A stretch of DNA of 64,000 bases from Granulicella sp. L46. GTDB taxonomy: Bacteria; Acidobacteriota; Terriglobia; Terriglobales; Acidobacteriaceae. Within the stretch, counting starts at the first letter, position 1, and every line of letters begins with the position of its first letter. Positions 1 through 64,000 of this stretch are shown one piece after another. Location of the stretch: contig NZ_LMUT01000012.1 of assembly GCF_009765785.1 (NCBI RefSeq), positions 510,403-574,402 of the forward strand, given 5' to 3'. The position numbers and the translations under genes are program-made. A model generated the notes under the pieces. That model made no database searches. It worked only from the letters and a program-made list of their open reading frames with translations, and was not told the DNA's origin.

Positions 1-1
1 C

Positions 2-400
2 AAGTCCGACCAGTACCGCGCCGAACTGGAATCGCGCCAAGCTGAGCTGCGCCTCCAGCAACTCCGCAAACAAATTCGCATCGAAGTCCGCAACGCCCAA
101 TATTCTCTGGATCAAAGCCAGGCCCGAGTCCAATTCGCCACCAAGGCCCGCGACCTCGCACAGAAGACCTTCGATATCACCGGCAAGGAGCAATCGCTCG
201 GCGCAGGCTCGGCGCTCCAGACCCTCACCGCGCGTCACGACCTCGCCACCGCGGAGTCTGCGCTGGTAGCTGCAAGGACGGCATACCAGAAAGCACGCAT
301 CGAATTGGACCGCGCGGTCGGTAGAACGCTCGATGCGAATTCAATTTCGGTAGAATCAGCTCGTACCGGTGTGCAGTCCGTAACCTCGAAGCAGCCGTAG
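2..400 (+). CDS. TolC-family outer membrane efflux protein, C-terminal part
   Basis: Only the last 132 codons are present; the gene runs in from the left edge. The reading frame is open from base 2 to the TAG at 398-400. The protein is a long Gln/Arg/Ala-rich helix, with stretches such as AELESRQAELRLQQLRKQ and AQYSLDQSQARV, then a loop (GAGSALQTLTARHDLATAE) and a second helix, which is the periplasmic hairpin repeat of TolC/OprM-type channels. Such proteins form the outer membrane exit duct of tripartite efflux pumps or type I secretion systems. The response regulator gene starts 7 bp downstream, so the efflux genes upstream of the window and the two-component pair are probably co-transcribed. 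The family call is fairly safe; the substrate cannot be told. Confidence 0.75.
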   Translation, partial: KSDQYRAELESRQAELRLQQLRKQIRIEVRNAQYSLDQSQARVQFATKARDLAQKTFDITGKEQSLGAGSALQTLTARHDLATAESALVAARTAYQKARIELDRAVGRTLDANSISVESARTGVQSVTSKQP

Positions 401-407
401 CCAAACT

Positions 408-1823
408 ATGCCGGAAGAAACAGTCCTTCATCCCGCTGCACCGATCCAGTCCGCTGCGGCGGACACCGGCGGACCTCGCCGCCTGCTCATCGGCGATGAC
501 CAGCTGCACATTCTCGAAGCGTTGGAGATACTGCTTCTTCCCGAAGGATATCGCCTCTCGACAGCGCGCACGCCGGCCCTGGTCCTCGACTGCTTTGCGC
601 ATCAAGAGTTCGACGGCGTGTTGCTCGACCTGAACTACACCCGAGACACTACCTCCGGTCTTGAGGGCCTCGACCTGGTTGCGGCCATCCGAGAACGTGA
701 TGCTCTGATCCCGATCATCGTCATGACCGCCTATGCGAACGTAGATCTTGCCGTAGAGGCCATGCGCCGCGGTGCCAATGACTTCGTTCAAAAGCCTTGG
801 GACAACCCGCGCCTGCTCACTGTCCTGCGCAATCAACTCGAATTGCATCGTGCGCTCAAGCGGACGCAATGGCTCGAAGCCGAAAACCGCATCCTCCGTG
901 CCGAAGGCGCACCCGACTTCATCGCTACTGCGCCTTCCATGTATCCGGTCGTTGCCTTGATGGGACGAGTCGGTCCGTCGGACGCGAACATCCTCATTAC
1001 GGGAGAGCACGGCACCGGCAAAGAGGTCGTCGCCCAAACCCTCCATCGCCTCTCTCATCGTGCCCAAAGAAACATCGTCGCCGTCAACACCGGCGCGCTC
1101 TCCGAAGGCACCTTTGAAAGTGAACTTTTCGGCCACGTGAAGGGCGCGTTCACCGACGCCCGCGTCGATCGCATCGGCCGCTTCGAGTTGGCCAACGGCG
1201 GCACGCTCTTCCTCGATGAGATTGCCAACATCCCCATTCGCCAGCAAGCCAAACTGCTCCGGGTGCTTGAAACAGGGGAGCTCGAGCGCGTTGGATCCTC
1301 GACCACTCGTACGGTCGACGTGCGTATGCTATCCGCCACCAATGCCAACCTGCACGTCGAGGCAAGCGCCGGCCGTTTCCGCGAAGATCTCCTCTTTCGC
1401 CTCAATACTGTCGAGATCAGGTTGCCCGCACTGCGTGAGCGGCGCGAAGACATCCCCACTCTGGCGGCGCACTTTCTCTCTCGCTACGCCGCACGCTACC
1501 GCCGTCCGATCGAAGGCTTCGATGCGCCCGCCATGCAGGCTCTGCTCTCCTATGCCTGGCCAGGCAATGTCCGCGAACTTGATCACACCATGGAGCGTGC
1601 TGTTCTCATGGCTGGGAACTCCCGGATTCACATCGCAGATCTCGGTTTGAATACGCAGCGAACTTCGCCCCAAAGCCTCGATGACCTTAGCCTCGAAGCC
1701 GTCGAATCCATTCTTATCCAAAAGGCGCTCAGCCGCTCTCAAGGAAACGTGACCCAGGCCGCCGAAGCTCTCGGCCTCAGTCGCGGTGCACTCTATCGTC
1801 GGATGGAGAAGTATGGGCTCTAG
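408..1823 (+). CDS. NtrC-family sigma-54 dependent response regulator
   Basis: This 471-residue protein has the full NtrC layout: a receiver domain (about 24-140, phospho-acceptor D74 in LLDLNY, conserved Lys in VQKPW), an AAA+ domain (Walker A GEHGTGKE around 199-206, Walker B GGTLFLDE) and a C-terminal Fis-type helix-turn-helix (QGNVTQAAEALGLSRGALYR). It should activate sigma-54 promoters when phosphorylated. The sigma-54 contact loop reads GAFTDA (246-251) instead of the usual GAFTGA. It overlaps the following histidine kinase gene by 11 bp, which makes that kinase its likely partner, and sits 7 bp after a TolC gene, so it may control that efflux system. Confidence 0.93.
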   Translation: MPEETVLHPAAPIQSAAADTGGPRRLLIGDDQLHILEALEILLLPEGYRLSTARTPALVLDCFAHQEFDGVLLDLNYTRDTTSGLEGLDLVAAIRERDALIPIIVMTAYANVDLAVEAMRRGANDFVQKPWDNPRLLTVLRNQLELHRALKRTQWLEAENRILRAEGAPDFIATAPSMYPVVALMGRVGPSDANILITGEHGTGKEVVAQTLHRLSHRAQRNIVAVNTGALSEGTFESELFGHVKGAFTDARVDRIGRFELANGGTLFLDEIANIPIRQQAKLLRVLETGELERVGSSTTRTVDVRMLSATNANLHVEASAGRFREDLLFRLNTVEIRLPALRERREDIPTLAAHFLSRYAARYRRPIEGFDAPAMQALLSYAWPGNVRELDHTMERAVLMAGNSRIHIADLGLNTQRTSPQSLDDLSLEAVESILIQKALSRSQGNVTQAAEALGLSRGALYRRMEKYGL

Positions 1824-3216
1824 GCCGGAGCCCGCCGTCCAGCGTCAGCGGCTCTCGCTCGGCCCAACCCGACGTCGCCTCAAGTACGAGCACCGCATTC
1901 GCCTCTGGCTCACCGCCTTCACGCTGCCCATGATCGTCGGCGCCGCTCTACTTGCCTACCAACAAAGCCAGTCGCCACTAATATCCATTGCCGCGGCCGC
2001 TTCGGCCGCAACCATCTGCGCAATTGCTTGTGCCTATTTCTTTGAACAGCTCATTCGCCCCCTGCAGACTCTTTCGAACGTCGTCGCTGCTCTGCGCGAG
2101 GATGACTTCTCCTTTCGCGCCCGCGGAGCCAGCCGCGGAGACTCTCTGGGAGATCTAGCACTGGAGATCAATGCGCTCGCGAGCACGCTGCAGAGTCAAC
2201 GCTCCGCCGCACGCGACGCGCTCACCCTCGTAGAGCGGGTCATGACCTCCATGCAGTCGCCCGTGCTGGCCTTTGATTCAGCCGGGCGTCTGCGCCTCCT
2301 CAATCCCGCAGCACAGCAGGCCTTTCATCTCGAACGTCAGCGAAGCATCGGCATTTCGGCAAACCAATTGCAGCTCGACACCCTGCTCGCTACCGAGGAC
2401 GAAGGCCTTTACGCTGGTGCCAACCCTCTCGTCGAGCACGCATCTGTTGCCGTCCGCTGGTCCGTCCGACGCACCACTTTTCGCCTCCAGGGCGTACCCC
2501 ACACGCTCTTTGTCCTCTCAGACGTCGCAGCAGCGCTTCGCGAAGAGGAACGCATTGCCTGGCACCGTCTTATACGCGTGCTCAGCCACGAGATCAACAA
2601 CTCGCTCACTCCTATCAAGTCCATTGCGGGAAGTTTGCGCACACGGCTCACTGCCCCTCACAACCCGGGCGCTAACGATGACATGTATCGCGGTCTAACC
2701 GTGATTGAGGAGCGTGCTGCCTCTCTCAATCGCTTCCTCCAGGCCTACCAGCAGCTCATGCGTTTACCTGCGCCCCACATTCAATTGCTCTCGCTCACTC
2801 CATTGCTCGAACAGGTCACCCACCTTGAAACCCGCCTCCCCATCGCCCTCCATCCCGGCCCACCCATTCACCTCCGTGCCGATGCCGACCAACTCCAGCA
2901 ACTGCTCATCAACCTCATTCGCAATGCCGTCGAAGCAGCTCTCAGTTCCACCGCTGGAGCCCGCCCCGAGGTCTCAGTCGCCTGGAGCACCAACCCCACC
3001 TCCGCAGTCGTTCAGGTTCGCGACAACGGTATGGGGCTCATGAATCCGGCCAATCTTTTCGTCCCCTTTTACACTACAAAGCCGGAGGGCAGCGGCATCG
3101 GCCTCGTCCTCGCACAGCAAATCGCGACCGCGCACAAGGGCTCCGTAACGCTCTACAACAACCCCGACGCGGCAGGGTGCATCGCCGAACTCCGACTTCC
3201 CTTGGAGCAATCGTGA
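1813..3216 (+). CDS. NtrY-like membrane histidine kinase
   Basis: The protein of 467 residues has two N-terminal membrane segments (about 32-49 and 56-76), a HAMP-like linker, a PAS-like region (about 140-240), and a kinase core with the H-box RVLSHEINNSLTPIKSI (phospho-acceptor His near 259), N-box LINLIRNAVEAAL, G1 box VRDNGMGL and a G2 box GSGIGLVLAQQIA. This is the architecture of NtrY-type kinases that pair with NtrC regulators. I start it at ATG 1813, preceded by GGAG at 1805-1808, inside the end of the regulator gene; a longer frame opens at 1786 but would overlap more and lacks a ribosome site. The signal sensed is unknown. Confidence 0.9.
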   Translation: MGSRPEPAVQRQRLSLGPTRRRLKYEHRIRLWLTAFTLPMIVGAALLAYQQSQSPLISIAAAASAATICAIACAYFFEQLIRPLQTLSNVVAALREDDFSFRARGASRGDSLGDLALEINALASTLQSQRSAARDALTLVERVMTSMQSPVLAFDSAGRLRLLNPAAQQAFHLERQRSIGISANQLQLDTLLATEDEGLYAGANPLVEHASVAVRWSVRRTTFRLQGVPHTLFVLSDVAAALREEERIAWHRLIRVLSHEINNSLTPIKSIAGSLRTRLTAPHNPGANDDMYRGLTVIEERAASLNRFLQAYQQLMRLPAPHIQLLSLTPLLEQVTHLETRLPIALHPGPPIHLRADADQLQQLLINLIRNAVEAALSSTAGARPEVSVAWSTNPTSAVVQVRDNGMGLMNPANLFVPFYTTKPEGSGIGLVLAQQIATAHKGSVTLYNNPDAAGCIAELRLPLEQS

Positions 3217-3248
3217 TGACATGTTGGCCTGCTCGCTAACCTTGATTG

Positions 3249-5903
3249 CTAACACTCCCGCAAGAGCCGCGCCGGATCGATCGCGAGAGCGCGACGCGCC
3301 GGGATCCATGTACCAATGAGACCAAGCATCATCATGACGAGGGCGACGCAGGCGAGCAACAGCGGATCACTCGTGCTTGGGAAGGAAATGAGGTGTGCGA
3401 GGAGGCGCGCAGCCAACAAGCCGCCGATGAGACCGGCGCACGCTCCAATGATCAGGATGAGGACGGGGCGGCTAAGCGTGGAGCGCATGACCTGCATGCG
3501 CTGAGCGCCGAGGGCCATTCGGATGCCTTGCTCCTTCATGCGTTTAGAGACGGAGTACGACGCCATACCGAAGATGCCGGTGACCGCGAGTATGGCGGCA
3601 ATCAGCCCCATGACGCCCAGAACAAGCGTGGCGGTGCGAACTGGCATCATGGACCGATCGATGGCGTCGCTCCATGTGAGGATGGAGAACGGCGCGGTCG
3701 TTACGACCTGCGAGAGCGAGCGGCGCAGAGCGCCAGCAATTTGGTCTGGAGGCAATTGCGAGCGAACAAGAACGGTTACGGGACCAGAGACCATATACTG
3801 CCCGATGCCCTGCGCATAGGCCATGAAGATCGCGGGTTGCGGATTCTCGCCTGGATCCATGTATTTTCCGTCTTCGACAACGCCGATGATCTCCAGTCTG
3901 ACCGGGTCGAAAAGCTTGAACCGCTTTCCGAGAACATGGGTCGTGCCAAACATGCGCCGGGCAAAGGTCTCATTGACAAGGGCGACGGTCGGCGAGCCCG
4001 GCTTGTCCTCTGGTGTGATGTCGCGCCCGGATTCGAGGTGCGTCCCGGCAACCTGAAAATACCCTGGAGAAACAGAATAGGTGATCGAGTCGAAGGCTGC
4101 GTTAGCCGGCACAAACTGCGTTGTGTCCCATGAATAGGTTGTCCATCCCCAGACGCCCAGGAATGGAGCGTAATCCGAAGTCGCGGCTGCGGTCACTCCA
4201 GGTATCGCCCCGGCCGTGTCCAGCAGCCGTTTCTGGACAATTCGAGCTTGAGGATCGGGAACGCCGGCCATCTTCAGATCGACCTGGGCGAGCGTTACCC
4301 CCTTGGTTGAGATACCCAGCGGCGCGCGCAGCCGCTGGATCATGCCACGCACGGCAACCAGCGAACTGGTGACAAGAAGAGTGCAGACAGCGACCTGGAC
4401 CAGCAGCAGAGCGTCACGCATGGCAAAGCGACGAAAGGACCCGGCGGCGACATAATTGCTCTTGATCGCCTGAACGACATCTGTCTTCCACACCTGCCGT
4501 GCCGGAAGGAGGGCGAACACGATTCCACTTCCTATGGAGAGAACGATGGCGACGATATAGACGCGCACATCCGGAGCGATGAGGAATTTGCTGGGGAAAT
4601 CGCCAGGCCGCCAGTGACTGAGGACGCCAAGCACCAGACGGGCGAAGAAGGTTCCGACAATGCCGCCAACGAGTGAAACGAGGATGGCTTCGGTCAGCAA
4701 CTGACGCGCGACAGCCAATCGGCTGGAGCCGATAGCTAGACGGATAGCAAGCTCGCTGCTACGGTCCGCGGCACGTGCCGCGAAGATGCTGGCGAGATTA
4801 GCGCATGCGGCGAGCAGGACCAGCAACGCCAGGACTGTCATGCCGAGCAGTGCTTTTCTGATTGGATCATCACTGTTGCCAGAGGGTCCTGGTTTGCGTG
4901 TGGTGAGTGTGAGCCCTTGGTCTTCCGGGTACTCTCTTGCCATCTGCCTCGCAATCGCTCCGATGTCTTGCGAGGCTTGCTGCTGTGTGACACCCGGCTT
5001 GAGCCGGCCGAGGAGGGTGAACTCGCGGTGACTGCGCCAATCAAAGTCGTCCCAACCCGTCACCTGCTGGGCGTTCACCGCAGGAATCCAATAGTCCGGC
5101 CAGAAGAAGAAATCGGTGCCGTGAAAGTTCTTCGGCGCAACGCCAATGACGGTAAGGGGCTGCTGATTGAGAAAAGCAACCTTGCCGATTAAGTGCGGGC
5201 TTGCGGCAAAATGACTCTGCCAGAAGTCGTAGCTGAGAACAATGTATGGCGCCGAGGCGAGGCCGTGTTCATCCGAAGCATGAAAGAAGCGACCGAGTGC
5301 GGGTTGCAGGCCGAGCACATCGAAGTAGTTGCCGGATGCGGCATTGCCCCAGCTTTGAGATAGGGACTTGTCGATGTCCATGCTGACGTGAATGATCTTG
5401 TAGGCAAGTATCCCGCTAAAGGATCGGTTGCGGTCCTGGTAGTCGCGATAGTCGGGATAGGACTGCGAGGCACCTCTGTTTCCTTCACCCGCAATCTGGA
5501 CGAGATTATCGGGCTGAGGTACATTCAACGGCCGAAGCAGGATGCCATTCAGCACACTGAAGACGACGACATTGGCACCGATTCCGACTGCGAGCGTGAG
5601 GATGGCAGTGAGAGCGAATCCCGGTGAATGGAGTAGCTTACGAAAAGCGAAGCGGATGTCACGCGCGATCTCTTCGAGCCAAGGCAATCCTCGCTGTACG
5701 CGATAGCTCTCGCGAACCTGGGTGACACCGCCGACCGCGCGCAGAGCTGCTATCCGCGCCTGCTGCTCGGTCATGCCGTTTGCTCGATGTTCTTCCATCG
5801 CCAGTTCGATGTGCGCGCGTAGCTCTTCATCGAGATCGGCATCGAGCTGCCTCTTGCGGAAGACCGCCGAGCAGCGACTTAACAAGACGCGAATCCAACT
5901 CAT
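3249..5903 (-). CDS. ADOP/MacB-type ABC permease
   Basis: This 884-residue protein belongs to the acidobacterial duplicated orphan permease (ADOP) type. It has an N-terminal soluble region with a DLDEELRAHIELAMEE helix, then the first membrane segment (GFALTAILTLAVGIGANVVV), a MacB-like periplasmic domain, three membrane segments of an FtsX unit, a second periplasmic domain and a second FtsX unit near the C terminus (LVLGVMGLIAAILAVTGIFG, followed by RMKEQGIRMALGA). Two FtsX units in one chain are typical of ADOPs, which lack their own ATPase gene. The start lies 9 bp after the padR stop, so the two form an operon. The substrate is unknown; efflux of amphiphilic compounds or lipoprotein handling are possibilities. 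Confidence 0.92.
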   Translation of the reverse strand: MSWIRVLLSRCSAVFRKRQLDADLDEELRAHIELAMEEHRANGMTEQQARIAALRAVGGVTQVRESYRVQRGLPWLEEIARDIRFAFRKLLHSPGFALTAILTLAVGIGANVVVFSVLNGILLRPLNVPQPDNLVQIAGEGNRGASQSYPDYRDYQDRNRSFSGILAYKIIHVSMDIDKSLSQSWGNAASGNYFDVLGLQPALGRFFHASDEHGLASAPYIVLSYDFWQSHFAASPHLIGKVAFLNQQPLTVIGVAPKNFHGTDFFFWPDYWIPAVNAQQVTGWDDFDWRSHREFTLLGRLKPGVTQQQASQDIGAIARQMAREYPEDQGLTLTTRKPGPSGNSDDPIRKALLGMTVLALLVLLAACANLASIFAARAADRSSELAIRLAIGSSRLAVARQLLTEAILVSLVGGIVGTFFARLVLGVLSHWRPGDFPSKFLIAPDVRVYIVAIVLSIGSGIVFALLPARQVWKTDVVQAIKSNYVAAGSFRRFAMRDALLLVQVAVCTLLVTSSLVAVRGMIQRLRAPLGISTKGVTLAQVDLKMAGVPDPQARIVQKRLLDTAGAIPGVTAAATSDYAPFLGVWGWTTYSWDTTQFVPANAAFDSITYSVSPGYFQVAGTHLESGRDITPEDKPGSPTVALVNETFARRMFGTTHVLGKRFKLFDPVRLEIIGVVEDGKYMDPGENPQPAIFMAYAQGIGQYMVSGPVTVLVRSQLPPDQIAGALRRSLSQVVTTAPFSILTWSDAIDRSMMPVRTATLVLGVMGLIAAILAVTGIFGMASYSVSKRMKEQGIRMALGAQRMQVMRSTLSRPVLILIIGACAGLIGGLLAARLLAHLISFPSTSDPLLLACVALVMMMLGLIGTWIPARRALAIDPARLLREC

Positions 5904-5912
5904 AGGCGGCTC

Positions 5913-6251
5913 CTAATTAAATGGTGCAAGAAAGCGCGCCATGGTGGCGGCGACGCGCTCCCAGTTCTCAGTTTGCTGCGTTATCTGCTTTCGTCCGCTA
6001 CGTGTCAGCGAGTAGAACCTGGCTCGACGACCCGTTTCCGATGTGCCCCACGCGGCCTTTACCCATGCTCGCTGTTCCAGGCGAAGGAGAGCCGGATAGA
6101 TAGTCCCCTGGTTGAGGCTGACGGAGTTCTCACTGACCTGTTCAATGCGCCGCGCTATGCCATAGCCGTGCATCGGGCCCATCGACTCAAGCGTCTTTAG
6201 CACCATCAGATCAAGCGTTCCCTGTAATACATCTGATTTGCTTTCTGGCAC
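5913..6251 (-). CDS. PadR-family transcriptional regulator
   Basis: At 112 residues this is a typical short PadR protein: a winged helix with LQGTLDLMVLKTLESMGPMHGYGIARRI, the wing region NQGTIYPALLRLEQRAWV and a short C-terminal dimerisation helix (ITQQTENWERVAATMARFL). PadR repressors usually respond to small hydrophobic ligands and control the transporter gene beside them. Here it is the first gene of a two-gene operon with the ADOP permease, as often seen in Acidobacteria. A perfect inverted repeat 24-49 bp before its start is a likely autoregulatory operator. Confidence 0.93.
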   Translation of the reverse strand: MPESKSDVLQGTLDLMVLKTLESMGPMHGYGIARRIEQVSENSVSLNQGTIYPALLRLEQRAWVKAAWGTSETGRRARFYSLTRSGRKQITQQTENWERVAATMARFLAPFN

Positions 6252-6274
6252 GCCTTTTCTCCTGTTGGTTGTCC

Positions 6275-6300
6275 GCCTATAGGATGGGCGCGCTATAGGC
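6275..6300. promoter_or_regulatory. Inverted repeat, likely PadR operator
   Basis: GCCTATAG (6275-6282) and CTATAGGC (6293-6300) form a perfect 8-bp inverted repeat with a 10-bp gap, centred about 36 bp before the padR start codon. Each arm contains the 6-bp palindrome CTATAG. Position and symmetry fit an operator for the PadR dimer; binding is inferred. Confidence 0.55.
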
Positions 6301-6301
6301 C

Positions 6302-6914
6302 GAATGTCAACAGGTAAGGGATTAATATCTCCGTCTTTGTTTGAACCTCAATTTTTGATATCAGGCCGATGCGCTCATTGAACCCTAAAACGAGGAGCCT
6401 CCATGTTGTTCGGGGGAATTTAGGGCAACTCAGAAGCTCTCTCGTTTGGGCTTGCCAAACGCTCAACCATTGCGAGTAATACGATGCTCTAGATCGGGAG
6501 TGTCAAGTGTCCGAGCGTCCCAAGATGTGAGTAACACGGAGCGCTAGCTTGGCGGTTGCGGCAGGGGAAGGCCCTCGAGCGAGCCTTCAACTATACGTTC
6601 AGGTGGGTTTCGGGTTACAAGCCGGGGTGCTTAGCCCGGTTTCGGGTTACGCATCTAGGTCTACAGCAACGTGTCGCTTCATTCTTCGACGAGCCAAACA
6701 ATAAGGGAGCTTGACCGAAGAACGAGCGGCCTAACCAAGGAAATCCGATCTGGAGTTGTTCTTGGCCCTCTTATGCGGCTTGCCAGCACTTCGCTGTCGC
6801 TGGAACATTCGCGGATGGACCAATGACCCGACGAACGCTGGCGCTCCGTGTTACGACGGATACTTCCCTGCTTACCCCTCGTGATAAAGTTAAACGGTTG
6901 CCCCGCGTTCGAGT
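6302..6914. other. Gene-poor stretch before tRNA-Ser
   Basis: No convincing gene was found here. The only long open frame (minus strand, entering from 7248) crosses the tRNA gene and has no recognisable domain. The stretch holds two direct repeats: GGTTTCGGGTTAC at 6606-6618 and 6638-6650, and a 19-bp element at 6474-6492 repeated with four mismatches at 6529-6547. It may be decayed DNA next to a tRNA, but no integrase or attachment site could be identified. Confidence 0.5.
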
Positions 6915-7002
6915 GGAGAGATGGCCGAGTGGCTGAAGGCGCACGCTTGGAAAGCGTGTTTACCGCAAGGTAACGTGGGTTCGAATCCCACTCTCTCCGC
7001 CA
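6915..7002 (+). tRNA. tRNA-Ser (anticodon GGA)
   Basis: An 88-nt cloverleaf with a long variable arm: acceptor GGAGAGA (6915-6921) pairs with TCTCTCC (6992-6998), followed by discriminator G and an encoded CCA (7000-7002). The anticodon stem CACGC/GCGTG encloses the loop TTGGAAA with anticodon GGA, reading UCC and UCU serine codons. The variable arm (TTTACCGCAAGGTAAC) and the T loop TTCGAATC are intact. Confidence 0.97.
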
Positions 7003-7369
7003 TTTTAGAATCAATGGTTTGCATGGAGAGCGGCACCATCCCGGTTCTAATCCGTTGCCAACGCTGCCTTGGAGTACGTCTTTCTCAAGCGCCCCGGTTC
7101 CCTGCCGTGCTCGAGGCCCGATAAAAAAGTTCTGCCGCCTGCCTAATAAAGGGCCGGGGCGTTTGTGTAACCATCGCCATCGGGTCAGCTTCATCCTGCT
7201 GAAGCGCTTCCGCCTATCCCCACACAGCACTGGAACCCGAGATGTCACGCGCGCCCATTCGGGCGCGATGAGCGCGTTTGTTATCGCAAGTTAAGAGCAA
7301 TTAGCGAATGCCTATGCTCATTCTATTGCACTTAAGAGTGTATGATGGCTTTTCCGGGAGATCGACGGG
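7003..7369. other. Intergenic stretch after tRNA-Ser
   Basis: No gene was found. About 40 bases after the tRNA there is a T-arm-like GGTTCTAATCC (about 7042-7052) flanked by bases that only partly pair, perhaps a decayed tRNA fragment. A perfect 7-bp hairpin, CGCGCCC-ATTC-GGGCGCG, lies at 7250-7267 but has no T-run after it. The rest presumably holds the promoter of the kinase gene at 7370. Confidence 0.4.
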
Positions 7370-8893
7370 ATGAAAAATGCCAGTGTTGCGGCGCAACTCG
7401 AAGCCGTTGTTGCTCCAACCAAGACTACGATCCGGCCTCAGATAACTACGCCGAATGGAGACGAGATTCTGAGTGAGAGCGAAGCGCGGTTTCGCTGGTT
7501 GGCGGATGCTGCTCCGGTGCTGATCTGGGGGTCCGGCGTCGACAAACTGTACACCTACTTCAATAGGCCCTGGCTGGAATTCACGGGACGAGCCTTGGAC
7601 CTCGAGCTTGGAGAGGGCTGGGCAGAAGGTGTTCATCCGGAGGATTTGCGACAGTGCCTGAATACCTACACGCAATCCTTCGATCGGCGAGAGAAATTCA
7701 GGGTGGAATACCGGCTACGGAGGTACGACGGCGAGTATCGATGGATTTTGGACATCGGAGTGCCGAGGTTTGATCAGGATGATTCCTTTGTCGGTTATAT
7801 GGGGATTGCTGTCGATGTGACCGATCGCAAGTTAGTAGAGGAAACACTGCGGGGGAGCGAGGCGCGGTATCTGGAGTTGGCCGAACAGAGCCGCTCGACC
7901 CACTGGGAAGTGGACCCGCAGGGTCTTTTCATCTATGTCAGCAATGTCTCCCAGGCCACCTGGGGTTATCCCCCGGAGGAAATCATTGGCCAGATGCACT
8001 TTTACGACCTCCATCCCGAAGAAGGACGCGATGCGTTCAAGGCGGCGAACTTCGCAATCATGGAACAGAAGCAAAGGTTCCAGGACGTAGTCCACGCCGT
8101 GAAAAGAAAGGATGGCCGCCTCGCTTGGGGCTCCGTCAACGGCATCCCCGTTCTGAATGCCGACGGAACCCTGCGGTGTTATCGAGGTAGTTGCACTGAC
8201 ATCACCGAGCGCAAGCTGGCGGAAGAGGCGCTTTCCAGCGTAAGCCGGAAGCTAATCGAAGCACACGAACAGGAACGTACTCGGATTGGGAGAGAATTGC
8301 ATGACGACATCGTCCAAAGACTCGCGATGTTGGTGGTACAGCTCGACAGAATTCAACAGCATATTCCCGATCCGGCATCTGAATTCGGTAGGCAAATCGG
8401 CGATCTTAGAGGCCAAGCTTCCGAAATAACGAACGATGTTCAATCGTTGTCCCACGAATTGCACTCTTCGAAACACGAGTATCTAGGGATCGTTGGAGCG
8501 ACCAGAAATTTCTGCCGTGAGTTTGGTGAGCGTCAGAAGGTGGAGGTTGATTTTCAGAGCCATGATATTCCTGATACCTTACCAACCGACCTTTTTCTTC
8601 CATTGTTCCGAGTTTTACAAGAGGCCCTCAGTAATGCCAGCAAGCACAGTGGGGTAAGGAGCTTCGAAGTGAAACTGTTGGGGAGCCCGGAAGACATTCA
8701 GCTCACTGTCAGAGATCGCGGTGCGGGGTTTGATCCAGAAGCCGCAACGAAGTGCACCGGGCTTGGCCTCACGAGCATGAAGGAGCGTCTGAGACTCGTC
8801 GGTGGAGAACTTTCGATCAGGTCGCAACGCGAGCACGGCACTACCATCCACGCTCGTGTACCCCTCGGTCGGGATGCAATTCAAAGTGTGTGA
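7370..8893 (+). CDS. PAS-PAS sensor histidine kinase (HisKA_3 type)
   Basis: A 507-residue soluble kinase: two PAS domains (about 38-155 and 160-285, each ending in a PAC-like GYMGIAVDVTDRK or CYRGSCTDITERK), a HisKA_3 dimerisation/phosphotransfer domain (EQERTRIGRELHDDIVQRL, His near 310) and a HATPase domain (RVLQEALSNASKHS, RDRGAGFD, GLGLTSMKERL). This is the NarX/DegS class, which normally signals to LuxR-type regulators. There is no membrane segment, so it senses a cytoplasmic cue. The next gene encodes a paralogous kinase with the same catalytic core, suggesting duplication. No LuxR-type partner lies nearby. Confidence 0.92.
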   Translation: MKNASVAAQLEAVVAPTKTTIRPQITTPNGDEILSESEARFRWLADAAPVLIWGSGVDKLYTYFNRPWLEFTGRALDLELGEGWAEGVHPEDLRQCLNTYTQSFDRREKFRVEYRLRRYDGEYRWILDIGVPRFDQDDSFVGYMGIAVDVTDRKLVEETLRGSEARYLELAEQSRSTHWEVDPQGLFIYVSNVSQATWGYPPEEIIGQMHFYDLHPEEGRDAFKAANFAIMEQKQRFQDVVHAVKRKDGRLAWGSVNGIPVLNADGTLRCYRGSCTDITERKLAEEALSSVSRKLIEAHEQERTRIGRELHDDIVQRLAMLVVQLDRIQQHIPDPASEFGRQIGDLRGQASEITNDVQSLSHELHSSKHEYLGIVGATRNFCREFGERQKVEVDFQSHDIPDTLPTDLFLPLFRVLQEALSNASKHSGVRSFEVKLLGSPEDIQLTVRDRGAGFDPEAATKCTGLGLTSMKERLRLVGGELSIRSQREHGTTIHARVPLGRDAIQSV

Positions 8894-8935
8894 CTCGGTA
8901 ACTTATCTAGATTGGAAGTGTCTTTGCTTTAATCG

Positions 8936-11035
8936 GTGGCGTTTATGTTTAAAACTCTCATCATAAACATGGGGAAACGATTCTCGTCGAATTCTGGAAC
9001 GGGGCTAAGAGTTTCTCTTTGGCCGACGGCGCTGGTCGGAATCGTGGTCATCAAAGCCGTGCTTTCACTCAACGTGACGCCGGGATCTTTTCTGCTTTCT
9101 TATAGCGGGATCAGTTATTTCCTTTTACTATTTTTGGCAACAAGTTTCGCTATCCGCAATGGAATACGGAAAACCGCAGGAACGCGCGCATTCTGGATGT
9201 CTCTCGCAATTGCCTACGGCCTTTGGACGCTAGACCAGTATCTGATGCTGTACTACGAGCTTGTTCGGCACATTGCGGTGCCCGATGGTTCGATTGCTGA
9301 TCCGTTGCTATTTCTGCACATCGTACCGCTGATGGCCGCTGTGGCAAGCTTGCCACACCAGAGCAGCACTTCCGGCCGCAAGCTATACAGCACGATATTG
9401 AACTCTCTACTCTTATTGTTTTTCTGGAGCTTTCTCTATGGTTACCTGGTTTTTCCATACCAATACTTCCCAACCGCCGCCGGTTACGCCCTGCGTTTTG
9501 ACGTTCTCTACTTACTAGAGAATCTGGCTCTGTTGTTGGTTGTCGGCGTATTGACCCTGCGCGCGCAGCCTCCATGGAGGTCTATCTATCTTCATCTCCT
9601 GGGCGCCTCGACTCTATATGCGTTAAGCTCAACTGTCGCCAACCTTGCAATTGACTCGGGAGGATACATCAATGGCAAGTTGTATGGCCTGGGCCTGACC
9701 GCTTCGGTTTGCTGGTTCGTGTGGATACCGCTGCGCGCACGGCAGATAGAGGGAGAAGCAACAGCCATCCAGTCTGATAGTGGTCAGAGTTCACGAGGCT
9801 CTGCATGGGCGATGCTCGTTGTTGTGGCAGTTCCGATCCCGATTATCTGGGAACTGTTCAAACGAAATGAAAACGTCGGTCTGCCGACTTTTCGTCTGCT
9901 GGTCGCAATTATCGCGATTCTGTGTCTGGCGAGCGCTGCCTTTATAAAGGAATATCTTGCCAGACGTGAAATGGATTTCCATTTTAATTTGGCCAACGAC
10001 AGACTACGTCTTGCTATGGAAGCAGGCGCATCGGTGGGGTGGGACCTGGACGTGAAGAGCGGACGGAATGTCTGGTTCGGCGACCTGCGCATCTTCGGAA
10101 TCGATTCCGATACTTACGTAACAACCGGCTCAGAGTTCACTCGTCTCCTGCATCCGGAAGACCGGACGAGAGTCTCGGAAGCGATCGCGGATGCAAGGCA
10201 AAGCAAGAAGCCGTACGCCGCAGAATTTCGTGTCTTACAGCCAGATGGGACAGTTCGCTGGCTGGGAGCGCGAGGCAAGTTTTACTACGCCAGGAACGGC
10301 AACCCGGAGCGGATGCTTGGCGTGTCGGTAGATATCACCAAGAGCAAGTTGGCGGAAGAAGCCGTTTCCTCCATGAACCGCAGAGTGATTGAGGCAGAAG
10401 AACGGGAGCGTGACCGGATCGCGAAAGACCTTCACGAAAACATCGGTCAGCGTCTTGCTTTGTTGGCGATTGCGATCGAACAACTCAAACGTGACCTCCC
10501 CGATCAGGCCGTCGAATTTCTTGATTCTATGGACGCAGTATGGAGGAAGACCTTAGGGATATTGACCGATGTGAAAGCTTCGGCGCATGAACTGTATTCT
10601 CCAAGGCTCGAGTATCTCGGCATTGCTGCAGTGATGAAGACCTTCTGCGAAGAGTTCTCGGAGAGAAAGAGTGTTGAAATTGACTTCAGGAGCCAAGGTT
10701 TCTCCAGCCCCGTACTACCGGACGTTTCTATCTGTCTTTTCCGCGTTCTGCAAGAAGCGCTGCATAACGGGGTGATGCACAGCGGGGTGCAGAAGTTCAG
10801 TGTGAAATTGTGGGGTGAATCGGATGAGATTCGTCTTAGAGTCAGCGACGCGGGCGTTGGCTTTGATCTCGGAGCGGCGAGGGGAGGCCGTGGGCTTGGC
10901 CTGGTTAGAATCGAGCAGCGAATTAAACTGGTGGAAGGAACGTCTTGGATCGATTCACAACCAGAAAAAGGCACTACAGTCCAGGTTAGCGTGCCCATGC
11001 ATTCTGAACGCGTTTTCCTTCGTGCGGCTGGCTAG
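8936..11035 (+). CDS. Polytopic membrane PAS histidine kinase (HisKA_3 type)
   Basis: The 699-residue protein has about ten N-terminal membrane segments (residues ~20-345), a single PAS/PAC domain (about 355-475, ending MLGVSVDITKSK), and a HisKA_3-HATPase core (ERERDRIAKDLHENIGQRLA, His near 499; RVLQEALHNGVMHS; SDAGVGFD; GRGLGLVRIEQRI). The H-box has EN where the upstream kinase has DD. The catalytic part is closely related in layout to that kinase, 42 bp upstream, but the sensor is a membrane module of unknown specificity. The frame opens with GTG at 8936; ATG 8945 or 8970 are alternatives and none has a good ribosome site. Confidence 0.88.
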   Translation: MAFMFKTLIINMGKRFSSNSGTGLRVSLWPTALVGIVVIKAVLSLNVTPGSFLLSYSGISYFLLLFLATSFAIRNGIRKTAGTRAFWMSLAIAYGLWTLDQYLMLYYELVRHIAVPDGSIADPLLFLHIVPLMAAVASLPHQSSTSGRKLYSTILNSLLLLFFWSFLYGYLVFPYQYFPTAAGYALRFDVLYLLENLALLLVVGVLTLRAQPPWRSIYLHLLGASTLYALSSTVANLAIDSGGYINGKLYGLGLTASVCWFVWIPLRARQIEGEATAIQSDSGQSSRGSAWAMLVVVAVPIPIIWELFKRNENVGLPTFRLLVAIIAILCLASAAFIKEYLARREMDFHFNLANDRLRLAMEAGASVGWDLDVKSGRNVWFGDLRIFGIDSDTYVTTGSEFTRLLHPEDRTRVSEAIADARQSKKPYAAEFRVLQPDGTVRWLGARGKFYYARNGNPERMLGVSVDITKSKLAEEAVSSMNRRVIEAEERERDRIAKDLHENIGQRLALLAIAIEQLKRDLPDQAVEFLDSMDAVWRKTLGILTDVKASAHELYSPRLEYLGIAAVMKTFCEEFSERKSVEIDFRSQGFSSPVLPDVSICLFRVLQEALHNGVMHSGVQKFSVKLWGESDEIRLRVSDAGVGFDLGAARGGRGLGLVRIEQRIKLVEGTSWIDSQPEKGTTVQVSVPMHSERVFLRAAG

Positions 11036-11057
11036 ATAAGCACGAACTTTTGCCCGT

Positions 11058-12083
11058 TCAATTGAAAGAAACGGCGGAGTGCCTCGCGCGAATTCTTTCA
11101 TAGATGCGGCTTTCCTCTTCACTCTGAAAAGCGCTCAACACATACCCACACAAAAGATCGGCATCGCAGCTCCTGGCGATCTCGTCACATAGGCGTTCTA
11201 CTTCCATCGCCGCATCCGTCTTTCCCTGCTCCCACAAAACGGGAGCACATTCACCACAAAGCGCGACATGGGGGCGATCCCCGCTCGATGCTTTTCCGGC
11301 TGCGGCAATCAGATCGCCCGCGACTTTAAGAAATCGAGCCGGGTCAGGCAGATCATTCACCATGAAAGTCGAGAGCGTGTCGGCAACATCCAAAGAGACA
11401 TAGCGCGCCTGTTCAACAGCGGCGACAATATCCACGCCGTGCTGGCGCAATTTCTCTAGAAGACTCCTCCGATGCGACTCAGTCACCACCGCGATCACTG
11501 TATTGCCGGCGACCAAAGCGGCTTCGATGAAACGAGTAAAGCCAATTACGAAGGCTGCGTCATCCGCATAGAATTCAACCTCGTGATTGCGCGTGGCATC
11601 CACCCTTTCCAATGCTGGTGGTTGCAAAGGCTCATCGGTACGGTCGAGAGTTTTCGTCTCAAACGAGGGGATGAAAACGTGACCCGATAGTCCGCTGCTG
11701 ACAAACTGCACGCCTTGAAGAACCGCTTCCACAGCAACCAGCAACTCGTTGCCGGCGTGCACTTTAACCACGTAGCCCAGGGCCCCCGTGGCGAGAGCTT
11801 CCTGTACTACTTCGGCAGAAGACTCTTGGCTAACGAAGAGGATTTTGCTCTCCGGGAACAGCTTGCGGATTCGTCGAGCCGCATCGATTCCATTCAGTGA
11901 AGGAAGCCCGATGTCGAGCAAAATCAACTCCGGCCGGAGTTCTTCGGCTTTCTTGACTGCTTCTAATCCGTCCGCGACCTCGCAGATCTGAAATCCTGGC
12001 TCCTTGCTCAGCGTCGAACAAATGAAGCGCCGAAATGGCTCATAATCTTCGACTACGAGAACCCGGCGCAATGACATTTCCAA
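11058..12083 (-). CDS. Response regulator with MEDS output domain
   Basis: Residues 5-125 form a receiver domain (VLVVEDYEPFRRF, phospho-acceptor D57 in LILLDIGLPSLNG, conserved Lys in GYVVKVHAG). After a linker, about 165-330 match the MEDS (DcmR-type sensory) fold: NHEVEFYADDAAFVIGF, GNTVIAVVTESHRRSL, GECAPVLW and a final LCDEIA...LLCGY segment. No helix-turn-helix is present, although the receiver resembles those of LuxR-type regulators. The gene converges on the two HisKA_3 kinases (22 bp gap), so it is their probable partner. Output would have to act through ligand or protein binding rather than DNA. ATG 12077 is an alternative start. Confidence 0.85.
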   Translation of the reverse strand: MEMSLRRVLVVEDYEPFRRFICSTLSKEPGFQICEVADGLEAVKKAEELRPELILLDIGLPSLNGIDAARRIRKLFPESKILFVSQESSAEVVQEALATGALGYVVKVHAGNELLVAVEAVLQGVQFVSSGLSGHVFIPSFETKTLDRTDEPLQPPALERVDATRNHEVEFYADDAAFVIGFTRFIEAALVAGNTVIAVVTESHRRSLLEKLRQHGVDIVAAVEQARYVSLDVADTLSTFMVNDLPDPARFLKVAGDLIAAAGKASSGDRPHVALCGECAPVLWEQGKTDAAMEVERLCDEIARSCDADLLCGYVLSAFQSEEESRIYERIRARHSAVSFN

Positions 12084-12497
12084 GTTGTTTCCTCACCCTT
12101 CATAAGGTGCAAACCCGGTTCTCCGAGTTTAGTTGCTAGTTCTACTCATAGTCTCACGTTCCGCGATTCAGGCTGGGCCTTCGCCTGTGAGTGGGTATCT
12201 CACCCCGATATCCTCCCCACCTGACAAATCTGGCGGCCTCGCCGGGAGGCAGTCGCTTAGCCGATCTCTGGTTTCAGCCGTTGACTTGGGCTGGCATGGG
12301 AAGCGAGCGGACATCCAGATATGCACCTCTGCCAGACGATTCCTAGTGCGTTGGAAACTGGCACCTACTCAATGCACTTTGCATCCGCTGATGAAAGCAC
12401 AACAAACATTGAGGTGCCCGGCCGAATCCGGTTTAAAGAAAATGCAGCTGCCCCAAACTATCGAGAGCGGCTGTCATTTCTTTAGCAGTCTGCGTTT
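12084..12497. other. Intergenic stretch between MEDS regulator and porin gene
   Basis: Nothing coding can be supported. A plus-strand open frame (12133-12501) runs into the porin gene end and has no recognisable domain. There is a small inverted repeat, GTGAG-N7-CTCAC, at 12187-12203. The right part is the 3' flank of the porin gene and the left part the 5' flank of the MEDS regulator. Confidence 0.4.
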
Positions 12498-15065
12498 CTA
12501 GAACTCGTAGTGCATGGAGAGGGTGACGAGGTTGGCGTGGAAGTTTCTGGGGGCTGTTAGGCCGGAGGGAGGTTCGGTGAGGCCGGTGGGATAGGGTGCG
12601 AGGGAGGGGGAGTTGCAGGGGACTACCACCGCGGTTGGCGAGGTGGTGGTGCTGCAGAGGGGAGCGCCGGAGGGGCCGCCTTCACCGTAGCCGTAGTAGT
12701 TGTAGTCGGCTCGGAAGATCCAGCCGGGGTGAACCGTCCATGCAACGTGTACGAAGGGCGATTGATAGGCGGACTGTAAGGAACCATTCACCTGGCGTGC
12801 GTCGTTGAAGAACTGGTTGCCGCTGACCGCGCTGATGGTGTAGCCGAGGCTACCCTGGATGGTCCTGGTCGGATTCACGGTGAGCGAGGCAGAGGCGTAC
12901 TGGGTGGGTGCATCCATGAAGTCCTTGGTTGGACCCCAGTCGGAGAGGACGGTCGTCGATCCGCGGACGAAGACTCCGGGACAGATGGCAGGGGTTCCGG
13001 CGGGCGTAAGGACGGCTGTACCGGGCAGCGTGGGGGTGGCTCCGTTGAGGTAGCAGATGTTGGTGGAGGTGTAGACATCCGAGTAGGCGTAGCTGAAGTC
13101 GAAGCTGTAGCGCTCGCTCGGCGCCAGGTCCGTGGAGATGCTGGCCACGCGGCTGTGATCCACATGCTGGAGGGGGCCGTCGATGGGCGGGACACCGGTG
13201 TTGTTGGTGTTGTTGTGGTGCTCGGTGTCGAGGTAGGAGGTGGCGATCGACGCCCAGGTTTTGGGTTTGTAGGTCGAGTGCACGCGATAGACCTGGGTCT
13301 GGCGCGCGCCTACCGGGGTGAAGGCATTGTCGGCGTAAAAGGCCTCGAAGGTGCCGTTGATGTTCCAGTGATCGGTTGGGCGAAGAGCGATGTTGACGAT
13401 GCCGCCGTTTTGTTCGATGTTGATGTTGGTGGTCGGCGAGGTGAGCACGGAGGGGGTTCCGGCGTAGGCTGAGATCTTTTGGCCGATGAACCGGGTGCCG
13501 TAGCGATAGGTGACCGAGATCATGGCACGCGGCGTGACATCCCAGGTAACCGTTGCGTTATTGGTGAGGATCCTTTGCCCGAAGTAGTTTGGCAGCGGCA
13601 GTCCGTTGGGAGCCTGGCCGACGATCGCGACCACGCCTGGAGTCAGTGGACCGGCGTAGTTGATGGTCTCGTTGTGCGCCGTCGCGGGCGTGCTCTCAGA
13701 GACGCCGCGGAACGTGCCCGTACCGGGGATGCGGACATTGGAGAAGTCGAACTGCTCCGAGAAGCTGAACTTCTTGGCGAACTGCCAGGTCGCACCCACA
13801 TCTGCGCCTACGTTCTGACGCCTTGCTGTCCCTGCTCCCGTGTAGCTCTGGGTGCGGATGATGCCATTCAGGCCCTGGAAGTTCTCCTGGTAGCTGGGCA
13901 TATTCGTATTCGCCGCGGTGTAGCGGAAGATTCCATTGGCGGCGAGATTGTGGATGCTGGAGGATTGGAAGCGCAGCATCTCGGTCGGGTAAATGCTCCG
14001 CGTCGGCTGATAGCGAGAGTAGTTGGAGATGACGCTGCAGGCTGGATCCACCACCGGCAGGCCGGCGGTGCCCGAGGCTGACGTCAGGATAACGCCTGGC
14101 GTCGCGATGCTGTTCGCGTTGCAGTTGCTCGCAGCGTACGGTGTCTGGCTATCCCAGTTGCCCAGCGATACCGGCAGGCCGTTCGCCTCCTGCACCGTGT
14201 ATTGATTGGGGTTGAGGATGAAGTAGGAGTCATTCTTGTAATGCGTGATCTGCTCCTCGAACGTGATCATGGTCTGCTGCAGCGGCTTCCAATCGACCGC
14301 GCCAAGGAAATCATCCGTGCTGTTGCGCTCCATCTCCTGGAACAGCATGCTGGTTTTGGCTGTTTCGTAGCCGCCGCCGATGCTCCTTGGACCCTGGAAG
14401 ATGTTCTGCGAGTAGCCGACACGGAAGGTCAGCTTGGATAGAGGGAAGATGGTGAGGTTGGTGTCGGTCATCCTGCGGACGGTGTTGAACAGCTCCGGGG
14501 ACTGGAGAACCTGGGGCCAGGCGTAGTTTCCAAGCGCTCCGCCCACGCCGATCGGGATGCTCTGCCCTCCCGGGATGTTGGGATTGCCGAACAGATCGTA
14601 ATCGAAGTACTGGCGGTCGCGACGGAACAGGCCGGAGAACTCGTAGACCTTGCCCTTCGAGAAGTCGAGCTTGACGACATTGATCGGATCGCCGCCGAAG
14701 CCGTTGCTGTACCCCGTCAGGCTATCCAGCAGCGGATGCTTGATGCCCGGAACCGAGCGCAGCGTGATGGTTTGACCCAGCACCCGCGGTCCGGATTGGA
14801 TGTTGACCAGCGTGTCGTACATCGAACCGCTGCCGGTGATGCCAACGATGTGTCCGCCCAGGTCCACCGTGTTATGGACAACGAAGCCGTCCTGCACAAC
14901 GGGCTTGGCGGGCAGAGCGGCGTTGACAGGAGCTGCGGTTGCAGGAGCTGCGTCCTGGGCGGCCGCGAAGCCGGTCATCAGCAGTAGGGCGACGCCTACG
15001 GCACCGGCGACCCGATGGGTCATGCTGGGGTGCGCTTTGGGCAGCCGCGTATCGTTTGTCTTCAT
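12498..15065 (-). CDS. MtrB/PioB-like outer membrane beta-barrel protein
   Basis: An 856-residue exported protein: signal peptide near the N terminus (VAGAVGVALLLMTGFAAAQ) and then many short amphipathic strands with Tyr/Asn/Thr-rich loops, ending in an outer membrane C-terminal strand (VTLSMHYEF, terminal Phe). The length and the barrel pattern fit the MtrB/PioB/DmsF porins that hold a decaheme cytochrome in the outer membrane; the gene follows such a cytochrome by 114 bp on the same strand. The CxxC motif seen in Shewanella MtrB is absent; the few cysteines lie in loops. I start at ATG 15065 (or the adjacent ATG 15068), with GAGG upstream; the frame stays open to 15170. The family call leans on the neighbour. 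Confidence 0.72.
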   Translation of the reverse strand: MKTNDTRLPKAHPSMTHRVAGAVGVALLLMTGFAAAQDAAPATAAPVNAALPAKPVVQDGFVVHNTVDLGGHIVGITGSGSMYDTLVNIQSGPRVLGQTITLRSVPGIKHPLLDSLTGYSNGFGGDPINVVKLDFSKGKVYEFSGLFRRDRQYFDYDLFGNPNIPGGQSIPIGVGGALGNYAWPQVLQSPELFNTVRRMTDTNLTIFPLSKLTFRVGYSQNIFQGPRSIGGGYETAKTSMLFQEMERNSTDDFLGAVDWKPLQQTMITFEEQITHYKNDSYFILNPNQYTVQEANGLPVSLGNWDSQTPYAASNCNANSIATPGVILTSASGTAGLPVVDPACSVISNYSRYQPTRSIYPTEMLRFQSSSIHNLAANGIFRYTAANTNMPSYQENFQGLNGIIRTQSYTGAGTARRQNVGADVGATWQFAKKFSFSEQFDFSNVRIPGTGTFRGVSESTPATAHNETINYAGPLTPGVVAIVGQAPNGLPLPNYFGQRILTNNATVTWDVTPRAMISVTYRYGTRFIGQKISAYAGTPSVLTSPTTNINIEQNGGIVNIALRPTDHWNINGTFEAFYADNAFTPVGARQTQVYRVHSTYKPKTWASIATSYLDTEHHNNTNNTGVPPIDGPLQHVDHSRVASISTDLAPSERYSFDFSYAYSDVYTSTNICYLNGATPTLPGTAVLTPAGTPAICPGVFVRGSTTVLSDWGPTKDFMDAPTQYASASLTVNPTRTIQGSLGYTISAVSGNQFFNDARQVNGSLQSAYQSPFVHVAWTVHPGWIFRADYNYYGYGEGGPSGAPLCSTTTSPTAVVVPCNSPSLAPYPTGLTEPPSGLTAPRNFHANLVTLSMHYEF

Positions 15066-15179
15066 CATCTCAAGCCTCACTTGACCTAAACCTTGCTTCT
15101 GTAAGCCCGTTATCCGGGCGTGCTGCTGAATCTGGACCCAGCCGTCCTGTTGCTGCCGGACGGCAACCACGTATCGCCG

Positions 15180-16124
15180 CTACTTTTTCAGGTAGGGATC
15201 CACGTTCGATCCGTGGATCATCACGTGGCAGTCGATACAGGGAGACAACTCTGCCGATCCCGAACCCATCCCGTGGACGGTGTTTGCGGCAACCGGACTA
15301 TGGCACTGGTTGCACAGCTGGTTGATGTTCGGCACATTCAACAAGCGGGCGTTTTGCGATCCGTGGGGCGTATGGCAGGCGATGCAGCCTTCTCCCCTCA
15401 CCGCGGCGTGCTCGTAGATGAACGGTCCGCGCGTCTCGGTGTGGCACTTGGTGCAGATCGCGTTCTGATCTGCCGTTATTTTGAGATTGGCGGGCTGGAA
15501 CGTCCCGTGCACGTTGTGGCAGTCGCTGCAGGAGATCAAGCCCTCGTTCACCTTGTGGTGGAACGGCATCGCGAACGCCGGCTTGATGCTGGTGTGGCAG
15601 CTGTAGCAGAGCGTCGGCTGCGTCGCCACTAACAGCGGCGTGTCCTCGACCGACTTGTGGATGCTGTGGCAGCTCAGGCAGTTCACCCCGGCCTTGGCAT
15701 GCGGCGAGCGCAGGAAGTTCGGGTGCGTGTTTGCGTGGCAGCCCAGGCAGGTCTTGTCCACCTCGGACGGCGTCAGCTTGTTGAAGCGCACGATCTTGGT
15801 CACATCCCCGCCACCCTCTACGTGCGCCTGGCCTGGTCCGTGGCAGCTCTCGCAGCTCGCGCCCGCTCCACCATGCTCGAGCGCCAGCTTGGCATGGGGA
15901 TTGTCCACCATGCTGTCCGCGTTCTTCTGGTGGCATGTCGCACACGTCTCGCTGCCTACATACCCAGGCGCCGGGGTCGCTTCCGCCGCCGTCGTCGCCT
16001 GCTTCAAGGTCTGCGTCTGGGTCTGCGTCTGCGCGGCCGCCATCCCCGCGCCCCACATCGTCATCACCCCAACCACTGCGATCAGAAGAAAATACTTCGT
16101 TGTCTTGCGGGGCATCTGTCCCAT
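15180..16124 (-). CDS. DmsE/MtrA-like decaheme c-type cytochrome
   Basis: A 314-residue periplasmic protein with a signal peptide (YFLLIAVVGVMTMWGAGMAAA) and exactly ten CxxCH heme sites: CATCH, CESCH, CLGCH, CLSCH, CYSCH, CSDCH, CTKCH, CIACH, CNQCH and CIDCH. Size and heme number match MtrA, PioA and DmsE, the electron-carrying plug of outer membrane porin-cytochrome complexes. It heads a two-gene operon with the large barrel protein. ATG 16124 is chosen because GAGGTG lies 6 bp before it; a GTG at 16133 is possible. A GTGAC-N4-ATCAC site lies about 112 bp upstream. Direction of electron flow (metal reduction or Fe(II) oxidation) cannot be read from the sequence. Confidence 0.92.
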   Translation of the reverse strand: MGQMPRKTTKYFLLIAVVGVMTMWGAGMAAAQTQTQTQTLKQATTAAEATPAPGYVGSETCATCHQKNADSMVDNPHAKLALEHGGAGASCESCHGPGQAHVEGGGDVTKIVRFNKLTPSEVDKTCLGCHANTHPNFLRSPHAKAGVNCLSCHSIHKSVEDTPLLVATQPTLCYSCHTSIKPAFAMPFHHKVNEGLISCSDCHNVHGTFQPANLKITADQNAICTKCHTETRGPFIYEHAAVRGEGCIACHTPHGSQNARLLNVPNINQLCNQCHSPVAANTVHGMGSGSAELSPCIDCHVMIHGSNVDPYLKK

Positions 16125-16229
16125 GTAAAACACCTCTATTGGCGCGTTAAGTTTGTTGTTTCCATCTACTGGTTGAAGTCGGCCACACCATCAACATCGC
16201 AACCATAGTCTTGCCCCCAGCCGCATACG

Positions 16230-16243
16230 GTGACCTTCATCAC
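16230..16243. promoter_or_regulatory. CRP/FNR-type site 1 (cytochrome promoter)
   Basis: GTGACCTTCATCAC, a GTGA-N6-TCAC dyad about 112 bp before the cytochrome start codon (site centre to ATG). It fits the GTGAY-N4-ATCAC consensus shared by five other sites nearby. Confidence 0.6.
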
Positions 16244-16385
16244 ACGGATGACGATAAGGAATCACTCCCTCTACGCCATGCTTCGAGACGGGGACGCAAT
16301 CTGGTGAAAATGAGCCAGTTACTGGATTCCCGATCTAAATGGAATGGGGGCGATATGCGGTGAAGCAGTTCGGTAAACGAATCTT

Positions 16386-16399
16386 GTGATCCAGATCAC
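16386..16399. promoter_or_regulatory. CRP/FNR-type site 2
   Basis: GTGATCCAGATCAC, a perfect dyad GTGAT-N4-ATCAC. It lies about 268 bp before the cytochrome gene and 550 bp before the regulator gene, so the promoter it serves is unclear. Confidence 0.55.
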
Positions 16400-16618
16400 C
16401 GCGTCATGTTCAGGCTTGGCATTTTATGGTGATGCGGGTTCATCTGAGCGACCCGAATTCACTGGAGGCTGCATGCCACTGCAGTTTCGGCGAGGAAGAG
16501 CGATGAGAGTGTCGGCAGGCCCTGAAGCTCAAATCAAGATCCTGTGCCGATCGAATCGCCTTGCGCCATTTGAAGCTTCACGCAGAGACGAAATCATGAG
16601 CCTTGGCGAAGAAAGATC

Positions 16619-16771
16619 TTACCGGGGGAGCTGGGCAGAGCAGAGGGTGGTCGCGAGGTTGGCAACGAACAGGACGAGGAAGGCGACAAGGATTACAACG
16701 ACACCGCCGACGGTCAGCCGTTCCCAGAGATCTGAACTATCGCGTGCTAGCAACTCCCGTATACCTGTCAT
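16619..16771 (-). CDS. Candidate small single-span membrane protein
   Basis: A 50-residue frame starting at ATG 16771 with GAGGA 8 bp before it. It has a charged N terminus (RELLARDSSDLWERL) and one strong hydrophobic segment (VGGVVVILVAFLVLFVANL). The layout is loosely like a Flp-type pilin or a small respiratory-complex subunit, but no family is recognised. It lies between the cytochrome and the fnr-like gene, 48 bp from CRP/FNR-type site 3, in divergent orientation to the regulator. It may be a chance frame. Confidence 0.35.
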   Translation of the reverse strand: MTGIRELLARDSSDLWERLTVGGVVVILVAFLVLFVANLATTLCSAQLPR

Positions 16772-16818
16772 CACTCTTGTCCTCATGAGCAACTTTACAG
16801 CCCTCACCAATCATTGCA

Positions 16819-16832
16819 GTGACCAAGATCAC
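16819..16832. promoter_or_regulatory. CRP/FNR-type site 3 (regulator promoter)
   Basis: GTGACCAAGATCAC, about 117 bp before the start of the FNR/CRP-type gene and 48 bp before the divergent small frame. It would allow autoregulation. Confidence 0.58.
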
Positions 16833-16942
16833 AGGCCGACTCTTTGCCCTTCGCCGACGCAGAGATGTTGCTCTTCGCTAACACAGAGACGGATCGCATC
16901 CACAAGGATTTTCCCATTCGCATTTCAAGAGAGAAGGTTTGC

Positions 16943-17656
16943 ATGACGTATCCCCACTCACACATGACCACGGGCTGCAAGAACTGTTCGGACCGTTCGC
17001 TGCGAATTATGTGCGACCTTTCCGGGCAGGCGCGCGTGGACTTTGAGGCCCTCGGCATGCAGATGAAGCTGCCCAAACGCGCGATCATCTTTCAGGAAGA
17101 TGACGTCTGCGATGCGGCGACGATTGTCTGCATGGGCCAGGTGAAGTTGTCCTGCACTTCGCGTGAGGGCAAGACACACATCCTTAAGATTGCGGTCCCG
17201 GGCGACGTGCTTGGAATGGGCGCAGCGATCTCCGGGGCGCACTTCGAGGTGACGGCGGAGACGATCGAGCCGTGCGTGGTGAAGAAGATTCGGCGCAGCG
17301 AGCTGCTGGCGTTTCTGGAGAAGTATGGGCAGGCGAGCATGCTCGCGGCTAAGGCACTGTCTGAGGAGTACAAGTCGGCGTTCTTCGATGCGCGGCGGCT
17401 GGCGCTGTCAGGATCTACGGCGGGCCGGCTGGCTGGCGTTCTGCTGGACTGGGGACGAGCTGCAGCGGGATGCAATGGAACCGATATGCGGTTCACGATG
17501 GCGTTGACGCATGAGGAGCTGGCGAACCTGGCAGGCACGTCGCGAGAGACGGTCACGCGCGCGCTGGGGAAGTTTCAGAAGGAAGGGTTGATCGAGATTC
17601 ATGGCTCGTCGTTTCGCGTGGTTTCACCGACGGGCCTGGAGACGTTGTGCTCTTAG
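16943..17656 (+). CDS. FNR/CRP-family redox-type transcriptional regulator
   Basis: A 237-residue CRP/FNR protein: cyclic-nucleotide-binding-like beta roll (about 35-150), long dimer helix and a C-terminal winged helix (LTHEELANLAGTSRETVTRALGKFQ). The N terminus carries C12-x2-C15-x8-C24, and C111 lies in EPCVVKK at the position of FNR Cys122, so an iron-sulfur cluster is plausible; C56, C63 and C71 are extra. The recognition helix SRETVTR matches CRP (R180, E181, R185), predicting GTGA half-sites, rather than the E..SR of FNR. ATG 16943 has AGAGAAGG upstream; the frame is open from 16844. Six matching sites occur between 16.2 and 24.9 kb. Confidence 0.9.
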   Translation: MTYPHSHMTTGCKNCSDRSLRIMCDLSGQARVDFEALGMQMKLPKRAIIFQEDDVCDAATIVCMGQVKLSCTSREGKTHILKIAVPGDVLGMGAAISGAHFEVTAETIEPCVVKKIRRSELLAFLEKYGQASMLAAKALSEEYKSAFFDARRLALSGSTAGRLAGVLLDWGRAAAGCNGTDMRFTMALTHEELANLAGTSRETVTRALGKFQKEGLIEIHGSSFRVVSPTGLETLCS

Positions 17657-17709
17657 TACGACAGAAGCTTTCTCATAATCGGCTCATAAGTCCTTCATAA
17701 AACCTGTTT

Positions 17710-17723
17710 GTGACTTTTATCAC
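17710..17723. promoter_or_regulatory. CRP/FNR-type site 4 (stress protein promoter)
   Basis: GTGACTTTTATCAC, preceded by T and followed by A so that it reads TGTGA-N6-TCACA, the full CRP-like dyad. It lies about 160 bp before the universal stress protein gene in an otherwise empty 220-bp gap. Confidence 0.6.
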
Positions 17724-17876
17724 AGCTATCGACTCTCAGAGCGCATTGAATCAGGCGCAACGCAGCTTTCAAGATGGCCCGAATGACTGGACGGTCGATG
17801 TGCAGGCATCAGAGCTCTTTTCCGAGACCGACGGTGCGCGCGCGAGACTCGAACGCTGAGTGAGGAGTCATGGGCT

Positions 17877-18821
17877 ATGAAACAGATATCGGGTAAGACA
17901 AGCTCACCATTCAGGCGAGTTCTATTTGCGACGAAGTGCTCGGCGGATTATGAGGGCGCCCTTCAGGCAACATTTAATTTTTGTCAGAAAAACAAAGCCA
18001 GCCTGCGCATTCTGCATGTATCGAAGACGAATGCTTCGCCACGTGGAGGGAGCAACGCATCGACGGATCAGAGTGCGGCATTGATCCTTCGGCAGATGAA
18101 GGAACGGGCGATAGGGCTGGGGCTCAGCTGCACCAGCCAGCTTGAAACGGGAGATCCGGCAGAGAAGATTCTGCAGGCGATCGAGGAGTACCAGGCGGAC
18201 CTTTTGATTCTGGGAACCAGTGAGCTGCGCGGATCGAAGCGCGGAGCCTTCGGTCCCACCGCTGAAGAAGTCATGCGTGCGTCGAGCTGCCCCATCATGA
18301 CGGTTGGTCCGGTGGCCGCAGGCCTTATTCCGCAGCAGGCGTTTGACGGGCCAGTGGTATTTGCGACCGATTTCCACTCGAGGACACGGCATGCGGTTCA
18401 AACGGCGGTTTGCTATTGCAAGGGGCTCGACCTGCAGCTGCATTGCCTGCATGTACTTCCGCGCTCGCTACAATCCAGCCACGACAATACGCTGCCGGAG
18501 ATCCTGACTTCTGCGCTGAAACATCTGGTCGCAACCAGTCCCGTGGCGATCGAGAAGCTGGTCTGCCGCGTCACGTATGGCAGCGAGATATCCAATTCGG
18601 TGGTTGATTACAGCCGGCAGCAGGGCGCAAGTTCGATTTTTCTCGGAGTTCGCCGCGATAGCATCTTCTCTCTGGACGATCCGTTGCCAATTGTCTTCCG
18701 CATCATTACCGAGGCGCCGTGCCCCGTGGTCACGATTCTTTGTGACGCCGAGGCTGATCCGGAGTCGACGAGCCATCCTGCACCGCCGAAGTCGGCCGTG
18801 CCGCCGTCATTTCTTCAGTAA
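17877..18821 (+). CDS. Tandem universal stress protein
   Basis: A 314-residue cytoplasmic protein made of two Usp domains. The first (about 12-145) starts with RRVLFATKCSADYEGAL and ends with the strand SSCPIMTVGP; the second (about 160-300) starts with GPVVFATDFHSRTRHAV and ends with APCPVVTILCD. The first domain has a nucleotide-loop-like GTSELRGSKRGAFG; the second lacks a clear G-x2-G-x9-G motif. Tandem Usp proteins are often induced by low oxygen or stasis. A CRP/FNR-type site lies upstream and the fnr-like gene precedes it by 220 bp, which fits a hypoxia-linked role. Confidence 0.9.
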   Translation: MKQISGKTSSPFRRVLFATKCSADYEGALQATFNFCQKNKASLRILHVSKTNASPRGGSNASTDQSAALILRQMKERAIGLGLSCTSQLETGDPAEKILQAIEEYQADLLILGTSELRGSKRGAFGPTAEEVMRASSCPIMTVGPVAAGLIPQQAFDGPVVFATDFHSRTRHAVQTAVCYCKGLDLQLHCLHVLPRSLQSSHDNTLPEILTSALKHLVATSPVAIEKLVCRVTYGSEISNSVVDYSRQQGASSIFLGVRRDSIFSLDDPLPIVFRIITEAPCPVVTILCDAEADPESTSHPAPPKSAVPPSFLQ

Positions 18822-18877
18822 GCTGACCGCCCGAGTAGACCGCGAGCGAGCGCGCTCTACTTGCGGTTGAGGTGTTT

Positions 18878-20035
18878 CTAGTGGACCGCTGGCTCGTAGT
18901 GGCAGAAGGGGTCGCTGGCCAGCGCATCGCCGGTGGCGGCGAAGGCGCGAGCTCGGGAGCCGCCGCAGAGGGCGCGGTACTCGCAGTAACCGCATTTCCC
19001 CTTGAACAGGTTTGGATTGTGCAGTGCCTGGAACATGGGGGCGTTGCGGTAGACGTCCTGCAGTTGATCCTGACGGACGTTGCCGATGGTGAGCGGGAGG
19101 AAGCCGGCGGGGCAGATGTCTCCCTGGTTGGAGATGAACATGATGCCGTGGCCGTCGCGAATGCCGAAGCCGCGGTAAACGGGCGTGCGCTCGATCTCGG
19201 CGGCAACCATGCCGGCCTGGCGCATGCGGTTGAGCGCGACGCGGCGATAGGACGGTGCCTCGGTGGTCGCCATGGCGAAGGGTGCAATCTTCGACTGATC
19301 GTAGATCCAGTTCATTAGCTGCTCGCCGCGCTCGCTCGAAATGGGCTGCAGAACTTTGCCGCGGCCGACTTCGATGAGGAAGAAGAGGCTCCAGCGCATG
19401 ACGGGGAAGGACGAAGTTAGCAGCTCGTAGATTGCGGGAATGTCGTCGACCGTTTCCTGGGAGACCAGCGTGTTGATCTGAATGGGAACGCCGAGGCTGG
19501 CCGCGGCTTTGGCAGCGGCGATGGTCCAGTCGAAGCAGCCTTCGACGCCGCGAACGGCCTCATGGCGAGCGGCGTTGGAGCCATCGAGACTGAGGCCGAA
19601 GCTGTCGACGCCGTGGGCTTTCAGCTTGGTCATTACTTCGAGCGTGAGATCGGTGGTGGCGCTGGGCGTGATGGAGACGTTGATGCCGAGGGAGCGTGCC
19701 TCGTCGATGAGTTCGAAGAGATCCTTGCGGCGCAGCGGGTCGCCGCCGGTGAAGACCAGGTGCGGCGTGGGGTGGTTGAAGGCTGCGATTTGGTGCAGCA
19801 GGTTCTTCCCTTCCTCGGTGGTGAGCTCGTTGGGGTGGGGCGTGGAGACTGCCTCGGCGCGGCAGTGGCGGCACGCAAGGCCGCACGCCTGCGTCATCTC
19901 CCAATAGACCAGCATGGGCTGATCCGAATAGCTGTGGGTGGAGGAGTGCTGCGGGTGCGTGGACGGGTGGCCATGACGGGCGGGAGTGGGAATGGGAATG
20001 GAACGAATATCTTTGATCGAGGTTGGGGACGACAT
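18878..20035 (-). CDS. Radical SAM/SPASM protein, AhbD/NirJ-like
   Basis: The 385-residue protein has the radical SAM cluster C51-x3-C55-x2-C58 in QACGLACRHCRAEA; the HCRAEA ending is characteristic of heme and heme d1 enzymes (NirJ, AhbC/AhbD) and relatives. Further radical SAM features follow (FTGGDPLRRKD, GLSLDGSNAARHE), and a C-terminal SPASM region supplies cysteines (GDICPAGF, CGYCEYRALCGG, PFCHYEP) for auxiliary clusters. The protoporphyrinogen oxidase gene lies 12 bp upstream, so they form one operon, supporting a role in heme synthesis or modification. A related family often found beside other functions (TIGR04053-like) is an alternative. The substrate is not proven by sequence. Confidence 0.85.
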   Translation of the reverse strand: MSSPTSIKDIRSIPIPTPARHGHPSTHPQHSSTHSYSDQPMLVYWEMTQACGLACRHCRAEAVSTPHPNELTTEEGKNLLHQIAAFNHPTPHLVFTGGDPLRRKDLFELIDEARSLGINVSITPSATTDLTLEVMTKLKAHGVDSFGLSLDGSNAARHEAVRGVEGCFDWTIAAAKAAASLGVPIQINTLVSQETVDDIPAIYELLTSSFPVMRWSLFFLIEVGRGKVLQPISSERGEQLMNWIYDQSKIAPFAMATTEAPSYRRVALNRMRQAGMVAAEIERTPVYRGFGIRDGHGIMFISNQGDICPAGFLPLTIGNVRQDQLQDVYRNAPMFQALHNPNLFKGKCGYCEYRALCGGSRARAFAATGDALASDPFCHYEPAVH

Positions 20036-20047
20036 TGGGTGGATCTC

Positions 20048-21487
20048 CTAGGTGGCAACGAAAGCAGGCGCTGCGTGGGAGATCGCAGGGTTTGAAGAAG
20101 TTTGGCGCGGGACGATCTTTGCGGCAGTGTCGACGCCGCTCTGGATGCAGTCGGGGATGCCCGAGCCGCGGTAGGCCGCGCCGGCGAGGTAGAGGCCGGG
20201 ATGCGCGGATACGAGCTGATCGATTTCCTTGATGAGCGCGCCGTGGCCGACGTTGTATTGCGGGTTCGATTTCGTCCAGCGGTAGGCGCGGGCGAGCACA
20301 GGCGTTGCGGTGATACCCATGATGTCGCGGAGTTCGTTGCGCGCGATGTCGATGAGGGTAGCTTCATCTTGCTCGGCGAGGTCTTCCGCGAAGGCGCCCC
20401 CGATGAAGACGCGCATGAGGACGAAGTCGTCGGGTGCGCGATGGCTGAACTTGGTCGATGACCAGGAGCAGGCGTTAATCTTGCGGCCTTCGGCGGCGGG
20501 CACGATGAAGCCGAAACCGTTGAGGTCGCAGGTGATTTCGCTGCGGCGGAAGGCGAGCGAGACTGTGGAGGTCGAGACGTAACGGATGCGACGCAGCTTT
20601 TCGGCGAGAGCGGGAGTGAGCTGCTGCAGTATCTCGGCGGTTACGTAGGCAGGCGTGGTGAAGACGACGTTGTCCGCGATCAGCGAGGTTCCGTCGGCCA
20701 GGCTGATCCTGTACTGGCCGCCGGCCGCCGCTACGGATTGCACGCGGGTGTTGAGCTTGACCTGCTGCGGGTTGAGGCGCGCGGCGATGGCGTTGGGCAG
20801 TTGCTGCAGGCCGCCGGAGAGCGTGGTGAACATGGACGGACGCGGACCTGTGGTCAGCTGGGCTGCTTGAGCCTTTTTGCGTTTCATCATTCCTAGCACC
20901 AGGCTGCGATGAGTCTTTTCCATGTCGGTAAACATGGGGAAGGTGCTGCGCAGGCTGAGGGCTTCGGGGTCGCCAGCGTGGATGCCGGCCATCAGCGGGC
21001 CAGCGATTTTCGCGAGCAGCTCAGAGCCCATGCGGCGGCGGACGAAGCTGCCCAGGCTTTCGTCGGCGACGGTGGTGTTGCGGCCGATGAAGATCTCAAG
21101 GCCCATGCGCAGCTTGCCGGGCCAGGAGATTAGCTCCGAGCGCAGGATGGGAAGGATCATCGTCGGCGCCATGAGCATCATGCCCTCGGGCATGGGGTGG
21201 AGCTTGCCCTTGCTCAAGACGTAGGTGGAGGGAGTCGCGGTATGGTTGGAGCCGATGAGCTGATCGCCGAGGCCTAGCTCGCGGCAGAGGTCGAGCGCCG
21301 CGCGCTTTTGGGTGAGGAACGAATCGGGACCACCTTCGATGAGGAAGCCCTCGCCGGCGTAGGTGACGATTTTTCCGCCGAGGTGGTCGGAGGCCTCGAT
21401 CAGCAGATAGTCGGCTTCAGATTTTTGAAGGGCGTAGGCCGCCGCGAGGCCAGAGATCCCACCACCGATGACGATAGTTTTTGGCAT
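20048..21487 (-). CDS. hemG: Protoporphyrinogen oxidase, HemG/HemY flavoprotein
   Basis: A 479-residue FAD enzyme oxidising protoporphyrinogen IX (or coproporphyrinogen III) late in heme synthesis. The N terminus carries the dinucleotide-binding motif VIGGGISGLAAAYALQ, then EASDHLGGKI and the family motif EGGPDSFLTQK. A GIHAGDPEALSLRSTFP segment and a C-terminal FAD contact (PGLYLAGAAYRGSGIPDCI) are typical. ATG 21487 is used; a GTG lies one codon upstream. The radical SAM gene follows by 12 bp. A CRP/FNR-type site lies about 128 bp before the start codon, linking heme supply to the neighbouring decaheme cytochrome. Confidence 0.92.
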   Translation of the reverse strand: MPKTIVIGGGISGLAAAYALQKSEADYLLIEASDHLGGKIVTYAGEGFLIEGGPDSFLTQKRAALDLCRELGLGDQLIGSNHTATPSTYVLSKGKLHPMPEGMMLMAPTMILPILRSELISWPGKLRMGLEIFIGRNTTVADESLGSFVRRRMGSELLAKIAGPLMAGIHAGDPEALSLRSTFPMFTDMEKTHRSLVLGMMKRKKAQAAQLTTGPRPSMFTTLSGGLQQLPNAIAARLNPQQVKLNTRVQSVAAAGGQYRISLADGTSLIADNVVFTTPAYVTAEILQQLTPALAEKLRRIRYVSTSTVSLAFRRSEITCDLNGFGFIVPAAEGRKINACSWSSTKFSHRAPDDFVLMRVFIGGAFAEDLAEQDEATLIDIARNELRDIMGITATPVLARAYRWTKSNPQYNVGHGALIKEIDQLVSAHPGLYLAGAAYRGSGIPDCIQSGVDTAAKIVPRQTSSNPAISHAAPAFVAT

Positions 21488-21807
21488 CACGCTGTCAGCT
21501 TTCGGTCAGCATTGCTACGCATTGTTACCCCTGGGAGAGGGCTCCTTGTTTGAGAGCCCGCGAGTTCGTCATCGCCCTTAAGGTTAGCGGCGGTTGAACG
21601 GTCGCACCGTGACTTGAATCACAATGCTGTTGCGGCGAGGATGCACTATCGACGGAAATTCGCCGCGATATTGCGAAACCGCCGCTTGATTCGACCTTAA
21701 ACTCATTGGCTGTGAGGGTCAAGGAAGGGATCACACAACGACGCAGCAGGAGCTCGATGGCGACTGCTGCGTTCGTTGGAAGCTGCTTTTCTGGGAGGTT
21801 TCAGTTG
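21488..21807. other. Upstream region of the hemG operon
   Basis: This 320-bp gap lies between hemG and the 3' end of the CoA-transferase gene, both on the minus strand. It holds CRP/FNR-type site 5. A minus-strand frame inside it (21525-21734) has no domain and is taken as chance. No terminator with a T-run was noticed. Confidence 0.5.
21609..21622. promoter_or_regulatory. CRP/FNR-type site 5 (hemG promoter)
   Basis: GTGACTTGAATCAC, followed by A, centred about 128 bp before the hemG start codon. It fits the shared GTGAY-N4-ATCAC pattern. Confidence 0.6.
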
Positions 21808-23349
21808 TTACTGTGGCAGCATGCTCCCCGTCTTCAGGAAGCGGCTGTGCCAGGATAACGACTCGTCGAGAAGATGGGGAGTGTGCTTGCCGGGCGCCAG
21901 CTTTTCCGCGCGATCGAGGTAATCGCGCAGCGCGGGACGGAAGTCGGGGTGCGAGCAGTTTTCGATGATGAGGCGCGCACGCTTCTTCGGGGAAAGTCCG
22001 CGTAGATCCGCCAGCCCCTGATCGGTGACCATAACCTGTAGGTCGTGCTCGGTGTGGTCGACGTGCGAGACCATGGGGACGATGGTGGAGATGTTGCCCT
22101 TGGCGGCAGTGGAGGGCGCCATCATGAAGGAGAGGTAACCGTTGCGGGTGAAGTCTCCCGAGCCGCCAATGCCGTTCTGCATGCTCGAGCCCATGATGTG
22201 GGTGGAATTTACGTTGCCGTAGATATCGCCTTCGATCATCGCGTTCATGGCGATGACGCCGATCCGGCGGATGATCTCGGGGTTATTGGAGATCTCCTGC
22301 TGGCGGATGACGACCTGGTTGCGGTAGCTGCCAATCTTCGGCATGATGTTTGCGATGCCGTCGGGGCTGAGCGAAAAGGCCGTCGCGGAGAGGCTGCAGA
22401 TCTTGCCCTTGTCGAGCAGCTGAACCATACCGTCCTGGATGACTTCGGTGTAGGCCGTCATGCCTTCGAAGGGCGCATCTTCGAGGCCGAAGAGCACAGC
22501 GTTGGCTATGTTTCCGACGCCGGATTGCAGCGGGAACAAGGTCGAGGGTAGGCGGCCTTTCTTAACTTCCCACTCGAGGAAGTTAATGATGTTGGCCGCG
22601 ATCTTGCGCGAGGCTTCGTCGGGTGCCTTGAATGGGCTTGCACGGTCTCCGATGTCGGTCGAGACGACCGCGATCACCTTCTCCATCGGCACCTTGAGGT
22701 AGGGAGTGCCGATGCGCTGGTCGGACCGGAGCAGCGGGATGGGCTGGCGATTCGGCGGGAGGCCCAGGCCATAGTAGATGTCGTGCATGCCCTCAAGTTC
22801 GAGAGGCTGCGCCGAGTTCACTTCGAGGATCACCTTGTCCGCGCGGTTGATCCAGGTGGTGTTGTTGCCCATCGAGGAGCTGGGAACGATGCGCCCGTCT
22901 TCGAGGATTGCTGTGACCTCGATGATGGCCACATCCATCTTGCCGAGGAAGCCGTAGTCGACCAGCTGCGCGACGTGACTGAGATGGATGTCCATGTAGT
23001 CGGTCTCGCCCCCGTTGATGCGCTTGCGCATCTCGGGATCGCCGCTATAGGGGAGGCGCAGATTGACGCCATCGGCCTTGGCGAGCGCGCCGTCCAGCTC
23101 CGGGCCGGTGGAAGCACCGGTGAAGACACTGACCTTGAAACTCTCACCCTTCTCATGCGCGGCTACGATTCGCTTCGCGAGGGCGGTCGGAACGGCCTTC
23201 GGATATCCGGAGCCGGTAAAGCCGCTCATGCCAAGGATGGATCCAGGCTGGATCAGCGCTGCTGCTTCGTCGGCGCTCATCGTGCGCTGAGCGAGAGCGG
23301 GATTCAAAATTCTGGAGCTCGTGGGGATGGTGGAGCTTGTGGAGGCCAT
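21808..23349 (-). CDS. Succinyl-CoA:acetate CoA-transferase / acetyl-CoA hydrolase family
   Basis: A 513-residue class I CoA-transferase of the AarC/Cat1 type. Seen in the sequence: the N-terminal domain with GMSGFTGSGYPKAVP, then the catalytic region AYTEVIQDG with a Glu at 302 where AarC forms the glutamyl-CoA thioester, and the glycine-rich NGIGGSGDFTRNGYLS loop. AarC converts succinyl-CoA plus acetate to succinate plus acetyl-CoA, and can replace succinyl-CoA synthetase in the TCA cycle. The citrate synthase gene lies just upstream on the same strand, the same pairing as aarC and aarA in Acetobacter. Acetyl-CoA hydrolysis or propionate use are alternatives that sequence cannot exclude. 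Confidence 0.88.
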   Translation of the reverse strand: MASTSSTIPTSSRILNPALAQRTMSADEAAALIQPGSILGMSGFTGSGYPKAVPTALAKRIVAAHEKGESFKVSVFTGASTGPELDGALAKADGVNLRLPYSGDPEMRKRINGGETDYMDIHLSHVAQLVDYGFLGKMDVAIIEVTAILEDGRIVPSSSMGNNTTWINRADKVILEVNSAQPLELEGMHDIYYGLGLPPNRQPIPLLRSDQRIGTPYLKVPMEKVIAVVSTDIGDRASPFKAPDEASRKIAANIINFLEWEVKKGRLPSTLFPLQSGVGNIANAVLFGLEDAPFEGMTAYTEVIQDGMVQLLDKGKICSLSATAFSLSPDGIANIMPKIGSYRNQVVIRQQEISNNPEIIRRIGVIAMNAMIEGDIYGNVNSTHIMGSSMQNGIGGSGDFTRNGYLSFMMAPSTAAKGNISTIVPMVSHVDHTEHDLQVMVTDQGLADLRGLSPKKRARLIIENCSHPDFRPALRDYLDRAEKLAPGKHTPHLLDESLSWHSRFLKTGSMLPQ

Positions 23350-23507
23350 TGAAATTTATACCTTCCCTTTTCATATCGTTATCTTTGCCGGGCTCGATCG
23401 GGATGAGTCTCGCACGCCTCGGGAACTCCTCATCGCCCGCCATGAAGATTCATGCGCGGGTCGCACTGGGGGGCTCCGGCGGGCTGGATTTCCCGGCGTC
23501 GATTATT

Positions 23508-24827
23508 CTAGCGGGTGTAAGCCAGGGACTCTTCCGATGGAGCTCCATAAGTATAAGAATCAGGAAGCTTCCTTTGCTCGTAGCCGGTATAAATTTGCCG
23601 GGGGCGGGCGATTTTCTGCGCCGGATCGTTGATCAGCTCCTGCCATTGGGCCAGCCAGCCCACTGCACGCGGAATGGCGAACAGCACGGTAAACATCTGG
23701 GGCTCGAGGCCCATGGCCTCATAGATGATGCCGGAGTAGAAATCGACGTTAGGATACAGCTTGCGCGAGACGAAATAGTCGTCGGTGAGGGCGATCCGCT
23801 CCAGCTCCATGGCAAGATCGATCTTCTTGTTCCGGCCAGTAACCTCAAAGACTTCTTCTGCCGTCCGTTTGATGATGCGAGCGCGCGGGTCGTAGTTCTT
23901 GTACACGCGATGCCCAAAACCCATCAGCTTGTGCTTACCCTCTTTCACTCCCCTGATAAATTCAGGAATGTTTTCCTGGCTACCGATCTTGTCCAGCATC
24001 TTGAGTACTTCTTCATTGGCGCCGCCGTGCAGCGGGCCAGCCAGGGCGGCGGCCGCGCCGGCGATCGACAGGAACGGGTCCGCTTCCGAACTGCCTACCG
24101 CGCGCATCGCGTTGGTCGAACAGTTCTGCTCGTGGTCGATATGCAGAATGAACAGCACATCGAGGGCGCGCGCCAGCACCGGGTGCTTCAGGTGTTCGAG
24201 CGGGCTGCGGTCCCACAGCATGTGCATGAAGTTTTCCGCGTAGCCTAGCTTCGGCTCCGGAGAGATGTAATCGAGACCCTTGCTATGACGGTATCCATAG
24301 GCAGCGATGATGGGAATCTTCCCGATGATTCGGCGGATGCAGTGCATCTGCACCTCGGAATTGCGCACGTCTTTAGCGTCGGGATAGAAGGTGGAGAGCG
24401 CGGCCAGCGTGCTGACCAGCATGCCCATGGGGTGGGCGTCGTAGCGGAAGCCTTCCATGAACTTTTTGATGTTTTCGAAGATGCCCATGTGGATACGCAG
24501 GGCGGCCAGCCACTCAGTCTCCTGCTCAGGATCGGGGAGCTCGCCGTGGATGACGAGGTAGGCTACCTGCGGGAAGGTGCAGTGCTCGGCCAGGTCGGCG
24601 ATGTCATAGCCGCGGTAGCGCAGAATTCCCTTGTCGCCATCGATGTAGGTGATCTTGCTCTCGCAGGAGGCGGTGTTCATGAAGGCAGGATCGTAGGACA
24701 TCATCCCGAAGTCATCGGGAGCAACCTTGATCTTGCGCAGATCCATCGCGCGAATCGTGTCGTGCGTAACAGGAAACGTGTATTGCTCGCCGGTCCGGTT
24801 GTCGGTGACGGTGACGGTGTTCTCCAT
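23508..24827 (-). CDS. gltA: Citrate synthase
   Basis: A 439-residue type II citrate synthase condensing acetyl-CoA with oxaloacetate. Active-site segments are intact: LHIDHEQNCSTNAMR, PLHGGANEEVLKML and GFGHRVYKNYDPRA. ATG 24827 is used, with GGGAG 7 bases before it; the open frame extends to 24914 without a better start. A CRP/FNR-type site is centred about 60 bp before the start, a promoter-proximal position. The CoA-transferase gene follows by 158 bp on the same strand and fumarase is divergent, so three carbon-cycle genes are grouped here. Confidence 0.96.
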   Translation of the reverse strand: MENTVTVTDNRTGEQYTFPVTHDTIRAMDLRKIKVAPDDFGMMSYDPAFMNTASCESKITYIDGDKGILRYRGYDIADLAEHCTFPQVAYLVIHGELPDPEQETEWLAALRIHMGIFENIKKFMEGFRYDAHPMGMLVSTLAALSTFYPDAKDVRNSEVQMHCIRRIIGKIPIIAAYGYRHSKGLDYISPEPKLGYAENFMHMLWDRSPLEHLKHPVLARALDVLFILHIDHEQNCSTNAMRAVGSSEADPFLSIAGAAAALAGPLHGGANEEVLKMLDKIGSQENIPEFIRGVKEGKHKLMGFGHRVYKNYDPRARIIKRTAEEVFEVTGRNKKIDLAMELERIALTDDYFVSRKLYPNVDFYSGIIYEAMGLEPQMFTVLFAIPRAVGWLAQWQELINDPAQKIARPRQIYTGYEQRKLPDSYTYGAPSEESLAYTR

Positions 24828-24879
24828 GGGTACTCCCTTTCGATGGGTCAACAATCCACTTCCGCGATTATCGTTGGCT

Positions 24880-24893
24880 GTGATGAATATCAC
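24880..24893. promoter_or_regulatory. CRP/FNR-type site 6 (gltA/fumC intergenic)
   Basis: GTGATGAATATCAC, with T before and A after, giving TGTGA-N6-TCACA. It is centred about 60 bp before gltA and about 230 bp before divergent fumC. Confidence 0.62.
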
Positions 24894-25115
24894 AGGCCCG
24901 GCTAATAGCCTCAAGCCCCTGAAGTTACTGTATTCAAGGGAGACAGGGGATGGTAAGGGTGAAGCGCGGGGCTGAGCGATTACCGAAACGGGCGGGTTGA
25001 GGCCACGTCATTTGTACCTTGTAAAGTTGGAAGGAAGAGTAAAAAGGAATCTGCAGAGGATTCTGCGCAAGCGGAGCGAATTGGGGCGCATACCATCGTG
25101 AACAGGACAACCGAG

Positions 25116-26525
25116 ATGATTGAAGAGAGCGTAAAAGGCGTACGTGTCGAGTCCGACAGCATGGGGCAGATCGACGTGCCGGCCGACCATTATTGGGGAG
25201 CGCAGACGGAGCGTTCGCTGCATCACTTCGCTATCGGCGACGATCGGATGCCGCTGGAGCTGATTCGCGCCTTCGCGATCCTGAAGAAGGCTGCGGCACT
25301 GGTGAACTTCGATCTCGGCAAGCTGCCGAAGGATACGATGCAGCTGATCGTGAGGGCCTCCGATGAGGTGATTGCCGGCGAGCATAACGGCGAATTTCCG
25401 CTGAGTATCTGGCAGACGGGGTCGGGCACGCAGACCAATATGAATGTGAATGAGGTGATCTCGAACCGTGCCATCGAGATCGCCGGCGGAGAGATGGGCA
25501 GCAAGAAGCCCGTGCATCCCAACGACCACGTCAATATGTCGCAGTCGTCGAATGACACCTTTCCGACCGCGATGTATATCGCCGCGGCAACGGCGGTGAA
25601 GGAGCGGCTGATCCCGGCAGTGCAGCATCTGCGGGCCGCGCTGGCAGCCAAGGCAAAGGTGTTTGAGCACATCGTCAAGATTGGTCGAACGCATCTGCAG
25701 GATGCTGTGCCGATGACGCTGGGGCAGGAGATTGGTGGATGGGCAAGCCTGCTGGAACGCGACATTGCGCGGATGGAATCCACGCTGGATGGTCTCTACG
25801 AGCTGGCGATTGGCGGAACGGCCGTCGGTACGGGGCTGAACACGCATCCGGAGTTCGCGGACCGCGCGGCGGCGAAGATTGCAGAGCTGACCGGGCTTCC
25901 CTTCCGCTCGCATCCGAATAAGTTTGCTGCTCTTTCGGCGCATGACGAGCTGGTGTTTGCCAGCGGCGCGCTAGTCACGCTCTCGGCATCCATGATGAAG
26001 ATTGCCAACGATATTCGCTGGCTGAGCTCGGGACCTCGCTGCGGTATTGGCGAGCTGATCATCCCGGAGAACGAGCCGGGAAGCTCGATCATGCCCGGCA
26101 AGGTGAACCCCACGCAAAGCGAGGCGATGACCATGGTGGCGGTGCAGGTGCATGGCAACAACGCGGCGATTGCCTTTGCCGGCAGCCAGGGCAACTTTGA
26201 GCTCAACGTCTTCAAGCCGGTGATGATCTACAACTTTATGCACTCGGTGCGGCTGTTGACCGACACGTCGCACATGTTTGTCGAGTTCTGCGTTCAGGGC
26301 ATGGATGCCAATCTCCAGCGCATTAATGAATATGTGGAGAAGTGCCTGATGCTGGTCACTGCGCTCAACCAGCACATTGGCTACGACAAGGCGGCCAAGC
26401 TGGCCAAGACGGCGCATCACAAGGGGCTGTCGCTGCGCGAGGCCAATCGCGAGCTCGGTTACCTGACCGAAGAGGAGTTCGATCGTTACATGCGGCCCGA
26501 GAAGATGACCAGCGCTGGAGGGTGA
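25116..26525 (+). CDS. fumC: Class II fumarate hydratase
   Basis: A 469-residue FumC, the oxygen-stable, iron-free fumarase that interconverts fumarate and malate. The superfamily signature [15 protein letters not shown] is present, as are the [12 protein letters not shown] region, the GRTHLQDA segment and the N-terminal substrate-site [11 protein letters not shown] prefer ATG 25116, which has AGGA 8-9 bp upstream; a GTG at 25098 would add six residues. It is divergent from gltA with a 288-bp gap containing CRP/FNR-type site 6. Confidence 0.96.
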
Positions 26526-26662
26526 TCGGGTCTAGCCATGCGAATGGTTCCCTGGCGGCCGCATCGTTACGACCATTTTTTCGATGCCCTCTCGCTGCAT
26601 GACCTGTTGTCTATGCGAATTTTTAGCTTCCGCGGCGGACCGGCTGAAGCGGTCGCGCTAAA

Positions 26663-27868
26663 ATGATCCAACCCCACATGCTCATGGCTGCACGACGACC
26701 CACACTCGCCGCCATCGCCCTCCCGGCAATTCTGCTGCTAGCGTCCGCGCCCGGGCTGGATGCTGCCGGGCCGCCTGCTACGCCGACGCCCAGCCATAAC
26801 GAGGTGCTTCAGTCGCCAGCGGGCATCACCGAGGTCGGGCTGCTCAACGGCGCCTCCTATCGCATCGACATACCGCTGCACTGGAACCACTCGCTGGTGG
26901 TCTTCTATCACGGGTATGCGCTGCAGCCCGTCAGCTATCACATTGCCGCGCGACTGGCTGGCCAGGAGCAGCCGTTCTTCGAGCGGCATTATGCCGTCAT
27001 TCAAAGCGCTTTCTCGAAGACCGGATGGGCGCTGGAGCAGGCCTATCCCGAGACCGATGCGTTGCGCCGCTACTTCATCAAGAAGTATGGCCAGCCCAAC
27101 GAGACCTACGTCGCGGGCGGCTCCATGGGCGGCCAGTTGGTCGCGGTAACGCTGGAGCTCAATCCCAAGCCGTACCTGGGAGGGCTCGACCTGTGCGGCT
27201 CGGTCGGGCCAACGTATGTGAACTTCGATCACCGCTTCGCGATGCGCGCTGCGTTTGACTATTACTTTCCGGGGGTGATGCCGCCGCTGGTGCCTGTCCC
27301 GGCGAGTTTCGAGGACACGATCGCCGATCGGGACAAGGTGTTCGATGCGCTGCGTGCGGATCCTGCCGCCGCGACCGCTATGCGCAATCTGACCGGTCTG
27401 CACAACGACGCGAACCTTGCGCACGATATTGCGTACTGGACGTTCATCGTCAAAGACCTGCAACAGCGAGCGGGCGGCAACCCCTTTGACAACAGGAATT
27501 TTGTTTACAACGGCACCAGTCCGAGCAGTGCGGGCGACGATTTCGAGCTAAATGAGAAGGTGAGACGCTACACCGCGTCCCCCCAGGCGCGCGCCTACAT
27601 GTTGCACCATTACACACCGACCGGCCGGCTGGGCCGCCCCATGCTCGCCCTGCACACGATCTACGATCCCATCGTGCAGCTGAGCCAGCTCGAGTTGTAT
27701 GAGGACGAGGTCCAGGTTGCGGGGGCAGAACAGAATCTGGTGCAACAGGTCGTCGACCGGGAGGGTCACTGCGACTTCACCCAGGACGAGATCGGCGATG
27801 CCTTCGATGCGATGGTCCGCTGGGCAAAGGGCGGGCCGCGGCCTGTACCCGGGGTGATTAAACCCTGA
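26663..27868 (+). CDS. Secreted alpha/beta hydrolase of unknown substrate
   Basis: The protein (up to 401 residues) starts with a signal peptide (TLAAIALPAILLLASAPGLDAA; ATG 26663, 26678 and 26684 are all possible starts). The mature part has the alpha/beta-hydrolase features VVFYHGY (oxyanion region), the nucleophile elbow GGSMGG, an acid-region LHTIYDPIVQ and a late EGHCDFT with the probable catalytic His. Similar proteins are annotated as tannase/feruloyl-esterase-like or peptidase S9-like; the substrate cannot be assigned. It stands alone between fumC and rel. Confidence 0.75.
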   Translation: MIQPHMLMAARRPTLAAIALPAILLLASAPGLDAAGPPATPTPSHNEVLQSPAGITEVGLLNGASYRIDIPLHWNHSLVVFYHGYALQPVSYHIAARLAGQEQPFFERHYAVIQSAFSKTGWALEQAYPETDALRRYFIKKYGQPNETYVAGGSMGGQLVAVTLELNPKPYLGGLDLCGSVGPTYVNFDHRFAMRAAFDYYFPGVMPPLVPVPASFEDTIADRDKVFDALRADPAAATAMRNLTGLHNDANLAHDIAYWTFIVKDLQQRAGGNPFDNRNFVYNGTSPSSAGDDFELNEKVRRYTASPQARAYMLHHYTPTGRLGRPMLALHTIYDPIVQLSQLELYEDEVQVAGAEQNLVQQVVDREGHCDFTQDEIGDAFDAMVRWAKGGPRPVPGVIKP

Positions 27869-27935
27869 GGCTGCGGGCTCAATACGTGGCGTCCTGCCGC
27901 TGCCAGAGCCTACGTTACGCTCGCGTTACCTCTTC

Positions 27936-27964
27936 ACGACAGCCCTGCACGCGGCCCGTATAAT
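27936..27964 (+). promoter_or_regulatory. Sigma-70 type promoter abutting the rel start
   Basis: ACGACA (27936-27941), a 17-bp spacer and a perfect TATAAT (27959-27964) lie directly before ATG 27970. Transcription would begin at or within a few bases of the ATG, so the mRNA may be leaderless, unless the true start codon is further downstream. Confidence 0.5.
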
Positions 27965-27969
27965 AGAGT

Positions 27970-30426
27970 ATGGAATTTGTGCGGCCGGAGACTTCGGACT
28001 CCAGCGCTCCTGAATCTAGCGCGCCCGCTTCCTCCGGCGCGACCCAAACCAGCGAAACAGGCATCGAGCTCGAAGCAGCGCTCCCCGCCATTCCGCATAC
28101 TCAGAGTGTGTCCAAGGCCTCCGCCGCAGTGGATGGACCCGCCGGCAAGCTTGCGCCGGTGTTTCCAAAGGCGCCGCCCACTGGTCTAATTCCCTCATCC
28201 GACCGCGCGGATTTGGAGGCGCGATTCGAGCATCTGATCGAGACGGTTAAAGCTAATCGCCCGGCCGACGATCTCGACCTCATCCGCTCTGCCTGGGCCT
28301 TTTCCATCCAGAAACACGAAGGGCAGCGCCGTGCATCGGGCGAGGCCTACATTGGCCATCCGCTGGAGGTCGCGCAGGTACTTGCCGAGCTGAAGATGGA
28401 CGCGACGGCCATCGCCGCCGGCCTCTTGCACGATGCCGTGGAAGACACCGATGTTACCGCCAGCGATATCGCCAAACGCTTCGGCGAGCAGGTCGCGCAC
28501 ATCGTTGAGGGCGTCACCAAGCTCGACAAGATCAAGTTTGCGAATCGCGAAGACCACCAAGCCGAGAACATCCGCAAGATGCTTCTGGCAATGGTCACGG
28601 ACCTGCGCGTGGTCATCATCAAGCTCGCTGACCGCCTGCATAACATGCGCACACTCGAGCACCTGAACCCTGAGAAGCAGCGCCGCATCGCTCGCGAAAC
28701 GCTCGATGTGTATGCGCCGCTGGCACATCGTCTCGGCATGGGTAAGCTGCGCGGCGAGCTCGAAGACCTGGCGTTCCGCTACATCGATCCCTTCACGTAC
28801 ACGCAACTCTCGTCCGAAGTCGATTCTCTGCGCGGCGAGGGCGAAGCGTTTTTGCAGCGCATCGTCAGCACACTCGAGACGAAGTTTAAAGAAGTTGGCG
28901 TCACCGCGCGGGTCGAGTCGCGCATCAAGCGGCTCTTTTCTATTCAGCAGAAACTCATCGCCCACAGCATTCCCGTGGAGCAGGTCTACGATCTCTTTGC
29001 CGTTCGCGTGATCACCGAAACCGAGTCCGACTGCTACGCCGTACTCGGCCTGTTGCACAGCATGTGGCGTCCTGTGCCGGGCCGCTTCAAAGACTTCATC
29101 GCGATGCCGCGGCCTAACCTTTACCAGTCGCTGCACACTACTCTGATCGCCGAGGGCGGACACCAGTTTGAGGTGCAGATCCGCACCGAGGACATGCACC
29201 GCGTCGCCGAAGAAGGCATCGCCGCGCACTGGAAGTACAAGGCTACCGACAACGTCAGCGCAAAGGACGAGCAACGCCTGGCGTGGGTTCGTCAGCTGAT
29301 GGAATGGCAGCGCGAGATGAGCGACCCCAACGAGTTCATGTCGACGCTGCGCATCGACTTGTATCCCGAGGAGGTCTACACCTTCACGCCTAAGGGCAAA
29401 GTGATCGTGCTGCCCAAGGACGCGAGCCCGATCGACTTCGCGTATGCGATTCACACGGACGTCGGCCATGCCACTATCGGCGCCAAGGTCAATGGCCGTA
29501 TCGTCCCGCTGCGTACGCGGCTGCGCAATGGCGATATCGTCGAGGTCACCACGCAGGCCGGCCATGCGCCTTCGCGCGATTGGCTGAGCTTTACGAAGAG
29601 TTCGCGCGCGCGCAACAAGATCAAGCACTGGTTGAATGAGAATCAGCGCGCACGTGCCGTTGAGATTGGCAACAAGCTGCTGCAGCGTGAGGCTCGCAAG
29701 TACAAGCTCTCGTTGGAGAAATTCAAGAACCCGGACTACGAGCGCATCGCCTCGGAATACGGTCTGAGCTCCGTGGACGATTTGCTTGCTGGCATCGGCT
29801 TCGGAAAATATTCTGCGCGACAGGTGCTGAACAAACTTGAGCCCGGCAGCACGATGCCTGCAGAGAATACGAGCACCGAATCCGGCACGACCGGCAACAC
29901 GCTCGCGCACATGTCGGAGGCGGTCAAGCGCGTCTTCTTCGGCAAAGGCTCGGACTCGCTGCAGGTGGAAGGCCAGGACGATCTGCTGGTCTATCGCGCC
30001 CGATGTTGTAACCCGATTCGTGGCGAAGAAATTATTGGCTACGTGACGCGCGGCAAGGGTGTCGCGGTGCACGCCCGCAGCTGCCCCAATGTGCAGAACC
30101 TGCTCTACGAGGCCGATCGCCGCATTGATGTGGCCTGGGCTGAGAGTCCCAGCAACGCCTCACCTGGCGCTCCTAAGCCCACTACGTATCCGGTCAAGCT
30201 GGTGATTCTCGTCGACGATCGCTCCGGCCTGCTCAAGGAATTCGCCGCCATCATCTCCGAAGACGGCACCAACATCAAATCCGTTGAGACTCGCCCGGCT
30301 GACGACGAAGCCGTGTACGTCGACTTCGTCATCGAGACGCTTGACCTGCGACACCTTACGCGCCTCACGCAAAATTTGCGCAAGGTGCCGGGCGTGCGCG
30401 ACGTTCATCGCGTGCAGAAGGTTTAG
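27970..30426 (+). CDS. rel: Bifunctional (p)ppGpp synthetase/hydrolase
   Basis: An 818-residue RelA/SpoT-type protein: a disordered Ser/Pro/Ala-rich N terminus (1-75), an HD hydrolase domain (ASGEAYIGHPLEV, GLLHDAVEDTD around 150-157, KLADRLHNMRTL), a synthetase domain (RVESRIKRLFSI, GRFKDFIAMP with the RxKD motif of bifunctional enzymes), TGS domain (DLYPEEVYTFTPKGKV), a zinc-finger/CC region (RARCCNPIRGEEIIGYV) and a C-terminal ACT domain (VKLVILVDDRSGLLKEF). Intact HDxxED argues that it degrades as well as makes the alarmone. It has no Shine-Dalgarno site; a consensus promoter abuts ATG 27970. Confidence 0.95.
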   Translation: MEFVRPETSDSSAPESSAPASSGATQTSETGIELEAALPAIPHTQSVSKASAAVDGPAGKLAPVFPKAPPTGLIPSSDRADLEARFEHLIETVKANRPADDLDLIRSAWAFSIQKHEGQRRASGEAYIGHPLEVAQVLAELKMDATAIAAGLLHDAVEDTDVTASDIAKRFGEQVAHIVEGVTKLDKIKFANREDHQAENIRKMLLAMVTDLRVVIIKLADRLHNMRTLEHLNPEKQRRIARETLDVYAPLAHRLGMGKLRGELEDLAFRYIDPFTYTQLSSEVDSLRGEGEAFLQRIVSTLETKFKEVGVTARVESRIKRLFSIQQKLIAHSIPVEQVYDLFAVRVITETESDCYAVLGLLHSMWRPVPGRFKDFIAMPRPNLYQSLHTTLIAEGGHQFEVQIRTEDMHRVAEEGIAAHWKYKATDNVSAKDEQRLAWVRQLMEWQREMSDPNEFMSTLRIDLYPEEVYTFTPKGKVIVLPKDASPIDFAYAIHTDVGHATIGAKVNGRIVPLRTRLRNGDIVEVTTQAGHAPSRDWLSFTKSSRARNKIKHWLNENQRARAVEIGNKLLQREARKYKLSLEKFKNPDYERIASEYGLSSVDDLLAGIGFGKYSARQVLNKLEPGSTMPAENTSTESGTTGNTLAHMSEAVKRVFFGKGSDSLQVEGQDDLLVYRARCCNPIRGEEIIGYVTRGKGVAVHARSCPNVQNLLYEADRRIDVAWAESPSNASPGAPKPTTYPVKLVILVDDRSGLLKEFAAIISEDGTNIKSVETRPADDEAVYVDFVIETLDLRHLTRLTQNLRKVPGVRDVHRVQKV

Positions 30427-30451
30427 CCAGCGATTCGATTTCGTCGAGAAC

Positions 30452-30844
30452 CTACGACAGGACGGGCACGTTGATCTGCTGTCCTACCTTGACTAGATCC
30501 GGATTGCTGATGCTGTTCGCCGAGGCAATCTCCGTGTAGTGATTCGGGTTGCCGTAGAACAGCTTGCTCACCTTGCTCAGGTTGTCGCCAGGCTTGATCG
30601 TGTAAGGCTGCTCCGCCCCTCCGGTCGTCGCGATCTCGTGCTCCAAATCGCTGTAAGTCGGGTCGACTTGCTTGATCACATCCCATACGCGATTGGCAAT
30701 CACTGTCGACGGAACCTCACCCTTGATGTGCAGCTTTTCGCCATCAAGATCGACGGAGTCCACCTTGGCTCCATACTCTGAAAAGCTATTGAGTGTATCC
30801 AGCACGGGCGCATACTTTTGTTTCAGTGCATTCAGGTCAGCCAT
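30452..30844 (-). CDS. BON-LysM domain protein, Kbp/YgaU-like
   Basis: A 130-residue protein with an N-terminal BON-like region (about 25-60, DSVDLDGEKLHIKGEV... VWDVIKQVDP) and a C-terminal LysM motif (about 80-128, YTIKPGDNLSKVSKLFYGN ... ISNPDLVKVGQQINVP). The same order is found in the E. coli potassium-binding protein Kbp (YgaU), which is cytoplasmic. No signal peptide is seen here either. ATG 30844 is chosen over 30862. It converges on rel with a 25-bp gap. Confidence 0.88.
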   Translation of the reverse strand: MADLNALKQKYAPVLDTLNSFSEYGAKVDSVDLDGEKLHIKGEVPSTVIANRVWDVIKQVDPTYSDLEHEIATTGGAEQPYTIKPGDNLSKVSKLFYGNPNHYTEIASANSISNPDLVKVGQQINVPVLS

Positions 30845-31011
30845 AACGATCCGTCCCTCCATGGACTTTCTAGCTCACCAGATGCCGTTTTCACGTCTCG
30901 AGGATGCTAATTCTCCAACAAAAACTTCATCGCTTTCTTCAAGGAACCCTCATCGCCGCGCAGACAGTGGCGGTCTTCGACGTAAATGCTTCTCACCGCA
31001 GCGGATGTTGC

Positions 31012-32250
31012 CTAGGACAACAACTCCATCCGCTTCGCTGTCCCTGTCAAAACTTCCAGCGCCTTATCGATCTGCGATTGCGTGTGTTCGCTGGTCATGA
31101 TGCAGCGCACGCGCGCCTTGCCTTCGGGCACCGTTGGGAAAGCGATGCCGGTCGCCATCACACCCTGCTCGAAGATTGCACGGCTGAACTCCATCGTCTT
31201 TCGGCCATCACCAATGATGATGGGCGTGATCGGGGTCTCGCTTTTCGGAGTCGTCCGACCGCCGATGTCGAAACCGGCGTGAGTCAATTGCTCCTGGAAA
31301 TAACGGGTGTTCGACCATAGCCGCTCGATACGGTCTGGCTCGTTCTCGAGGATGTCGAAGGCAGCGATGCAGCTAGCGGCGACGCTGGGCGGATGCGAGG
31401 TGGAGAACAGAAACGGCCGCGCGCGATGGTAGAGATAGTCGATGAGATCGCGCGAGCCGCACACATAGCCACCCAGCGCGCCGATCGCCTTGGAAAGCGT
31501 GCCGACCTGCACATCCACGCGCTGCGTGCAGCCAAAGTGATCCACACTGCCGCGGCCGTTACGCCCCAGCACACCGCTGGCGTGCGCGTCGTCCACCATC
31601 ATGATCGCGCCATACTTCTCGCAAAGATACGCCAGCGAACCGACCGGCCCAATGTCGCCATCCATCGAGAACACGCCATCGGTAATCACGAGCTTGTGTC
31701 CGGGCTCGTTTTGAATCTCCTTCAGCAACTCCTCCGCGTGCTCGACATCCTTGTGGCGAAAGACCTTGATCTTGGCGCGCGAGAGCCGCGCTCCATCGAT
31801 GATGCTGGCGTGGTTCAGTTCGTCGGAGAGAATGAAATCTTCTTTGCCCAGGATGCTCGACACGGTTCCAGCATTCGCCGTGAACCCTGATTGAAATACG
31901 ACGCACGCTTCCACGCCCTTGAAGTGCGCAATCTTTTCCTCGAGCTCCATGTGAATACGCATGGTGCCAGCAATGGTGCGAACGGCGCCTGAGCCAACAC
32001 CGTACTTCTCGATCGCAGCCGTCGCGGCTTCACGCAGCTTGGGGTGATCGCAAAGGCCAAGGTAGTTGTTGGAGGCGAGATTGATCACCTCGCGGCCATC
32101 GTAGTGGCACACCGGAGCCTGCGCGTCGTCGAGCACACGCAGTTTGAAATAGGTGCCTTGAATCCGCAGGGCTTCTAACTGCGCGCTTAGGTGCGCCAAC
32201 TGCGGGCGCTTCGACGATGTCTCTCCGAGAAGGGTTGTCGCGATACTCAT
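31012..32250 (-). CDS. kbl: Glycine C-acetyltransferase / KBL-type alpha-oxoamine synthase
   Basis: A 412-residue PLP enzyme of the alpha-oxoamine synthase family. Features: INLASNNYLGLCDHP, GSGAVRTIAGTM, the aspartate in MMVDDAHASGVLG and the PLP lysine in VGTLSKAIGALGGYV. It is closest in appearance to 2-amino-3-ketobutyrate CoA ligase (Kbl), which with threonine dehydrogenase turns threonine into glycine and acetyl-CoA, but no tdh gene is nearby. BioF (8-amino-7-oxononanoate synthase) is the main alternative. Confidence 0.82.
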   Translation of the reverse strand: MSIATTLLGETSSKRPQLAHLSAQLEALRIQGTYFKLRVLDDAQAPVCHYDGREVINLASNNYLGLCDHPKLREAATAAIEKYGVGSGAVRTIAGTMRIHMELEEKIAHFKGVEACVVFQSGFTANAGTVSSILGKEDFILSDELNHASIIDGARLSRAKIKVFRHKDVEHAEELLKEIQNEPGHKLVITDGVFSMDGDIGPVGSLAYLCEKYGAIMMVDDAHASGVLGRNGRGSVDHFGCTQRVDVQVGTLSKAIGALGGYVCGSRDLIDYLYHRARPFLFSTSHPPSVAASCIAAFDILENEPDRIERLWSNTRYFQEQLTHAGFDIGGRTTPKSETPITPIIIGDGRKTMEFSRAIFEQGVMATGIAFPTVPEGKARVRCIMTSEHTQSQIDKALEVLTGTAKRMELLS

Positions 32251-32380
32251 AATGCTTCGATGTTAAACCTTTCTTCCGCTTTAGGCAGCACGCTCAGCGC
32301 CAAGGGGCATCTTACCTACCATGCAAGATCGTGGCGTTAGCCCTTCTTCGCAAGCCATGCGTGCGCATGGAAGGAGATCT

Positions 32381-33298
32381 ATGACCATCCGTAGAACGTT
32401 TCACGTCATCCTCAGCGGTGCCGGAATTTTGACCCTCGCATTCCTCGCAGGCTGCGCCAACAAGGTAAACCGGGCGGTCGATCAGGCCAAGTCGCAGGCA
32501 ACGACGACCAACACGCCGCAACAAGTCCAGTACGTTGATAGCGACGGCAACACGATCACCAAGACCGTACAGCCACCCGCAGCCCAAGGCCAGCAGGCCG
32601 CGGTATCGACGTTGACCACGCCACCGCCGCCGGGACCGAAGCCGCACAGCACGGACCCGGTGATCACGCCGTTAACCTCCGGCGCACAAGGCGCGCCGAT
32701 GCAGGGACAGGATGCTCAGCCTATGGCGATGACGGGTGCCCCCACTGCACCGCAGCCGTCGCAACCGGGCCAGCCGCCTTCGGTCTCGGTTCAAGTTCCT
32801 GCGGGCACGGAGCTCGCCATTCGCATCGATCAGCGCATCAGCGTCAAAACCAGCCAGGCCGGTGACCATTTCAACGGCAACGTAGTTGAGCCAGTGTCGA
32901 CCAACGGCACCGTGGTGATTCCGAACGGCACGCCCGTCAGCGGACGCGTCGTCGAAGCGCATCACAGTGGACACTTCCGCGGACGCTCGGTGCTCGAGTT
33001 GCGGCTGACGGCGATGACCCTCAACGGCTACGAATATCCTCTCGACACGCATGACAGCGTACGCAGCCAGAAGGGCAAGGGACGTCGCTCTGCAGGGATC
33101 ATCGGTGGCATGACCGGCGCCGGCATGCTGATCGGTGGCCTCGCCACCGGCGGCGTCGGCCTGGCGATTGGAGCCGCGGCAGGCGCAGGCGGCGGCACCG
33201 CCATCGCAGGCGCTACCGGCAATCACAATCTCGACATCCCGGCCGAGTCGATCGTGCACTTCCGGCTGGCCGATCCGCTCATCGTGCAGAATCCATGA
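32381..33298 (+). CDS. Lipoprotein with glycine-zipper C terminus
   Basis: A 305-residue envelope protein with a lipoprotein signal (ILTLAFLAGC, lipid-attachment Cys at about 26). A Pro/Gln/Thr-rich linker leads to a beta-rich domain (about 130-240: VPAGTELAIRIDQRISVKT ... GTPVSGRVVEAHHSGHF), then a glycine-zipper stretch (GIIGGMTGAGMLIGGLATGG) that may insert in or pack against membrane. AAGGAG lies immediately before ATG 32381. Proteins of this layout occur widely in Acidobacteria with no known role. Confidence 0.8.
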   Translation: MTIRRTFHVILSGAGILTLAFLAGCANKVNRAVDQAKSQATTTNTPQQVQYVDSDGNTITKTVQPPAAQGQQAAVSTLTTPPPPGPKPHSTDPVITPLTSGAQGAPMQGQDAQPMAMTGAPTAPQPSQPGQPPSVSVQVPAGTELAIRIDQRISVKTSQAGDHFNGNVVEPVSTNGTVVIPNGTPVSGRVVEAHHSGHFRGRSVLELRLTAMTLNGYEYPLDTHDSVRSQKGKGRRSAGIIGGMTGAGMLIGGLATGGVGLAIGAAAGAGGGTAIAGATGNHNLDIPAESIVHFRLADPLIVQNP

Positions 33299-33453
33299 GT
33301 TTGCCCCACGTGCGCAAGACGGCTCATCTCGCGATGGGCCGTTTTGCTTTTCCTGCCTCGTACACTGCAACTTGCGCGTCCCTGGTTCGTCCAACCTTCC
33401 AGATAAGCGCACCCGCTACACTGAGGATGGAACTTCCGCTGCGCCCGCACACC

Positions 33454-34623
33454 ATGAAGCCTGTCGCCACCATCCTCTGCTCCATTGCGCTGCTCGCCGC
33501 TGCGTTCTCGCACGCGCAGAACCCGGCACCCGGTACGCAGGCCCCCTCCGAAAACAATTCTCAGACGGCGTCGATCACGGTCAGATCTAACCTGGTCATC
33601 GTTCCCGCTCTGGTGCGAACCAAGTCTGGCGAGCTCGTCTACACGCTCAAGGCTGACGACTTCATTCTTACCGATAATGGCGTCGTCCAGAAGCTGCGGC
33701 TTGAGCAGGACACCGGCAGCGAGCCGCTGGCCATGGTCATCGTCGCGCAGACGGGTGGGGACGCCTCCGCGCATCTCGATCAGTACCAGCATCTCGGCCC
33801 CATGCTCGACAATATGCTCGGCGGCGTCGATCATCGCGTTGCCGTGGTTGGCTTCGACAGCAAGCCCATCCTGCTGCACGGCTTCACCTCCAACCTCGAC
33901 TTCATCAGCCACTCGCTCGACATCCTGGAGCCGGGCGACAACCACGCAGCGGTGCTCGACGCCATCGTGTACGCGGTTAACCTGCTTCGCCAGCAACCCA
34001 CCACTTACCGCCGCGCCATCCTTCTGCTCTCGCAGACCACGGATAACGGTAGCAACGTAGCGGAGCTGGACGCGCTGCATGCGATCAGCGACACCAACAC
34101 GGTCATGTATAGCGTCGGGTTCCACACGACAGGAACAGACGAAGGAAAAGAAGCCGCGAAGTTCGGCTCTCCATACACGCCACCGCTTGAACCTGGCCCG
34201 CAGCATGGCTGCTTCAGTCGCGATCTCGGCACCGACGCTGACGGCAATCCGATTAAGCCGACGGAGAGCGCCGGCTCGCAGGACTTGAACTGTGTGGAGG
34301 AACTTTTACCTCCGCTGCGCCTCGCACATCTTGCCGAAATTGCCGCGCGCAATGCGCTGCGCCACGACATCTCGGAGTCGGTCGCGCATCTCACCGGTGG
34401 CGAATACTTCAAGTTCAAGAATACGAAGACGCTTGACCATGATCTGTTTACGATCGCCAACCACATTCCCAATCGCTATGTGCTGAGCTTCGTGCCGACG
34501 TCGCCCACCCCCGGCTTCCACTCCATCGTGCTCAAGTTGCACGACGAGTCGAAGCTCTCCGTCGAAGCGCGAAATGGCTACTGGGTGAATGCAGACGACG
34601 GCTCGTCCGCGCCGCAACCCTGA
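33454..34623 (+). CDS. VWFA-related acidobacterial secreted protein
   Basis: The 389-residue protein has a signal peptide (ATILCSIALLAAAFSHA) and a VWFA-related domain of the acidobacterial type: SNLVIVPALVRTKSGELVYTL, DFILTDNGVVQKL, then HRVAVVGFDSKP and a late NRYVLSFVPTSP. The usual DxSxS metal-binding site of true VWA domains is replaced (VIVAQTGGDAS), as often in this family. Start ATG 33454 places the signal peptide at the N terminus; ATG 33427 is an alternative. Its role is unknown; it converges on hslR with a 12-bp gap. Confidence 0.85.
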   Translation: MKPVATILCSIALLAAAFSHAQNPAPGTQAPSENNSQTASITVRSNLVIVPALVRTKSGELVYTLKADDFILTDNGVVQKLRLEQDTGSEPLAMVIVAQTGGDASAHLDQYQHLGPMLDNMLGGVDHRVAVVGFDSKPILLHGFTSNLDFISHSLDILEPGDNHAAVLDAIVYAVNLLRQQPTTYRRAILLLSQTTDNGSNVAELDALHAISDTNTVMYSVGFHTTGTDEGKEAAKFGSPYTPPLEPGPQHGCFSRDLGTDADGNPIKPTESAGSQDLNCVEELLPPLRLAHLAEIAARNALRHDISESVAHLTGGEYFKFKNTKTLDHDLFTIANHIPNRYVLSFVPTSPTPGFHSIVLKLHDESKLSVEARNGYWVNADDGSSAPQP

Positions 34624-34635
34624 GTCGCTTGAACT

Positions 34636-35013
34636 TCACTCCCCGGAAAATTTATGGATCAGGCGCCGATCGCGCTTGGTTGGCCGACGAGATGGCGCTG
34701 GCTGGGACGCAAACATCGCCTTGCGCTCGTCGGCAGCCTTCGCCCGCGCCTGCTTGCTGTCTTCGGTTTCCCGATAGAGAGCTTGTGCAACCGCCGCGGG
34801 ACCGCGCACCTCGCTAAGCGTCAGGACCTCGATGACGAAGTCGCCGGCCTCGTTGCGCACCTGCAGCACGTCACCCACGCGCACCTCACGCGCTGCCTTG
34901 GCGAGAATTCCATTCGACTGTACGCGCCCCAGCTCGCATGCCTTCGACGCCAGCGCACGCGTCTTGAAGAATCGCGCCGCCCACAACCATTTGTCGATGC
35001 GTACACCGTTCAC
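34636..35013 (-). CDS. hslR: S4-domain RNA-binding protein, Hsp15-like
   Basis: A 125-residue basic protein with an N-terminal S4 domain (MNGVRIDKWLWAARFFKTRA, then ACELGRVQSNG and VRVGDVLQV). Hsp15 rescues stalled 50S subunits carrying a peptidyl-tRNA in E. coli. The start overlaps the miaA stop by 4 bp, making it the last gene of the tonB-like/small membrane/miaA operon. Confidence 0.88.
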   Translation of the reverse strand: MNGVRIDKWLWAARFFKTRALASKACELGRVQSNGILAKAAREVRVGDVLQVRNEAGDFVIEVLTLSEVRGPAAVAQALYRETEDSKQARAKAADERKAMFASQPAPSRRPTKRDRRLIHKFSGE

Positions 35014-35996
35014 TGCAGCTTCCCTCCTTCAATCAGGCTTCGGGACCACTGCAGCGCTTCCTCCTGCACGGCAGCCTCATCGCCAAAACCCTCGAGCCAG
35101 CGCATCGCTTCCACTCTACGAAACCACGTACCCTGCCGCTTCGCGTAGTTGCGATGTCCCTGCTGTGCCGCCGCGATGGCTGCATCGAGTGTGCTCTCGC
35201 CGCGCAGGACTTGCATTGCCTGGGCGTATCCCAGTGCGGCCAGCGAGCGACAGGTATCGCCATATCGTTCCCGCAGCATCTCTGTTTCTGCCAGCAATCC
35301 GCGCTCGAACATCGCTGCCGCACGATCGTTGATGCGGGCGTAGAGTTTCTCCCGAATAGTCTTCGACGTGATCGGTGCGAGGCCCATCTGCAGCACGCGA
35401 TAGCCGTGCAATGCATCACGCCCCGCCTGCCATTGCTCGGTCTGCGGCTGACGCGCGGCCAGCGTTACCTCGATGCTGCGCATCAGCTTCGGCACATCGT
35501 TCGGATGGATAAGCATAGCTGCCTGGGAGTCGAGTCGCTGCAATATGCGATGCAGCCATACGGATCCACGCTGCTTGGCGCGCATACGCAGCCGATCGCG
35601 CAACGCGTCGTTTCGCTTCGGCGCCGGGGCTAAACCTTCCAGCAGCGCACGCAGATACAGCCCTGTCCCACCGGCGACGATTGGAATCCGACCACGTGCG
35701 CGAATGCCTGCGATAGCCTCGCGTGCAGCTCGCGCATAATCTCCCGCGGTGCAGGCTTCATCAGGCCAGTAGAGATCGATGCAATGATGCGGAACGCGCT
35801 GCCGCTCCGCAAGCGTTGGCTTTGCCGTGCCAATCTCCATGAGCCGATACACCGCAACCGAGTCGCAGCTGACGATCTCGCCGCCGAGCTCTTCGGCCAG
35901 GCGCAGCGCCAACGCAGTCTTTCCGCTCGCGGTCGGGCCGGCCACCACCAGCAGCGGATACTCGTTCTCTCCGCGCGCCTCCACTAGGGTCGCCAC
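35010..35996 (-). CDS. miaA: tRNA dimethylallyltransferase
   Basis: A 328-residue MiaA, which adds the dimethylallyl group to A37 of tRNAs reading UNN codons. Seen: P-loop VVAGPTASGKTALALRLAEE, the SCDSVAVYRLMEIGTAKP segment, VGGTGLY-equivalent VAGGTGLYLRALLEG, and the C-terminal region with YAKRQGTWFRR. It overlaps its upstream neighbour by 13 bp and hslR by 4 bp. Confidence 0.96.
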   Translation of the reverse strand: MATLVEARGENEYPLLVVAGPTASGKTALALRLAEELGGEIVSCDSVAVYRLMEIGTAKPTLAERQRVPHHCIDLYWPDEACTAGDYARAAREAIAGIRARGRIPIVAGGTGLYLRALLEGLAPAPKRNDALRDRLRMRAKQRGSVWLHRILQRLDSQAAMLIHPNDVPKLMRSIEVTLAARQPQTEQWQAGRDALHGYRVLQMGLAPITSKTIREKLYARINDRAAAMFERGLLAETEMLRERYGDTCRSLAALGYAQAMQVLRGESTLDAAIAAAQQGHRNYAKRQGTWFRRVEAMRWLEGFGDEAAVQEEALQWSRSLIEGGKLQ

Positions 35997-36226
35997 CAGC
36001 CATGGAAGAACACGCGGTCCAGGCCCGCGCGTGCCATGCTTCCGACCAGCAACACGACAGCTAGGAGGATCAGACCGCGCACCACGCTACGGCGCTCAGT
36101 CTTTTCCCGTTCGCTTCGATAGCGCGCAAATGCCTGGCGATCCCGCTCGAACGCGGGCGTCAATGCGGGTAACTGGGGAGGTGCTGCACGGTGCTCGTCT
36201 ACACGCTCGGAACCGTGCATCGTCAC
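35984..36226 (-). CDS. Small membrane protein of unknown function
   Basis: An 80-residue protein with a charged N-terminal half (PAFERDRQAFARYRSEREKTERR) and one membrane segment (SVVRGLILLAVVLLVGSMA). It overlaps the TonB-like gene by 4 bp and miaA by 13 bp, so it is translated as part of that operon. The context suggests a link to the TonB-like protein, but no family is recognised. Confidence 0.75.
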   Translation of the reverse strand: MTMHGSERVDEHRAAPPQLPALTPAFERDRQAFARYRSEREKTERRSVVRGLILLAVVLLVGSMARAGLDRVFFHGWWRP

Positions 36227-37389
36227 TGCTCCGTATCTTGATTAACCAGGTAATGAATGCGCAGCTCGAGGTTGGGTCCGTGGAACTGCTTGGGCAGCGG
36301 CGGGAACTGCCCAACGCCGGTGATCGATCCCCAAGCCGCACGATTGAGAGCATCGTCATGGCTGGAGCCATCGAGGTGCATCGCCGCAATCGTTCCATCT
36401 GGATTGATCGTAAAGCGAATTTGCGATGTGCCTCGCTTGTTCAGCGGGGGACGCGCTTCTTCCGGCAGCAGCGGAATCCACTGCTGATAGATCAAGCGAA
36501 TGATGCGCTGCAGATACGGCTGGAAATTCACGCCCTGCGTATCGGAGAGAATTTCAGCGCCGGACCCTACTCCCGTACCGCGGTTGCTGCCCTTGATCCC
36601 CACGCTACGATCGTCGCCCGCGCTTTGCGAGCCCTGCATCGCCTGCTGCATGTCGTCGTTGGCGGTCCGCCCGGTGTTGAAGTTCGGCCGGGTCGATGGC
36701 TGCGGCGTGGGTGCCTCCGGCTCTGCGGAACGGATTGCGGGCCGTGGCGCCGAGGGCAGCGGTAACGCGGGGGATGGAACCGGCGGGGTGGGCTGCGTCA
36801 TCGCTGCCGGCGGAGTCTGCGAAGGTTCCGTGGGCGCGGGCGCCGCGGTTGGGACAGGTGCTGGCGGCGCCGCAGTGGGCGCCGGCGCCATCGCTTTCAC
36901 CTTGGCGATGGTTCCCCGATCGATCTTCGGCGCTGGAGCGAATGCATGGTGCGGCAGAACCGGCGCATTTAATTGCACGACTTCCTGCTGATGCAGCGCG
37001 TCCGCCGGCGTGATCAGTTGCGGAGAGTGCCATAGATACTTCGGCCCATAGAACAGGACCCAGGCGATCGCGAGCCAGACAAACAGGGAAATATAGATGG
37101 ACTCGCGGAACCGCCCGCGCGCCCGCTCATCTTCAATTGTGTCCAGCAGCTTGATGAGCTCATGCTCTTCCAGGTGACCGAACCGATTGGTACGGATCCG
37201 GACCGGCGCGGAGACGGTCTTGCTTGTCCCTTCGTGCGGGACCACCGACAACGGCGCGTGACCCTGCGGCGTCTCGGCAGACGGGGCGGACGTTTCGGGG
37301 GTCGGAGCCTGCGGGGCACCGGGAACTTGCGGTCCTTCAGGTTGCATCCCGGGATGCTCTGGATCGATCTGTGGGGGTGTTGTCGGCAT
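36223..37389 (-). CDS. TonB/TolA-like energy transducer protein
   Basis: A 388-residue protein with a soluble N terminus (1-115), one membrane segment (SIYISLFVWLAIAWVLFYGP), a long Pro/Ala-rich periplasm-spanning region (about 170-260) and a C-terminal TonB-like domain (VNFQPYLQRIIRLIYQQWIP, TSQIRFTINPDGTIAAMHL). Unlike classical TonB, about 110 residues precede the membrane anchor, including EEHELIKLLDTIEDERARGR. The start is ATG 37389; the frame runs open to 37458. It heads an overlapping operon. exbB/exbD are not in the window. Confidence 0.82.
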   Translation of the reverse strand: MPTTPPQIDPEHPGMQPEGPQVPGAPQAPTPETSAPSAETPQGHAPLSVVPHEGTSKTVSAPVRIRTNRFGHLEEHELIKLLDTIEDERARGRFRESIYISLFVWLAIAWVLFYGPKYLWHSPQLITPADALHQQEVVQLNAPVLPHHAFAPAPKIDRGTIAKVKAMAPAPTAAPPAPVPTAAPAPTEPSQTPPAAMTQPTPPVPSPALPLPSAPRPAIRSAEPEAPTPQPSTRPNFNTGRTANDDMQQAMQGSQSAGDDRSVGIKGSNRGTGVGSGAEILSDTQGVNFQPYLQRIIRLIYQQWIPLLPEEARPPLNKRGTSQIRFTINPDGTIAAMHLDGSSHDDALNRAAWGSITGVGQFPPLPKQFHGPNLELRIHYLVNQDTEQ

Positions 37390-37526
37390 TAGCTCGTTAG
37401 TCTGTGACGGATGTGCCCCAGTGAAGGTTGCGTTCGCAGGGACAAATCGCCAGACCAAAAAGACGCTGGCCTTCCTATTTTCTCATCTTCAGCCCGATTC
37501 CGCGCGCCCGCATCTATTCTTGATAT

Positions 37527-38036
37527 ATGTCGCACCCTGCACCGCTCGCCGGCCGCACCGCCGTTGTCCTGACCGTCAGCGACCGCTGCTTCGCCGGAAC
37601 CCAAACAGACCTCTCCGGGCCAGCCATCGTCCGCATCCTGACCGCCGCCGGCGCCGAGATCGTCGAAGCCGTCACCCTCCCCGACGAGCTCGAGCGCCTC
37701 ACCGCGGCACTCCGTGAAGCCGCCAACCACGCCAGCCTCGTGATTACCACCGGCGGCACGGGCCTCGCTCCCCGCGACATCACGCCCGAGGCGACGCTCG
37801 CGGTCTCCACGCGACTTGTTCCGGGCCTCGCCGAACTTATTCGCCAGGACGGCGCCCGCCAGACACCGTTTGCCGCTCTCGGCCGGGGCGTCTGCGTCAC
37901 CTCCGCTAACTCCCTTATTCTCAACCTGCCCGGCAATCCCAGCGGCGCCGAAAGCTCCCTGCGCGCCGTGCTTCCCCTGCTTCCCCATGCCCTCGATCTG
38001 CTGGACGGACAAACCGAGCACCCAGCAAAGCGGTAG
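37527..38036 (+). CDS. mog: MogA/MoaB-family molybdopterin adenylyltransferase
   Basis: A 169-residue single-domain MogA/MoaB protein. It shows the molybdopterin-binding features [37 protein letters not shown] and [10 protein letters not shown]. It activates molybdopterin with AMP before molybdenum insertion. The start ATG is preceded by an AT-rich box and no Shine-Dalgarno site. It is divergent from the TonB-like operon; the DedA-type gene follows by 33 bp. Confidence 0.9.
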
Positions 38037-38069
38037 AACCACCCACTGCGGCGGTAGAATAAAGATTCC

Positions 38070-38726
38070 GTGAAACTTGGACCCATCGCTCTCCTGCATA
38101 AGTTTTCTGCCGTCCTTCTAACCGTCCTCAAGCCCCTTGGGATCTGGGGGGTTGGCGGCCTGGCTCTCATCGACTCCGCGCTCATTCCCATTCCCGTCTC
38201 CATGGACGGCGTCATTATCGGCTATGTCGCAGCCGATCATCATCGGTTCTTCGCGTACAGCCTCATGGCGGCGGCCGCTTCCACGATCGGCTCGCTGGTT
38301 CCCTTCTTTATCGGCCGCGCTGGCGGAGAGTTCTTCCTCCTCAAGCGCATTAATCGCGAGCGGTACGAGAATATTCGCGACCGCTTCGAGCGCCAGGAGT
38401 TCCTCGCCATCATGATTCCGGCGATGCTCCCGCCCCCAACCCCGCTGAAGCTCTTCGAGTTCTCCGCCGGCGTCTTCGAGATGAAGCTGGTTCCCTTCCT
38501 GCTGGCCATCTTCTGCGGGAAGCTCACCCAGTTCCTGGTCTGCTCGCTGCTCACCATCTGGTTCGGCCCCACGCTGGTGCACTCGCTGCGCCATGTCGTG
38601 CATGAACACCACAGCCTGGTGATTGCGATCGCGGTAGCCGGAGCCCTCTGGCTCGTCTTCTATGCCGTCCGCAAGATTTTCGATCGCCGCAAAGGCGTCT
38701 CGTTACCCAGCGAAGAAAATATTTAG
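38070..38726 (+). CDS. DedA/VTT-family membrane protein
   Basis: A 218-residue membrane protein with GTG start, four to five membrane segments and the VTT-type core: DSALIPIPVSMDGVIIGYVA, FFIGRAGGEFFLLKR, and the re-entrant PAMLPPPTPLKLFEFSAG. Such proteins are undecaprenyl-phosphate or phospholipid flippase candidates or needed for envelope integrity. A short YFFI/GRAGG signature and the PPPTP motif are typical of the acidobacterial branch. A terminator follows. Confidence 0.82.
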   Translation: MKLGPIALLHKFSAVLLTVLKPLGIWGVGGLALIDSALIPIPVSMDGVIIGYVAADHHRFFAYSLMAAAASTIGSLVPFFIGRAGGEFFLLKRINRERYENIRDRFERQEFLAIMIPAMLPPPTPLKLFEFSAGVFEMKLVPFLLAIFCGKLTQFLVCSLLTIWFGPTLVHSLRHVVHEHHSLVIAIAVAGALWLVFYAVRKIFDRRKGVSLPSEENI

Positions 38727-38748
38727 CCCACACACGCGCACACAACAA

Positions 38749-38773
38749 AGGCCGCGCATCGAGCGCGGCCTTC
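38749..38773. terminator. Bidirectional hairpin terminator
   Basis: AAGGCCGCGC (38749-38758), loop ATCGA, GCGCGGCCTT (38764-38773): a perfect 10-bp stem between two convergent genes, with an A-run before it and T-rich bases after. Confidence 0.8.
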
Positions 38774-38798
38774 GTCTTGCCACTCAAGTCTGTTGGCG

Positions 38799-39356
38799 CT
38801 AAATTGTCTCGGGCGTTGACCGCGTGCTCTCCACCAGCCGCTTCGCCAGTACAGGCAGACCGAAAAACGCCGTCGCAAATAATCCCGTTGACAGCAAGTC
38901 GTTGCCATAAAAGGGCAGAGCCGCAACATAGCATGCAGCCAACCCGCTCAAGGTATGCGGATACATCGCTGCCGCTCCGAACGATGCACTGTTCGCCCAC
39001 ATTGCGAAGTTGCTCAGCAGGAAGAAGCTCGTAGCCGACGCCAGCACACCGCCAGCAACGCGCAGCACTGTCACCTTGCGCAGAAGCGTGCTGCCAAGCA
39101 AACAAACCGCCGCATACCACGCCCACGTTACCAGGTACCCCCGCAGGTGAAACGCATAGCCGTACACCTTCGTCGTCAGGTAGACATCCATCAGCGCCAT
39201 GACGGCGACGGCCAGCACGGTCTGCCAGCGTGGTCTCCGCGAGCCAAAAAACAGCAGCCCCGCGCCAACCGCCGTGAAGTTGAACGCCATATTGTGGAAG
39301 ATGTGCGGCAGAAGGCGGCTCAACGCAGCGAGCACGAGTACGAGGATGGCAAGCAT
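38799..39356 (-). CDS. Polytopic membrane protein, DUF6580-like
   Basis: A 185-residue hydrophobic protein with five or six membrane segments (MLAILVLVLAALSRLLPH, FTAVGAGLLFFGSRRP, TVLAVAVMALMDVYLTT, WAWYAAVCLLGSTLL, GLFATAFFGLPVLAKRL). The conserved RLLPH...NF.AVGA pattern and an NSASFGAAAMYPHTLSGL loop match a family of predicted membrane proteins of unknown function common in Acidobacteria and Bacteroidetes, perhaps related to ECF-type S components. It ends at a shared terminator. Confidence 0.75.
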   Translation of the reverse strand: MLAILVLVLAALSRLLPHIFHNMAFNFTAVGAGLLFFGSRRPRWQTVLAVAVMALMDVYLTTKVYGYAFHLRGYLVTWAWYAAVCLLGSTLLRKVTVLRVAGGVLASATSFFLLSNFAMWANSASFGAAAMYPHTLSGLAACYVAALPFYGNDLLSTGLFATAFFGLPVLAKRLVESTRSTPETI

Positions 39357-39500
39357 AATAGGTTGGCCTTCAAAATGGGGTTCGCGGCATGACTGCCGCT
39401 ACTAAGATTGTAGCCTGTGTAGCGCGCTCCCTTGTCAAAAAGACTTTCACGCGATCAACAAACAAGCCGCCTAGCAATGGGCCGCATACCATGTCGCGAT

Positions 39501-40691
39501 CTATGGCTCAACGTGGCCATCCATCGTCTGGAGCACCACGTGGTCGGCCGCGTCCAGCTCCACCGTCCCTGTCAGCGGCTGCCGTCCGGTCTCTCGCAAC
39601 CGACCACCGAGAAATCGCGGATCACGAAACGTAACCACGGTCGCTGCTGTACTTGGCTCTTCGCCGCCCGCCGCCAGTTCGCTGTCCGCCTTCGTCACCT
39701 CGACAAACGGCATCGGCGACCAGTCCATGTACACGCGCCCAAGCTTGTTCCGCTGCGCAGCCAGTACCGCGGCACTGCGTCCAGGCTTCGGATAGGTTGT
39801 TTCGCCGGTCGTCAGCGTTCCACCATAGGTGTCGATCTCCGCCAACCGATAGACCGGGCCGAAGTCCATCACGGCCGACCAGCGAAAGGGGCTCAACAGA
39901 TCGGGGCTCGCCAAGGCTGCACGCGCCGGTAGGAAAGTCGGCACGTAGGCGCTGTCGGCGGCGGCCGCGTGCGTGGCATCCTGCGACTGCGAACCATCCG
40001 GCGGCGGCGTTGTGTCCGTCGCACTCTCGGGCGTCGGCGCAACCATGCTCTGCGCCATTGCCATCTGCACAGCGCGCTGATGCTCTACCGCGCGCAACCC
40101 CCACCATGCCACAATGCCCACCAGTGCGGCGATCGCCCAGCCTCTTCCCTTGAAGGGCTGTTTCTTCGCCCCAACTTCTGCGCCCACCAGGCCGAATATC
40201 CAAGGCAGAATCAGCGCGCCCAGCAACAGCGCAAGCATTAAAGGGTCAACGATGAACACAATCGACCCGGCATACCAGCGGTCGTTGAAGGGAAAGAACG
40301 GTCGCAGCCCATAGTTGTTGGTGTAGTCCAGTAGCAGATGGCTCAGCAGCGCGACCAGCGCCAGGCCGTACAACACACCCCAGCGTACAGGCGCAACGGT
40401 CAGCGGCTTTGTTCTGGAGCCCACGGGAGCTGCCGCGCGCCGTACCCGCCATCGATGCCACACATAAACCCCCGCAACAATCAGGGCCGCCTCGAAAGGC
40501 AGCCCCAGAAAGGTATGCGTGATGCCGCGATGATGCTGAAAGCCCTCGATCGGCCCGCGCAGACTCCACAAGGTGTCAATGTCGGGAAACTCGGCCGCCA
40601 CAACCATGGTGAGCGTGGCATACGCCGCTCGTCGATTCAGCCCGGTTCGCGAAAGGCAGGCGCCGGTAAGCAGATGCGTTACCGGCTCCAT
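39501..40691 (-). CDS. YdjM/DUF457-family membrane-bound metal-dependent hydrolase
   Basis: A 396-residue protein with the family motifs MEPVTHLLTGACLSR, AAEFPDIDTLW and HHRGITHTFLG (metal-binding His/Asp cluster), and about five membrane segments in the first 240 residues. The C-terminal part (about 245-396) is a soluble domain with LDAADHVVLQTMDGH near its end. YdjM is an SOS-linked inner membrane protein in E. coli, but the function of the family is unknown. The next gene starts 6 bp upstream, so they are co-transcribed. Confidence 0.85.
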   Translation of the reverse strand: MEPVTHLLTGACLSRTGLNRRAAYATLTMVVAAEFPDIDTLWSLRGPIEGFQHHRGITHTFLGLPFEAALIVAGVYVWHRWRVRRAAAPVGSRTKPLTVAPVRWGVLYGLALVALLSHLLLDYTNNYGLRPFFPFNDRWYAGSIVFIVDPLMLALLLGALILPWIFGLVGAEVGAKKQPFKGRGWAIAALVGIVAWWGLRAVEHQRAVQMAMAQSMVAPTPESATDTTPPPDGSQSQDATHAAAADSAYVPTFLPARAALASPDLLSPFRWSAVMDFGPVYRLAEIDTYGGTLTTGETTYPKPGRSAAVLAAQRNKLGRVYMDWSPMPFVEVTKADSELAAGGEEPSTAATVVTFRDPRFLGGRLRETGRQPLTGTVELDAADHVVLQTMDGHVEP

Positions 40692-40697
40692 GCGTTG

Positions 40698-41669
40698 TTA
40701 CCGTTGCATAGCGATCGAGTGAATGCCCATGGCCTGCTGCGTCGCCTGCGCTGTCTCAACCTCGCGTTCGGCACGAGCCGTGCGCTCTTGCTCGATCTCA
40801 CGTTCACGCGCGCGCTTCGAACCTGCCGTAAAGGCAGTCATCTCAGCAGGTGCCAGCATCTCCGGCTTGAACCCGGCGATGGCCACAAAACCCGGCTCGT
40901 CGCCCAGCGCCTCCGAGATGCGATTCCAAAGGAAGAACGGCGAGGTCGTCGGCAGCAGAATCATCTTGCGTTCCGGCTGCGGCAGGGCGAAGTACGTTCC
41001 CCACGTCAGCAGCGCAGCGCAACTGCCTAGCGTGCTAAAGACAAAGACCGGCGAATAGACGGTTGGCGCTCCGGCTACGGTCCATACGGACTCCACGAGC
41101 ATTACCGTCGCGAAAACTCCAAGGCCCAGGCTCACACCAAAGATATGGCTCCTGTAGGTAAGACCCAGGTATCTCGTAGAAAAGCAGACGAACAGCAAGA
41201 GGCAAAGAGTCAAAACGCTTATGCCTTGCTGCATCTGGCTAGACAGTGTCGCCATGGTGTAAGAGCCTGCTGTGTGCGGCCCAAGTGCAAGGGCAACGGA
41301 AAGTGCGATGGAAACTCCAGCAACCCAGCGAAATACAATCTTGCCCGCGCGGTGCAATCCTTCCAACGGCTTCATGGCCTGACGGAAGACGCTGTAGATC
41401 ACCAGCAACAACAAAGCATACTCGACAAAGGAGATCACCCAGTGCGAGTAGAAATAGATCTCGTAACCAAGAACCTTGGAGACTCCAAGATCCTTGCGGA
41501 AAAAAAGAATAGGGATCGAAATCACATCTTCAAAACAGCCAACAGCCAGAAGCGCCGCAAGGAAATGAAACTCGCGAAGCAAACGCTTGCGCGCCATCAG
41601 AACCAAAATCCCGGCACCAATAAAAAGGTCTGCGAAGATCGAGTATTCCAGAAGTAGTTTCGTATCCAT
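40698..41669 (-). CDS. Seven-span membrane protein of unknown function
   Basis: A 323-residue protein with about seven membrane helices (first: YSIFADLFIGAGILVLMA; last: FVFSTLGSCAALLTWGTYFA) followed by a cytoplasmic tail with a charged helix (KRAREREIEQERTARAEREV). The layout is like the 7-TM acidobacterial proteins of unknown role. The gene is transcribed together with the YdjM-like gene (6-bp gap). Confidence 0.75.
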   Translation of the reverse strand: MDTKLLLEYSIFADLFIGAGILVLMARKRLLREFHFLAALLAVGCFEDVISIPILFFRKDLGVSKVLGYEIYFYSHWVISFVEYALLLLVIYSVFRQAMKPLEGLHRAGKIVFRWVAGVSIALSVALALGPHTAGSYTMATLSSQMQQGISVLTLCLLLFVCFSTRYLGLTYRSHIFGVSLGLGVFATVMLVESVWTVAGAPTVYSPVFVFSTLGSCAALLTWGTYFALPQPERKMILLPTTSPFFLWNRISEALGDEPGFVAIAGFKPEMLAPAEMTAFTAGSKRAREREIEQERTARAEREVETAQATQQAMGIHSIAMQR

Positions 41670-41763
41670 GGCGAACGCCTCCGGTGCGCGATAAGAGTAT
41701 CGTACACAGGAGGCGATGCGATTGCACCATTAATTTGCTAATTTTTAGGGTATTTAGCCCAGA

Positions 41764-41946
41764 TTAGTCGAGGCCGCAGGTGCTGCCGGGCGAGCACATC
41801 GTCGTCGGCGTATGCACAACGCCGGGCTGCGCTACGAGGACCTTCGCCTGATTGTTGCGGGCGATCGAAGCCGAGTACATCGAGGAGGCGCTGAAACCGG
41901 CGACTGCGAGGGCGACGACGAAGGTGCGGATGGCGAGGTTCTTCAT
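41764..41946 (-). CDS. Small secreted peptide
   Basis: A 60-residue product with a clear signal peptide (FVVALAVAGFSASSMYSAS) and a mature part of about 33 residues ending CSPGSTCGLD, with two cysteines close together that could form a disulfide. AAGGAGAA lies 8-9 bases before the ATG, so translation is likely. No known family; the gene stands alone, and a 313-bp AT-rich gap lies upstream. Confidence 0.65.
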   Translation of the reverse strand: MKNLAIRTFVVALAVAGFSASSMYSASIARNNQAKVLVAQPGVVHTPTTMCSPGSTCGLD

Positions 41947-42259
41947 GAGGGTATTTCTCCTTGGCAGTAAATAAGTGATGAAAGATTTCTAAAGATTTCT
42001 CTGGACAACCAGATGAGAAGAACATAGAGTCATACAAACTGTAAGTCCATCTCTATCAACAACATAACTATATACTCTTTAGTTAACGTTACTAAAGTCA
42101 TTTCCAGGTGTTAATGAAGTCATCATCAAATTTCGACACTGAAATCAGTTACTTAGTCGCTTCCCATCCCCTGCAATCCAGTTACTTTCCCGTCCTTTGG
42201 TTGTAAACCTGCCCTTAAAATGCGCTTTTTTAGCTCTCCGCGTATGCTCGTCCTAGGCC
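41947..42259. other. AT-rich promoter region before the peptide and rnr
   Basis: A 313-bp divergent gap, much richer in A+T than its surroundings. It contains the inverted repeat CTTTAGT-N7-ACTAAAG at 42077-42097, an operator-like element about 130 bp before the peptide start. No gene is seen in it. Confidence 0.5.
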
Positions 42260-45193
42260 ATGGCCCGCATTCCTACTCCACGCGCTGACAGAAATTCGCT
42301 CGGACGAAGCGACCGCGACCTGCTCGCCAGGATTACCCGGTCCGCCGGCAGCAAGGCGGGATACAAACAACTCATTCGTGAGCTTGGATTAGGCGGTGGC
42401 CGCGAGCGGCGGCTGCTGGTGGAGCAGCTCACACGCCTCGTTGCCCGCGGAGAGTTGGCTCGCCTGGGCGACGATATGTGGTCTATCCCTAAGCGTGAAC
42501 CACCTCAGAATGAGAATCTTACGACGCCTGGCAAGCCGGGTGCCGCAGGCCTTTGGGATGGCATGGAGAGTTCAGTTCGCGGTGGCCGTGAGCGGCTGGT
42601 GAGTGGGCGGCTGGATCTTCATCGGGATGGATTCGGGTTTGTGCGGCCGGAAGCGATTGCGTCGCGAAACCAGGCTAAAGATGGCGGTTTGCAGCCCCAA
42701 ACAGGGCTAAGTACACACCAAAAACAGGACGACATTTTCATTCCACCGAATGAAATTCACGGCGCCATGCAAGGGGACTTAGTCCTTGTAGATGAAGCAC
42801 TTCCGGGCCGCGATGGACGCCGGTCGGGGCGCATTGCGCGGGTGCTGACGCGGCGCAATCCGACCATCGTAGGGATCTTTCACTATGCGAAGCGTCACCA
42901 TCGTAATGATTACGAAGCACTTAAGGGGAACTATGTGTCTCCTTGGGATGAGCGCCTGGGCGGTCCCATCCTGATTCCAGACGGCGCGGAAAGCCTGCCG
43001 GATGTGGCGAATTCGCCACATAGGATGCTTGGGGATGAAGCTAGAAATGCGCTGCAAGCTGCTGAATCGAAAGACTCTAAGCACCCTCTCGAAGGCATGG
43101 CAGTGGACGTCGAGATCATCAGTTTCCCAACGCCGGGACGGCCGGCGACCGGGCGGCTGATTGAGGTGTTGGGGCCACCCGATGCATTCGGTGTCGACGT
43201 GGAGATCCTGATCCGTAAACATCACATTCCACACACTTTTCCGGCCCCAGTGTTGGCGGAAGCGGAGGCTCGGGCGCTCGAAACGGTTGCCTCTCTTGAC
43301 CCGGAAGTGATTGAAAACAGGGAGGATTTCCGGGGCCTTCCAATCGTAACCATCGACGGCGAGACGGCACGGGACTTCGATGATGCCGTGCTTGTTCGGC
43401 GTATGCCCAATGGAAACAATGAGTTGCAGGTGCATATTGCCGATGTGAGCTGGTATGTGTGGCCGGGGGCAGCGCTGGATACCGAGGCGCGGCTGCGGGG
43501 GACGAGCGTTTACTTTCCTGATCGGGCGGTGCCGATGCTGCCACATGCGCTCTCGAGCGGCATGTGCAGCCTTCTTCCAAATGAAGACAGGCTTGTACTT
43601 AGCTGCATTATGGAGATTGATCCGAGGGGCGAAATTGTGGGCTATCGCCTGGCAGAGGGGATCATCCGCAGCGTTCGGCGGATGACCTACACGAGCGTTC
43701 AGCACTGCATTAATGCCGGCATGCCCGGTGAGAATTTGCATGACTCAGCCCAGTTTCGGGACACAAACCCAACGACACAGCCTAGTTTGGAGGACATCAC
43801 GGAGCGGGAGCGGGTGGATCTCGAGGCTCCTGAGCTTCCCCGGGCTTTTGATGCGATGCTCGACCTGGCGCTTCGACTGAATGCGAAGAGGGTGCGGCGG
43901 GGGTCGATTGATTTTGACCTGCCGGAACCAATTGTGGAGTTCGATCCGGATGGGAACATGAAGGCCATTGTGCGGTCGGAGCGGGGATGGTCCCACAGAC
44001 TTATAGAAGAGTTCATGCTGTCGGCCAATGAATGCGTCGCGCACTGGCTGGAGGCGCAGGGGATTGCTTCGATCTATCGGATCCACGAGATGCCGGATCC
44101 GAAGCGGATTGTCGATTTTGAAGAGACCGCCGCAGGGTTTGGGCATTCGCTGGGGCTGGGGAATCTGCCGGTGAGGAAGCTGACGATGAAGTCGGACCGG
44201 CGGGATTCGCGGCAGAGGTCGGCGCGGGGGAAAGATTCGAGGGGGGCGCAACAGCACGAGGTTACAGAGAGCATTCCGGTGACGCCGCAGATGTATCAGA
44301 AGCTGGTGCGGCGGATCAGCGGGACGCCGGAGGAGCGGATTTTGGCGTACCTGATGCTGCGGTCGTTGAAGCAGGCTCGGTATGCGGAGAAGAATGAGGG
44401 GCACTTTGCGCTGGCATCGCCGTCGTATACGCACTTCACTTCGCCGATTCGGCGGTATCCGGATTTGATTGTGCATCGGCTGGTGCGCGCGATGTTGCGG
44501 AAGGGCGCGGATCCGCGGGGTGGGGCGATTCGGAGTGATGATCCGCAGCCGTGGAGTACGGAGTTGGCGCGGTCGCGGGGGAAACATGGGATTTATGCAG
44601 GGGGAAAGGAGAACCAATACAGGGGTCTCTCCACTGCGCTACGCTCCGGTCGAGATGACGGATCCTCGGGCGGGAAGCAGGAAGGGCCGATTGCTGCGGA
44701 GGAGTTGAGTGATATTGCGGTGGAGAGTTCGCAGGCGGAGCGGCGGGCGGCCGATGCGGAGCGCGAGCTGATTGAGTGGAAGAAGATGAAATTTATGGCC
44801 GATAAGATCGGCGATGACTTCCCTGCTGTGATTTTGTCGGTTACGAAGTATGGATTTTTTGTGGAGCTCGATGACATGTTCATCGAGGGGCTGGTGCCGT
44901 TGGGGTCGCTGGCAGGCGACTACTATTCGTATCGCGATACGGACCGAACGATTGTGGGATCCAGGACAGGGCATGTATTTGCGTTGGGGCAGAAGGTGCA
45001 TGTGCTGCTGGACCGGATTGATCGCCAGCAGAGACGGCTGCAGTTTGCGCTGTTGCCAGGGACGGAGCCGAAGGTAGTTCCAGGTGCTGAGCGCGGCCCG
45101 GGTCGCGGTGGGAAGAGTGAGGCGAAAAAGGCTAAGGCGAAAGAGAAGAAGGTTGGTGGGAAGGCCAAGGCGCGGCAGCGGAAGAAGCGGTAA
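42260..45193 (+). CDS. rnr: Ribonuclease R with family-atypical insertions
   Basis: A 977-residue RNase II-family 3'-5' exoribonuclease, longer than the roughly 800 residues usual for RNase R. It has an N-terminal winged-helix region, cold-shock domains, the RNB domain with VTIDGETARDFDDAVLV (metal Asp residues around 366-373), FTSPIRRYPDLIVHRL, and a C-terminal S1 domain (VILSVTKYGFFVELDDMFIEGLV) plus a Lys-rich tail. Extra low-complexity segments sit around residues 135-155, 235-275, 500-525, 640-675 and 755-835; the last includes a stretch (bases ~44620-44660) that matches a dispersed acidobacterial hairpin repeat. The frame is intact throughout. Confidence 0.95.
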   Translation: MARIPTPRADRNSLGRSDRDLLARITRSAGSKAGYKQLIRELGLGGGRERRLLVEQLTRLVARGELARLGDDMWSIPKREPPQNENLTTPGKPGAAGLWDGMESSVRGGRERLVSGRLDLHRDGFGFVRPEAIASRNQAKDGGLQPQTGLSTHQKQDDIFIPPNEIHGAMQGDLVLVDEALPGRDGRRSGRIARVLTRRNPTIVGIFHYAKRHHRNDYEALKGNYVSPWDERLGGPILIPDGAESLPDVANSPHRMLGDEARNALQAAESKDSKHPLEGMAVDVEIISFPTPGRPATGRLIEVLGPPDAFGVDVEILIRKHHIPHTFPAPVLAEAEARALETVASLDPEVIENREDFRGLPIVTIDGETARDFDDAVLVRRMPNGNNELQVHIADVSWYVWPGAALDTEARLRGTSVYFPDRAVPMLPHALSSGMCSLLPNEDRLVLSCIMEIDPRGEIVGYRLAEGIIRSVRRMTYTSVQHCINAGMPGENLHDSAQFRDTNPTTQPSLEDITERERVDLEAPELPRAFDAMLDLALRLNAKRVRRGSIDFDLPEPIVEFDPDGNMKAIVRSERGWSHRLIEEFMLSANECVAHWLEAQGIASIYRIHEMPDPKRIVDFEETAAGFGHSLGLGNLPVRKLTMKSDRRDSRQRSARGKDSRGAQQHEVTESIPVTPQMYQKLVRRISGTPEERILAYLMLRSLKQARYAEKNEGHFALASPSYTHFTSPIRRYPDLIVHRLVRAMLRKGADPRGGAIRSDDPQPWSTELARSRGKHGIYAGGKENQYRGLSTALRSGRDDGSSGGKQEGPIAAEELSDIAVESSQAERRAADAERELIEWKKMKFMADKIGDDFPAVILSVTKYGFFVELDDMFIEGLVPLGSLAGDYYSYRDTDRTIVGSRTGHVFALGQKVHVLLDRIDRQQRRLQFALLPGTEPKVVPGAERGPGRGGKSEAKKAKAKEKKVGGKAKARQRKKR
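44620..44660. repeat. REP-like element inside rnr
   Basis: The bases CAGGGGTCTCTCCACTGCGC through CGAGATGACG resemble the short intergenic repeat seen in Acidobacteria (a G/C-rich ...CTGCGCT...CGG..GATGAC pattern). A related but diverged copy lies at 53510-53537. It is translated in frame within the RNase R linker. Confidence 0.5.
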
Positions 45194-45203
45194 TCAGGCG
45201 CAC

Positions 45204-45238
45204 TTGACTGATGTAATGTGTGGCCTTACACTTTACAT
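45204..45238 (+). promoter_or_regulatory. higBA promoter with overlapping operator
   Basis: TTGACT (45204-45209), 17-bp spacer and TACACT (45227-45232) make a sigma-70 type promoter. An inverted repeat, ATGTAATGTGT (45211-45221) and ACACTTTACAT (45228-45238), with one mismatch, covers the spacer and -10, ideal for HigA autorepression. Confidence 0.65.
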
Positions 45239-45254
45239 CTATGCTGGACCATGA

Positions 45255-45533
45255 ATGATCAAGTCGTTTAAGCACGCTGGTCTGCGAAAGTTTTATGAGA
45301 CGGATTCGAAGGCAGGCATCATTCCTGCCCATGCGAGGAAACTGCGCAATCAGTTATCCGTGCTGGATGTAGCGACCAAGCCGAGTGACATGGATCAGTC
45401 GGGATGGCAGTTGCATCCTTTAACAGGTAGGCTGAGCGGGTTCTGGTCGATCTCGGTGAACGGAAACTGGCGATTGACGTTTCGATTTATTGGAGTCGAC
45501 GTGGAGATCGTCGATTATCAGGACTATCACTAG
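45255..45533 (+). CDS. higB: HigB-type toxin (RelE/ParE fold)
   Basis: A 92-residue mRNA-interferase toxin of the HigB (host-inhibition) group. Family features: IKSFKHAGLRKFYETDSKAG, the LHPLTGRLSGFWSISVNGNW segment and a C-terminal VEIVDYQDYH. HigB cleaves mRNA on the ribosome. The antitoxin gene follows by 11 bp, toxin first as usual for HigBA. A promoter with an operator-like palindrome lies just upstream. Confidence 0.93.
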   Translation: MIKSFKHAGLRKFYETDSKAGIIPAHARKLRNQLSVLDVATKPSDMDQSGWQLHPLTGRLSGFWSISVNGNWRLTFRFIGVDVEIVDYQDYH

Positions 45534-45544
45534 GGGAAAATGTT

Positions 45545-45829
45545 ATGCCGATGTTGAATCCGTCGCATCCCGGTTCGGTTCTACGCGAGTACATGGGGGA
45601 TAAGATCACGGTCAGTGCGCTGGCGAAGCACCTGGGCGTTACCCGTGAGCATCTGTCGACCATTTTGAATGAGCGTGCAGGGATTTCTCCGCTGATGTCG
45701 TTGAAGCTGGATGAGGCGTTTGGAACGAGCGAGGGGCTTTGGTACAAGCTGCAGGCGAATTATGATCTGGCGCAGGCGAGGCGGGTGAAACGGGCAAAGG
45801 TGCGGCGGCTGTTTGATAAGGCGGCGTAA
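45545..45829 (+). CDS. higA: HigA-type antitoxin
   Basis: A 94-residue HTH_3/XRE-type antitoxin starting with the hallmark LNPSHPGSVLREYM. The helix-turn-helix is TVSALAKHLGVTREHLSTIL, followed by SLKLDEAFGTSEGLWYKLQ. It should neutralise HigB and repress the promoter. The final RRVKRAKVRRLFDK is basic. Confidence 0.93.
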   Translation: MPMLNPSHPGSVLREYMGDKITVSALAKHLGVTREHLSTILNERAGISPLMSLKLDEAFGTSEGLWYKLQANYDLAQARRVKRAKVRRLFDKAA

Positions 45830-45839
45830 AGTTCGGTCC

Positions 45840-45917
45840 GTAAGCAAGTCAGTGTGTTGATCCAGAACGCAGAGGATGAGGCGATGGGCGCCCGATCCTC
45901 TGCGGTGGGTTGCTTAC
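45840..45917. terminator. Nested hairpin between convergent higA and M56 genes
   Basis: GTAAGCAA (45840-45847) pairs with TTGCTTAC (45910-45917), and inside it CGCAGAGGAT (45868-45877) pairs with ATCCTCTGCG (45895-45904). The nested structure lies where two genes converge; the right arm includes the M56 stop codon. It lacks a T-run, so the role as terminator is inferred. Confidence 0.5.
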
Positions 45918-47635
45918 TTGGCTAGGGCGAAGGTTACGGTGATTGTAGTTTCTACGGCGGTGGGATCTCCGTTGAGTAGATAGGGCTTGTAGGTCCATTG
46001 CTTGACGGCTTCCCAGGCGGCCTTGGTGAGTTCGGGTGGGCCCGAGACTAGCTTGAGGCTAGAGATCTGTCCGTCCTTGCCGATGACTGCGTCGAGCTTG
46101 ACGGTGCCTTGAATGCCGGCAGCCTTGGCGTCTGGGGGATAGACGGGATTCACAAATTTGTCACGACTGCCGGCCATGTCGCTGGAGACGATCTGGACCT
46201 CGGTTACAGCGTTGGTCTGGGTATCTGTCTGGGTGGTCGTCTGGGTGGTTTGGACTACTGCAGGCGTGAGGACTTTGACAATGGTGTTGGGGCTGGAGGC
46301 GTCGTCGATGTCGATCTTGAAGAAAGACTTGGGTTGTCCGTTCGCCGGATGCGGAACGCCGATGACCACGGCGGACGGGCCGACGCCGGCTGGAGCGGTC
46401 GCGATGTCGACGTTGGATGGAGCGGCGCCGATTTGGTCTGGGACGATCTTGACGTTGGATGGCCCGGCGCCTATTTGGTCGGGGATAATTTTGACGTTCG
46501 ATGGCCCGACGTCACTTGGGGCGGGGCCTATGTTGACGGTGGACGGAGCTGCCGTAGTCTGCGTTTGAGGCGCGGCTACTTGCTGGCGGAAGGCGAGGGC
46601 AGAGGTGCAGGCGCCGGCGATGAGCACGAGGCTGAGGGCGGTAGGGAGGATGCGGGCTGCACCTCGCAGTTCGGCGGAATGGTGGGTCAGGTTCATAACT
46701 CTCCTCTCGAAATTCTTGAAGGGGTGGGCATCGAAGATTCCGATGGCGTGCGGTGTGGGAGCGGCGTGGGGTTCGCGAGAGAACTGGGTCGCGAGACGTA
46801 GTAACGAGCGGGCGTAGCGCTGGCGACCGGCGACCGCGTTGGCGGCCATGGCGTCGCAGACGAGCTCGCGTGTTTCTGCCATGCGGCTGCGTGTGAGCCA
46901 GGCGAAGGGATGAAAGGCGATGGGGAGGGAGAGAAGTTGGTAGAGGAGGTTCTTGGCAAAGTCGCGCCGGCGCATGTGGGCGAATTCGTGGGCGAGGGCC
47001 GCGTCTAGATCTTCGCTGAGGAGGGCGGTGTCGAGGTGTGCGGGGAGAAGGAGGGTGGGGCGGCGGATGCCGAGGGTGATGGGGCTGGCGATCTCGGTTG
47101 ACGTGGCGATGAGTGCGTGAGGGACGGCGAAGAGTTGAGCGTAGCGGTGGTAGCTTTGGCGGGCGTGGCCGGTGAGGTCTAAAGGCTGGGCACGGCGGCG
47201 GAGCGCGGCTGTCTGGCGGAGGCCGATGGCGAGGCGAATGGCGAAGAAGGTGATTGCGGCGAGGTAGAGGATTGCGGCGGTGGCTAGCAGCATGGGCGGG
47301 ACATGGAAACTGGCGGCGGCGTGTGGCGTGCCCATCGTGATGGTGATGTGCGCGGTCTGCGGGAGGCTGCTGCGGCGGAAGGTTAGCCAGTGGAGGATCG
47401 CCTGGAGGATTTGGCTGGGGCGCGCGGAGCAGGCGGGGAGAAGGACTTCGGCGAAGAGGGCGGTGGTCCAGAGAGTGTGGTGGAAGGCGGGACCTGCAGG
47501 CCGGGAGACTCGGGCGGCCGTCCATATGGCGAGACGGGCGGCGGCGAAGACCAGGGGGACTTGCCAGAGGGCGTTCAGGGCGTAGGTGAGGAGCCACGCT
47601 TGCAAAGAGTCGAGGGAGGGTGGGAGTAGATGCAT
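45914..47635 (-). CDS. M56 (BlaR1-type) peptidase with TonB C-terminal domain
   Basis: A 573-residue membrane protein: three or four membrane helices around an M56 zinc-peptidase domain (ALAHEFAHMRRRDF zinc-binding HExxH around 215, ETRELVCDAMA with the third ligand Glu), then a linker with a 14-residue repeat (GPSNVKIIPDQIGA, GPSNVKIVPDQIGA, APSNVDIATAPAGV) and a C-terminal TonB-like domain (NPVYPPDAKAAGIQGTVKLD). There is no penicillin-binding sensor domain, unlike BlaR1. blaI precedes it with a 1-bp gap, so the pair acts as an antirepressor/repressor system. Confidence 0.9.
   Translation of the reverse strand: MHLLPPSLDSLQAWLLTYALNALWQVPLVFAAARLAIWTAARVSRPAGPAFHHTLWTTALFAEVLLPACSARPSQILQAILHWLTFRRSSLPQTAHITITMGTPHAAASFHVPPMLLATAAILYLAAITFFAIRLAIGLRQTAALRRRAQPLDLTGHARQSYHRYAQLFAVPHALIATSTEIASPITLGIRRPTLLLPAHLDTALLSEDLDAALAHEFAHMRRRDFAKNLLYQLLSLPIAFHPFAWLTRSRMAETRELVCDAMAANAVAGRQRYARSLLRLATQFSREPHAAPTPHAIGIFDAHPFKNFERRVMNLTHHSAELRGAARILPTALSLVLIAGACTSALAFRQQVAAPQTQTTAAPSTVNIGPAPSDVGPSNVKIIPDQIGAGPSNVKIVPDQIGAAPSNVDIATAPAGVGPSAVVIGVPHPANGQPKSFFKIDIDDASSPNTIVKVLTPAVVQTTQTTTQTDTQTNAVTEVQIVSSDMAGSRDKFVNPVYPPDAKAAGIQGTVKLDAVIGKDGQISSLKLVSGPPELTKAAWEAVKQWTYKPYLLNGDPTAVETTITVTFALAK
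46395..46530 (-). repeat. 42-bp in-frame tandem repeat
   Basis: About three degenerate copies of a 42-bp unit encode GPSNVKI(I/V)PDQIGA in the periplasmic linker of the M56 protein. Boundaries are approximate. Confidence 0.7.
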
Positions 47636-47636
47636 G

Positions 47637-48011
47637 TTAGCGCTCCTCTTCTTCGAGGCGGCGGGTTAGTTCGGCGATTTTTTTGGCGTCGATCTGGCGG
47701 CTCTTGATGAGGCTCATCACTAGCTCTTCGCTGGAGCCACCGAACATTCGGTCGACTAGATCGCGGACGGCGTGGGTGGAGGCTTTGGCCTCGGTTACGG
47801 TAGCGGTGTAGGCGAAGGCGCGGCCGTGGAGTTCGCGCTTAAGTTTGCCCTTGCGATGGAGGATGTTGAGCATGGTCTGGACGGTGGTGTAGGCGAGGTC
47901 CTGGGGGAGGGACTGCTGGACGGCGGTGACGGTGCTGGCGCCTTGTTTCCAGATGACCTGCATGATTTGGAGCTCGAGTTTGGTGAGGGTGGGCTTTTCG
48001 GATTTGGCCAT
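47637..48011 (-). CDS. blaI: BlaI/MecI-family repressor
   Basis: A 124-residue winged-helix repressor (PTLTKLELQIMQVIWKQGAS, LAYTTVQTMLNILHRKGKL, then C-terminal dimer helix FGGSSEELVMSLIKSRQID). BlaI proteins are inactivated by their partner M56 protease; the M56 gene starts 1 bp after its stop. Targets beyond its own operon are unknown. It stands divergent from an ECF sigma gene 209 bp away. Confidence 0.93.
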   Translation of the reverse strand: MAKSEKPTLTKLELQIMQVIWKQGASTVTAVQQSLPQDLAYTTVQTMLNILHRKGKLKRELHGRAFAYTATVTEAKASTHAVRDLVDRMFGGSSEELVMSLIKSRQIDAKKIAELTRRLEEEER

Positions 48012-48054
48012 GGGCGTCTCCTAGATGATTAGGACATTAGGGCAGGAGCGGCAA

Positions 48055-48065
48055 AGTTGTCAACT
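48055..48065. promoter_or_regulatory. Possible BlaI operator
   Basis: AGTTG-T-CAACT, a perfect 5-bp dyad, 44-54 bp before blaI. BlaI operators vary between phyla and this one is only a candidate. Confidence 0.3.
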
Positions 48066-48139
48066 AAATTCTTAGGAGATGGGAAAGTGTGTGCTCGGGA
48101 TTATGTGAGGGGAGGGTGAATTTCGAAAAAGTTTGCTGG

Positions 48140-48165
48140 GGAACACAATATTCATCGCGCTCGTA
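48140..48165 (+). promoter_or_regulatory. Possible ECF-type promoter of the sigma gene
   Basis: GGAAC (48140-48144) and TCGTA (48161-48165) with a 16-bp spacer resemble the -35/-10 of ECF sigma promoters. It lies about 56 bp before the ECF gene, allowing autoregulation. Confidence 0.4.
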
Positions 48166-48220
48166 CGTTAACGAAGGTAGAGAGTTATGAAGAGCGCAAA
48201 GGGCGATTAGAAAGAAGACG

Positions 48221-48787
48221 ATGCCGAGCCCGGATTTGACGATCAGCGAGCAGGACAGGTTTATCGCGGAAGCGTTTGAGCGCGATGAGTCGCGGCTGCG
48301 CGGGTTCATTCGGAAGCGGGTTTTGGATACTGCGGACGCCGAGGATGTGCTGCAGGATGTGTTTTATGAGCTGATCCAGGCGTATCGGATGATGAAGCCG
48401 GCGGAGCAGACGACGGCGTGGTTGTTTCGCGTGGCGCGGAATCGGATTGTCGATTTGTTTCGGCGGAAGAAGGCGGTTTCGTTGAACGAGACTGTCGGCG
48501 TGGAGGACGACGCTCCGATGCTGGAGGATTTGCTGCCGTCGCCCGATGCGGGGCCGGAGGCGATTTATGCGCGGAATGTGCTACTGGATGCGATCGACGA
48601 AGCGCTGGAAGAGATGCCGGAGAATCAGCGCGAGGTGTTTGTGGCGCATGAGTTGATGGGGCGGAGCTTCAAGGAGCTGTCGGACGAGACGGGCGTGAGC
48701 GTGAATACGCTGTTGTCGCGGAAGAGGTATGCGGTGCTGTTTCTGAGGGAGCGGTTGCAGGAGCTGGATCGGGATTTTGCGAAGTGA
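48221..48787 (+). CDS. ECF-type RNA polymerase sigma factor
   Basis: A 188-residue sigma-70 family protein with region 2 (RLRGFIRKRVLDTADAEDVL, QDVFYELIQAYR) and region 4 (MPENQREVFVAHELMGRSF, SVNTLLSRKRYAVLFLRERL), lacking regions 1 and 3. It is the first gene of a run with small membrane proteins. No classical anti-sigma gene with a zinc motif follows, so the small membrane proteins may control it. A GGAAC-type promoter upstream suggests self-activation. Confidence 0.92.
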   Translation: MPSPDLTISEQDRFIAEAFERDESRLRGFIRKRVLDTADAEDVLQDVFYELIQAYRMMKPAEQTTAWLFRVARNRIVDLFRRKKAVSLNETVGVEDDAPMLEDLLPSPDAGPEAIYARNVLLDAIDEALEEMPENQREVFVAHELMGRSFKELSDETGVSVNTLLSRKRYAVLFLRERLQELDRDFAK

Positions 48788-48828
48788 ACGATTTTGGGAA
48801 GTAAGGGATTTTGGGAAGCGAGGATGAA

Positions 48829-49221
48829 ATGAGAGGTTTTCGAATGTTGAAGGTGTTGAAGATCATCGTGCTGGTGGCGGTGGCGCTGACGGTGTTCGGA
48901 TTTGTGACGGAGCATCTGTGGAACTGGCTGATGCCGGCGATCTTTGGGTTGAAGACGATTTCGTTTGCGCAAGGGCTTGGGCTTGTGGTGCTGAGCAAGA
49001 TACTGCTGGGCGGATTTCACAAGCACGCTGGAGGCGGGCCGCGGGGATGGAAGCGCGGAATGGAAGATCGCTGGGCGCGTATGAGTCCTGAAGAGCGCGA
49101 GCGGTTTCGGGCAGGAATGAAGGGGCGGCGCGACTGCGGTTGGGGTCCTGGCGGCGGCCCGTGGGGAGCGCGGGGAGATGTCCCGAGCGCAGAGACGGGG
49201 CGCGGAGAAGGTTCTATTTAG
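48829..49221 (+). CDS. Small two-span membrane protein, sigma operon
   Basis: A 130-residue protein with two membrane segments (VLKIIVLVAVALTVFGFVTE and FAQGLGLVVLSKILLGG) and a basic, Gly/Arg-rich tail (MEDRWARMSPEERERFRAGM, then CGWGPGGGPWGARGD). GAGGAT precedes ATG 48829. It lies 41 bp after the sigma gene. The tail is cytoplasmic or periplasmic depending on topology; a regulatory link to the sigma factor is a guess from position. Confidence 0.72.
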   Translation: MRGFRMLKVLKIIVLVAVALTVFGFVTEHLWNWLMPAIFGLKTISFAQGLGLVVLSKILLGGFHKHAGGGPRGWKRGMEDRWARMSPEERERFRAGMKGRRDCGWGPGGGPWGARGDVPSAETGRGEGSI

Positions 49222-49237
49222 AGGGGGAACAGAGAGG

Positions 49238-49600
49238 ATGATGACGATGACGATGCGAGTAAAGTTTGCCGGCACTTCTGCCGATGACGGATTCACCGAT
49301 ATTTTTTGGAAACCATTAAACCTGAAGGCTCAGGGCAGCGTACTAGAAGACAGGGCACAGGCACATCAAGAACCACGCGACCGGGAAGTCGGGGCGTTAG
49401 ACATTTGGGCTCAAGGCTTGCGGGCGGAGGAATTGCCTGCGACGGAATTGCGGGTTGCGGCATCTGCTAATGCAGGGCGGACGTTGGAGGGTTTAGTGGA
49501 GCAGGATGCGCTTTCGGAGATGTTGGAGGAGATGTCGCTGAGTACGTTGTTGTTCTACGTGCTGGCAGGAGAAGGGACGGGCAGGGATGAATCTTCATGA
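49238..49600 (+). CDS. Hypothetical protein, sigma operon
   Basis: A 120-residue frame with AGAGG before ATG 49238, 16 bp after the previous gene. It is acidic (TLEGLVEQDALSEMLEEMSL) with a short hydrophobic end (STLLFYVLAG). No family is recognised. It overlaps the next small frame by 14 bp. Confidence 0.5.
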   Translation: MMTMTMRVKFAGTSADDGFTDIFWKPLNLKAQGSVLEDRAQAHQEPRDREVGALDIWAQGLRAEELPATELRVAASANAGRTLEGLVEQDALSEMLEEMSLSTLLFYVLAGEGTGRDESS

Positions 49601-49682
49601 TCCAATTCGGATGAATCCCCAGGGCGACTGGCGGCTTTGGGTGGTGATGTCAGTGATCGGGCTGGCGTATTTGTTGACGTAG
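49587..49682 (+). CDS. Very small membrane protein (31 residues)
   Basis: MNLHDPIRMN then PQGDWRLWVVMSVIGLAYLLT: a 31-residue product with a single membrane segment (LWVVMSVIGLAYLLT). AGGG ends 1-2 bases before the ATG and GGAGAAGGG lies further upstream. It overlaps the end of the preceding gene by 14 bp, so it is probably translationally coupled. Too short for family assignment. Confidence 0.42.
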   Translation: MNLHDPIRMNPQGDWRLWVVMSVIGLAYLLT

Positions 49683-49959
49683 TTTGTTGGGGTGGGCGGC
49701 GGCGGGCCGAGTGGTCGGAATGAGTCGCGCTGGGGTGGCGCGAGCGTCGGGGTGGGTGGACTTGAACGGCGTGGGCCGTGTGGGACTGAAAGATTCGGAC
49801 AAACGTTGAATCAAAAATGTGCGGTGGTACGTCTACCGAGTGTTGCCTGTGCTTGCCGAAGCTGCCTGTAAAGACTATTGTTGCGGCGAGGGAGGACTGG
49901 CACCGGGTTTGGTAAAGGGCCCTGTCTTCCTGACGAAACGCATGCCTGCGGAGGCTGCT

Positions 49960-51852
49960 ATGAGCGTAAAACGCTGCTTGTCCCTGTCCTTATTGATCCT
50001 TGTGGCTTTGGGCTGCGGAGCTGTCTCCGCGCAAACAGTGGTGGCGCCGGGTGCGACCGCGGCGGCGGTACCGGCTTCGCTGCACCCGGGAGAGGTGTAT
50101 CCGCAGATCGTGCGGTTCAGCCTGGTGCAGGGCGATGTGCGGGTGGCGGTGGGCAAGGTGAAGGGGCAGCCAGACTTGGCGCCGTGGGTGCAGGCGGTGG
50201 TGAATATGCCGCTGGAGTCGGGATTCAGCGTGGTGACGGGGAAGGGTCGCGCGGAGATTGAGTTTGAGGACGCGTCGACGATGTACCTGGGGGAGAACTC
50301 GGCACTCGCGTTCGACACGCTGACGACCAAGAATGGGGTTCCGAGCACAGATATGGTGCTGATGACGGGCGTGGCTTCGATGCATCTGCGGCCGACGGTG
50401 CCAGGCGAGCGCTACGACGTGAGGACGCCAACGGATGCGTTCCACGTGCCGTATGGCAGCCATTCGAACGTCCGGGTGAATAGCTACATGGACGCGATGA
50501 CGGTGACGCCGCAGGCTCCGACCGAGATCCACCTGGGGGATGTAAATTCGTCGGCCGGACTGATCGGGAAGACATTCGCGTACAGCAATGGGGTATTCGT
50601 TCCTACGCCGCCGAGCCCGACGAGCGACTTCGCCGCATGGGACAAGTGGGTGGCGGCACGCATTGCGGCGCGCAACAAGGCAATGTATGCAGTGATGAAG
50701 GAGTCTGGACTGAAGGAGCCGCTGCCGGGCATGGCGGACATGAACGCGCGGGGAAGCTTCTTCGAATGCCAGCCGTATGGAACTTGCTGGGAGCCGACGA
50801 ATGGCTGGGCTAAGGCGCCTGCGGTGAAGATGAGGACCGACGGACCGCCGCAGGGAGAGGGCGCTCAACCAGCGGAAGCGACTTCGCAGGCGCAGGCGAC
50901 GACTCAGGATGCTGCTCAAAACGCCAGGCTGGCTCAGCAGGCACAAGGGGATGAGCAGCGGGCCGAGGCGCAGTTGGGAGGGGGCGTGGCTCCGGCGATC
51001 TGGGTGGAGGATGAGGACGCGTTTCCGTGCTCGCCGTATTCGATTGCGAACTGGATGACGCTGGATCCGATGACAGGCGCGCGCGTGGTGCTAGCGAGCG
51101 AAGTGGTGTTGGGCGGTTATGACGACGACTTTGGGTTTGACTGGGCGGTGTGCCACGCGGGGAGCTGGATCTATTGGAATCATCGGTATGCATGGGTGGC
51201 GGGGGACCATCGTCACCACCACTGCCCGGTGCATTGGGTGAAGGCGGGAGGCAAGCTGGGATATGTGCCGATTCATCCGCACGATGGCAAGGGCAAAGAG
51301 CCGGAGAATTTGAAGAATGGAATCTTTGTGCATACGGATCGGAAGGGCGGAGGGCTGCAACGTGTGGCCTATGATCCGGGTGCGCACGTGAAGGTGCTGG
51401 CAGAGACGCCTAAGGAGTTTCGCAGCCCCGCGCTGCCGACGGTACGGGCTGCAACGGCACCGTCGCTGGAGGCACGAAGCCTACGGGAAGGGCCGTCGGG
51501 GAGCAAGGCGATCGCGGCGACGAGCTTGATTGCGTTCGACAGCCGGGCGAAGGGATTTACGGTGACTTCGCAGGTGAATGAAGGCGGCCGGAGCCATACG
51601 GAAGTGAGTCACTTCGGCGGAGGGACGAGCGGAGGCGGTGGCCATGGGTTTAGTGGCGGCGGAGGCGGCGGGGGCGGCCGCGGATTCGGCGGTGGTGGCG
51701 GCGGATCATCGCATGGGTCCGGCGGTGGCGGATCGTCAGGCGGAGGAGGATCGCATAGCGGTGGAGGATCGTCGGGCGGAGGATCGTCGGGCGGTGGTGG
51801 ATCGTCGGCTGGCGGGTCTGCGGGCGGCGGTGGTGGTTCACACGGACACTAA
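49960..51852 (+). CDS. FecR-domain secreted protein with Gly/Ser-rich tail
   Basis: The 630-residue protein has a signal peptide (LSLSLLILVALGCGAVSA) and a FecR-like domain (about 40-160: GDVRVAVGKVKG ... GKGRAEIEFEDASTMYLG, YDVRTPTDAFHV). A second conserved region (about 330-460) has WVEDEDAFPCSPYSIANWM, AGSWIYWNHRYAWVAGDHR and HPVHWVKAG-like CPVHWVKAGGKLGYV. The last ~80 residues are almost only Gly, Ser and His. ATG 49960 has GGAGG upstream; the frame is open from 49819. FecR proteins normally pass a signal to an ECF sigma factor, and such a factor lies 1.2 kb upstream. Confidence 0.85.
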   Translation: MSVKRCLSLSLLILVALGCGAVSAQTVVAPGATAAAVPASLHPGEVYPQIVRFSLVQGDVRVAVGKVKGQPDLAPWVQAVVNMPLESGFSVVTGKGRAEIEFEDASTMYLGENSALAFDTLTTKNGVPSTDMVLMTGVASMHLRPTVPGERYDVRTPTDAFHVPYGSHSNVRVNSYMDAMTVTPQAPTEIHLGDVNSSAGLIGKTFAYSNGVFVPTPPSPTSDFAAWDKWVAARIAARNKAMYAVMKESGLKEPLPGMADMNARGSFFECQPYGTCWEPTNGWAKAPAVKMRTDGPPQGEGAQPAEATSQAQATTQDAAQNARLAQQAQGDEQRAEAQLGGGVAPAIWVEDEDAFPCSPYSIANWMTLDPMTGARVVLASEVVLGGYDDDFGFDWAVCHAGSWIYWNHRYAWVAGDHRHHHCPVHWVKAGGKLGYVPIHPHDGKGKEPENLKNGIFVHTDRKGGGLQRVAYDPGAHVKVLAETPKEFRSPALPTVRAATAPSLEARSLREGPSGSKAIAATSLIAFDSRAKGFTVTSQVNEGGRSHTEVSHFGGGTSGGGGHGFSGGGGGGGGRGFGGGGGGSSHGSGGGGSSGGGGSHSGGGSSGGGSSGGGGSSAGGSAGGGGGSHGH

Positions 51853-51932
51853 GGCGGTGTGGGCTCATCGGGTGGACGAGACGCGGTGCCTGGAGCACAT
51901 CAAGAGCGTCGATCGACGAGGGCATACCCTCG

Positions 51933-51987
51933 GGGCTAAAGCCCGTGTCGTTCCAATGGGTAAGAAACCCAAGGCTGAAGCCTTGGG
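51933..51987. repeat. Pair of hairpin repeats, acidobacterial REP type
   Basis: GGGC-TAAA-GCCC (51934-51944 region) and CCCAAGGC-TGAA-GCCTTGGG (51968-51987) are two adjacent hairpins in the gap between convergent genes. Short paired hairpins of this GGGGCTAAAGCCCC type are widespread in Acidobacteria genomes. Confidence 0.6.
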
Positions 51988-52002
51988 GTACCTGGCTTAG
52001 GG

Positions 52003-52048
52003 TTTGCCCTCGGGTTAGGCTTTGCCCTCGGGTTAGGCTTTGCCCTCG
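52003..52048. repeat. 18-bp tandem repeat at a gene end
   Basis: TTTGCCCTCGGGTTAGGC occurs at 52003-52020 and 52021-52038, and its first ten bases again at 52039-52048. On the minus strand each copy ends with an in-frame stop TAA, so the repeat is a duplication of the last codons of the hydrolase gene. Confidence 0.85.
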
Positions 52049-53451
52049 ACGAGGAGTTGCTCGATCTTGCCGTCGGGTTCGAGGTAGACGGTGAAGATGA
52101 GCGTGGTGCCGCCCGAGAAGGCTACGCGGTAGGAGCTGAAGGTCATGCCGCCGCGGAGGCGGGCGTGGCCGACGGTGACCGAGGTGACGGTGCCGAGGGG
52201 GGCGAGGCTGGACTGATAGTCGGCTAGCGCGGTGGCGTCGAAGTAGTCGTTGCAATTGCCGGTGAAGAGGGAGCGGTCGATGCTGCCCTTCTGTAGGCCG
52301 GCGACGATGGTCGGAAGGTGGGGCGCGAAGGCCTCGGCGGTAGTGGTGGCGGGGTCGACGGCAGTGGTGGCCGCGGGCGCGGTGGCGGGGAGCAATAGCG
52401 GCGCAATCTGCTTGGTGATGTCGGCGGCGGCGGCTGAGGCTTCCTGGTTGGTGAGGACAGCGATGACGATGTGGTCGTCTGGGAAGAGGATGTTTTCGGC
52501 GACGAAGCCACCGACTTCGCCGGAGTGCTCGATGGCTTTGTGGCCTTTGTAATCGAAGATCTGCACGCCGAGGCCGTACCCGGAGTCCTTGCCGTTGGTG
52601 AGGATGTAGGGGGTCTCCATCTGCTTGTAACTGGCCGGGGTGAGGAGGGTCTGGTTGATGATGGTGAGGTCCCACTTAAGGAGCTGACCGACGGGCATGG
52701 CGAGGTCGCCGTCGCCGAAGTACCAGCCGGGAGCTTCGAGGGCGGCGGGGCGGATGGGCGCGAGGGCGTTGCGCATGTAGCCCGTGACCTGGAGTTTTGA
52801 TTGGTCAACGTTGAGGTTTAAAACATCTTCAAGATGCGCGGGTTTGAGGACGTTGTCGCGTAGGAATTTTGCGAATGGCTCGCCGGAGACTTTCTCGACG
52901 ATGAGGGCGGCGAGGACGAAGTTGGTGTTGGAGTACTGCCATTGGGTGCCGGGGTCGAAGTCGAGGGGCTTGCCGGCGAACTCATGCACGACGGCCAGGG
53001 GATCACCGGCGACTTTCCAGGCAGGGATGGTGTAATCCTGCGGCGCGTAGTCCTGATAGCCGGAGGTGTGGGTGAGGAGATTGATGATTTTTACATCCTT
53101 CGCGCGGGTGAGCTCGGGGAAGAATTTGCTGACGGGGTCTTGCAAGGAGAGCTTGCCCTGCTGCTGCAGGATTAGGATGGCGGTGGCCGTGAATTGCTTG
53201 GAGATGGAGCCGATGGGATAGGCCATGGCGGCGTCGGCGGGGAGGGGCGGGGTGACGCGGGCGAGGCCGAAGGCGTGGGTGTAGACGATGTGGTTGTCTT
53301 GAACGATGCCGATGGAGGCCGAGGGAACACCGCTGTCGGCGAGGATTTTTTGCGCGAGGGTGGCGACCTTGGCGGCGGTGTCGGGCGGTAACTGCTGGGC
53401 GGATGCGACGGTGGTGGCGGCGAGGAGTGTGGTGGCAAAGAACAGGCGCAT
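52033..53451 (-). CDS. Secreted serine hydrolase, class C beta-lactamase-like
   Basis: A 472-residue exported protein (signal peptide FATTLLAATTVASA) with the serine beta-lactamase/PBP-like catalytic motifs: SISK (SxxK) in YPIGSISKQFTA, YSN in QWQYSNTNFVL, and HSGEVGG as the third motif. The catalytic domain spans about 25-350; the C-terminal 100 residues form an extra beta-domain. Class C-like proteins of this type in Acidobacteria are usually esterases or D-Ala-directed peptidases; beta-lactam hydrolysis is not implied. The 3' end is tandemly duplicated. Confidence 0.87.
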   Translation of the reverse strand: MRLFFATTLLAATTVASAQQLPPDTAAKVATLAQKILADSGVPSASIGIVQDNHIVYTHAFGLARVTPPLPADAAMAYPIGSISKQFTATAILILQQQGKLSLQDPVSKFFPELTRAKDVKIINLLTHTSGYQDYAPQDYTIPAWKVAGDPLAVVHEFAGKPLDFDPGTQWQYSNTNFVLAALIVEKVSGEPFAKFLRDNVLKPAHLEDVLNLNVDQSKLQVTGYMRNALAPIRPAALEAPGWYFGDGDLAMPVGQLLKWDLTIINQTLLTPASYKQMETPYILTNGKDSGYGLGVQIFDYKGHKAIEHSGEVGGFVAENILFPDDHIVIAVLTNQEASAAAADITKQIAPLLLPATAPAATTAVDPATTTAEAFAPHLPTIVAGLQKGSIDRSLFTGNCNDYFDATALADYQSSLAPLGTVTSVTVGHARLRGGMTFSSYRVAFSGGTTLIFTVYLEPDGKIEQLLVEGKA

Positions 53452-53485
53452 GATTGGGGAAGGATAGCATCTGCGCTGACGAACG

Positions 53486-53537
53486 GGCGCTCGCTGCGCG
53501 AGCGAGAAGCAGGTTCCTCGCGGCGCTCGGAATGTCA
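53486..53537. repeat. Hairpin plus REP-like fragment
   Basis: CGCTCGC-TGC-GCGAGCG (53488-53504) followed by GCAGGTTCCTCG...CTCGGAATGTCA (53510-53537), a diverged copy of the element within rnr. Confidence 0.45.
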
Positions 53538-53549
53538 GCCAGAAAAGAC

Positions 53550-53587
53550 AAACACAAAGGCCGCCCGGGTGGGCGGCCTTTGTGTTT
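53550..53587 (-). terminator. Strong terminator of rpsA
   Basis: A perfect 17-bp stem (53550-53566 with 53571-53587, loop GGGT) with A/T-rich outer parts, directly after the rpsA stop codon on the minus strand. Confidence 0.85.
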
Positions 53588-53602
53588 GAGGCGGGACGGC
53601 GA

Positions 53603-55597
<1,995 letters not shown>

Positions 55598-55993
55598 GGA
55601 TAAAACTGCTCCGGGGTCCAGTGCTCAATCGCTTGCGTCAGTCGGTGGACAGCCCTATTCGAGTGGCAGAAGACTGCCTCCCAAAGAGAGTGTGTTCTAT
55701 ACGATGATGTCAGCGGGAATGAGTGATGCAAATAAATGAGAGCCTGCGACTGGGTCCCGCGCGCATGTCCTCAATCCAAAGTGTAGCAGCGTGGTTGGCG
55801 AGGGTCAATGCGCAGGAACGGAACTCGGGAACACTCTGGCCGAACATCGCTCATTTTGGGCGGCCTGTGACCGTGGCCCTTGCTGCGCCGATTGAGGTGT
55901 GCGTGGCTCGGCGGTTGGGAAGACAAATTTGCTGCGGCATCCACATCTCTGGTCGGGTTCCCTGGCGAGGGTGCGGCCTGTAATACTGCTGTA
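55598..55993. other. Divergent gap between rpsA and the HIT gene
   Basis: This 396-bp gap should carry the rpsA leader and the promoter of the HIT gene. Open frames seen in it are short and lack domains. No clear riboswitch or S1-leader structure could be recognised by eye. Confidence 0.4.
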
Positions 55994-56575
55994 ATGGATC
56001 ATCTTTGGACACCGTGGCGCTATGCCTATGTGACGGGCGCGGACAATTCCAGGCGGAAGCTCGGAGTTCCCGAGGCGCTGGCGGGCTGGCCTGGAGACAA
56101 GCATTGCGTTTTCTGCAACATGATCGCGGCGGTGGATTATGCGATCGAGCACGGCATGCCGCGGGAACAGGCGGAGGAGGCGGTTTACATTCTGGAGCGG
56201 GGGAAGAGCTGCTTCATGGTGCTCAACGCCTTTCCTTACAACAGCGGACACTTGATGGTGGTGCCGTACCGGCATGAGCAGAGCCTGGCGGGGCTGACGC
56301 TGGAAGAGGCGGACGAGCTGCTCCGGATGACACGGCAGGCGGAGCGAGTTCTGCAGGCGGTGTACCAGCCGCATGGGCAGAACCTGGGGTTGAATCTGGG
56401 CAAGGCCGCGGGCGCAGGGGTTGCGGAACACCTGCATTTGCATGCGGTTCCGCGCTGGATCGCGGACAACAACTACATGAGCGTACTGGCGGAGACGCGC
56501 GTTCTTCCCGAGATGCTGGACGAGAGCTGGCGGAGATTACGGGCGGCGCTGGCGCTGGATACGCTCGAACAGTAA
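55994..56575 (+). CDS. HIT-family nucleotide-binding hydrolase/phosphorylase
   Basis: A 193-residue HIT protein, with a CVFC motif (KHCVFCNMI, zinc-binding type) near residue 37 and the histidine triad HLHLHAVPRW near 146. The MDHLWTPWRYAYV start is typical of the Ap4A-phosphorylase-like branch (Rv2613c group). ATG 55994 is used as the conserved start; the frame is open further upstream. It cleaves or phosphorolyses dinucleoside polyphosphates or nucleoside phosphoramidates. Confidence 0.88.
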   Translation: MDHLWTPWRYAYVTGADNSRRKLGVPEALAGWPGDKHCVFCNMIAAVDYAIEHGMPREQAEEAVYILERGKSCFMVLNAFPYNSGHLMVVPYRHEQSLAGLTLEEADELLRMTRQAERVLQAVYQPHGQNLGLNLGKAAGAGVAEHLHLHAVPRWIADNNYMSVLAETRVLPEMLDESWRRLRAALALDTLEQ

Positions 56576-56690
56576 GCAGCGAAACGCCCTGTATTGGTGC
56601 GGTCGGGATGCGCAATGGATTGCGCTGCAGGCGACCGTGCGAATTCGCGATTATTTGTTCTGTTAGCAATTTTTTCCGCCGCATTGCATG

Positions 56691-56704
56691 CAACTCTTGA
56701 GTTG
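56691..56704. promoter_or_regulatory. Palindrome before the 56762 gene
   Basis: CAACTC-TT-GAGTTG, a perfect 6-bp dyad about 57-70 bases before the start of the next gene; operator-like, function unknown. Confidence 0.3.
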
Positions 56705-56761
56705 AGGAACGCCGTCTGACATAGAGAACGAATTGCGACCAAAATCCAAGGAGGATTCCCC

Positions 56762-57112
56762 ATGTCACAGCCACCAGCACGGATGAGCTCCTGGATTAGC
56801 AAGCTTGGCGATGTGGTTCGGATGCCGAAGCTGGCATCGCGGCACGGGGTACACGGTGGAACGGCGTGGTCGCTTCCGTTTGAAGAGGCGGGGATGATGC
56901 AGCCGCAGGATGGCGCCGTGGACACACGGACGCGGATGGCCAACATTCGCTCGCACCAGCACAGCGATGGGTTGCATGAGCCGGAAGATGCCCGGCTGAC
57001 CGGCGGAACCCGGTCTCTGGATCGGCGGCTGCTAGGTTTGAATGTGCTGGATATGTATGTCAAACGTTCCGCGGTGGCGGTCAAGCCGATTACGCGCGTC
57101 GAAGTCGCATAA
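56762..57112 (+). CDS. Hypothetical protein
   Basis: A 116-residue protein with a strong ribosome site (AAGGAGGA, 7-8 bases before ATG) and a T-run terminator behind it, so it is very likely a real, well expressed, single gene. The product is soluble, with segments such as WISKLGDVVRMPKLASRHGV, TRMANIRSHQH and SLDRRLLGLNVLDMYVKRS. No family is recognised; no signal peptide or membrane segment is present. Confidence 0.65.
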   Translation: MSQPPARMSSWISKLGDVVRMPKLASRHGVHGGTAWSLPFEEAGMMQPQDGAVDTRTRMANIRSHQHSDGLHEPEDARLTGGTRSLDRRLLGLNVLDMYVKRSAVAVKPITRVEVA

Positions 57113-57158
57113 GTTTCAAGGAGCCTTGCTCACGCAGGCATAAACTTTTCACTTGCAG

Positions 57159-57185
57159 CCGGGCCAATTGGCCCGGTCTTTTTTT
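57159..57185 (+). terminator. Rho-independent terminator
   Basis: CCGGGCC-AATT-GGCCCGG (57159-57176) followed by TCTTTTTTT. It closes the gene at 56762. Confidence 0.92.
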
Positions 57186-57221
57186 GTCCAAAGGTTCGGG
57201 TGGGGGAATTGCGGCTGGCGG

Positions 57222-57731
57222 CTAGCTCTGATTGGCGGGGGCGTGGTGCGACCGGTTTGCGGGAGTGACCTCGAAGTTGGTGACCTTCCAGACATTGCCG
57301 CTGAGGCGTTGATAGACGCGGGTATAGCGATAGGCCCCGTGGAGGATCTCGTCCGCGGAGGTGCCCTCGACCTGGGCGAGGCAGGTGACGATGGCGATGT
57401 TGCCGACGAGCTTGATCCTGGTATCGGAGATATCGAGCTTGGTGATGGTGAACTTACCATCGCGCATGCGAGCGAGTTGCTGGGTTTTGGTTAGGACCTC
57501 GCCAGTGTCGGTTATACCGAGGTAGTCGTCGGAGAGGAGCTTATCCATGGCAGGAATGTCATCGGCGAGAGCGGCCTTTTTCCATTGGTGCTCGAGCTCG
57601 ACGATCTGGGCGCGTTCAGCGCGCTTGTGCTCACGGTGGGCGCGGTCCTGGGCGGAGGCGTGCGGAAGAGCTGCCAGAAGGGAGACAGCCATCACAGCAA
57701 CGAGCACACGCATTGGCAGCCGGCGCAACAT
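57222..57731 (-). CDS. Secreted SnoaL/NTF2-like protein (DUF4440)
   Basis: A 169-residue protein with signal peptide (MRVLVAVMAVSLLAALPHAS) followed by an NTF2-like domain of the DUF4440 type: IVELEHQWKKAALADDIPAM, LLSDDYLGITDTGEVLTK and the beta-strands VGNIAIVTCLAQVEG, YTRVYQRLSGNVWKVTNFEV. Such folds bind small ligands or act as simple enzymes; the role here is unknown. Start ATG 57731 is chosen for the signal peptide; the frame is open to 57803, and ATG 57713 is another choice. Confidence 0.78.
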   Translation of the reverse strand: MLRRLPMRVLVAVMAVSLLAALPHASAQDRAHREHKRAERAQIVELEHQWKKAALADDIPAMDKLLSDDYLGITDTGEVLTKTQQLARMRDGKFTITKLDISDTRIKLVGNIAIVTCLAQVEGTSADEILHGAYRYTRVYQRLSGNVWKVTNFEVTPANRSHHAPANQS

Positions 57732-57876
57732 GGGCGTACCGGATGTTAGACCGGAAATCGAGGCCACGTCAAAGTTCTTTGTAACGGCTGCGTGAATAGA
57801 CATCGTTGCACCTAACCCTTAGACGTTCGGATGCGGGCAGGAGCAGGCGCGGGCGTTTATTGACCGGAGGGGAGGC

Positions 57877-58164
57877 TCAGGCGATGGCGGTAAGGTTCTC
57901 GACATTGCGCTCGAGCATGTGCTGATACAAGCCGCCGACGGCGTATTTGGCGAAGTGCGGCGTGGCGCGGTGGGCCTCGGCTGCGGCTTCGTCGCGGTAC
58001 TGCTCGTAGATGACGATGGTGTCAGGATCGCTCTCGACGATGTGCGGAATGTACACGACGCAGCCAGCCTCCTGGCGGGAGAGGCGGGTGAGCTCGCGAA
58101 GGATCTGGTGGATCTCATCGCGATCGTCGGAACGGAAGGTCATGCGTACGGTGAAGCTGATCAT
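57877..58164 (-). CDS. Antibiotic biosynthesis monooxygenase (ABM) family protein
   Basis: A 95-residue ABM-fold protein (ISFTVRMTFRSDDRDEIHQI, EAGCVVYIPHIVESDPDTIV, IYEQYRDEAAAEAHRATPHF), as in quinol monooxygenase YgiN. These dimeric proteins act on quinones or serve as small sensors. Three short direct repeats of CTCAGTT lie between it and purA. Confidence 0.88.
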   Translation of the reverse strand: MISFTVRMTFRSDDRDEIHQILRELTRLSRQEAGCVVYIPHIVESDPDTIVIYEQYRDEAAAEAHRATPHFAKYAVGGLYQHMLERNVENLTAIA

Positions 58165-58207
58165 TAAAGCTCTCAGTTCTCAGTTATTCGTTCTCAGTTG
58201 CTCAATG

Positions 58208-59632
58208 CTAGGCGAAGAGTTCTTCGAAGCCGGGACGGGTCATGGTCTGGACGCGGTCGGGGCCGGTGGAGATCATACCGATTTTAGCGCCGCTCTCGCG
58301 CTGGATGAACTCAAGGTACTCCTGTGCGAGCTTGGGGAGTTTGTCGTACTCGGTAATTCCTTCAGTGGAACACTTCCAGCCCTTGAGGGTTGTGTAGATG
58401 GGGTGAATTGATTTGAAGCCGCGAACGTCGGCGGGGATTATGTCGGTAACGTGGCCGTCGATCTCGTAGGCGGTGCAGATGGGAATCTCGTCGCACTCGT
58501 CGAGGACGTCCATCTTGGTCACCACCAACCATTCCGTCGAGTTGATCATGTTCGAGTAGCGGAGCAGGGGGATGTCGAGCCAGCCGCAGCGGCGGGGGCG
58601 GCCGGTGACGGCTCCATACTCCTGGCCACGCGCACGGAGCAGCTCGGCGGAGTAGCCATCGATCTGGGTGGGGAACGGACCTTCGCCGACGCGGGTGACG
58701 TAGGCCTTGGTGACTCCGATGACGGTGCCGATGCGCGTGGGGCCGACGCCTGTACCGGTGACCGCGCCGCCTGCTGTGGAGGAAGAACTGGTGACGAAGG
58801 GATAGGTTCCGTGGTCGATGTCGAGGAGAGCACCCTGGGCACCTTCGAACATGACGTTCTGGCCGGCGTTGAGGGCGTCGTTGAGCATGTAGGCGGTGTC
58901 GGTGACGAACGGGGCGATCTGCTCGGCGGCGCGGACGTAGTCTTCGTACATCTGCTTGGGGTCGAGCGGCTCGGTGCCGAAGAGGGCGTGGGCGATGGTG
59001 TTCTTCTCGTGGCAGGCGTTGTTGATGTGGGTGCGCAGCAGCGAGGTATTGAGGAGGTCGACGACGCGGAGGCCGTTGCGGTGGATCTTGTCTTCGTAGG
59101 CGGGGCCGATGCCGCGGCGGGTGGTGCCGATGGTCTGGCGGCCGGGAGCGGTTTCGGCGGCCAGCTCGATCATGCGGTGGGAGGGCAGGATCACCTGGGC
59201 GCGATTAGAGATGAAGAGGTTGCCGTCGACTTCGACGCCCGCGTCGCGGAGCTTCTGGACTTCGCCGAGGAAGGCCATGGGGTCGAGGACTACGCCGTTG
59301 CCGATGACGCCTTTGCAGCCGGGGCGGAGGACGCCGCACGGGATGAGCTGCAGAACAAACTTTTTGCCGTGAATGATGACGGTGTGGCCGGCGTTGTGGC
59401 CGCCGGCGTAGCGGGCGACGATGTCGAACTTTTCGCTGAGGACGTCGACAATCTTGCCCTTGCCTTCATCGCCCCACTGGGCTCCAAGGATGACGGCGGA
59501 TGGACGGCGGTTCGCGCGCGGCGAGACGGACTTTTCGGATTGGCTCACGAGGAAGATGGCTCCGGAGATGATGCTCGGGGGGAAGTGCGCGCAGCGTGAT
59601 TCCCGAAGGAACCGCTCGCGCCCATGATTCAT
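58208..59632 (-). CDS. purA: Adenylosuccinate synthetase
   Basis: PurA converts IMP and aspartate with GTP to adenylosuccinate in AMP synthesis. The GTP-site motif GAQWGDEGKGK, YAGGHNAGHTV, IGTTRRGIGPAYEDK and TGRPRRCGWLD are intact. The frame allows 474 residues, about 45 more than usual; a GTG at 59548 would give the normal size, but neither start has a good ribosome site. The stop lies at 58208. Confidence 0.96.
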   Translation of the reverse strand: MNHGRERFLRESRCAHFPPSIISGAIFLVSQSEKSVSPRANRRPSAVILGAQWGDEGKGKIVDVLSEKFDIVARYAGGHNAGHTVIIHGKKFVLQLIPCGVLRPGCKGVIGNGVVLDPMAFLGEVQKLRDAGVEVDGNLFISNRAQVILPSHRMIELAAETAPGRQTIGTTRRGIGPAYEDKIHRNGLRVVDLLNTSLLRTHINNACHEKNTIAHALFGTEPLDPKQMYEDYVRAAEQIAPFVTDTAYMLNDALNAGQNVMFEGAQGALLDIDHGTYPFVTSSSSTAGGAVTGTGVGPTRIGTVIGVTKAYVTRVGEGPFPTQIDGYSAELLRARGQEYGAVTGRPRRCGWLDIPLLRYSNMINSTEWLVVTKMDVLDECDEIPICTAYEIDGHVTDIIPADVRGFKSIHPIYTTLKGWKCSTEGITEYDKLPKLAQEYLEFIQRESGAKIGMISTGPDRVQTMTRPGFEELFA

Positions 59633-59714
59633 TTTATACCGACTGGCTGTGAAGCCTATCCGGCTAGCTTTGCGGGCTTATCCCGGGCAGGTTAGCAATC
59701 GATCCTCAGCAGGT

Positions 59715-60224
59715 TTATCGCTTGCGCGGCATGCTCAGGTCTAGGTCGGTGGCGGTTAGCTGCTTGGTTAGCAGGATGATCTGGCCGGTGTGCATTTCTA
59801 CGTGGCCGACGACTCTAAAGATGGCTTCGAGGGTGGTGGTGTGACGCCAGGTGCCGGTGGGTTGCGGGTCGATGACCGTGAGGAGGCGCTCGGGCGAGAG
59901 GGCGGCGATGACGCGGGCGGACTCGTCGAGTGTGGCGTTGAAGCGGGCGCGGGCTTCGGCGGAGTTGGTGGAGGGGATGAGGGTGAACTCTTCGTCACGC
60001 TGGCGGACGTCGGGCTGGTCGGCGATGCCGTGTAGGATCCACTGGCGCATGTTGCCTTCGAGATGCAGGAGGAGGTTGGCGATGGAGTTCTCGTGATCGC
60101 CGTTGCGATGCCAGATCTGGTTGTCGGTTAGCTTGTCGAGGCAGGCGGCGATGGATTTCTGGGATTGGTGCAAGCGCTTGGCGGCGTAGTCGAGGAAGTT
60201 GTCGGCAACAGGGTTGGAGGACAT
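59715..60224 (-). CDS. DinB-family protein (DUF1572-like)
   Basis: A 169-residue four-helix DinB-like protein with metal-ligand histidines in LLLHLEGNM and GHVEMHTGQI. DinB folds include thiol transferases (bacillithiol/mycothiol-type) and metal-binding proteins of unknown role. It is divergent from mutM (51-bp gap). Confidence 0.85.
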   Translation of the reverse strand: MSSNPVADNFLDYAAKRLHQSQKSIAACLDKLTDNQIWHRNGDHENSIANLLLHLEGNMRQWILHGIADQPDVRQRDEEFTLIPSTNSAEARARFNATLDESARVIAALSPERLLTVIDPQPTGTWRHTTTLEAIFRVVGHVEMHTGQIILLTKQLTATDLDLSMPRKR

Positions 60225-60275
60225 GCGGCCATTTTACGGCGCGTCGATTCGCGGGCGTGAGTAATCTAAGGGACT

Positions 60276-61151
60276 ATGCCGGAGTTGCCTGAGGTCGAGA
60301 CGGTTGCGAATGGGGTGGATGCGCGGGTGCGCGGACAGCGGATTGAGCGCGTGTGGACCAGTGGCAAGCCGCAGACGTTTAAGTCCAGTGAGGCGGAGAT
60401 TGTGGAGACGCTGACGGGGGCGCGGATTGAGCGAGTGCGGCGCGTGGGTAAGACGATTGTGATGGATTTGGCGAGGAAGGGTGGCGGCTCGAAGGAGAAG
60501 CAGATTCCCAAAGGGAATGACAGCAAGAAAGGCAAAGGCACACTGATTTCCGCGCAATTCCTGGTGCATTTGGGGATGACGGGGAGGCTGCTGGTATCGC
60601 AGGCGGAGGTGCCGCTGCCGCTGCATACGCATGCGGTGCTGTCGCTGGGGGACGGGCGCGAGGTGCGGTTTGTCGATCCGCGGCGATTTGGGCGGCTGTC
60701 GGTGGTGACCGAGGTAGGCGGGTATGCGGGGCCCGGGGCGGAGCCTACTACGATTTCGGTCGAGGATTTTTCGAAACTGTTCAAGGGGCGCAAGCTGGCG
60801 ATTAAGGCCGCGCTGCTCAACCAATCGATCCTGCATGGGGTGGGGAATATCTATGCGGATGAGAGCTTGTTTCGCGCGGGGATTCGGCCGCGAAAACAGG
60901 CGGGGCGGCTGACGAAGGCGGAGCTGGCGCGGCTGCATGCGGCGCTGCAGCAGGTGCTGAAACATGCGATTGAGTTGGGCGGGTCGTCGGTGTCGGATTA
61001 CGTGGATGCGGATGGGGTGCGGGGGTTCTTTCAGCTGGAGCATAAGGTGTATGGGCGGGCTGGGGAAGATTGCCGAGACTGTGGGACGGCGCTGAAGAAG
61101 CTCGTCGTGGGTGGGCGCACGACGGTGTATTGCCCTACGTGCCAGCATTAG
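60276..61151 (+). CDS. mutM: Formamidopyrimidine-DNA glycosylase
   Basis: A 291-residue MutM/Fpg removing 8-oxoguanine. It has the catalytic N terminus MPELPEVETVANGV (Pro2, Glu3), the LNQSILHGVGNIYADESLFRAGI helix-two-turn-helix, and a zinc finger C-x2-C...C-x2-C (CRDCGTALKK...YCPTCQH). A basic insertion (RKGGGSKEKQIPKGNDSKKG, about 67-86) is longer than in E. coli. Confidence 0.96.
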   Translation: MPELPEVETVANGVDARVRGQRIERVWTSGKPQTFKSSEAEIVETLTGARIERVRRVGKTIVMDLARKGGGSKEKQIPKGNDSKKGKGTLISAQFLVHLGMTGRLLVSQAEVPLPLHTHAVLSLGDGREVRFVDPRRFGRLSVVTEVGGYAGPGAEPTTISVEDFSKLFKGRKLAIKAALLNQSILHGVGNIYADESLFRAGIRPRKQAGRLTKAELARLHAALQQVLKHAIELGGSSVSDYVDADGVRGFFQLEHKVYGRAGEDCRDCGTALKKLVVGGRTTVYCPTCQH

Positions 61152-61175
61152 CGACTGCGGGTCTACACTTTCTGG

Positions 61176-61751
61176 ATGTTGAAGTGCGCGATCACGAGCG
61201 GGGAAGGCTGGGCGGCCCTGGAGCATGTGCGGCGGTGGTCGCATGAGGGCGTGCAGTATGTGCAGCTGCGCGAGAAGCAGTTGGCGGCGGGCGAGTTGGT
61301 GAAGCTGGCGGCGGCGATGCGGGCGGGCCTGAGGGGGTCGGGCGAGACGAAGTTGTTGGTGAATGGGCGGCCGGATGTGGCGGTGGCAGCGGGGGCGGAC
61401 GGGGTTCATCTTACGGCACAGGAGGGCGAACTGACGGTGGACCAGGTGCGGGCGGTGTTTGGGGCGGCGGGTGCGGGAACGCCGATGATTAGCGTGTCTT
61501 GCCATACGCTCGAGGAGGTCTGGCGGGCGGTGGGCGAGGGGGTGGATTTCATACTATTTGGCCCGGTGTTTGAGAAGCGGGTGGATGGAGAGATGATAGG
61601 CGAAGGCGTGGGGCTGGGTAGGCTGCAGGAGGCCTGCGAGGTGGCTGACAGAACGCCGGTTCTGGCGTTGGGTGGGGTGACGTGGCCGCGGGCTGAGCTT
61701 TGCATCGAGGCAGGAGCGTCAGGCGTGGCGGGGATACGGCTGTTCGGGTAG
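61176..61751 (+). CDS. ThiE/TenI-family thiamine phosphate synthase-like protein
   Basis: A 191-residue TIM-barrel protein: YVQLREKQLAAGELVKLA, LLVNGRPDVAVAAGADGVHL, SVSCHTLEEV, FILFGPVFEK and LALGGVTWPRAELCIEAGAS. It is shorter than most ThiE and lacks a clear ThiE-typical GGxxQ loop, so TenI or a bifunctional role is possible. It lies 24 bp after mutM and is likely co-transcribed. No TPP riboswitch was seen. Confidence 0.83.
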   Translation: MLKCAITSGEGWAALEHVRRWSHEGVQYVQLREKQLAAGELVKLAAAMRAGLRGSGETKLLVNGRPDVAVAAGADGVHLTAQEGELTVDQVRAVFGAAGAGTPMISVSCHTLEEVWRAVGEGVDFILFGPVFEKRVDGEMIGEGVGLGRLQEACEVADRTPVLALGGVTWPRAELCIEAGASGVAGIRLFG

Positions 61752-61838
61752 GGCAGGACTGGGCTTGGGAATAGCGGCTGATTCCCTGCTGTTCGTTCGT
61801 TGATTGACGTGGGGGCGGAGGCGTCCTACCGTTAAGAC

Positions 61839-62390
61839 ATGGTTATTTCCCCTGCACAACTTGTTGATGAGCCGCTAAAGCTGGATGAAACGATTGCGCC
61901 GGGCGCGATCGAGTATGCGCCGGATATCCGGCAGGTGGGGCCGCTGACTGTTAATGGCCAGGCCGAGCTGATCGTGGAGCATCGGGGGCCGAAGGAGTTT
62001 GTAGAGGACATTCGGCTGCGGGCGAGCTTCAAGGGGCGATTTGAGCAGTTGTGCGCGCGCTGCCTGGAGCCGGTGGAGCAGGACCTGGAGGGGACGTTTG
62101 ACCTGATCTTCCGGCCTGGGGGTGTCGATAATGTGGCGGGGGAGCACGCAATTACGGAAGATGAGACGGAAATCGGGTATTATGAAGAGAGCGGCCTGCT
62201 GCTGGAGGACGCCGTGCGCGAGCAGGTGCTTTTGACCCTGCCCGGACGGACGCTCTGCCAGGAGGACTGCAAGGGTCTTTGCCCGCATTGCGGCATCAAT
62301 CGCAACCTCGCAAACTGTGAGTGTGTTGAGAAGCCGGTGGATCCACGGTTAGCAGCGTTAGCCGGGATTGCTGTTGCGCACAAAGGCTAG
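61839..62390 (+). CDS. yceD: YceD/DUF177-family protein
   Basis: A 183-residue YceD protein with the zinc-ligand-like CARCLEPVEQ and the C-terminal LCQEDCKGLCPHCG...NCEC cluster. The order yceD-rpmF-plsX is conserved in many bacteria and holds here. In E. coli YceD affects 23S rRNA processing and is linked to rpmF expression. Confidence 0.93.
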   Translation: MVISPAQLVDEPLKLDETIAPGAIEYAPDIRQVGPLTVNGQAELIVEHRGPKEFVEDIRLRASFKGRFEQLCARCLEPVEQDLEGTFDLIFRPGGVDNVAGEHAITEDETEIGYYEESGLLLEDAVREQVLLTLPGRTLCQEDCKGLCPHCGINRNLANCECVEKPVDPRLAALAGIAVAHKG

Positions 62391-62485
62391 GGCTGTTCGA
62401 GGTTGAACACCCGCAAGTTTCTGATTACCAAAGATTTCGGCCGCACAGCCTTGAGCTGACTGGCCAATGAAGAAGAGGGTTTACC

Positions 62486-62671
62486 ATGCCTAATCCAAAG
62501 CGCCGGCACTCTAAGCAGCGCACCGCAAAACGTCGTAGCCATGACTTCCTGACACCCGTGGGTGTCTCCAACTGCCCGAACTGCGGCGAGAAGAAGCTTC
62601 CTCACCGCGCCTGCAAGAAGTGCGGCGAGTACAAGGGTCGCGCCGTGGTTGCGGTCAAGGACGCTGCGTAG
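62486..62671 (+). CDS. rpmF: 50S ribosomal protein L32
   Basis: A 61-residue L32 with MPNPKRRHSKQRTAKRRSHD at the start and the zinc-ribbon cysteines of SNCPNCGEKKLPHRACKKCG (two CxxC pairs). It follows yceD and precedes plsX as usual. Confidence 0.97.
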   Translation: MPNPKRRHSKQRTAKRRSHDFLTPVGVSNCPNCGEKKLPHRACKKCGEYKGRAVVAVKDAA

Positions 62672-62787
62672 CTGGGATTCCCAGTGCGGGATTCGCAGTT
62701 CTAAGGGATTCGAGCGAAGTTTTGCCGGATCCTGCAGTGCGGATGAAGTTCCAACCAAAGTAAGAGAGTTTCGAGCCTACGCGCGTT

Positions 62788-63828
62788 ATGCCGATCGACA
62801 TCGTTCTCGATGCCATGGGGTCTGATAAAGCCCCCGACCCGGAGATTCGCGGAGCTATTCTGGCCTGTCGCCAACTGGACGTACGTGTCCACCTGGTCGG
62901 GCCGGAGGATGTTCTGCGTCCGAAATTAAGGGAGGCGCTGAAGGCGACCGAGCGGCCGGCCTTCCCGGGAACGCCAGGAAAGAAGCCACGGCTGCCGATC
63001 TTCATGGTGCAGGCCAGCGAGTGGATCAGCATGGAGGATAAGGCGGCTCAGGCGGTGCGGTCGAAGCGCGACTCGTCCATGCGTGTGGGGTTGAAGATGG
63101 TGCGCGAGGGGCGCGCGGCGGGGTTTATTACAGCTGGCAATACGGGCGCGGCGATGGCTACTGCCAAGATGGTGTTGGGATCGCTCGCAGGGGTGGACCG
63201 GCCGGCGCTGACCGCGATGTTGCCGACGAGTACGGGGCAGCCGTGCGTGATTCTGGATGTGGGCGCGAACGTGGATTGCGATCCGGAAAACCTGGTGCAG
63301 TTTGCGGTGATGGGACACATGTACGCGAAGAATGTGCTGCATGTGGCAAGTCCGCGGGTGGGGCTGCTATCGATTGGCGAGGAAGATTCGAAGGGCAACT
63401 CGTTGACCCGGGATACGCTGCCGCTGCTGCGCGCTCTGGGGCTGAACTTCATTGGGAATGTTGAAGGACGCGATCTGTTCAACGGCCACGCGGACGTAGT
63501 GGTGTGCGATGGGTTTGTGGGCAACGTGGCGCTGAAGACGAGCGAGGGGTTGGCGAAGCTGGTGAGCTCGTCGCTGCGCGAGAGTTTGAAGATGACAGTG
63601 ACGTCGCAGGTGGGGGCGATGCTGTCGCAGAAGGCGTTCAAGGCGTTCAAGAGCCGGCTGGACTACTCGGAATATGGCGGGGCACCGCTGCTGGGAGTGC
63701 GCGGGGTTTGCGTGGTGGGACATGGCTCGTCGAATGAGCGGGCGGTGATGAACGGGATACGGGTGGCGGCGGAGTTTGCGTCGGCGTCGGTGAACTCGGG
63801 CATTGAGGCAAAGCTGGCGGCGCGTTAG
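62788..63828 (+). CDS. plsX: Phosphate acyltransferase PlsX
   Basis: A 346-residue PlsX making acyl-phosphate from acyl-ACP for phospholipid synthesis. Features: IDIVLDAMGSDKAPDPEIRG, AGFITAGNTGAAMATAKMVL, VILDVGANVDCDPENLVQFA, DVVVCDGFVGNVALKTSEGL, and a C-terminal GGAPLLGVRGVCVVGHGSSN. It closes the yceD-rpmF-plsX run. Confidence 0.97.
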   Translation: MPIDIVLDAMGSDKAPDPEIRGAILACRQLDVRVHLVGPEDVLRPKLREALKATERPAFPGTPGKKPRLPIFMVQASEWISMEDKAAQAVRSKRDSSMRVGLKMVREGRAAGFITAGNTGAAMATAKMVLGSLAGVDRPALTAMLPTSTGQPCVILDVGANVDCDPENLVQFAVMGHMYAKNVLHVASPRVGLLSIGEEDSKGNSLTRDTLPLLRALGLNFIGNVEGRDLFNGHADVVVCDGFVGNVALKTSEGLAKLVSSSLRESLKMTVTSQVGAMLSQKAFKAFKSRLDYSEYGGAPLLGVRGVCVVGHGSSNERAVMNGIRVAAEFASASVNSGIEAKLAAR

Positions 63829-63906
63829 GCGGCTGATACTCGTCAGACGCTGCGGACACGACGTTTTGGCGCGCGGGGGAACAGAGTCTCTTACAATGAA
63901 GGTGCT

Positions 63907-64000
63907 ATGCGCTATCTGATCGCGATCCTCGCACTCGCCGGCATCTTCGATTCCGTGCTCGCCTTAAGAATCCACAACCAGAACCCGGCGGACGCGCCAC
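63907..64000 (+). CDS. Probable VKOR-type membrane protein, N-terminal fragment
   Basis: Only 31 codons are in the window: a hydrophobic N terminus MRYLIAILALAGIFDSVLAL then RIHNQNPADAP. The ALAGIFDSVLALRIH pattern fits the first membrane helix of vitamin K epoxide reductase-like proteins (disulfide-forming), but the evidence is a short stretch. The gene runs off the right edge and lies 78 bp after plsX. Confidence 0.5.
   Translation, partial: MRYLIAILALAGIFDSVLALRIHNQNPADAP

Follow-up and report, generated by a model that had tools for sequence, protein, structure and literature searches.

We identified in Granulicella sp. L46 a pair of adjacent genes that probably encodes an MtrAB-type conduit, composed of a decahaem cytochrome and an outer-membrane barrel, within an oxygen-controlled outward electron chain of the ImcH type that operates without MtrC. 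Both genes lie in the window, that is the whole 64,000-nucleotide stretch of DNA analysed here (Table 1). In the proposed mechanism, quinol would be oxidised by an ImcH-type membrane quinol dehydrogenase and the electrons handed to a monohaem periplasmic cytochrome, both encoded on a separate contig (C37). From there they would pass to MtrA in MtrB, the decahaem cytochrome being held within the large barrel so that electrons could cross the outer membrane to an outside acceptor, for example Fe(III) or humic matter, without MtrC. A four-cysteine regulator of the CRP/FNR family would turn the conduit on at low oxygen via TGTGA-N6-TCACA sites.

Table 1. Features of the window, with positions counted from its first nucleotide.
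Feature	Position	Strand	Basis
MtrB-like outer-membrane beta-barrel, signal peptide, no CxxC	12498..15065	-	AlphaFold2 model, 6r2q_B match, Foldseek
Apparent 3650-bp repeat holding just the cytochrome and barrel genes; probably two genomic copies merged in the assembly	12499..16148	.	Contig-end overlaps
MtrA/DmsE-family decahaem c-type cytochrome, signal peptide, 10 CxxCH	15180..16124	-	TIGR03508, 6r2q chain A
CRP/FNR-type palindrome GGTGACCTTCATCACA upstream of cytochrome	16229..16244	.	
Second CRP/FNR-type palindrome TGTGATCCAGATCACC upstream of cytochrome	16385..16400	.	
Palindrome upstream of regulator gene	16818..16833	.	
Divergent CRP/FNR-family regulator	16943..17656	+	Pfam cNMP_binding, HTH_Crp_2
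Palindrome TGTGACTTTTATCACA upstream of Usp gene	17709..17724	.	
Universal stress protein (Usp), syntenic neighbour	17877..18821	+	PF00582 E 2.8e-28; kept in L127, L128, L131
TIGR04053 radical SAM/SPASM protein, syntenic neighbour	18878..20035	-	457.3 bits, cut-off 395
Protoporphyrinogen oxidase HemG	20048..21490	-	TIGR00562 331.6 bits, cut-off 97.85
Palindrome upstream of HemG gene	21609-21622		
Citrate synthase	23508..24827	-	TIGR01798 528.3 bits, cut-off 485.15
Palindrome upstream of citrate synthase gene	24880-24893		

The cytochrome gene translates to 314 residues with ten CxxCH motifs, compared to 0.09 on average and at most 2 when the same residues were shuffled 5000 times. It is the sole CxxCH-bearing ORF among the selected non-overlapping window ORFs of at least 100 residues. 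The protein matches TIGR03508, a family named DmsE, with E 1.4e-77 and 260.6 bits (curated cut-off 192.2), and its residues 20-307 align to chain A of the Mtr complex 6r2q (E 2.7e-38). All ten motifs are invariant in 39/39 aligned sequences, the window one included. Modelled by itself, the cytochrome gave a poor structure (pLDDT 63.4, pTM 0.45). An exported ten-CxxCH cytochrome adjoining a large barrel, as described in the original prediction, is what the two minus-strand genes encode.

That the best family bears the name DmsE favours a reading in which the conduit delivers electrons to a terminal reductase outside the cell, in the way of DmsEF and DmsAB, and not to minerals; so does the failure to find a surface cytochrome for mineral contact, either among the window ORFs or above cut-off in the genome. 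We nevertheless regard this reading as very unlikely. TIGR03508 takes in MtrA-type proteins too, because 6r2q_A is a close match of the window cytochrome, and no such reductase is found among the selected window genes scanned. The neighbours found in related named loci are furthermore cytochromes, a weaker point since cytochromes were the kind of gene looked for there. The missing surface cytochrome had been noted for the window, and the finding extends to the whole genome: the OmcA/MtrC family TIGR03507 (cut-off 209.3 bits) reaches at best 18.8 bits in Granulicella sp. L46, and its cut-off is passed in 0 of 18 genomes.

The barrel gene likely starts at the ATG at 15065, giving 855 residues with a signal-like N-terminus, in preference to the GTG at 15170. 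An AlphaFold2 model of the protein (pLDDT 80.7, pTM 0.75) has the MtrB chain 6r2q_B as its best structural match, with Z 25.1, rmsd 3.6 and 553 of 649 residues aligned, at 12% identity across the aligned part. In a Foldseek search with the same model, MtrB of 6r2q ranks first (E 8.2e-13). Shewanella-type MtrB is marked by an N-terminal CxxC; as anticipated, the window protein has no CxxC anywhere.

Family profiles hardly reach the barrel. Pfam and NCBIfam gave nothing significant for the window protein (best NF041027, E 0.28, and OMP_b-brl_3, E 0.68), and MtrB_PioB (PF11854) gave no match at E up to 1. The suggested profile comparison with MtrB/PioB thus misses the window barrel itself and succeeds for four of its 46 relatives (best E 3.7e-4). 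At E 0.01, this family and OMP_b-brl (also 4/46, best 4.5e-5) are the only ones that the relatives match, and a sequence profile of the 46 barrels found no more than two chance-level matches in the PDB. This divergence agrees with the suggestion that the barrel forms a separate lineage.

The weak general barrel matches, together with Foldseek rows 2 to 50, which are mostly TonB-dependent receptors, could be taken to mean that the barrel is such a receptor or another transporter and that its cytochrome neighbourhood is incidental. We rejected this scarcely credible identity. MtrB leads clearly (Z 25.1, with the runner-up at 16.2), so that the receptor check that had been proposed comes out in favour of MtrB. 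Moreover, Pfam shows no plug or receptor family in the window protein and no plug domain in 46/46 relatives, and the pairing with a decahaem gene is conserved.

More specifically, pairing was assessed at the best 80 of 150 barrel loci, hereafter the named loci, 75 of which have at least 1.3 kb upstream and 51 at least 5.5 kb downstream. A decahaem gene lies directly upstream of the barrel in 75/75 loci with room for it, related loci not being independent samples. A second sample, from the phylum, was gathered with the barrel profile alone, and its 91 rows merged to 75 barrel places. Among the matches listed, a decahaem gene is directly upstream on the same strand at no fewer than 46 places, near the barrel in another arrangement at 3, and unlisted at 26; these first-look tallies are lower bounds, two or three candidates having been scored per genome. 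Within the 26, four places (G202, G197, G075, G009:C40) have a ten-haem ORF directly upstream after all, G273 has one at the facing contig end, and one place is a 24-residue barrel tail on C37. Cytochrome family, barrel fold and pairing together support the predicted porin-decahaem conduit, in which we infer that the two proteins form a complex.

The barrel tail on C37 is part of an assembly feature. Contig C37 opens with window 12596..12499 and contig C9 closes with window 16148..16051, each over 98 bp exactly. Both overlaps would be expected if window 12499-16148 were a two-copy repeat that the assembly has collapsed; the two 98-bp ends are what is seen twice, and the second copy of the middle is presumed. 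Since the repeat looks collapsed, what lies left of 12,499 in the window probably does not flank this cytochrome-barrel copy in the genome. Same-genus genomes (loci L127, L128, L131) have the order regulator, cytochrome, barrel, monohaem, ImcH, which is why we think that the window was probably mis-joined, or has recombined, at 12,499, the edge of the repeat. Gene conversion behind the two copies was not borne out; in other two-locus genomes the corresponding pieces of both loci are about 65-92% identical. Synteny did not place the flanks of the second copy (C9 beside C5-left), for the response regulator lacks a relative at E 1e-40 among the other 27 genomes sampled from the genus.

On C37, the last 98 bp of the barrel are followed by genes for a monohaem cytochrome and an ImcH-type quinol dehydrogenase, whose tie to the window consists of the 98-bp overlap and synteny. 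Looking for an inner-membrane partner elsewhere in the genome, as had been advised, thus yielded a NapC-family protein with an ImcH signature. The ImcH criteria given in the available text of PMC6295460 are three N-terminal transmembrane segments, an adjoining CX3CH and 5-9 CX2CH; the C37 protein has three hydrophobic segments, a CX3CH (CGTACH) and five CX2CH. Among 65 homologues, all have the CX3CH and 62 at least five CX2CH; by a simple hydropathy count, 30 have three segments and the other 35 two. In the CymA/NrfH test, NrfH TIGR03153 scores 56 bits against a cut-off of 134.2. Across the 51 named loci with sufficient downstream sequence, which as related loci are not independent, a monohaem gene is downstream in 45 and an ImcH-type gene in 41; the latter is absent from the available stretch in 10, and all three partner genes are absent in 6.

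These partners bear on the direction of flow. The conduit could run inward, with MtrAB bringing electrons from Fe(II) or reduced minerals outside the cell into the periplasm, the role that has been put forward for MtoAB and PioAB. With C37 included, decahaem, porin, monohaem and NapC-family proteins equal the Mto set, so that all four protein kinds of Sideroxydans MtoAB-MtoD-CymA are shared (PMC12016527, in the portion available), MtrC is absent above cut-off in this genome, and 27 PioA/MtoA homologues are counted in Acidobacteriia in the accessible text of PMC10654088. RuBisCO large-subunit family matches occur in 2 of 7 genomes searched, although Granulicella sp. L46 is not one of them. The predicted two-part Pio/Mto type therefore stands as a resemblance to mtoABD-cymA and fails at the membrane protein, which has the ImcH signature; ImcH is implicated in quinol oxidation only, according to the same available text of PMC6295460. 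Upstream CRP/FNR-type sites likewise distinguish the locus from the Sideroxydans system and speak against inward flow, as do two distant members of the barrel lineage whose loci contain OmcA/MtrC genes (L058, E 5.6e-151; L059, E 7.7e-126), the first locus also encoding a protein laid out like CbcL. On the ImcH signature and the CRP/FNR-type sites, flow would point outward, and we consider inward flow unlikely.

Control of the outward chain may lie with the divergently encoded regulator, whose start was picked by comparison with relatives. Its cysteines 17, 20, 29 and 68 (numbering of window:16928-17653) are each conserved in 54 or 55 of 57 rows, and its recognition helix is RETVTR. PRK11161 scores 50.4 bits against it (cut-off 228), and the fourth conserved cysteine, Cys68, does not sit where the fourth is known to lie in E. 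coli FNR. TGTGA-N6-TCACA with at most one mismatch is found in 74 of 92 upstream stretches, compared to 1.0 expected. An FNR-type site, TTGAT-N4-ATCAA, was discarded, with 0/92 stretches at the same tolerance. In the window there are six such palindromes, against 0.8 expected, all between about 16230 and 24893. Furthermore, the C9 copy carries TGTGACGAAGGTCACA at the place corresponding to GGTGACCTTCATCACA. We infer that this regulator reads the sites and senses oxygen. The second-best family of the TIGR04053 protein is the AhbD haem b synthase TIGR04545 (290 bits, under its cut-off of 500).

Acidic-soil and peat Acidobacteriaceae are usually described as aerobes. It is conceivable, though we hold this only tentatively, that many of them have a full low-oxygen outward chain in one cluster, with ImcH, at least one monohaem cytochrome and MtrAB without a surface cytochrome, whose four-cysteine CRP/FNR-type regulator would act on haem synthesis, citrate synthase and its own gene as well, and that in Granulicella sp. 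L46 the conduit genes form a two-gene cassette without further genes, of which the genome keeps two identical copies. With no surface cytochrome in such a complete chain, the outermost MtrA haem would meet the acceptor directly. In acidic soils and peat, where Acidobacteria abound, Fe(III) and humic matter are electron sinks in competition with methanogenesis. Iron reduction is reported in Acidobacterium and Acidicapsa in the available part of a review (PMC8790237) and suspected from a peat metagenome in that of PMC3669403; the regulated ImcH-MtrAB cluster would offer a concrete gene set for it. Counts of this conduit based on PF11854 or other markers to which the barrel is invisible would come out too low.

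Compared to Shewanella MtrAB(C) (6r2q, S. baltica), the decahaem cytochrome aligned over nearly its full length, the barrel fold and the adjacency of the genes are the same, whereas the MtrC of that complex has no counterpart above cut-off, the barrel is 12% identical and without CxxC, and the partner is ImcH-type instead of CymA-type. With the Geobacter GSU2203/GSU2204 families the locus shares a decahaem cytochrome plus partner, and 21/46 barrel relatives match NF041027 weakly (best E 1.4e-6), but the window proteins are well below both curated cut-offs (barrel and NF041027, 9.9 bits, cut-off 350; cytochrome and NF041028, 213.9 bits, cut-off 325). Group 5 MtrCAB of Acidobacteriia/Bryobacterales, as presented in the accessible text of Baker 2022 (PMC8805035), is an MtrAB from the same phylum that resembles the distant loci L058 and L059 and differs in having MtrC.

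The original prediction held electron transfer across the outer membrane in such an organism to be noteworthy; an MtrAB-like pair in acidobacteria is not in itself new. In the text available, Eichorst 2018 (PMC5900883) lists mtrA/mtrB homologues in Granulicella, Silvibacterium, Terracidiphilus and others, and Lipson 2013 (PMC3669403) also has them in Acidobacteria. The genera are shared, and Silvibacterium bohemicum S15 and Terracidiphilus gabretensis S55, both in the 2018 list, each hold a cytochrome-barrel locus of the Granulicella kind, so the listed genes are very likely the same. Linked imcH and monohaem genes and the palindrome are not described in the available text of either report. 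Nor were the acidobacterial imcH-mtrAB linkage, the palindrome or the duplication found in the open literature searched, short of a full survey. The linkage runs counter to a 2018 survey in which, as far as its available text goes, mtrAB was never found adjoining imcH (PMC6295460).

An 11-haem protein encoded downstream in relatives, with no match in the Granulicella sp. L46 genome, was considered as a surface cytochrome and set aside, because in L127 it has a C-terminal hydrophobic segment and because, judged by eye, it looks like the c-haem portion of the L058 protein laid out like CbcL.

The cytochrome of the pair contains ten CxxCH motifs, whereas 5000 residue shuffles never produced more than two. 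Against TIGR03508, the DmsE family of decahaem cytochromes (cut-off 192.2), its score is 260.6 bits, and its residues 20–307 align with chain A, the decahaem cytochrome of the Shewanella baltica Mtr complex 6r2q (E 2.7e-38; the molecule name given for this entry is an unrelated one). The barrel of the window has no significant match in Pfam or NCBIfam (best NF041027, E 0.28, and OMP_b-brl_3, E 0.68) and no match in a PDB sequence search. Using an alignment of 46 sequences as input, AlphaFold2 gave a good model of the barrel (pLDDT 80.7, pTM 0.75; several loops below 50). The closest structure to this model is MtrB of the Mtr complex (Z 25.1, rmsd 3.6, 553 of 649 residues; Foldseek E 8.2e-13), by a wide margin over the runner-up chain (Z 16.2). 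PF11854 MtrB_PioB is matched by four of the 46 aligned sequences (best 3.7e-4) and GSU2204 by 21 (best 1.4e-6); four match OMP_b-brl, a general family (best 4.5e-5). The window protein reaches none of the three at E 0.01. Because MtrB is the best structural match and family matches are weak or absent, the barrel is, as modelled, a member of a divergent MtrB lineage, which bears out the separate lineage proposed in the original prediction.

Features of the window and of associated contigs and loci (C37, contig of the same genome; L058, locus of a distant acidobacterium; L127 and L128, loci of the same genus)
Feature	Position	Strand	Remark
Exported decahaem cytochrome, 314 aa	window 15180-16124	-	ten CxxCH motifs
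Exported barrel protein, 855 aa	window 12498-15065	-	no CxxC; directly downstream of decahaem cytochrome gene
Apparent repeat, 3,650 bp	window 12499-16148		only both ends seen twice
Two PAS sensor kinases	window 7370-11032
Response regulator with MEDS domain	window 11061-12068
Regulator with Cys68	window 16943-17656
GTGA-N6-TCAC, all six window sites	window 16230-24893		two before cytochrome; one each before regulator, Usp, HemG, citrate synthase
Monohaem class I cytochrome	C37 149-463		Cytochrome_CBB3, E 1.7e-15
ImcH-type protein	C37 about 1329-2780		PF03264 NapC/NirT, E 4.2e-9
CbcL-like layout, OmcA/MtrC, ImcH-type, MtrA, barrel (one run, in this order)	L058 1022-11848
11-haem protein	L127 13956-15437; L128 4307-5758		between monohaem genes and ImcH-type gene

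Pairing of the two genes was surveyed across Acidobacteriota. The single window barrel sequence matched at least 43 of 396 genomes and a barrel profile at least 68 of 297; decahaem family matches at E 1e-20 occur in 155 of these 297, 124 of them above the cut-off. Among the best 80 of 150 relatives, which form our named loci, 75 extend at least 1.3 kb upstream, and in every one of these a decahaem gene of the same strand immediately precedes the barrel. In a phylum sample of 75 barrel places picked irrespective of cytochrome, the matches listed (to about E 1e-52) include a decahaem gene directly upstream at 46 and nearby but otherwise arranged at three. The remaining 26 have none among them, partly because the matches extend only to that value, and in four of these a decahaem gene is known to lie directly upstream. 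In the portions available, earlier reports describe decahaem cytochromes of Solibacter and Terriglobus in peat, with iron reduction proposed (Lipson 2013, PMC3669403), and MtrCAB in Bryobacterales and other Acidobacteriia (Baker 2022, PMC8805035); an MtrA/MtrB-type pair in Acidobacteria is therefore known already. Met in no account within the literature available in part are the linkage to ImcH-type and monohaem genes, the site upstream and the duplication of the cassette.

The evidence for duplication comes from contig ends. The end of C9, another contig of this genome, is identical to window 16148..16051 over 98 bp, and the start of C37 to window 12596..12499, likewise over 98 bp. Because of these exact overlaps we read the intervening stretch as an apparent two-copy repeat collapsed in assembly, which would extend from 24 bp before the cytochrome ATG to the barrel stop codon and contains just these two genes. 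In L127 and L128 the order is HemG, TIGR04053, Usp, regulator, cytochrome, barrel, monohaem genes, 11-haem, ImcH-type and a further C37 gene; L131, also of this genus, agrees from HemG to ImcH-type, minus the 11-haem gene. This gene order indicates that the right side of the window belongs with C37. The left side, with response regulator and kinases, probably flanks the other copy, so that the window is probably a chimera joined at 12,499: the response regulator follows the barrel in none of the 80 named loci (best 80 of 150), 51 of which span at least 5.5 kb there. A real recombination between the two copies would look the same as the probable mis-join, and synteny yielded no placement for the other pair of flanks. 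At E 1e-40, the 27 other genomes of the genus sample hold no relative of the MEDS-domain response regulator. In the 28-genome genus sample, 13 match the decahaem family at all; five (G397, G403, G407, G408, G413) hold two loci each, and G402 has a second, weaker match.

The first 98 bp of C37 are the end of the barrel gene; the monohaem and ImcH-type genes come next. The ImcH-type protein has one CX3CH, five CX2CH and three hydrophobic segments, the marks given for ImcH in the available part of PMC6295460. Among 65 homologues, CX3CH is kept in all and exactly five CX2CH in 60; by a simple count of hydropathy, 30 have three segments and 35 have two. Fifty-one named loci (best 80 of 150) extend at least 5.5 kb downstream; of these, 45 carry a monohaem gene, 41 an ImcH-type gene and seven an 11-haem gene, while six lack all three. 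The ImcH-type gene is thus the usual neighbour of the mtrAB-like pair here, unlike in the 2018 survey, which, in the part available, reports 19 ImcH homologues in Acidobacteria and no mtrAB adjoining imcH (PMC6295460). By eye, the 11-haem protein resembles a CbcL-type protein that lacks the b domain and has just the c-haem part; in L127 it carries a C-terminal hydrophobic segment. It has no match in this genome, which holds four more ORFs with 7 or 8 CxxCH at L068, L069 and L067 (C19, C15, C37).

The regions before the two copies are alike in parts and differ in others, and share a palindrome, TGTGACGAAGGTCACA in C9 and TGTGATGAAGGTCACC in the window. TGTGA-N6-TCACA with at most one mismatch occurs in 74 of 92 stretches upstream of ten-haem ORFs from barrel loci (1.0 expected from base shuffles), and FNR-type TTGAT-N4-ATCAA at the same tolerance in none; the 92, window and C9 copy included, are cleared of exact duplicates only and hence not independent. 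The window's count of six GTGA-N6-TCAC sites compares with 0.8 expected and was reached in none of 100 shuffles; possibly the sites mark a small regulon made up of the conduit genes together with those for the regulator, Usp, HemG and citrate synthase. Of the 68 named loci that extend at least 3.5 kb upstream (best 80 of 150), 37 hold a divergent relative of the regulator. In an alignment of 57 rows, each of the regulator's four cysteines is conserved in 54 or 55, as is a recognition helix of the RETVTR kind, although these rows include duplicate loci and some not adjoining the cytochrome. Such a helix suits TGTGA half-sites under the CRP rule. The fourth conserved cysteine, Cys68, lies at another place than in E. 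coli FNR, perhaps making the regulator a distinct sensor type. From these sequence features we infer putative sensing that would place the conduit under low-oxygen control.

No OmcA/MtrC gene scores above cut-off in 18 genomes of the family, this one included; the same barrel lineage occurs together with OmcA/MtrC genes over cut-off in L058 and L059 of distant Acidobacteriota. The gene content of the window and C37 set resembles MtoAB-type systems, which fits a possible inward electron flow; the presence of an ImcH-type partner and of CRP/FNR-type sites, together with the fact that this genome has no RuBisCO match, counts against it, and because of these three we favour outward flow. The RuBisCO large-subunit family, which also takes in RuBisCO-like proteins, is over cut-off in two genomes of the genus (G273, contig C92; G397, contig C10).
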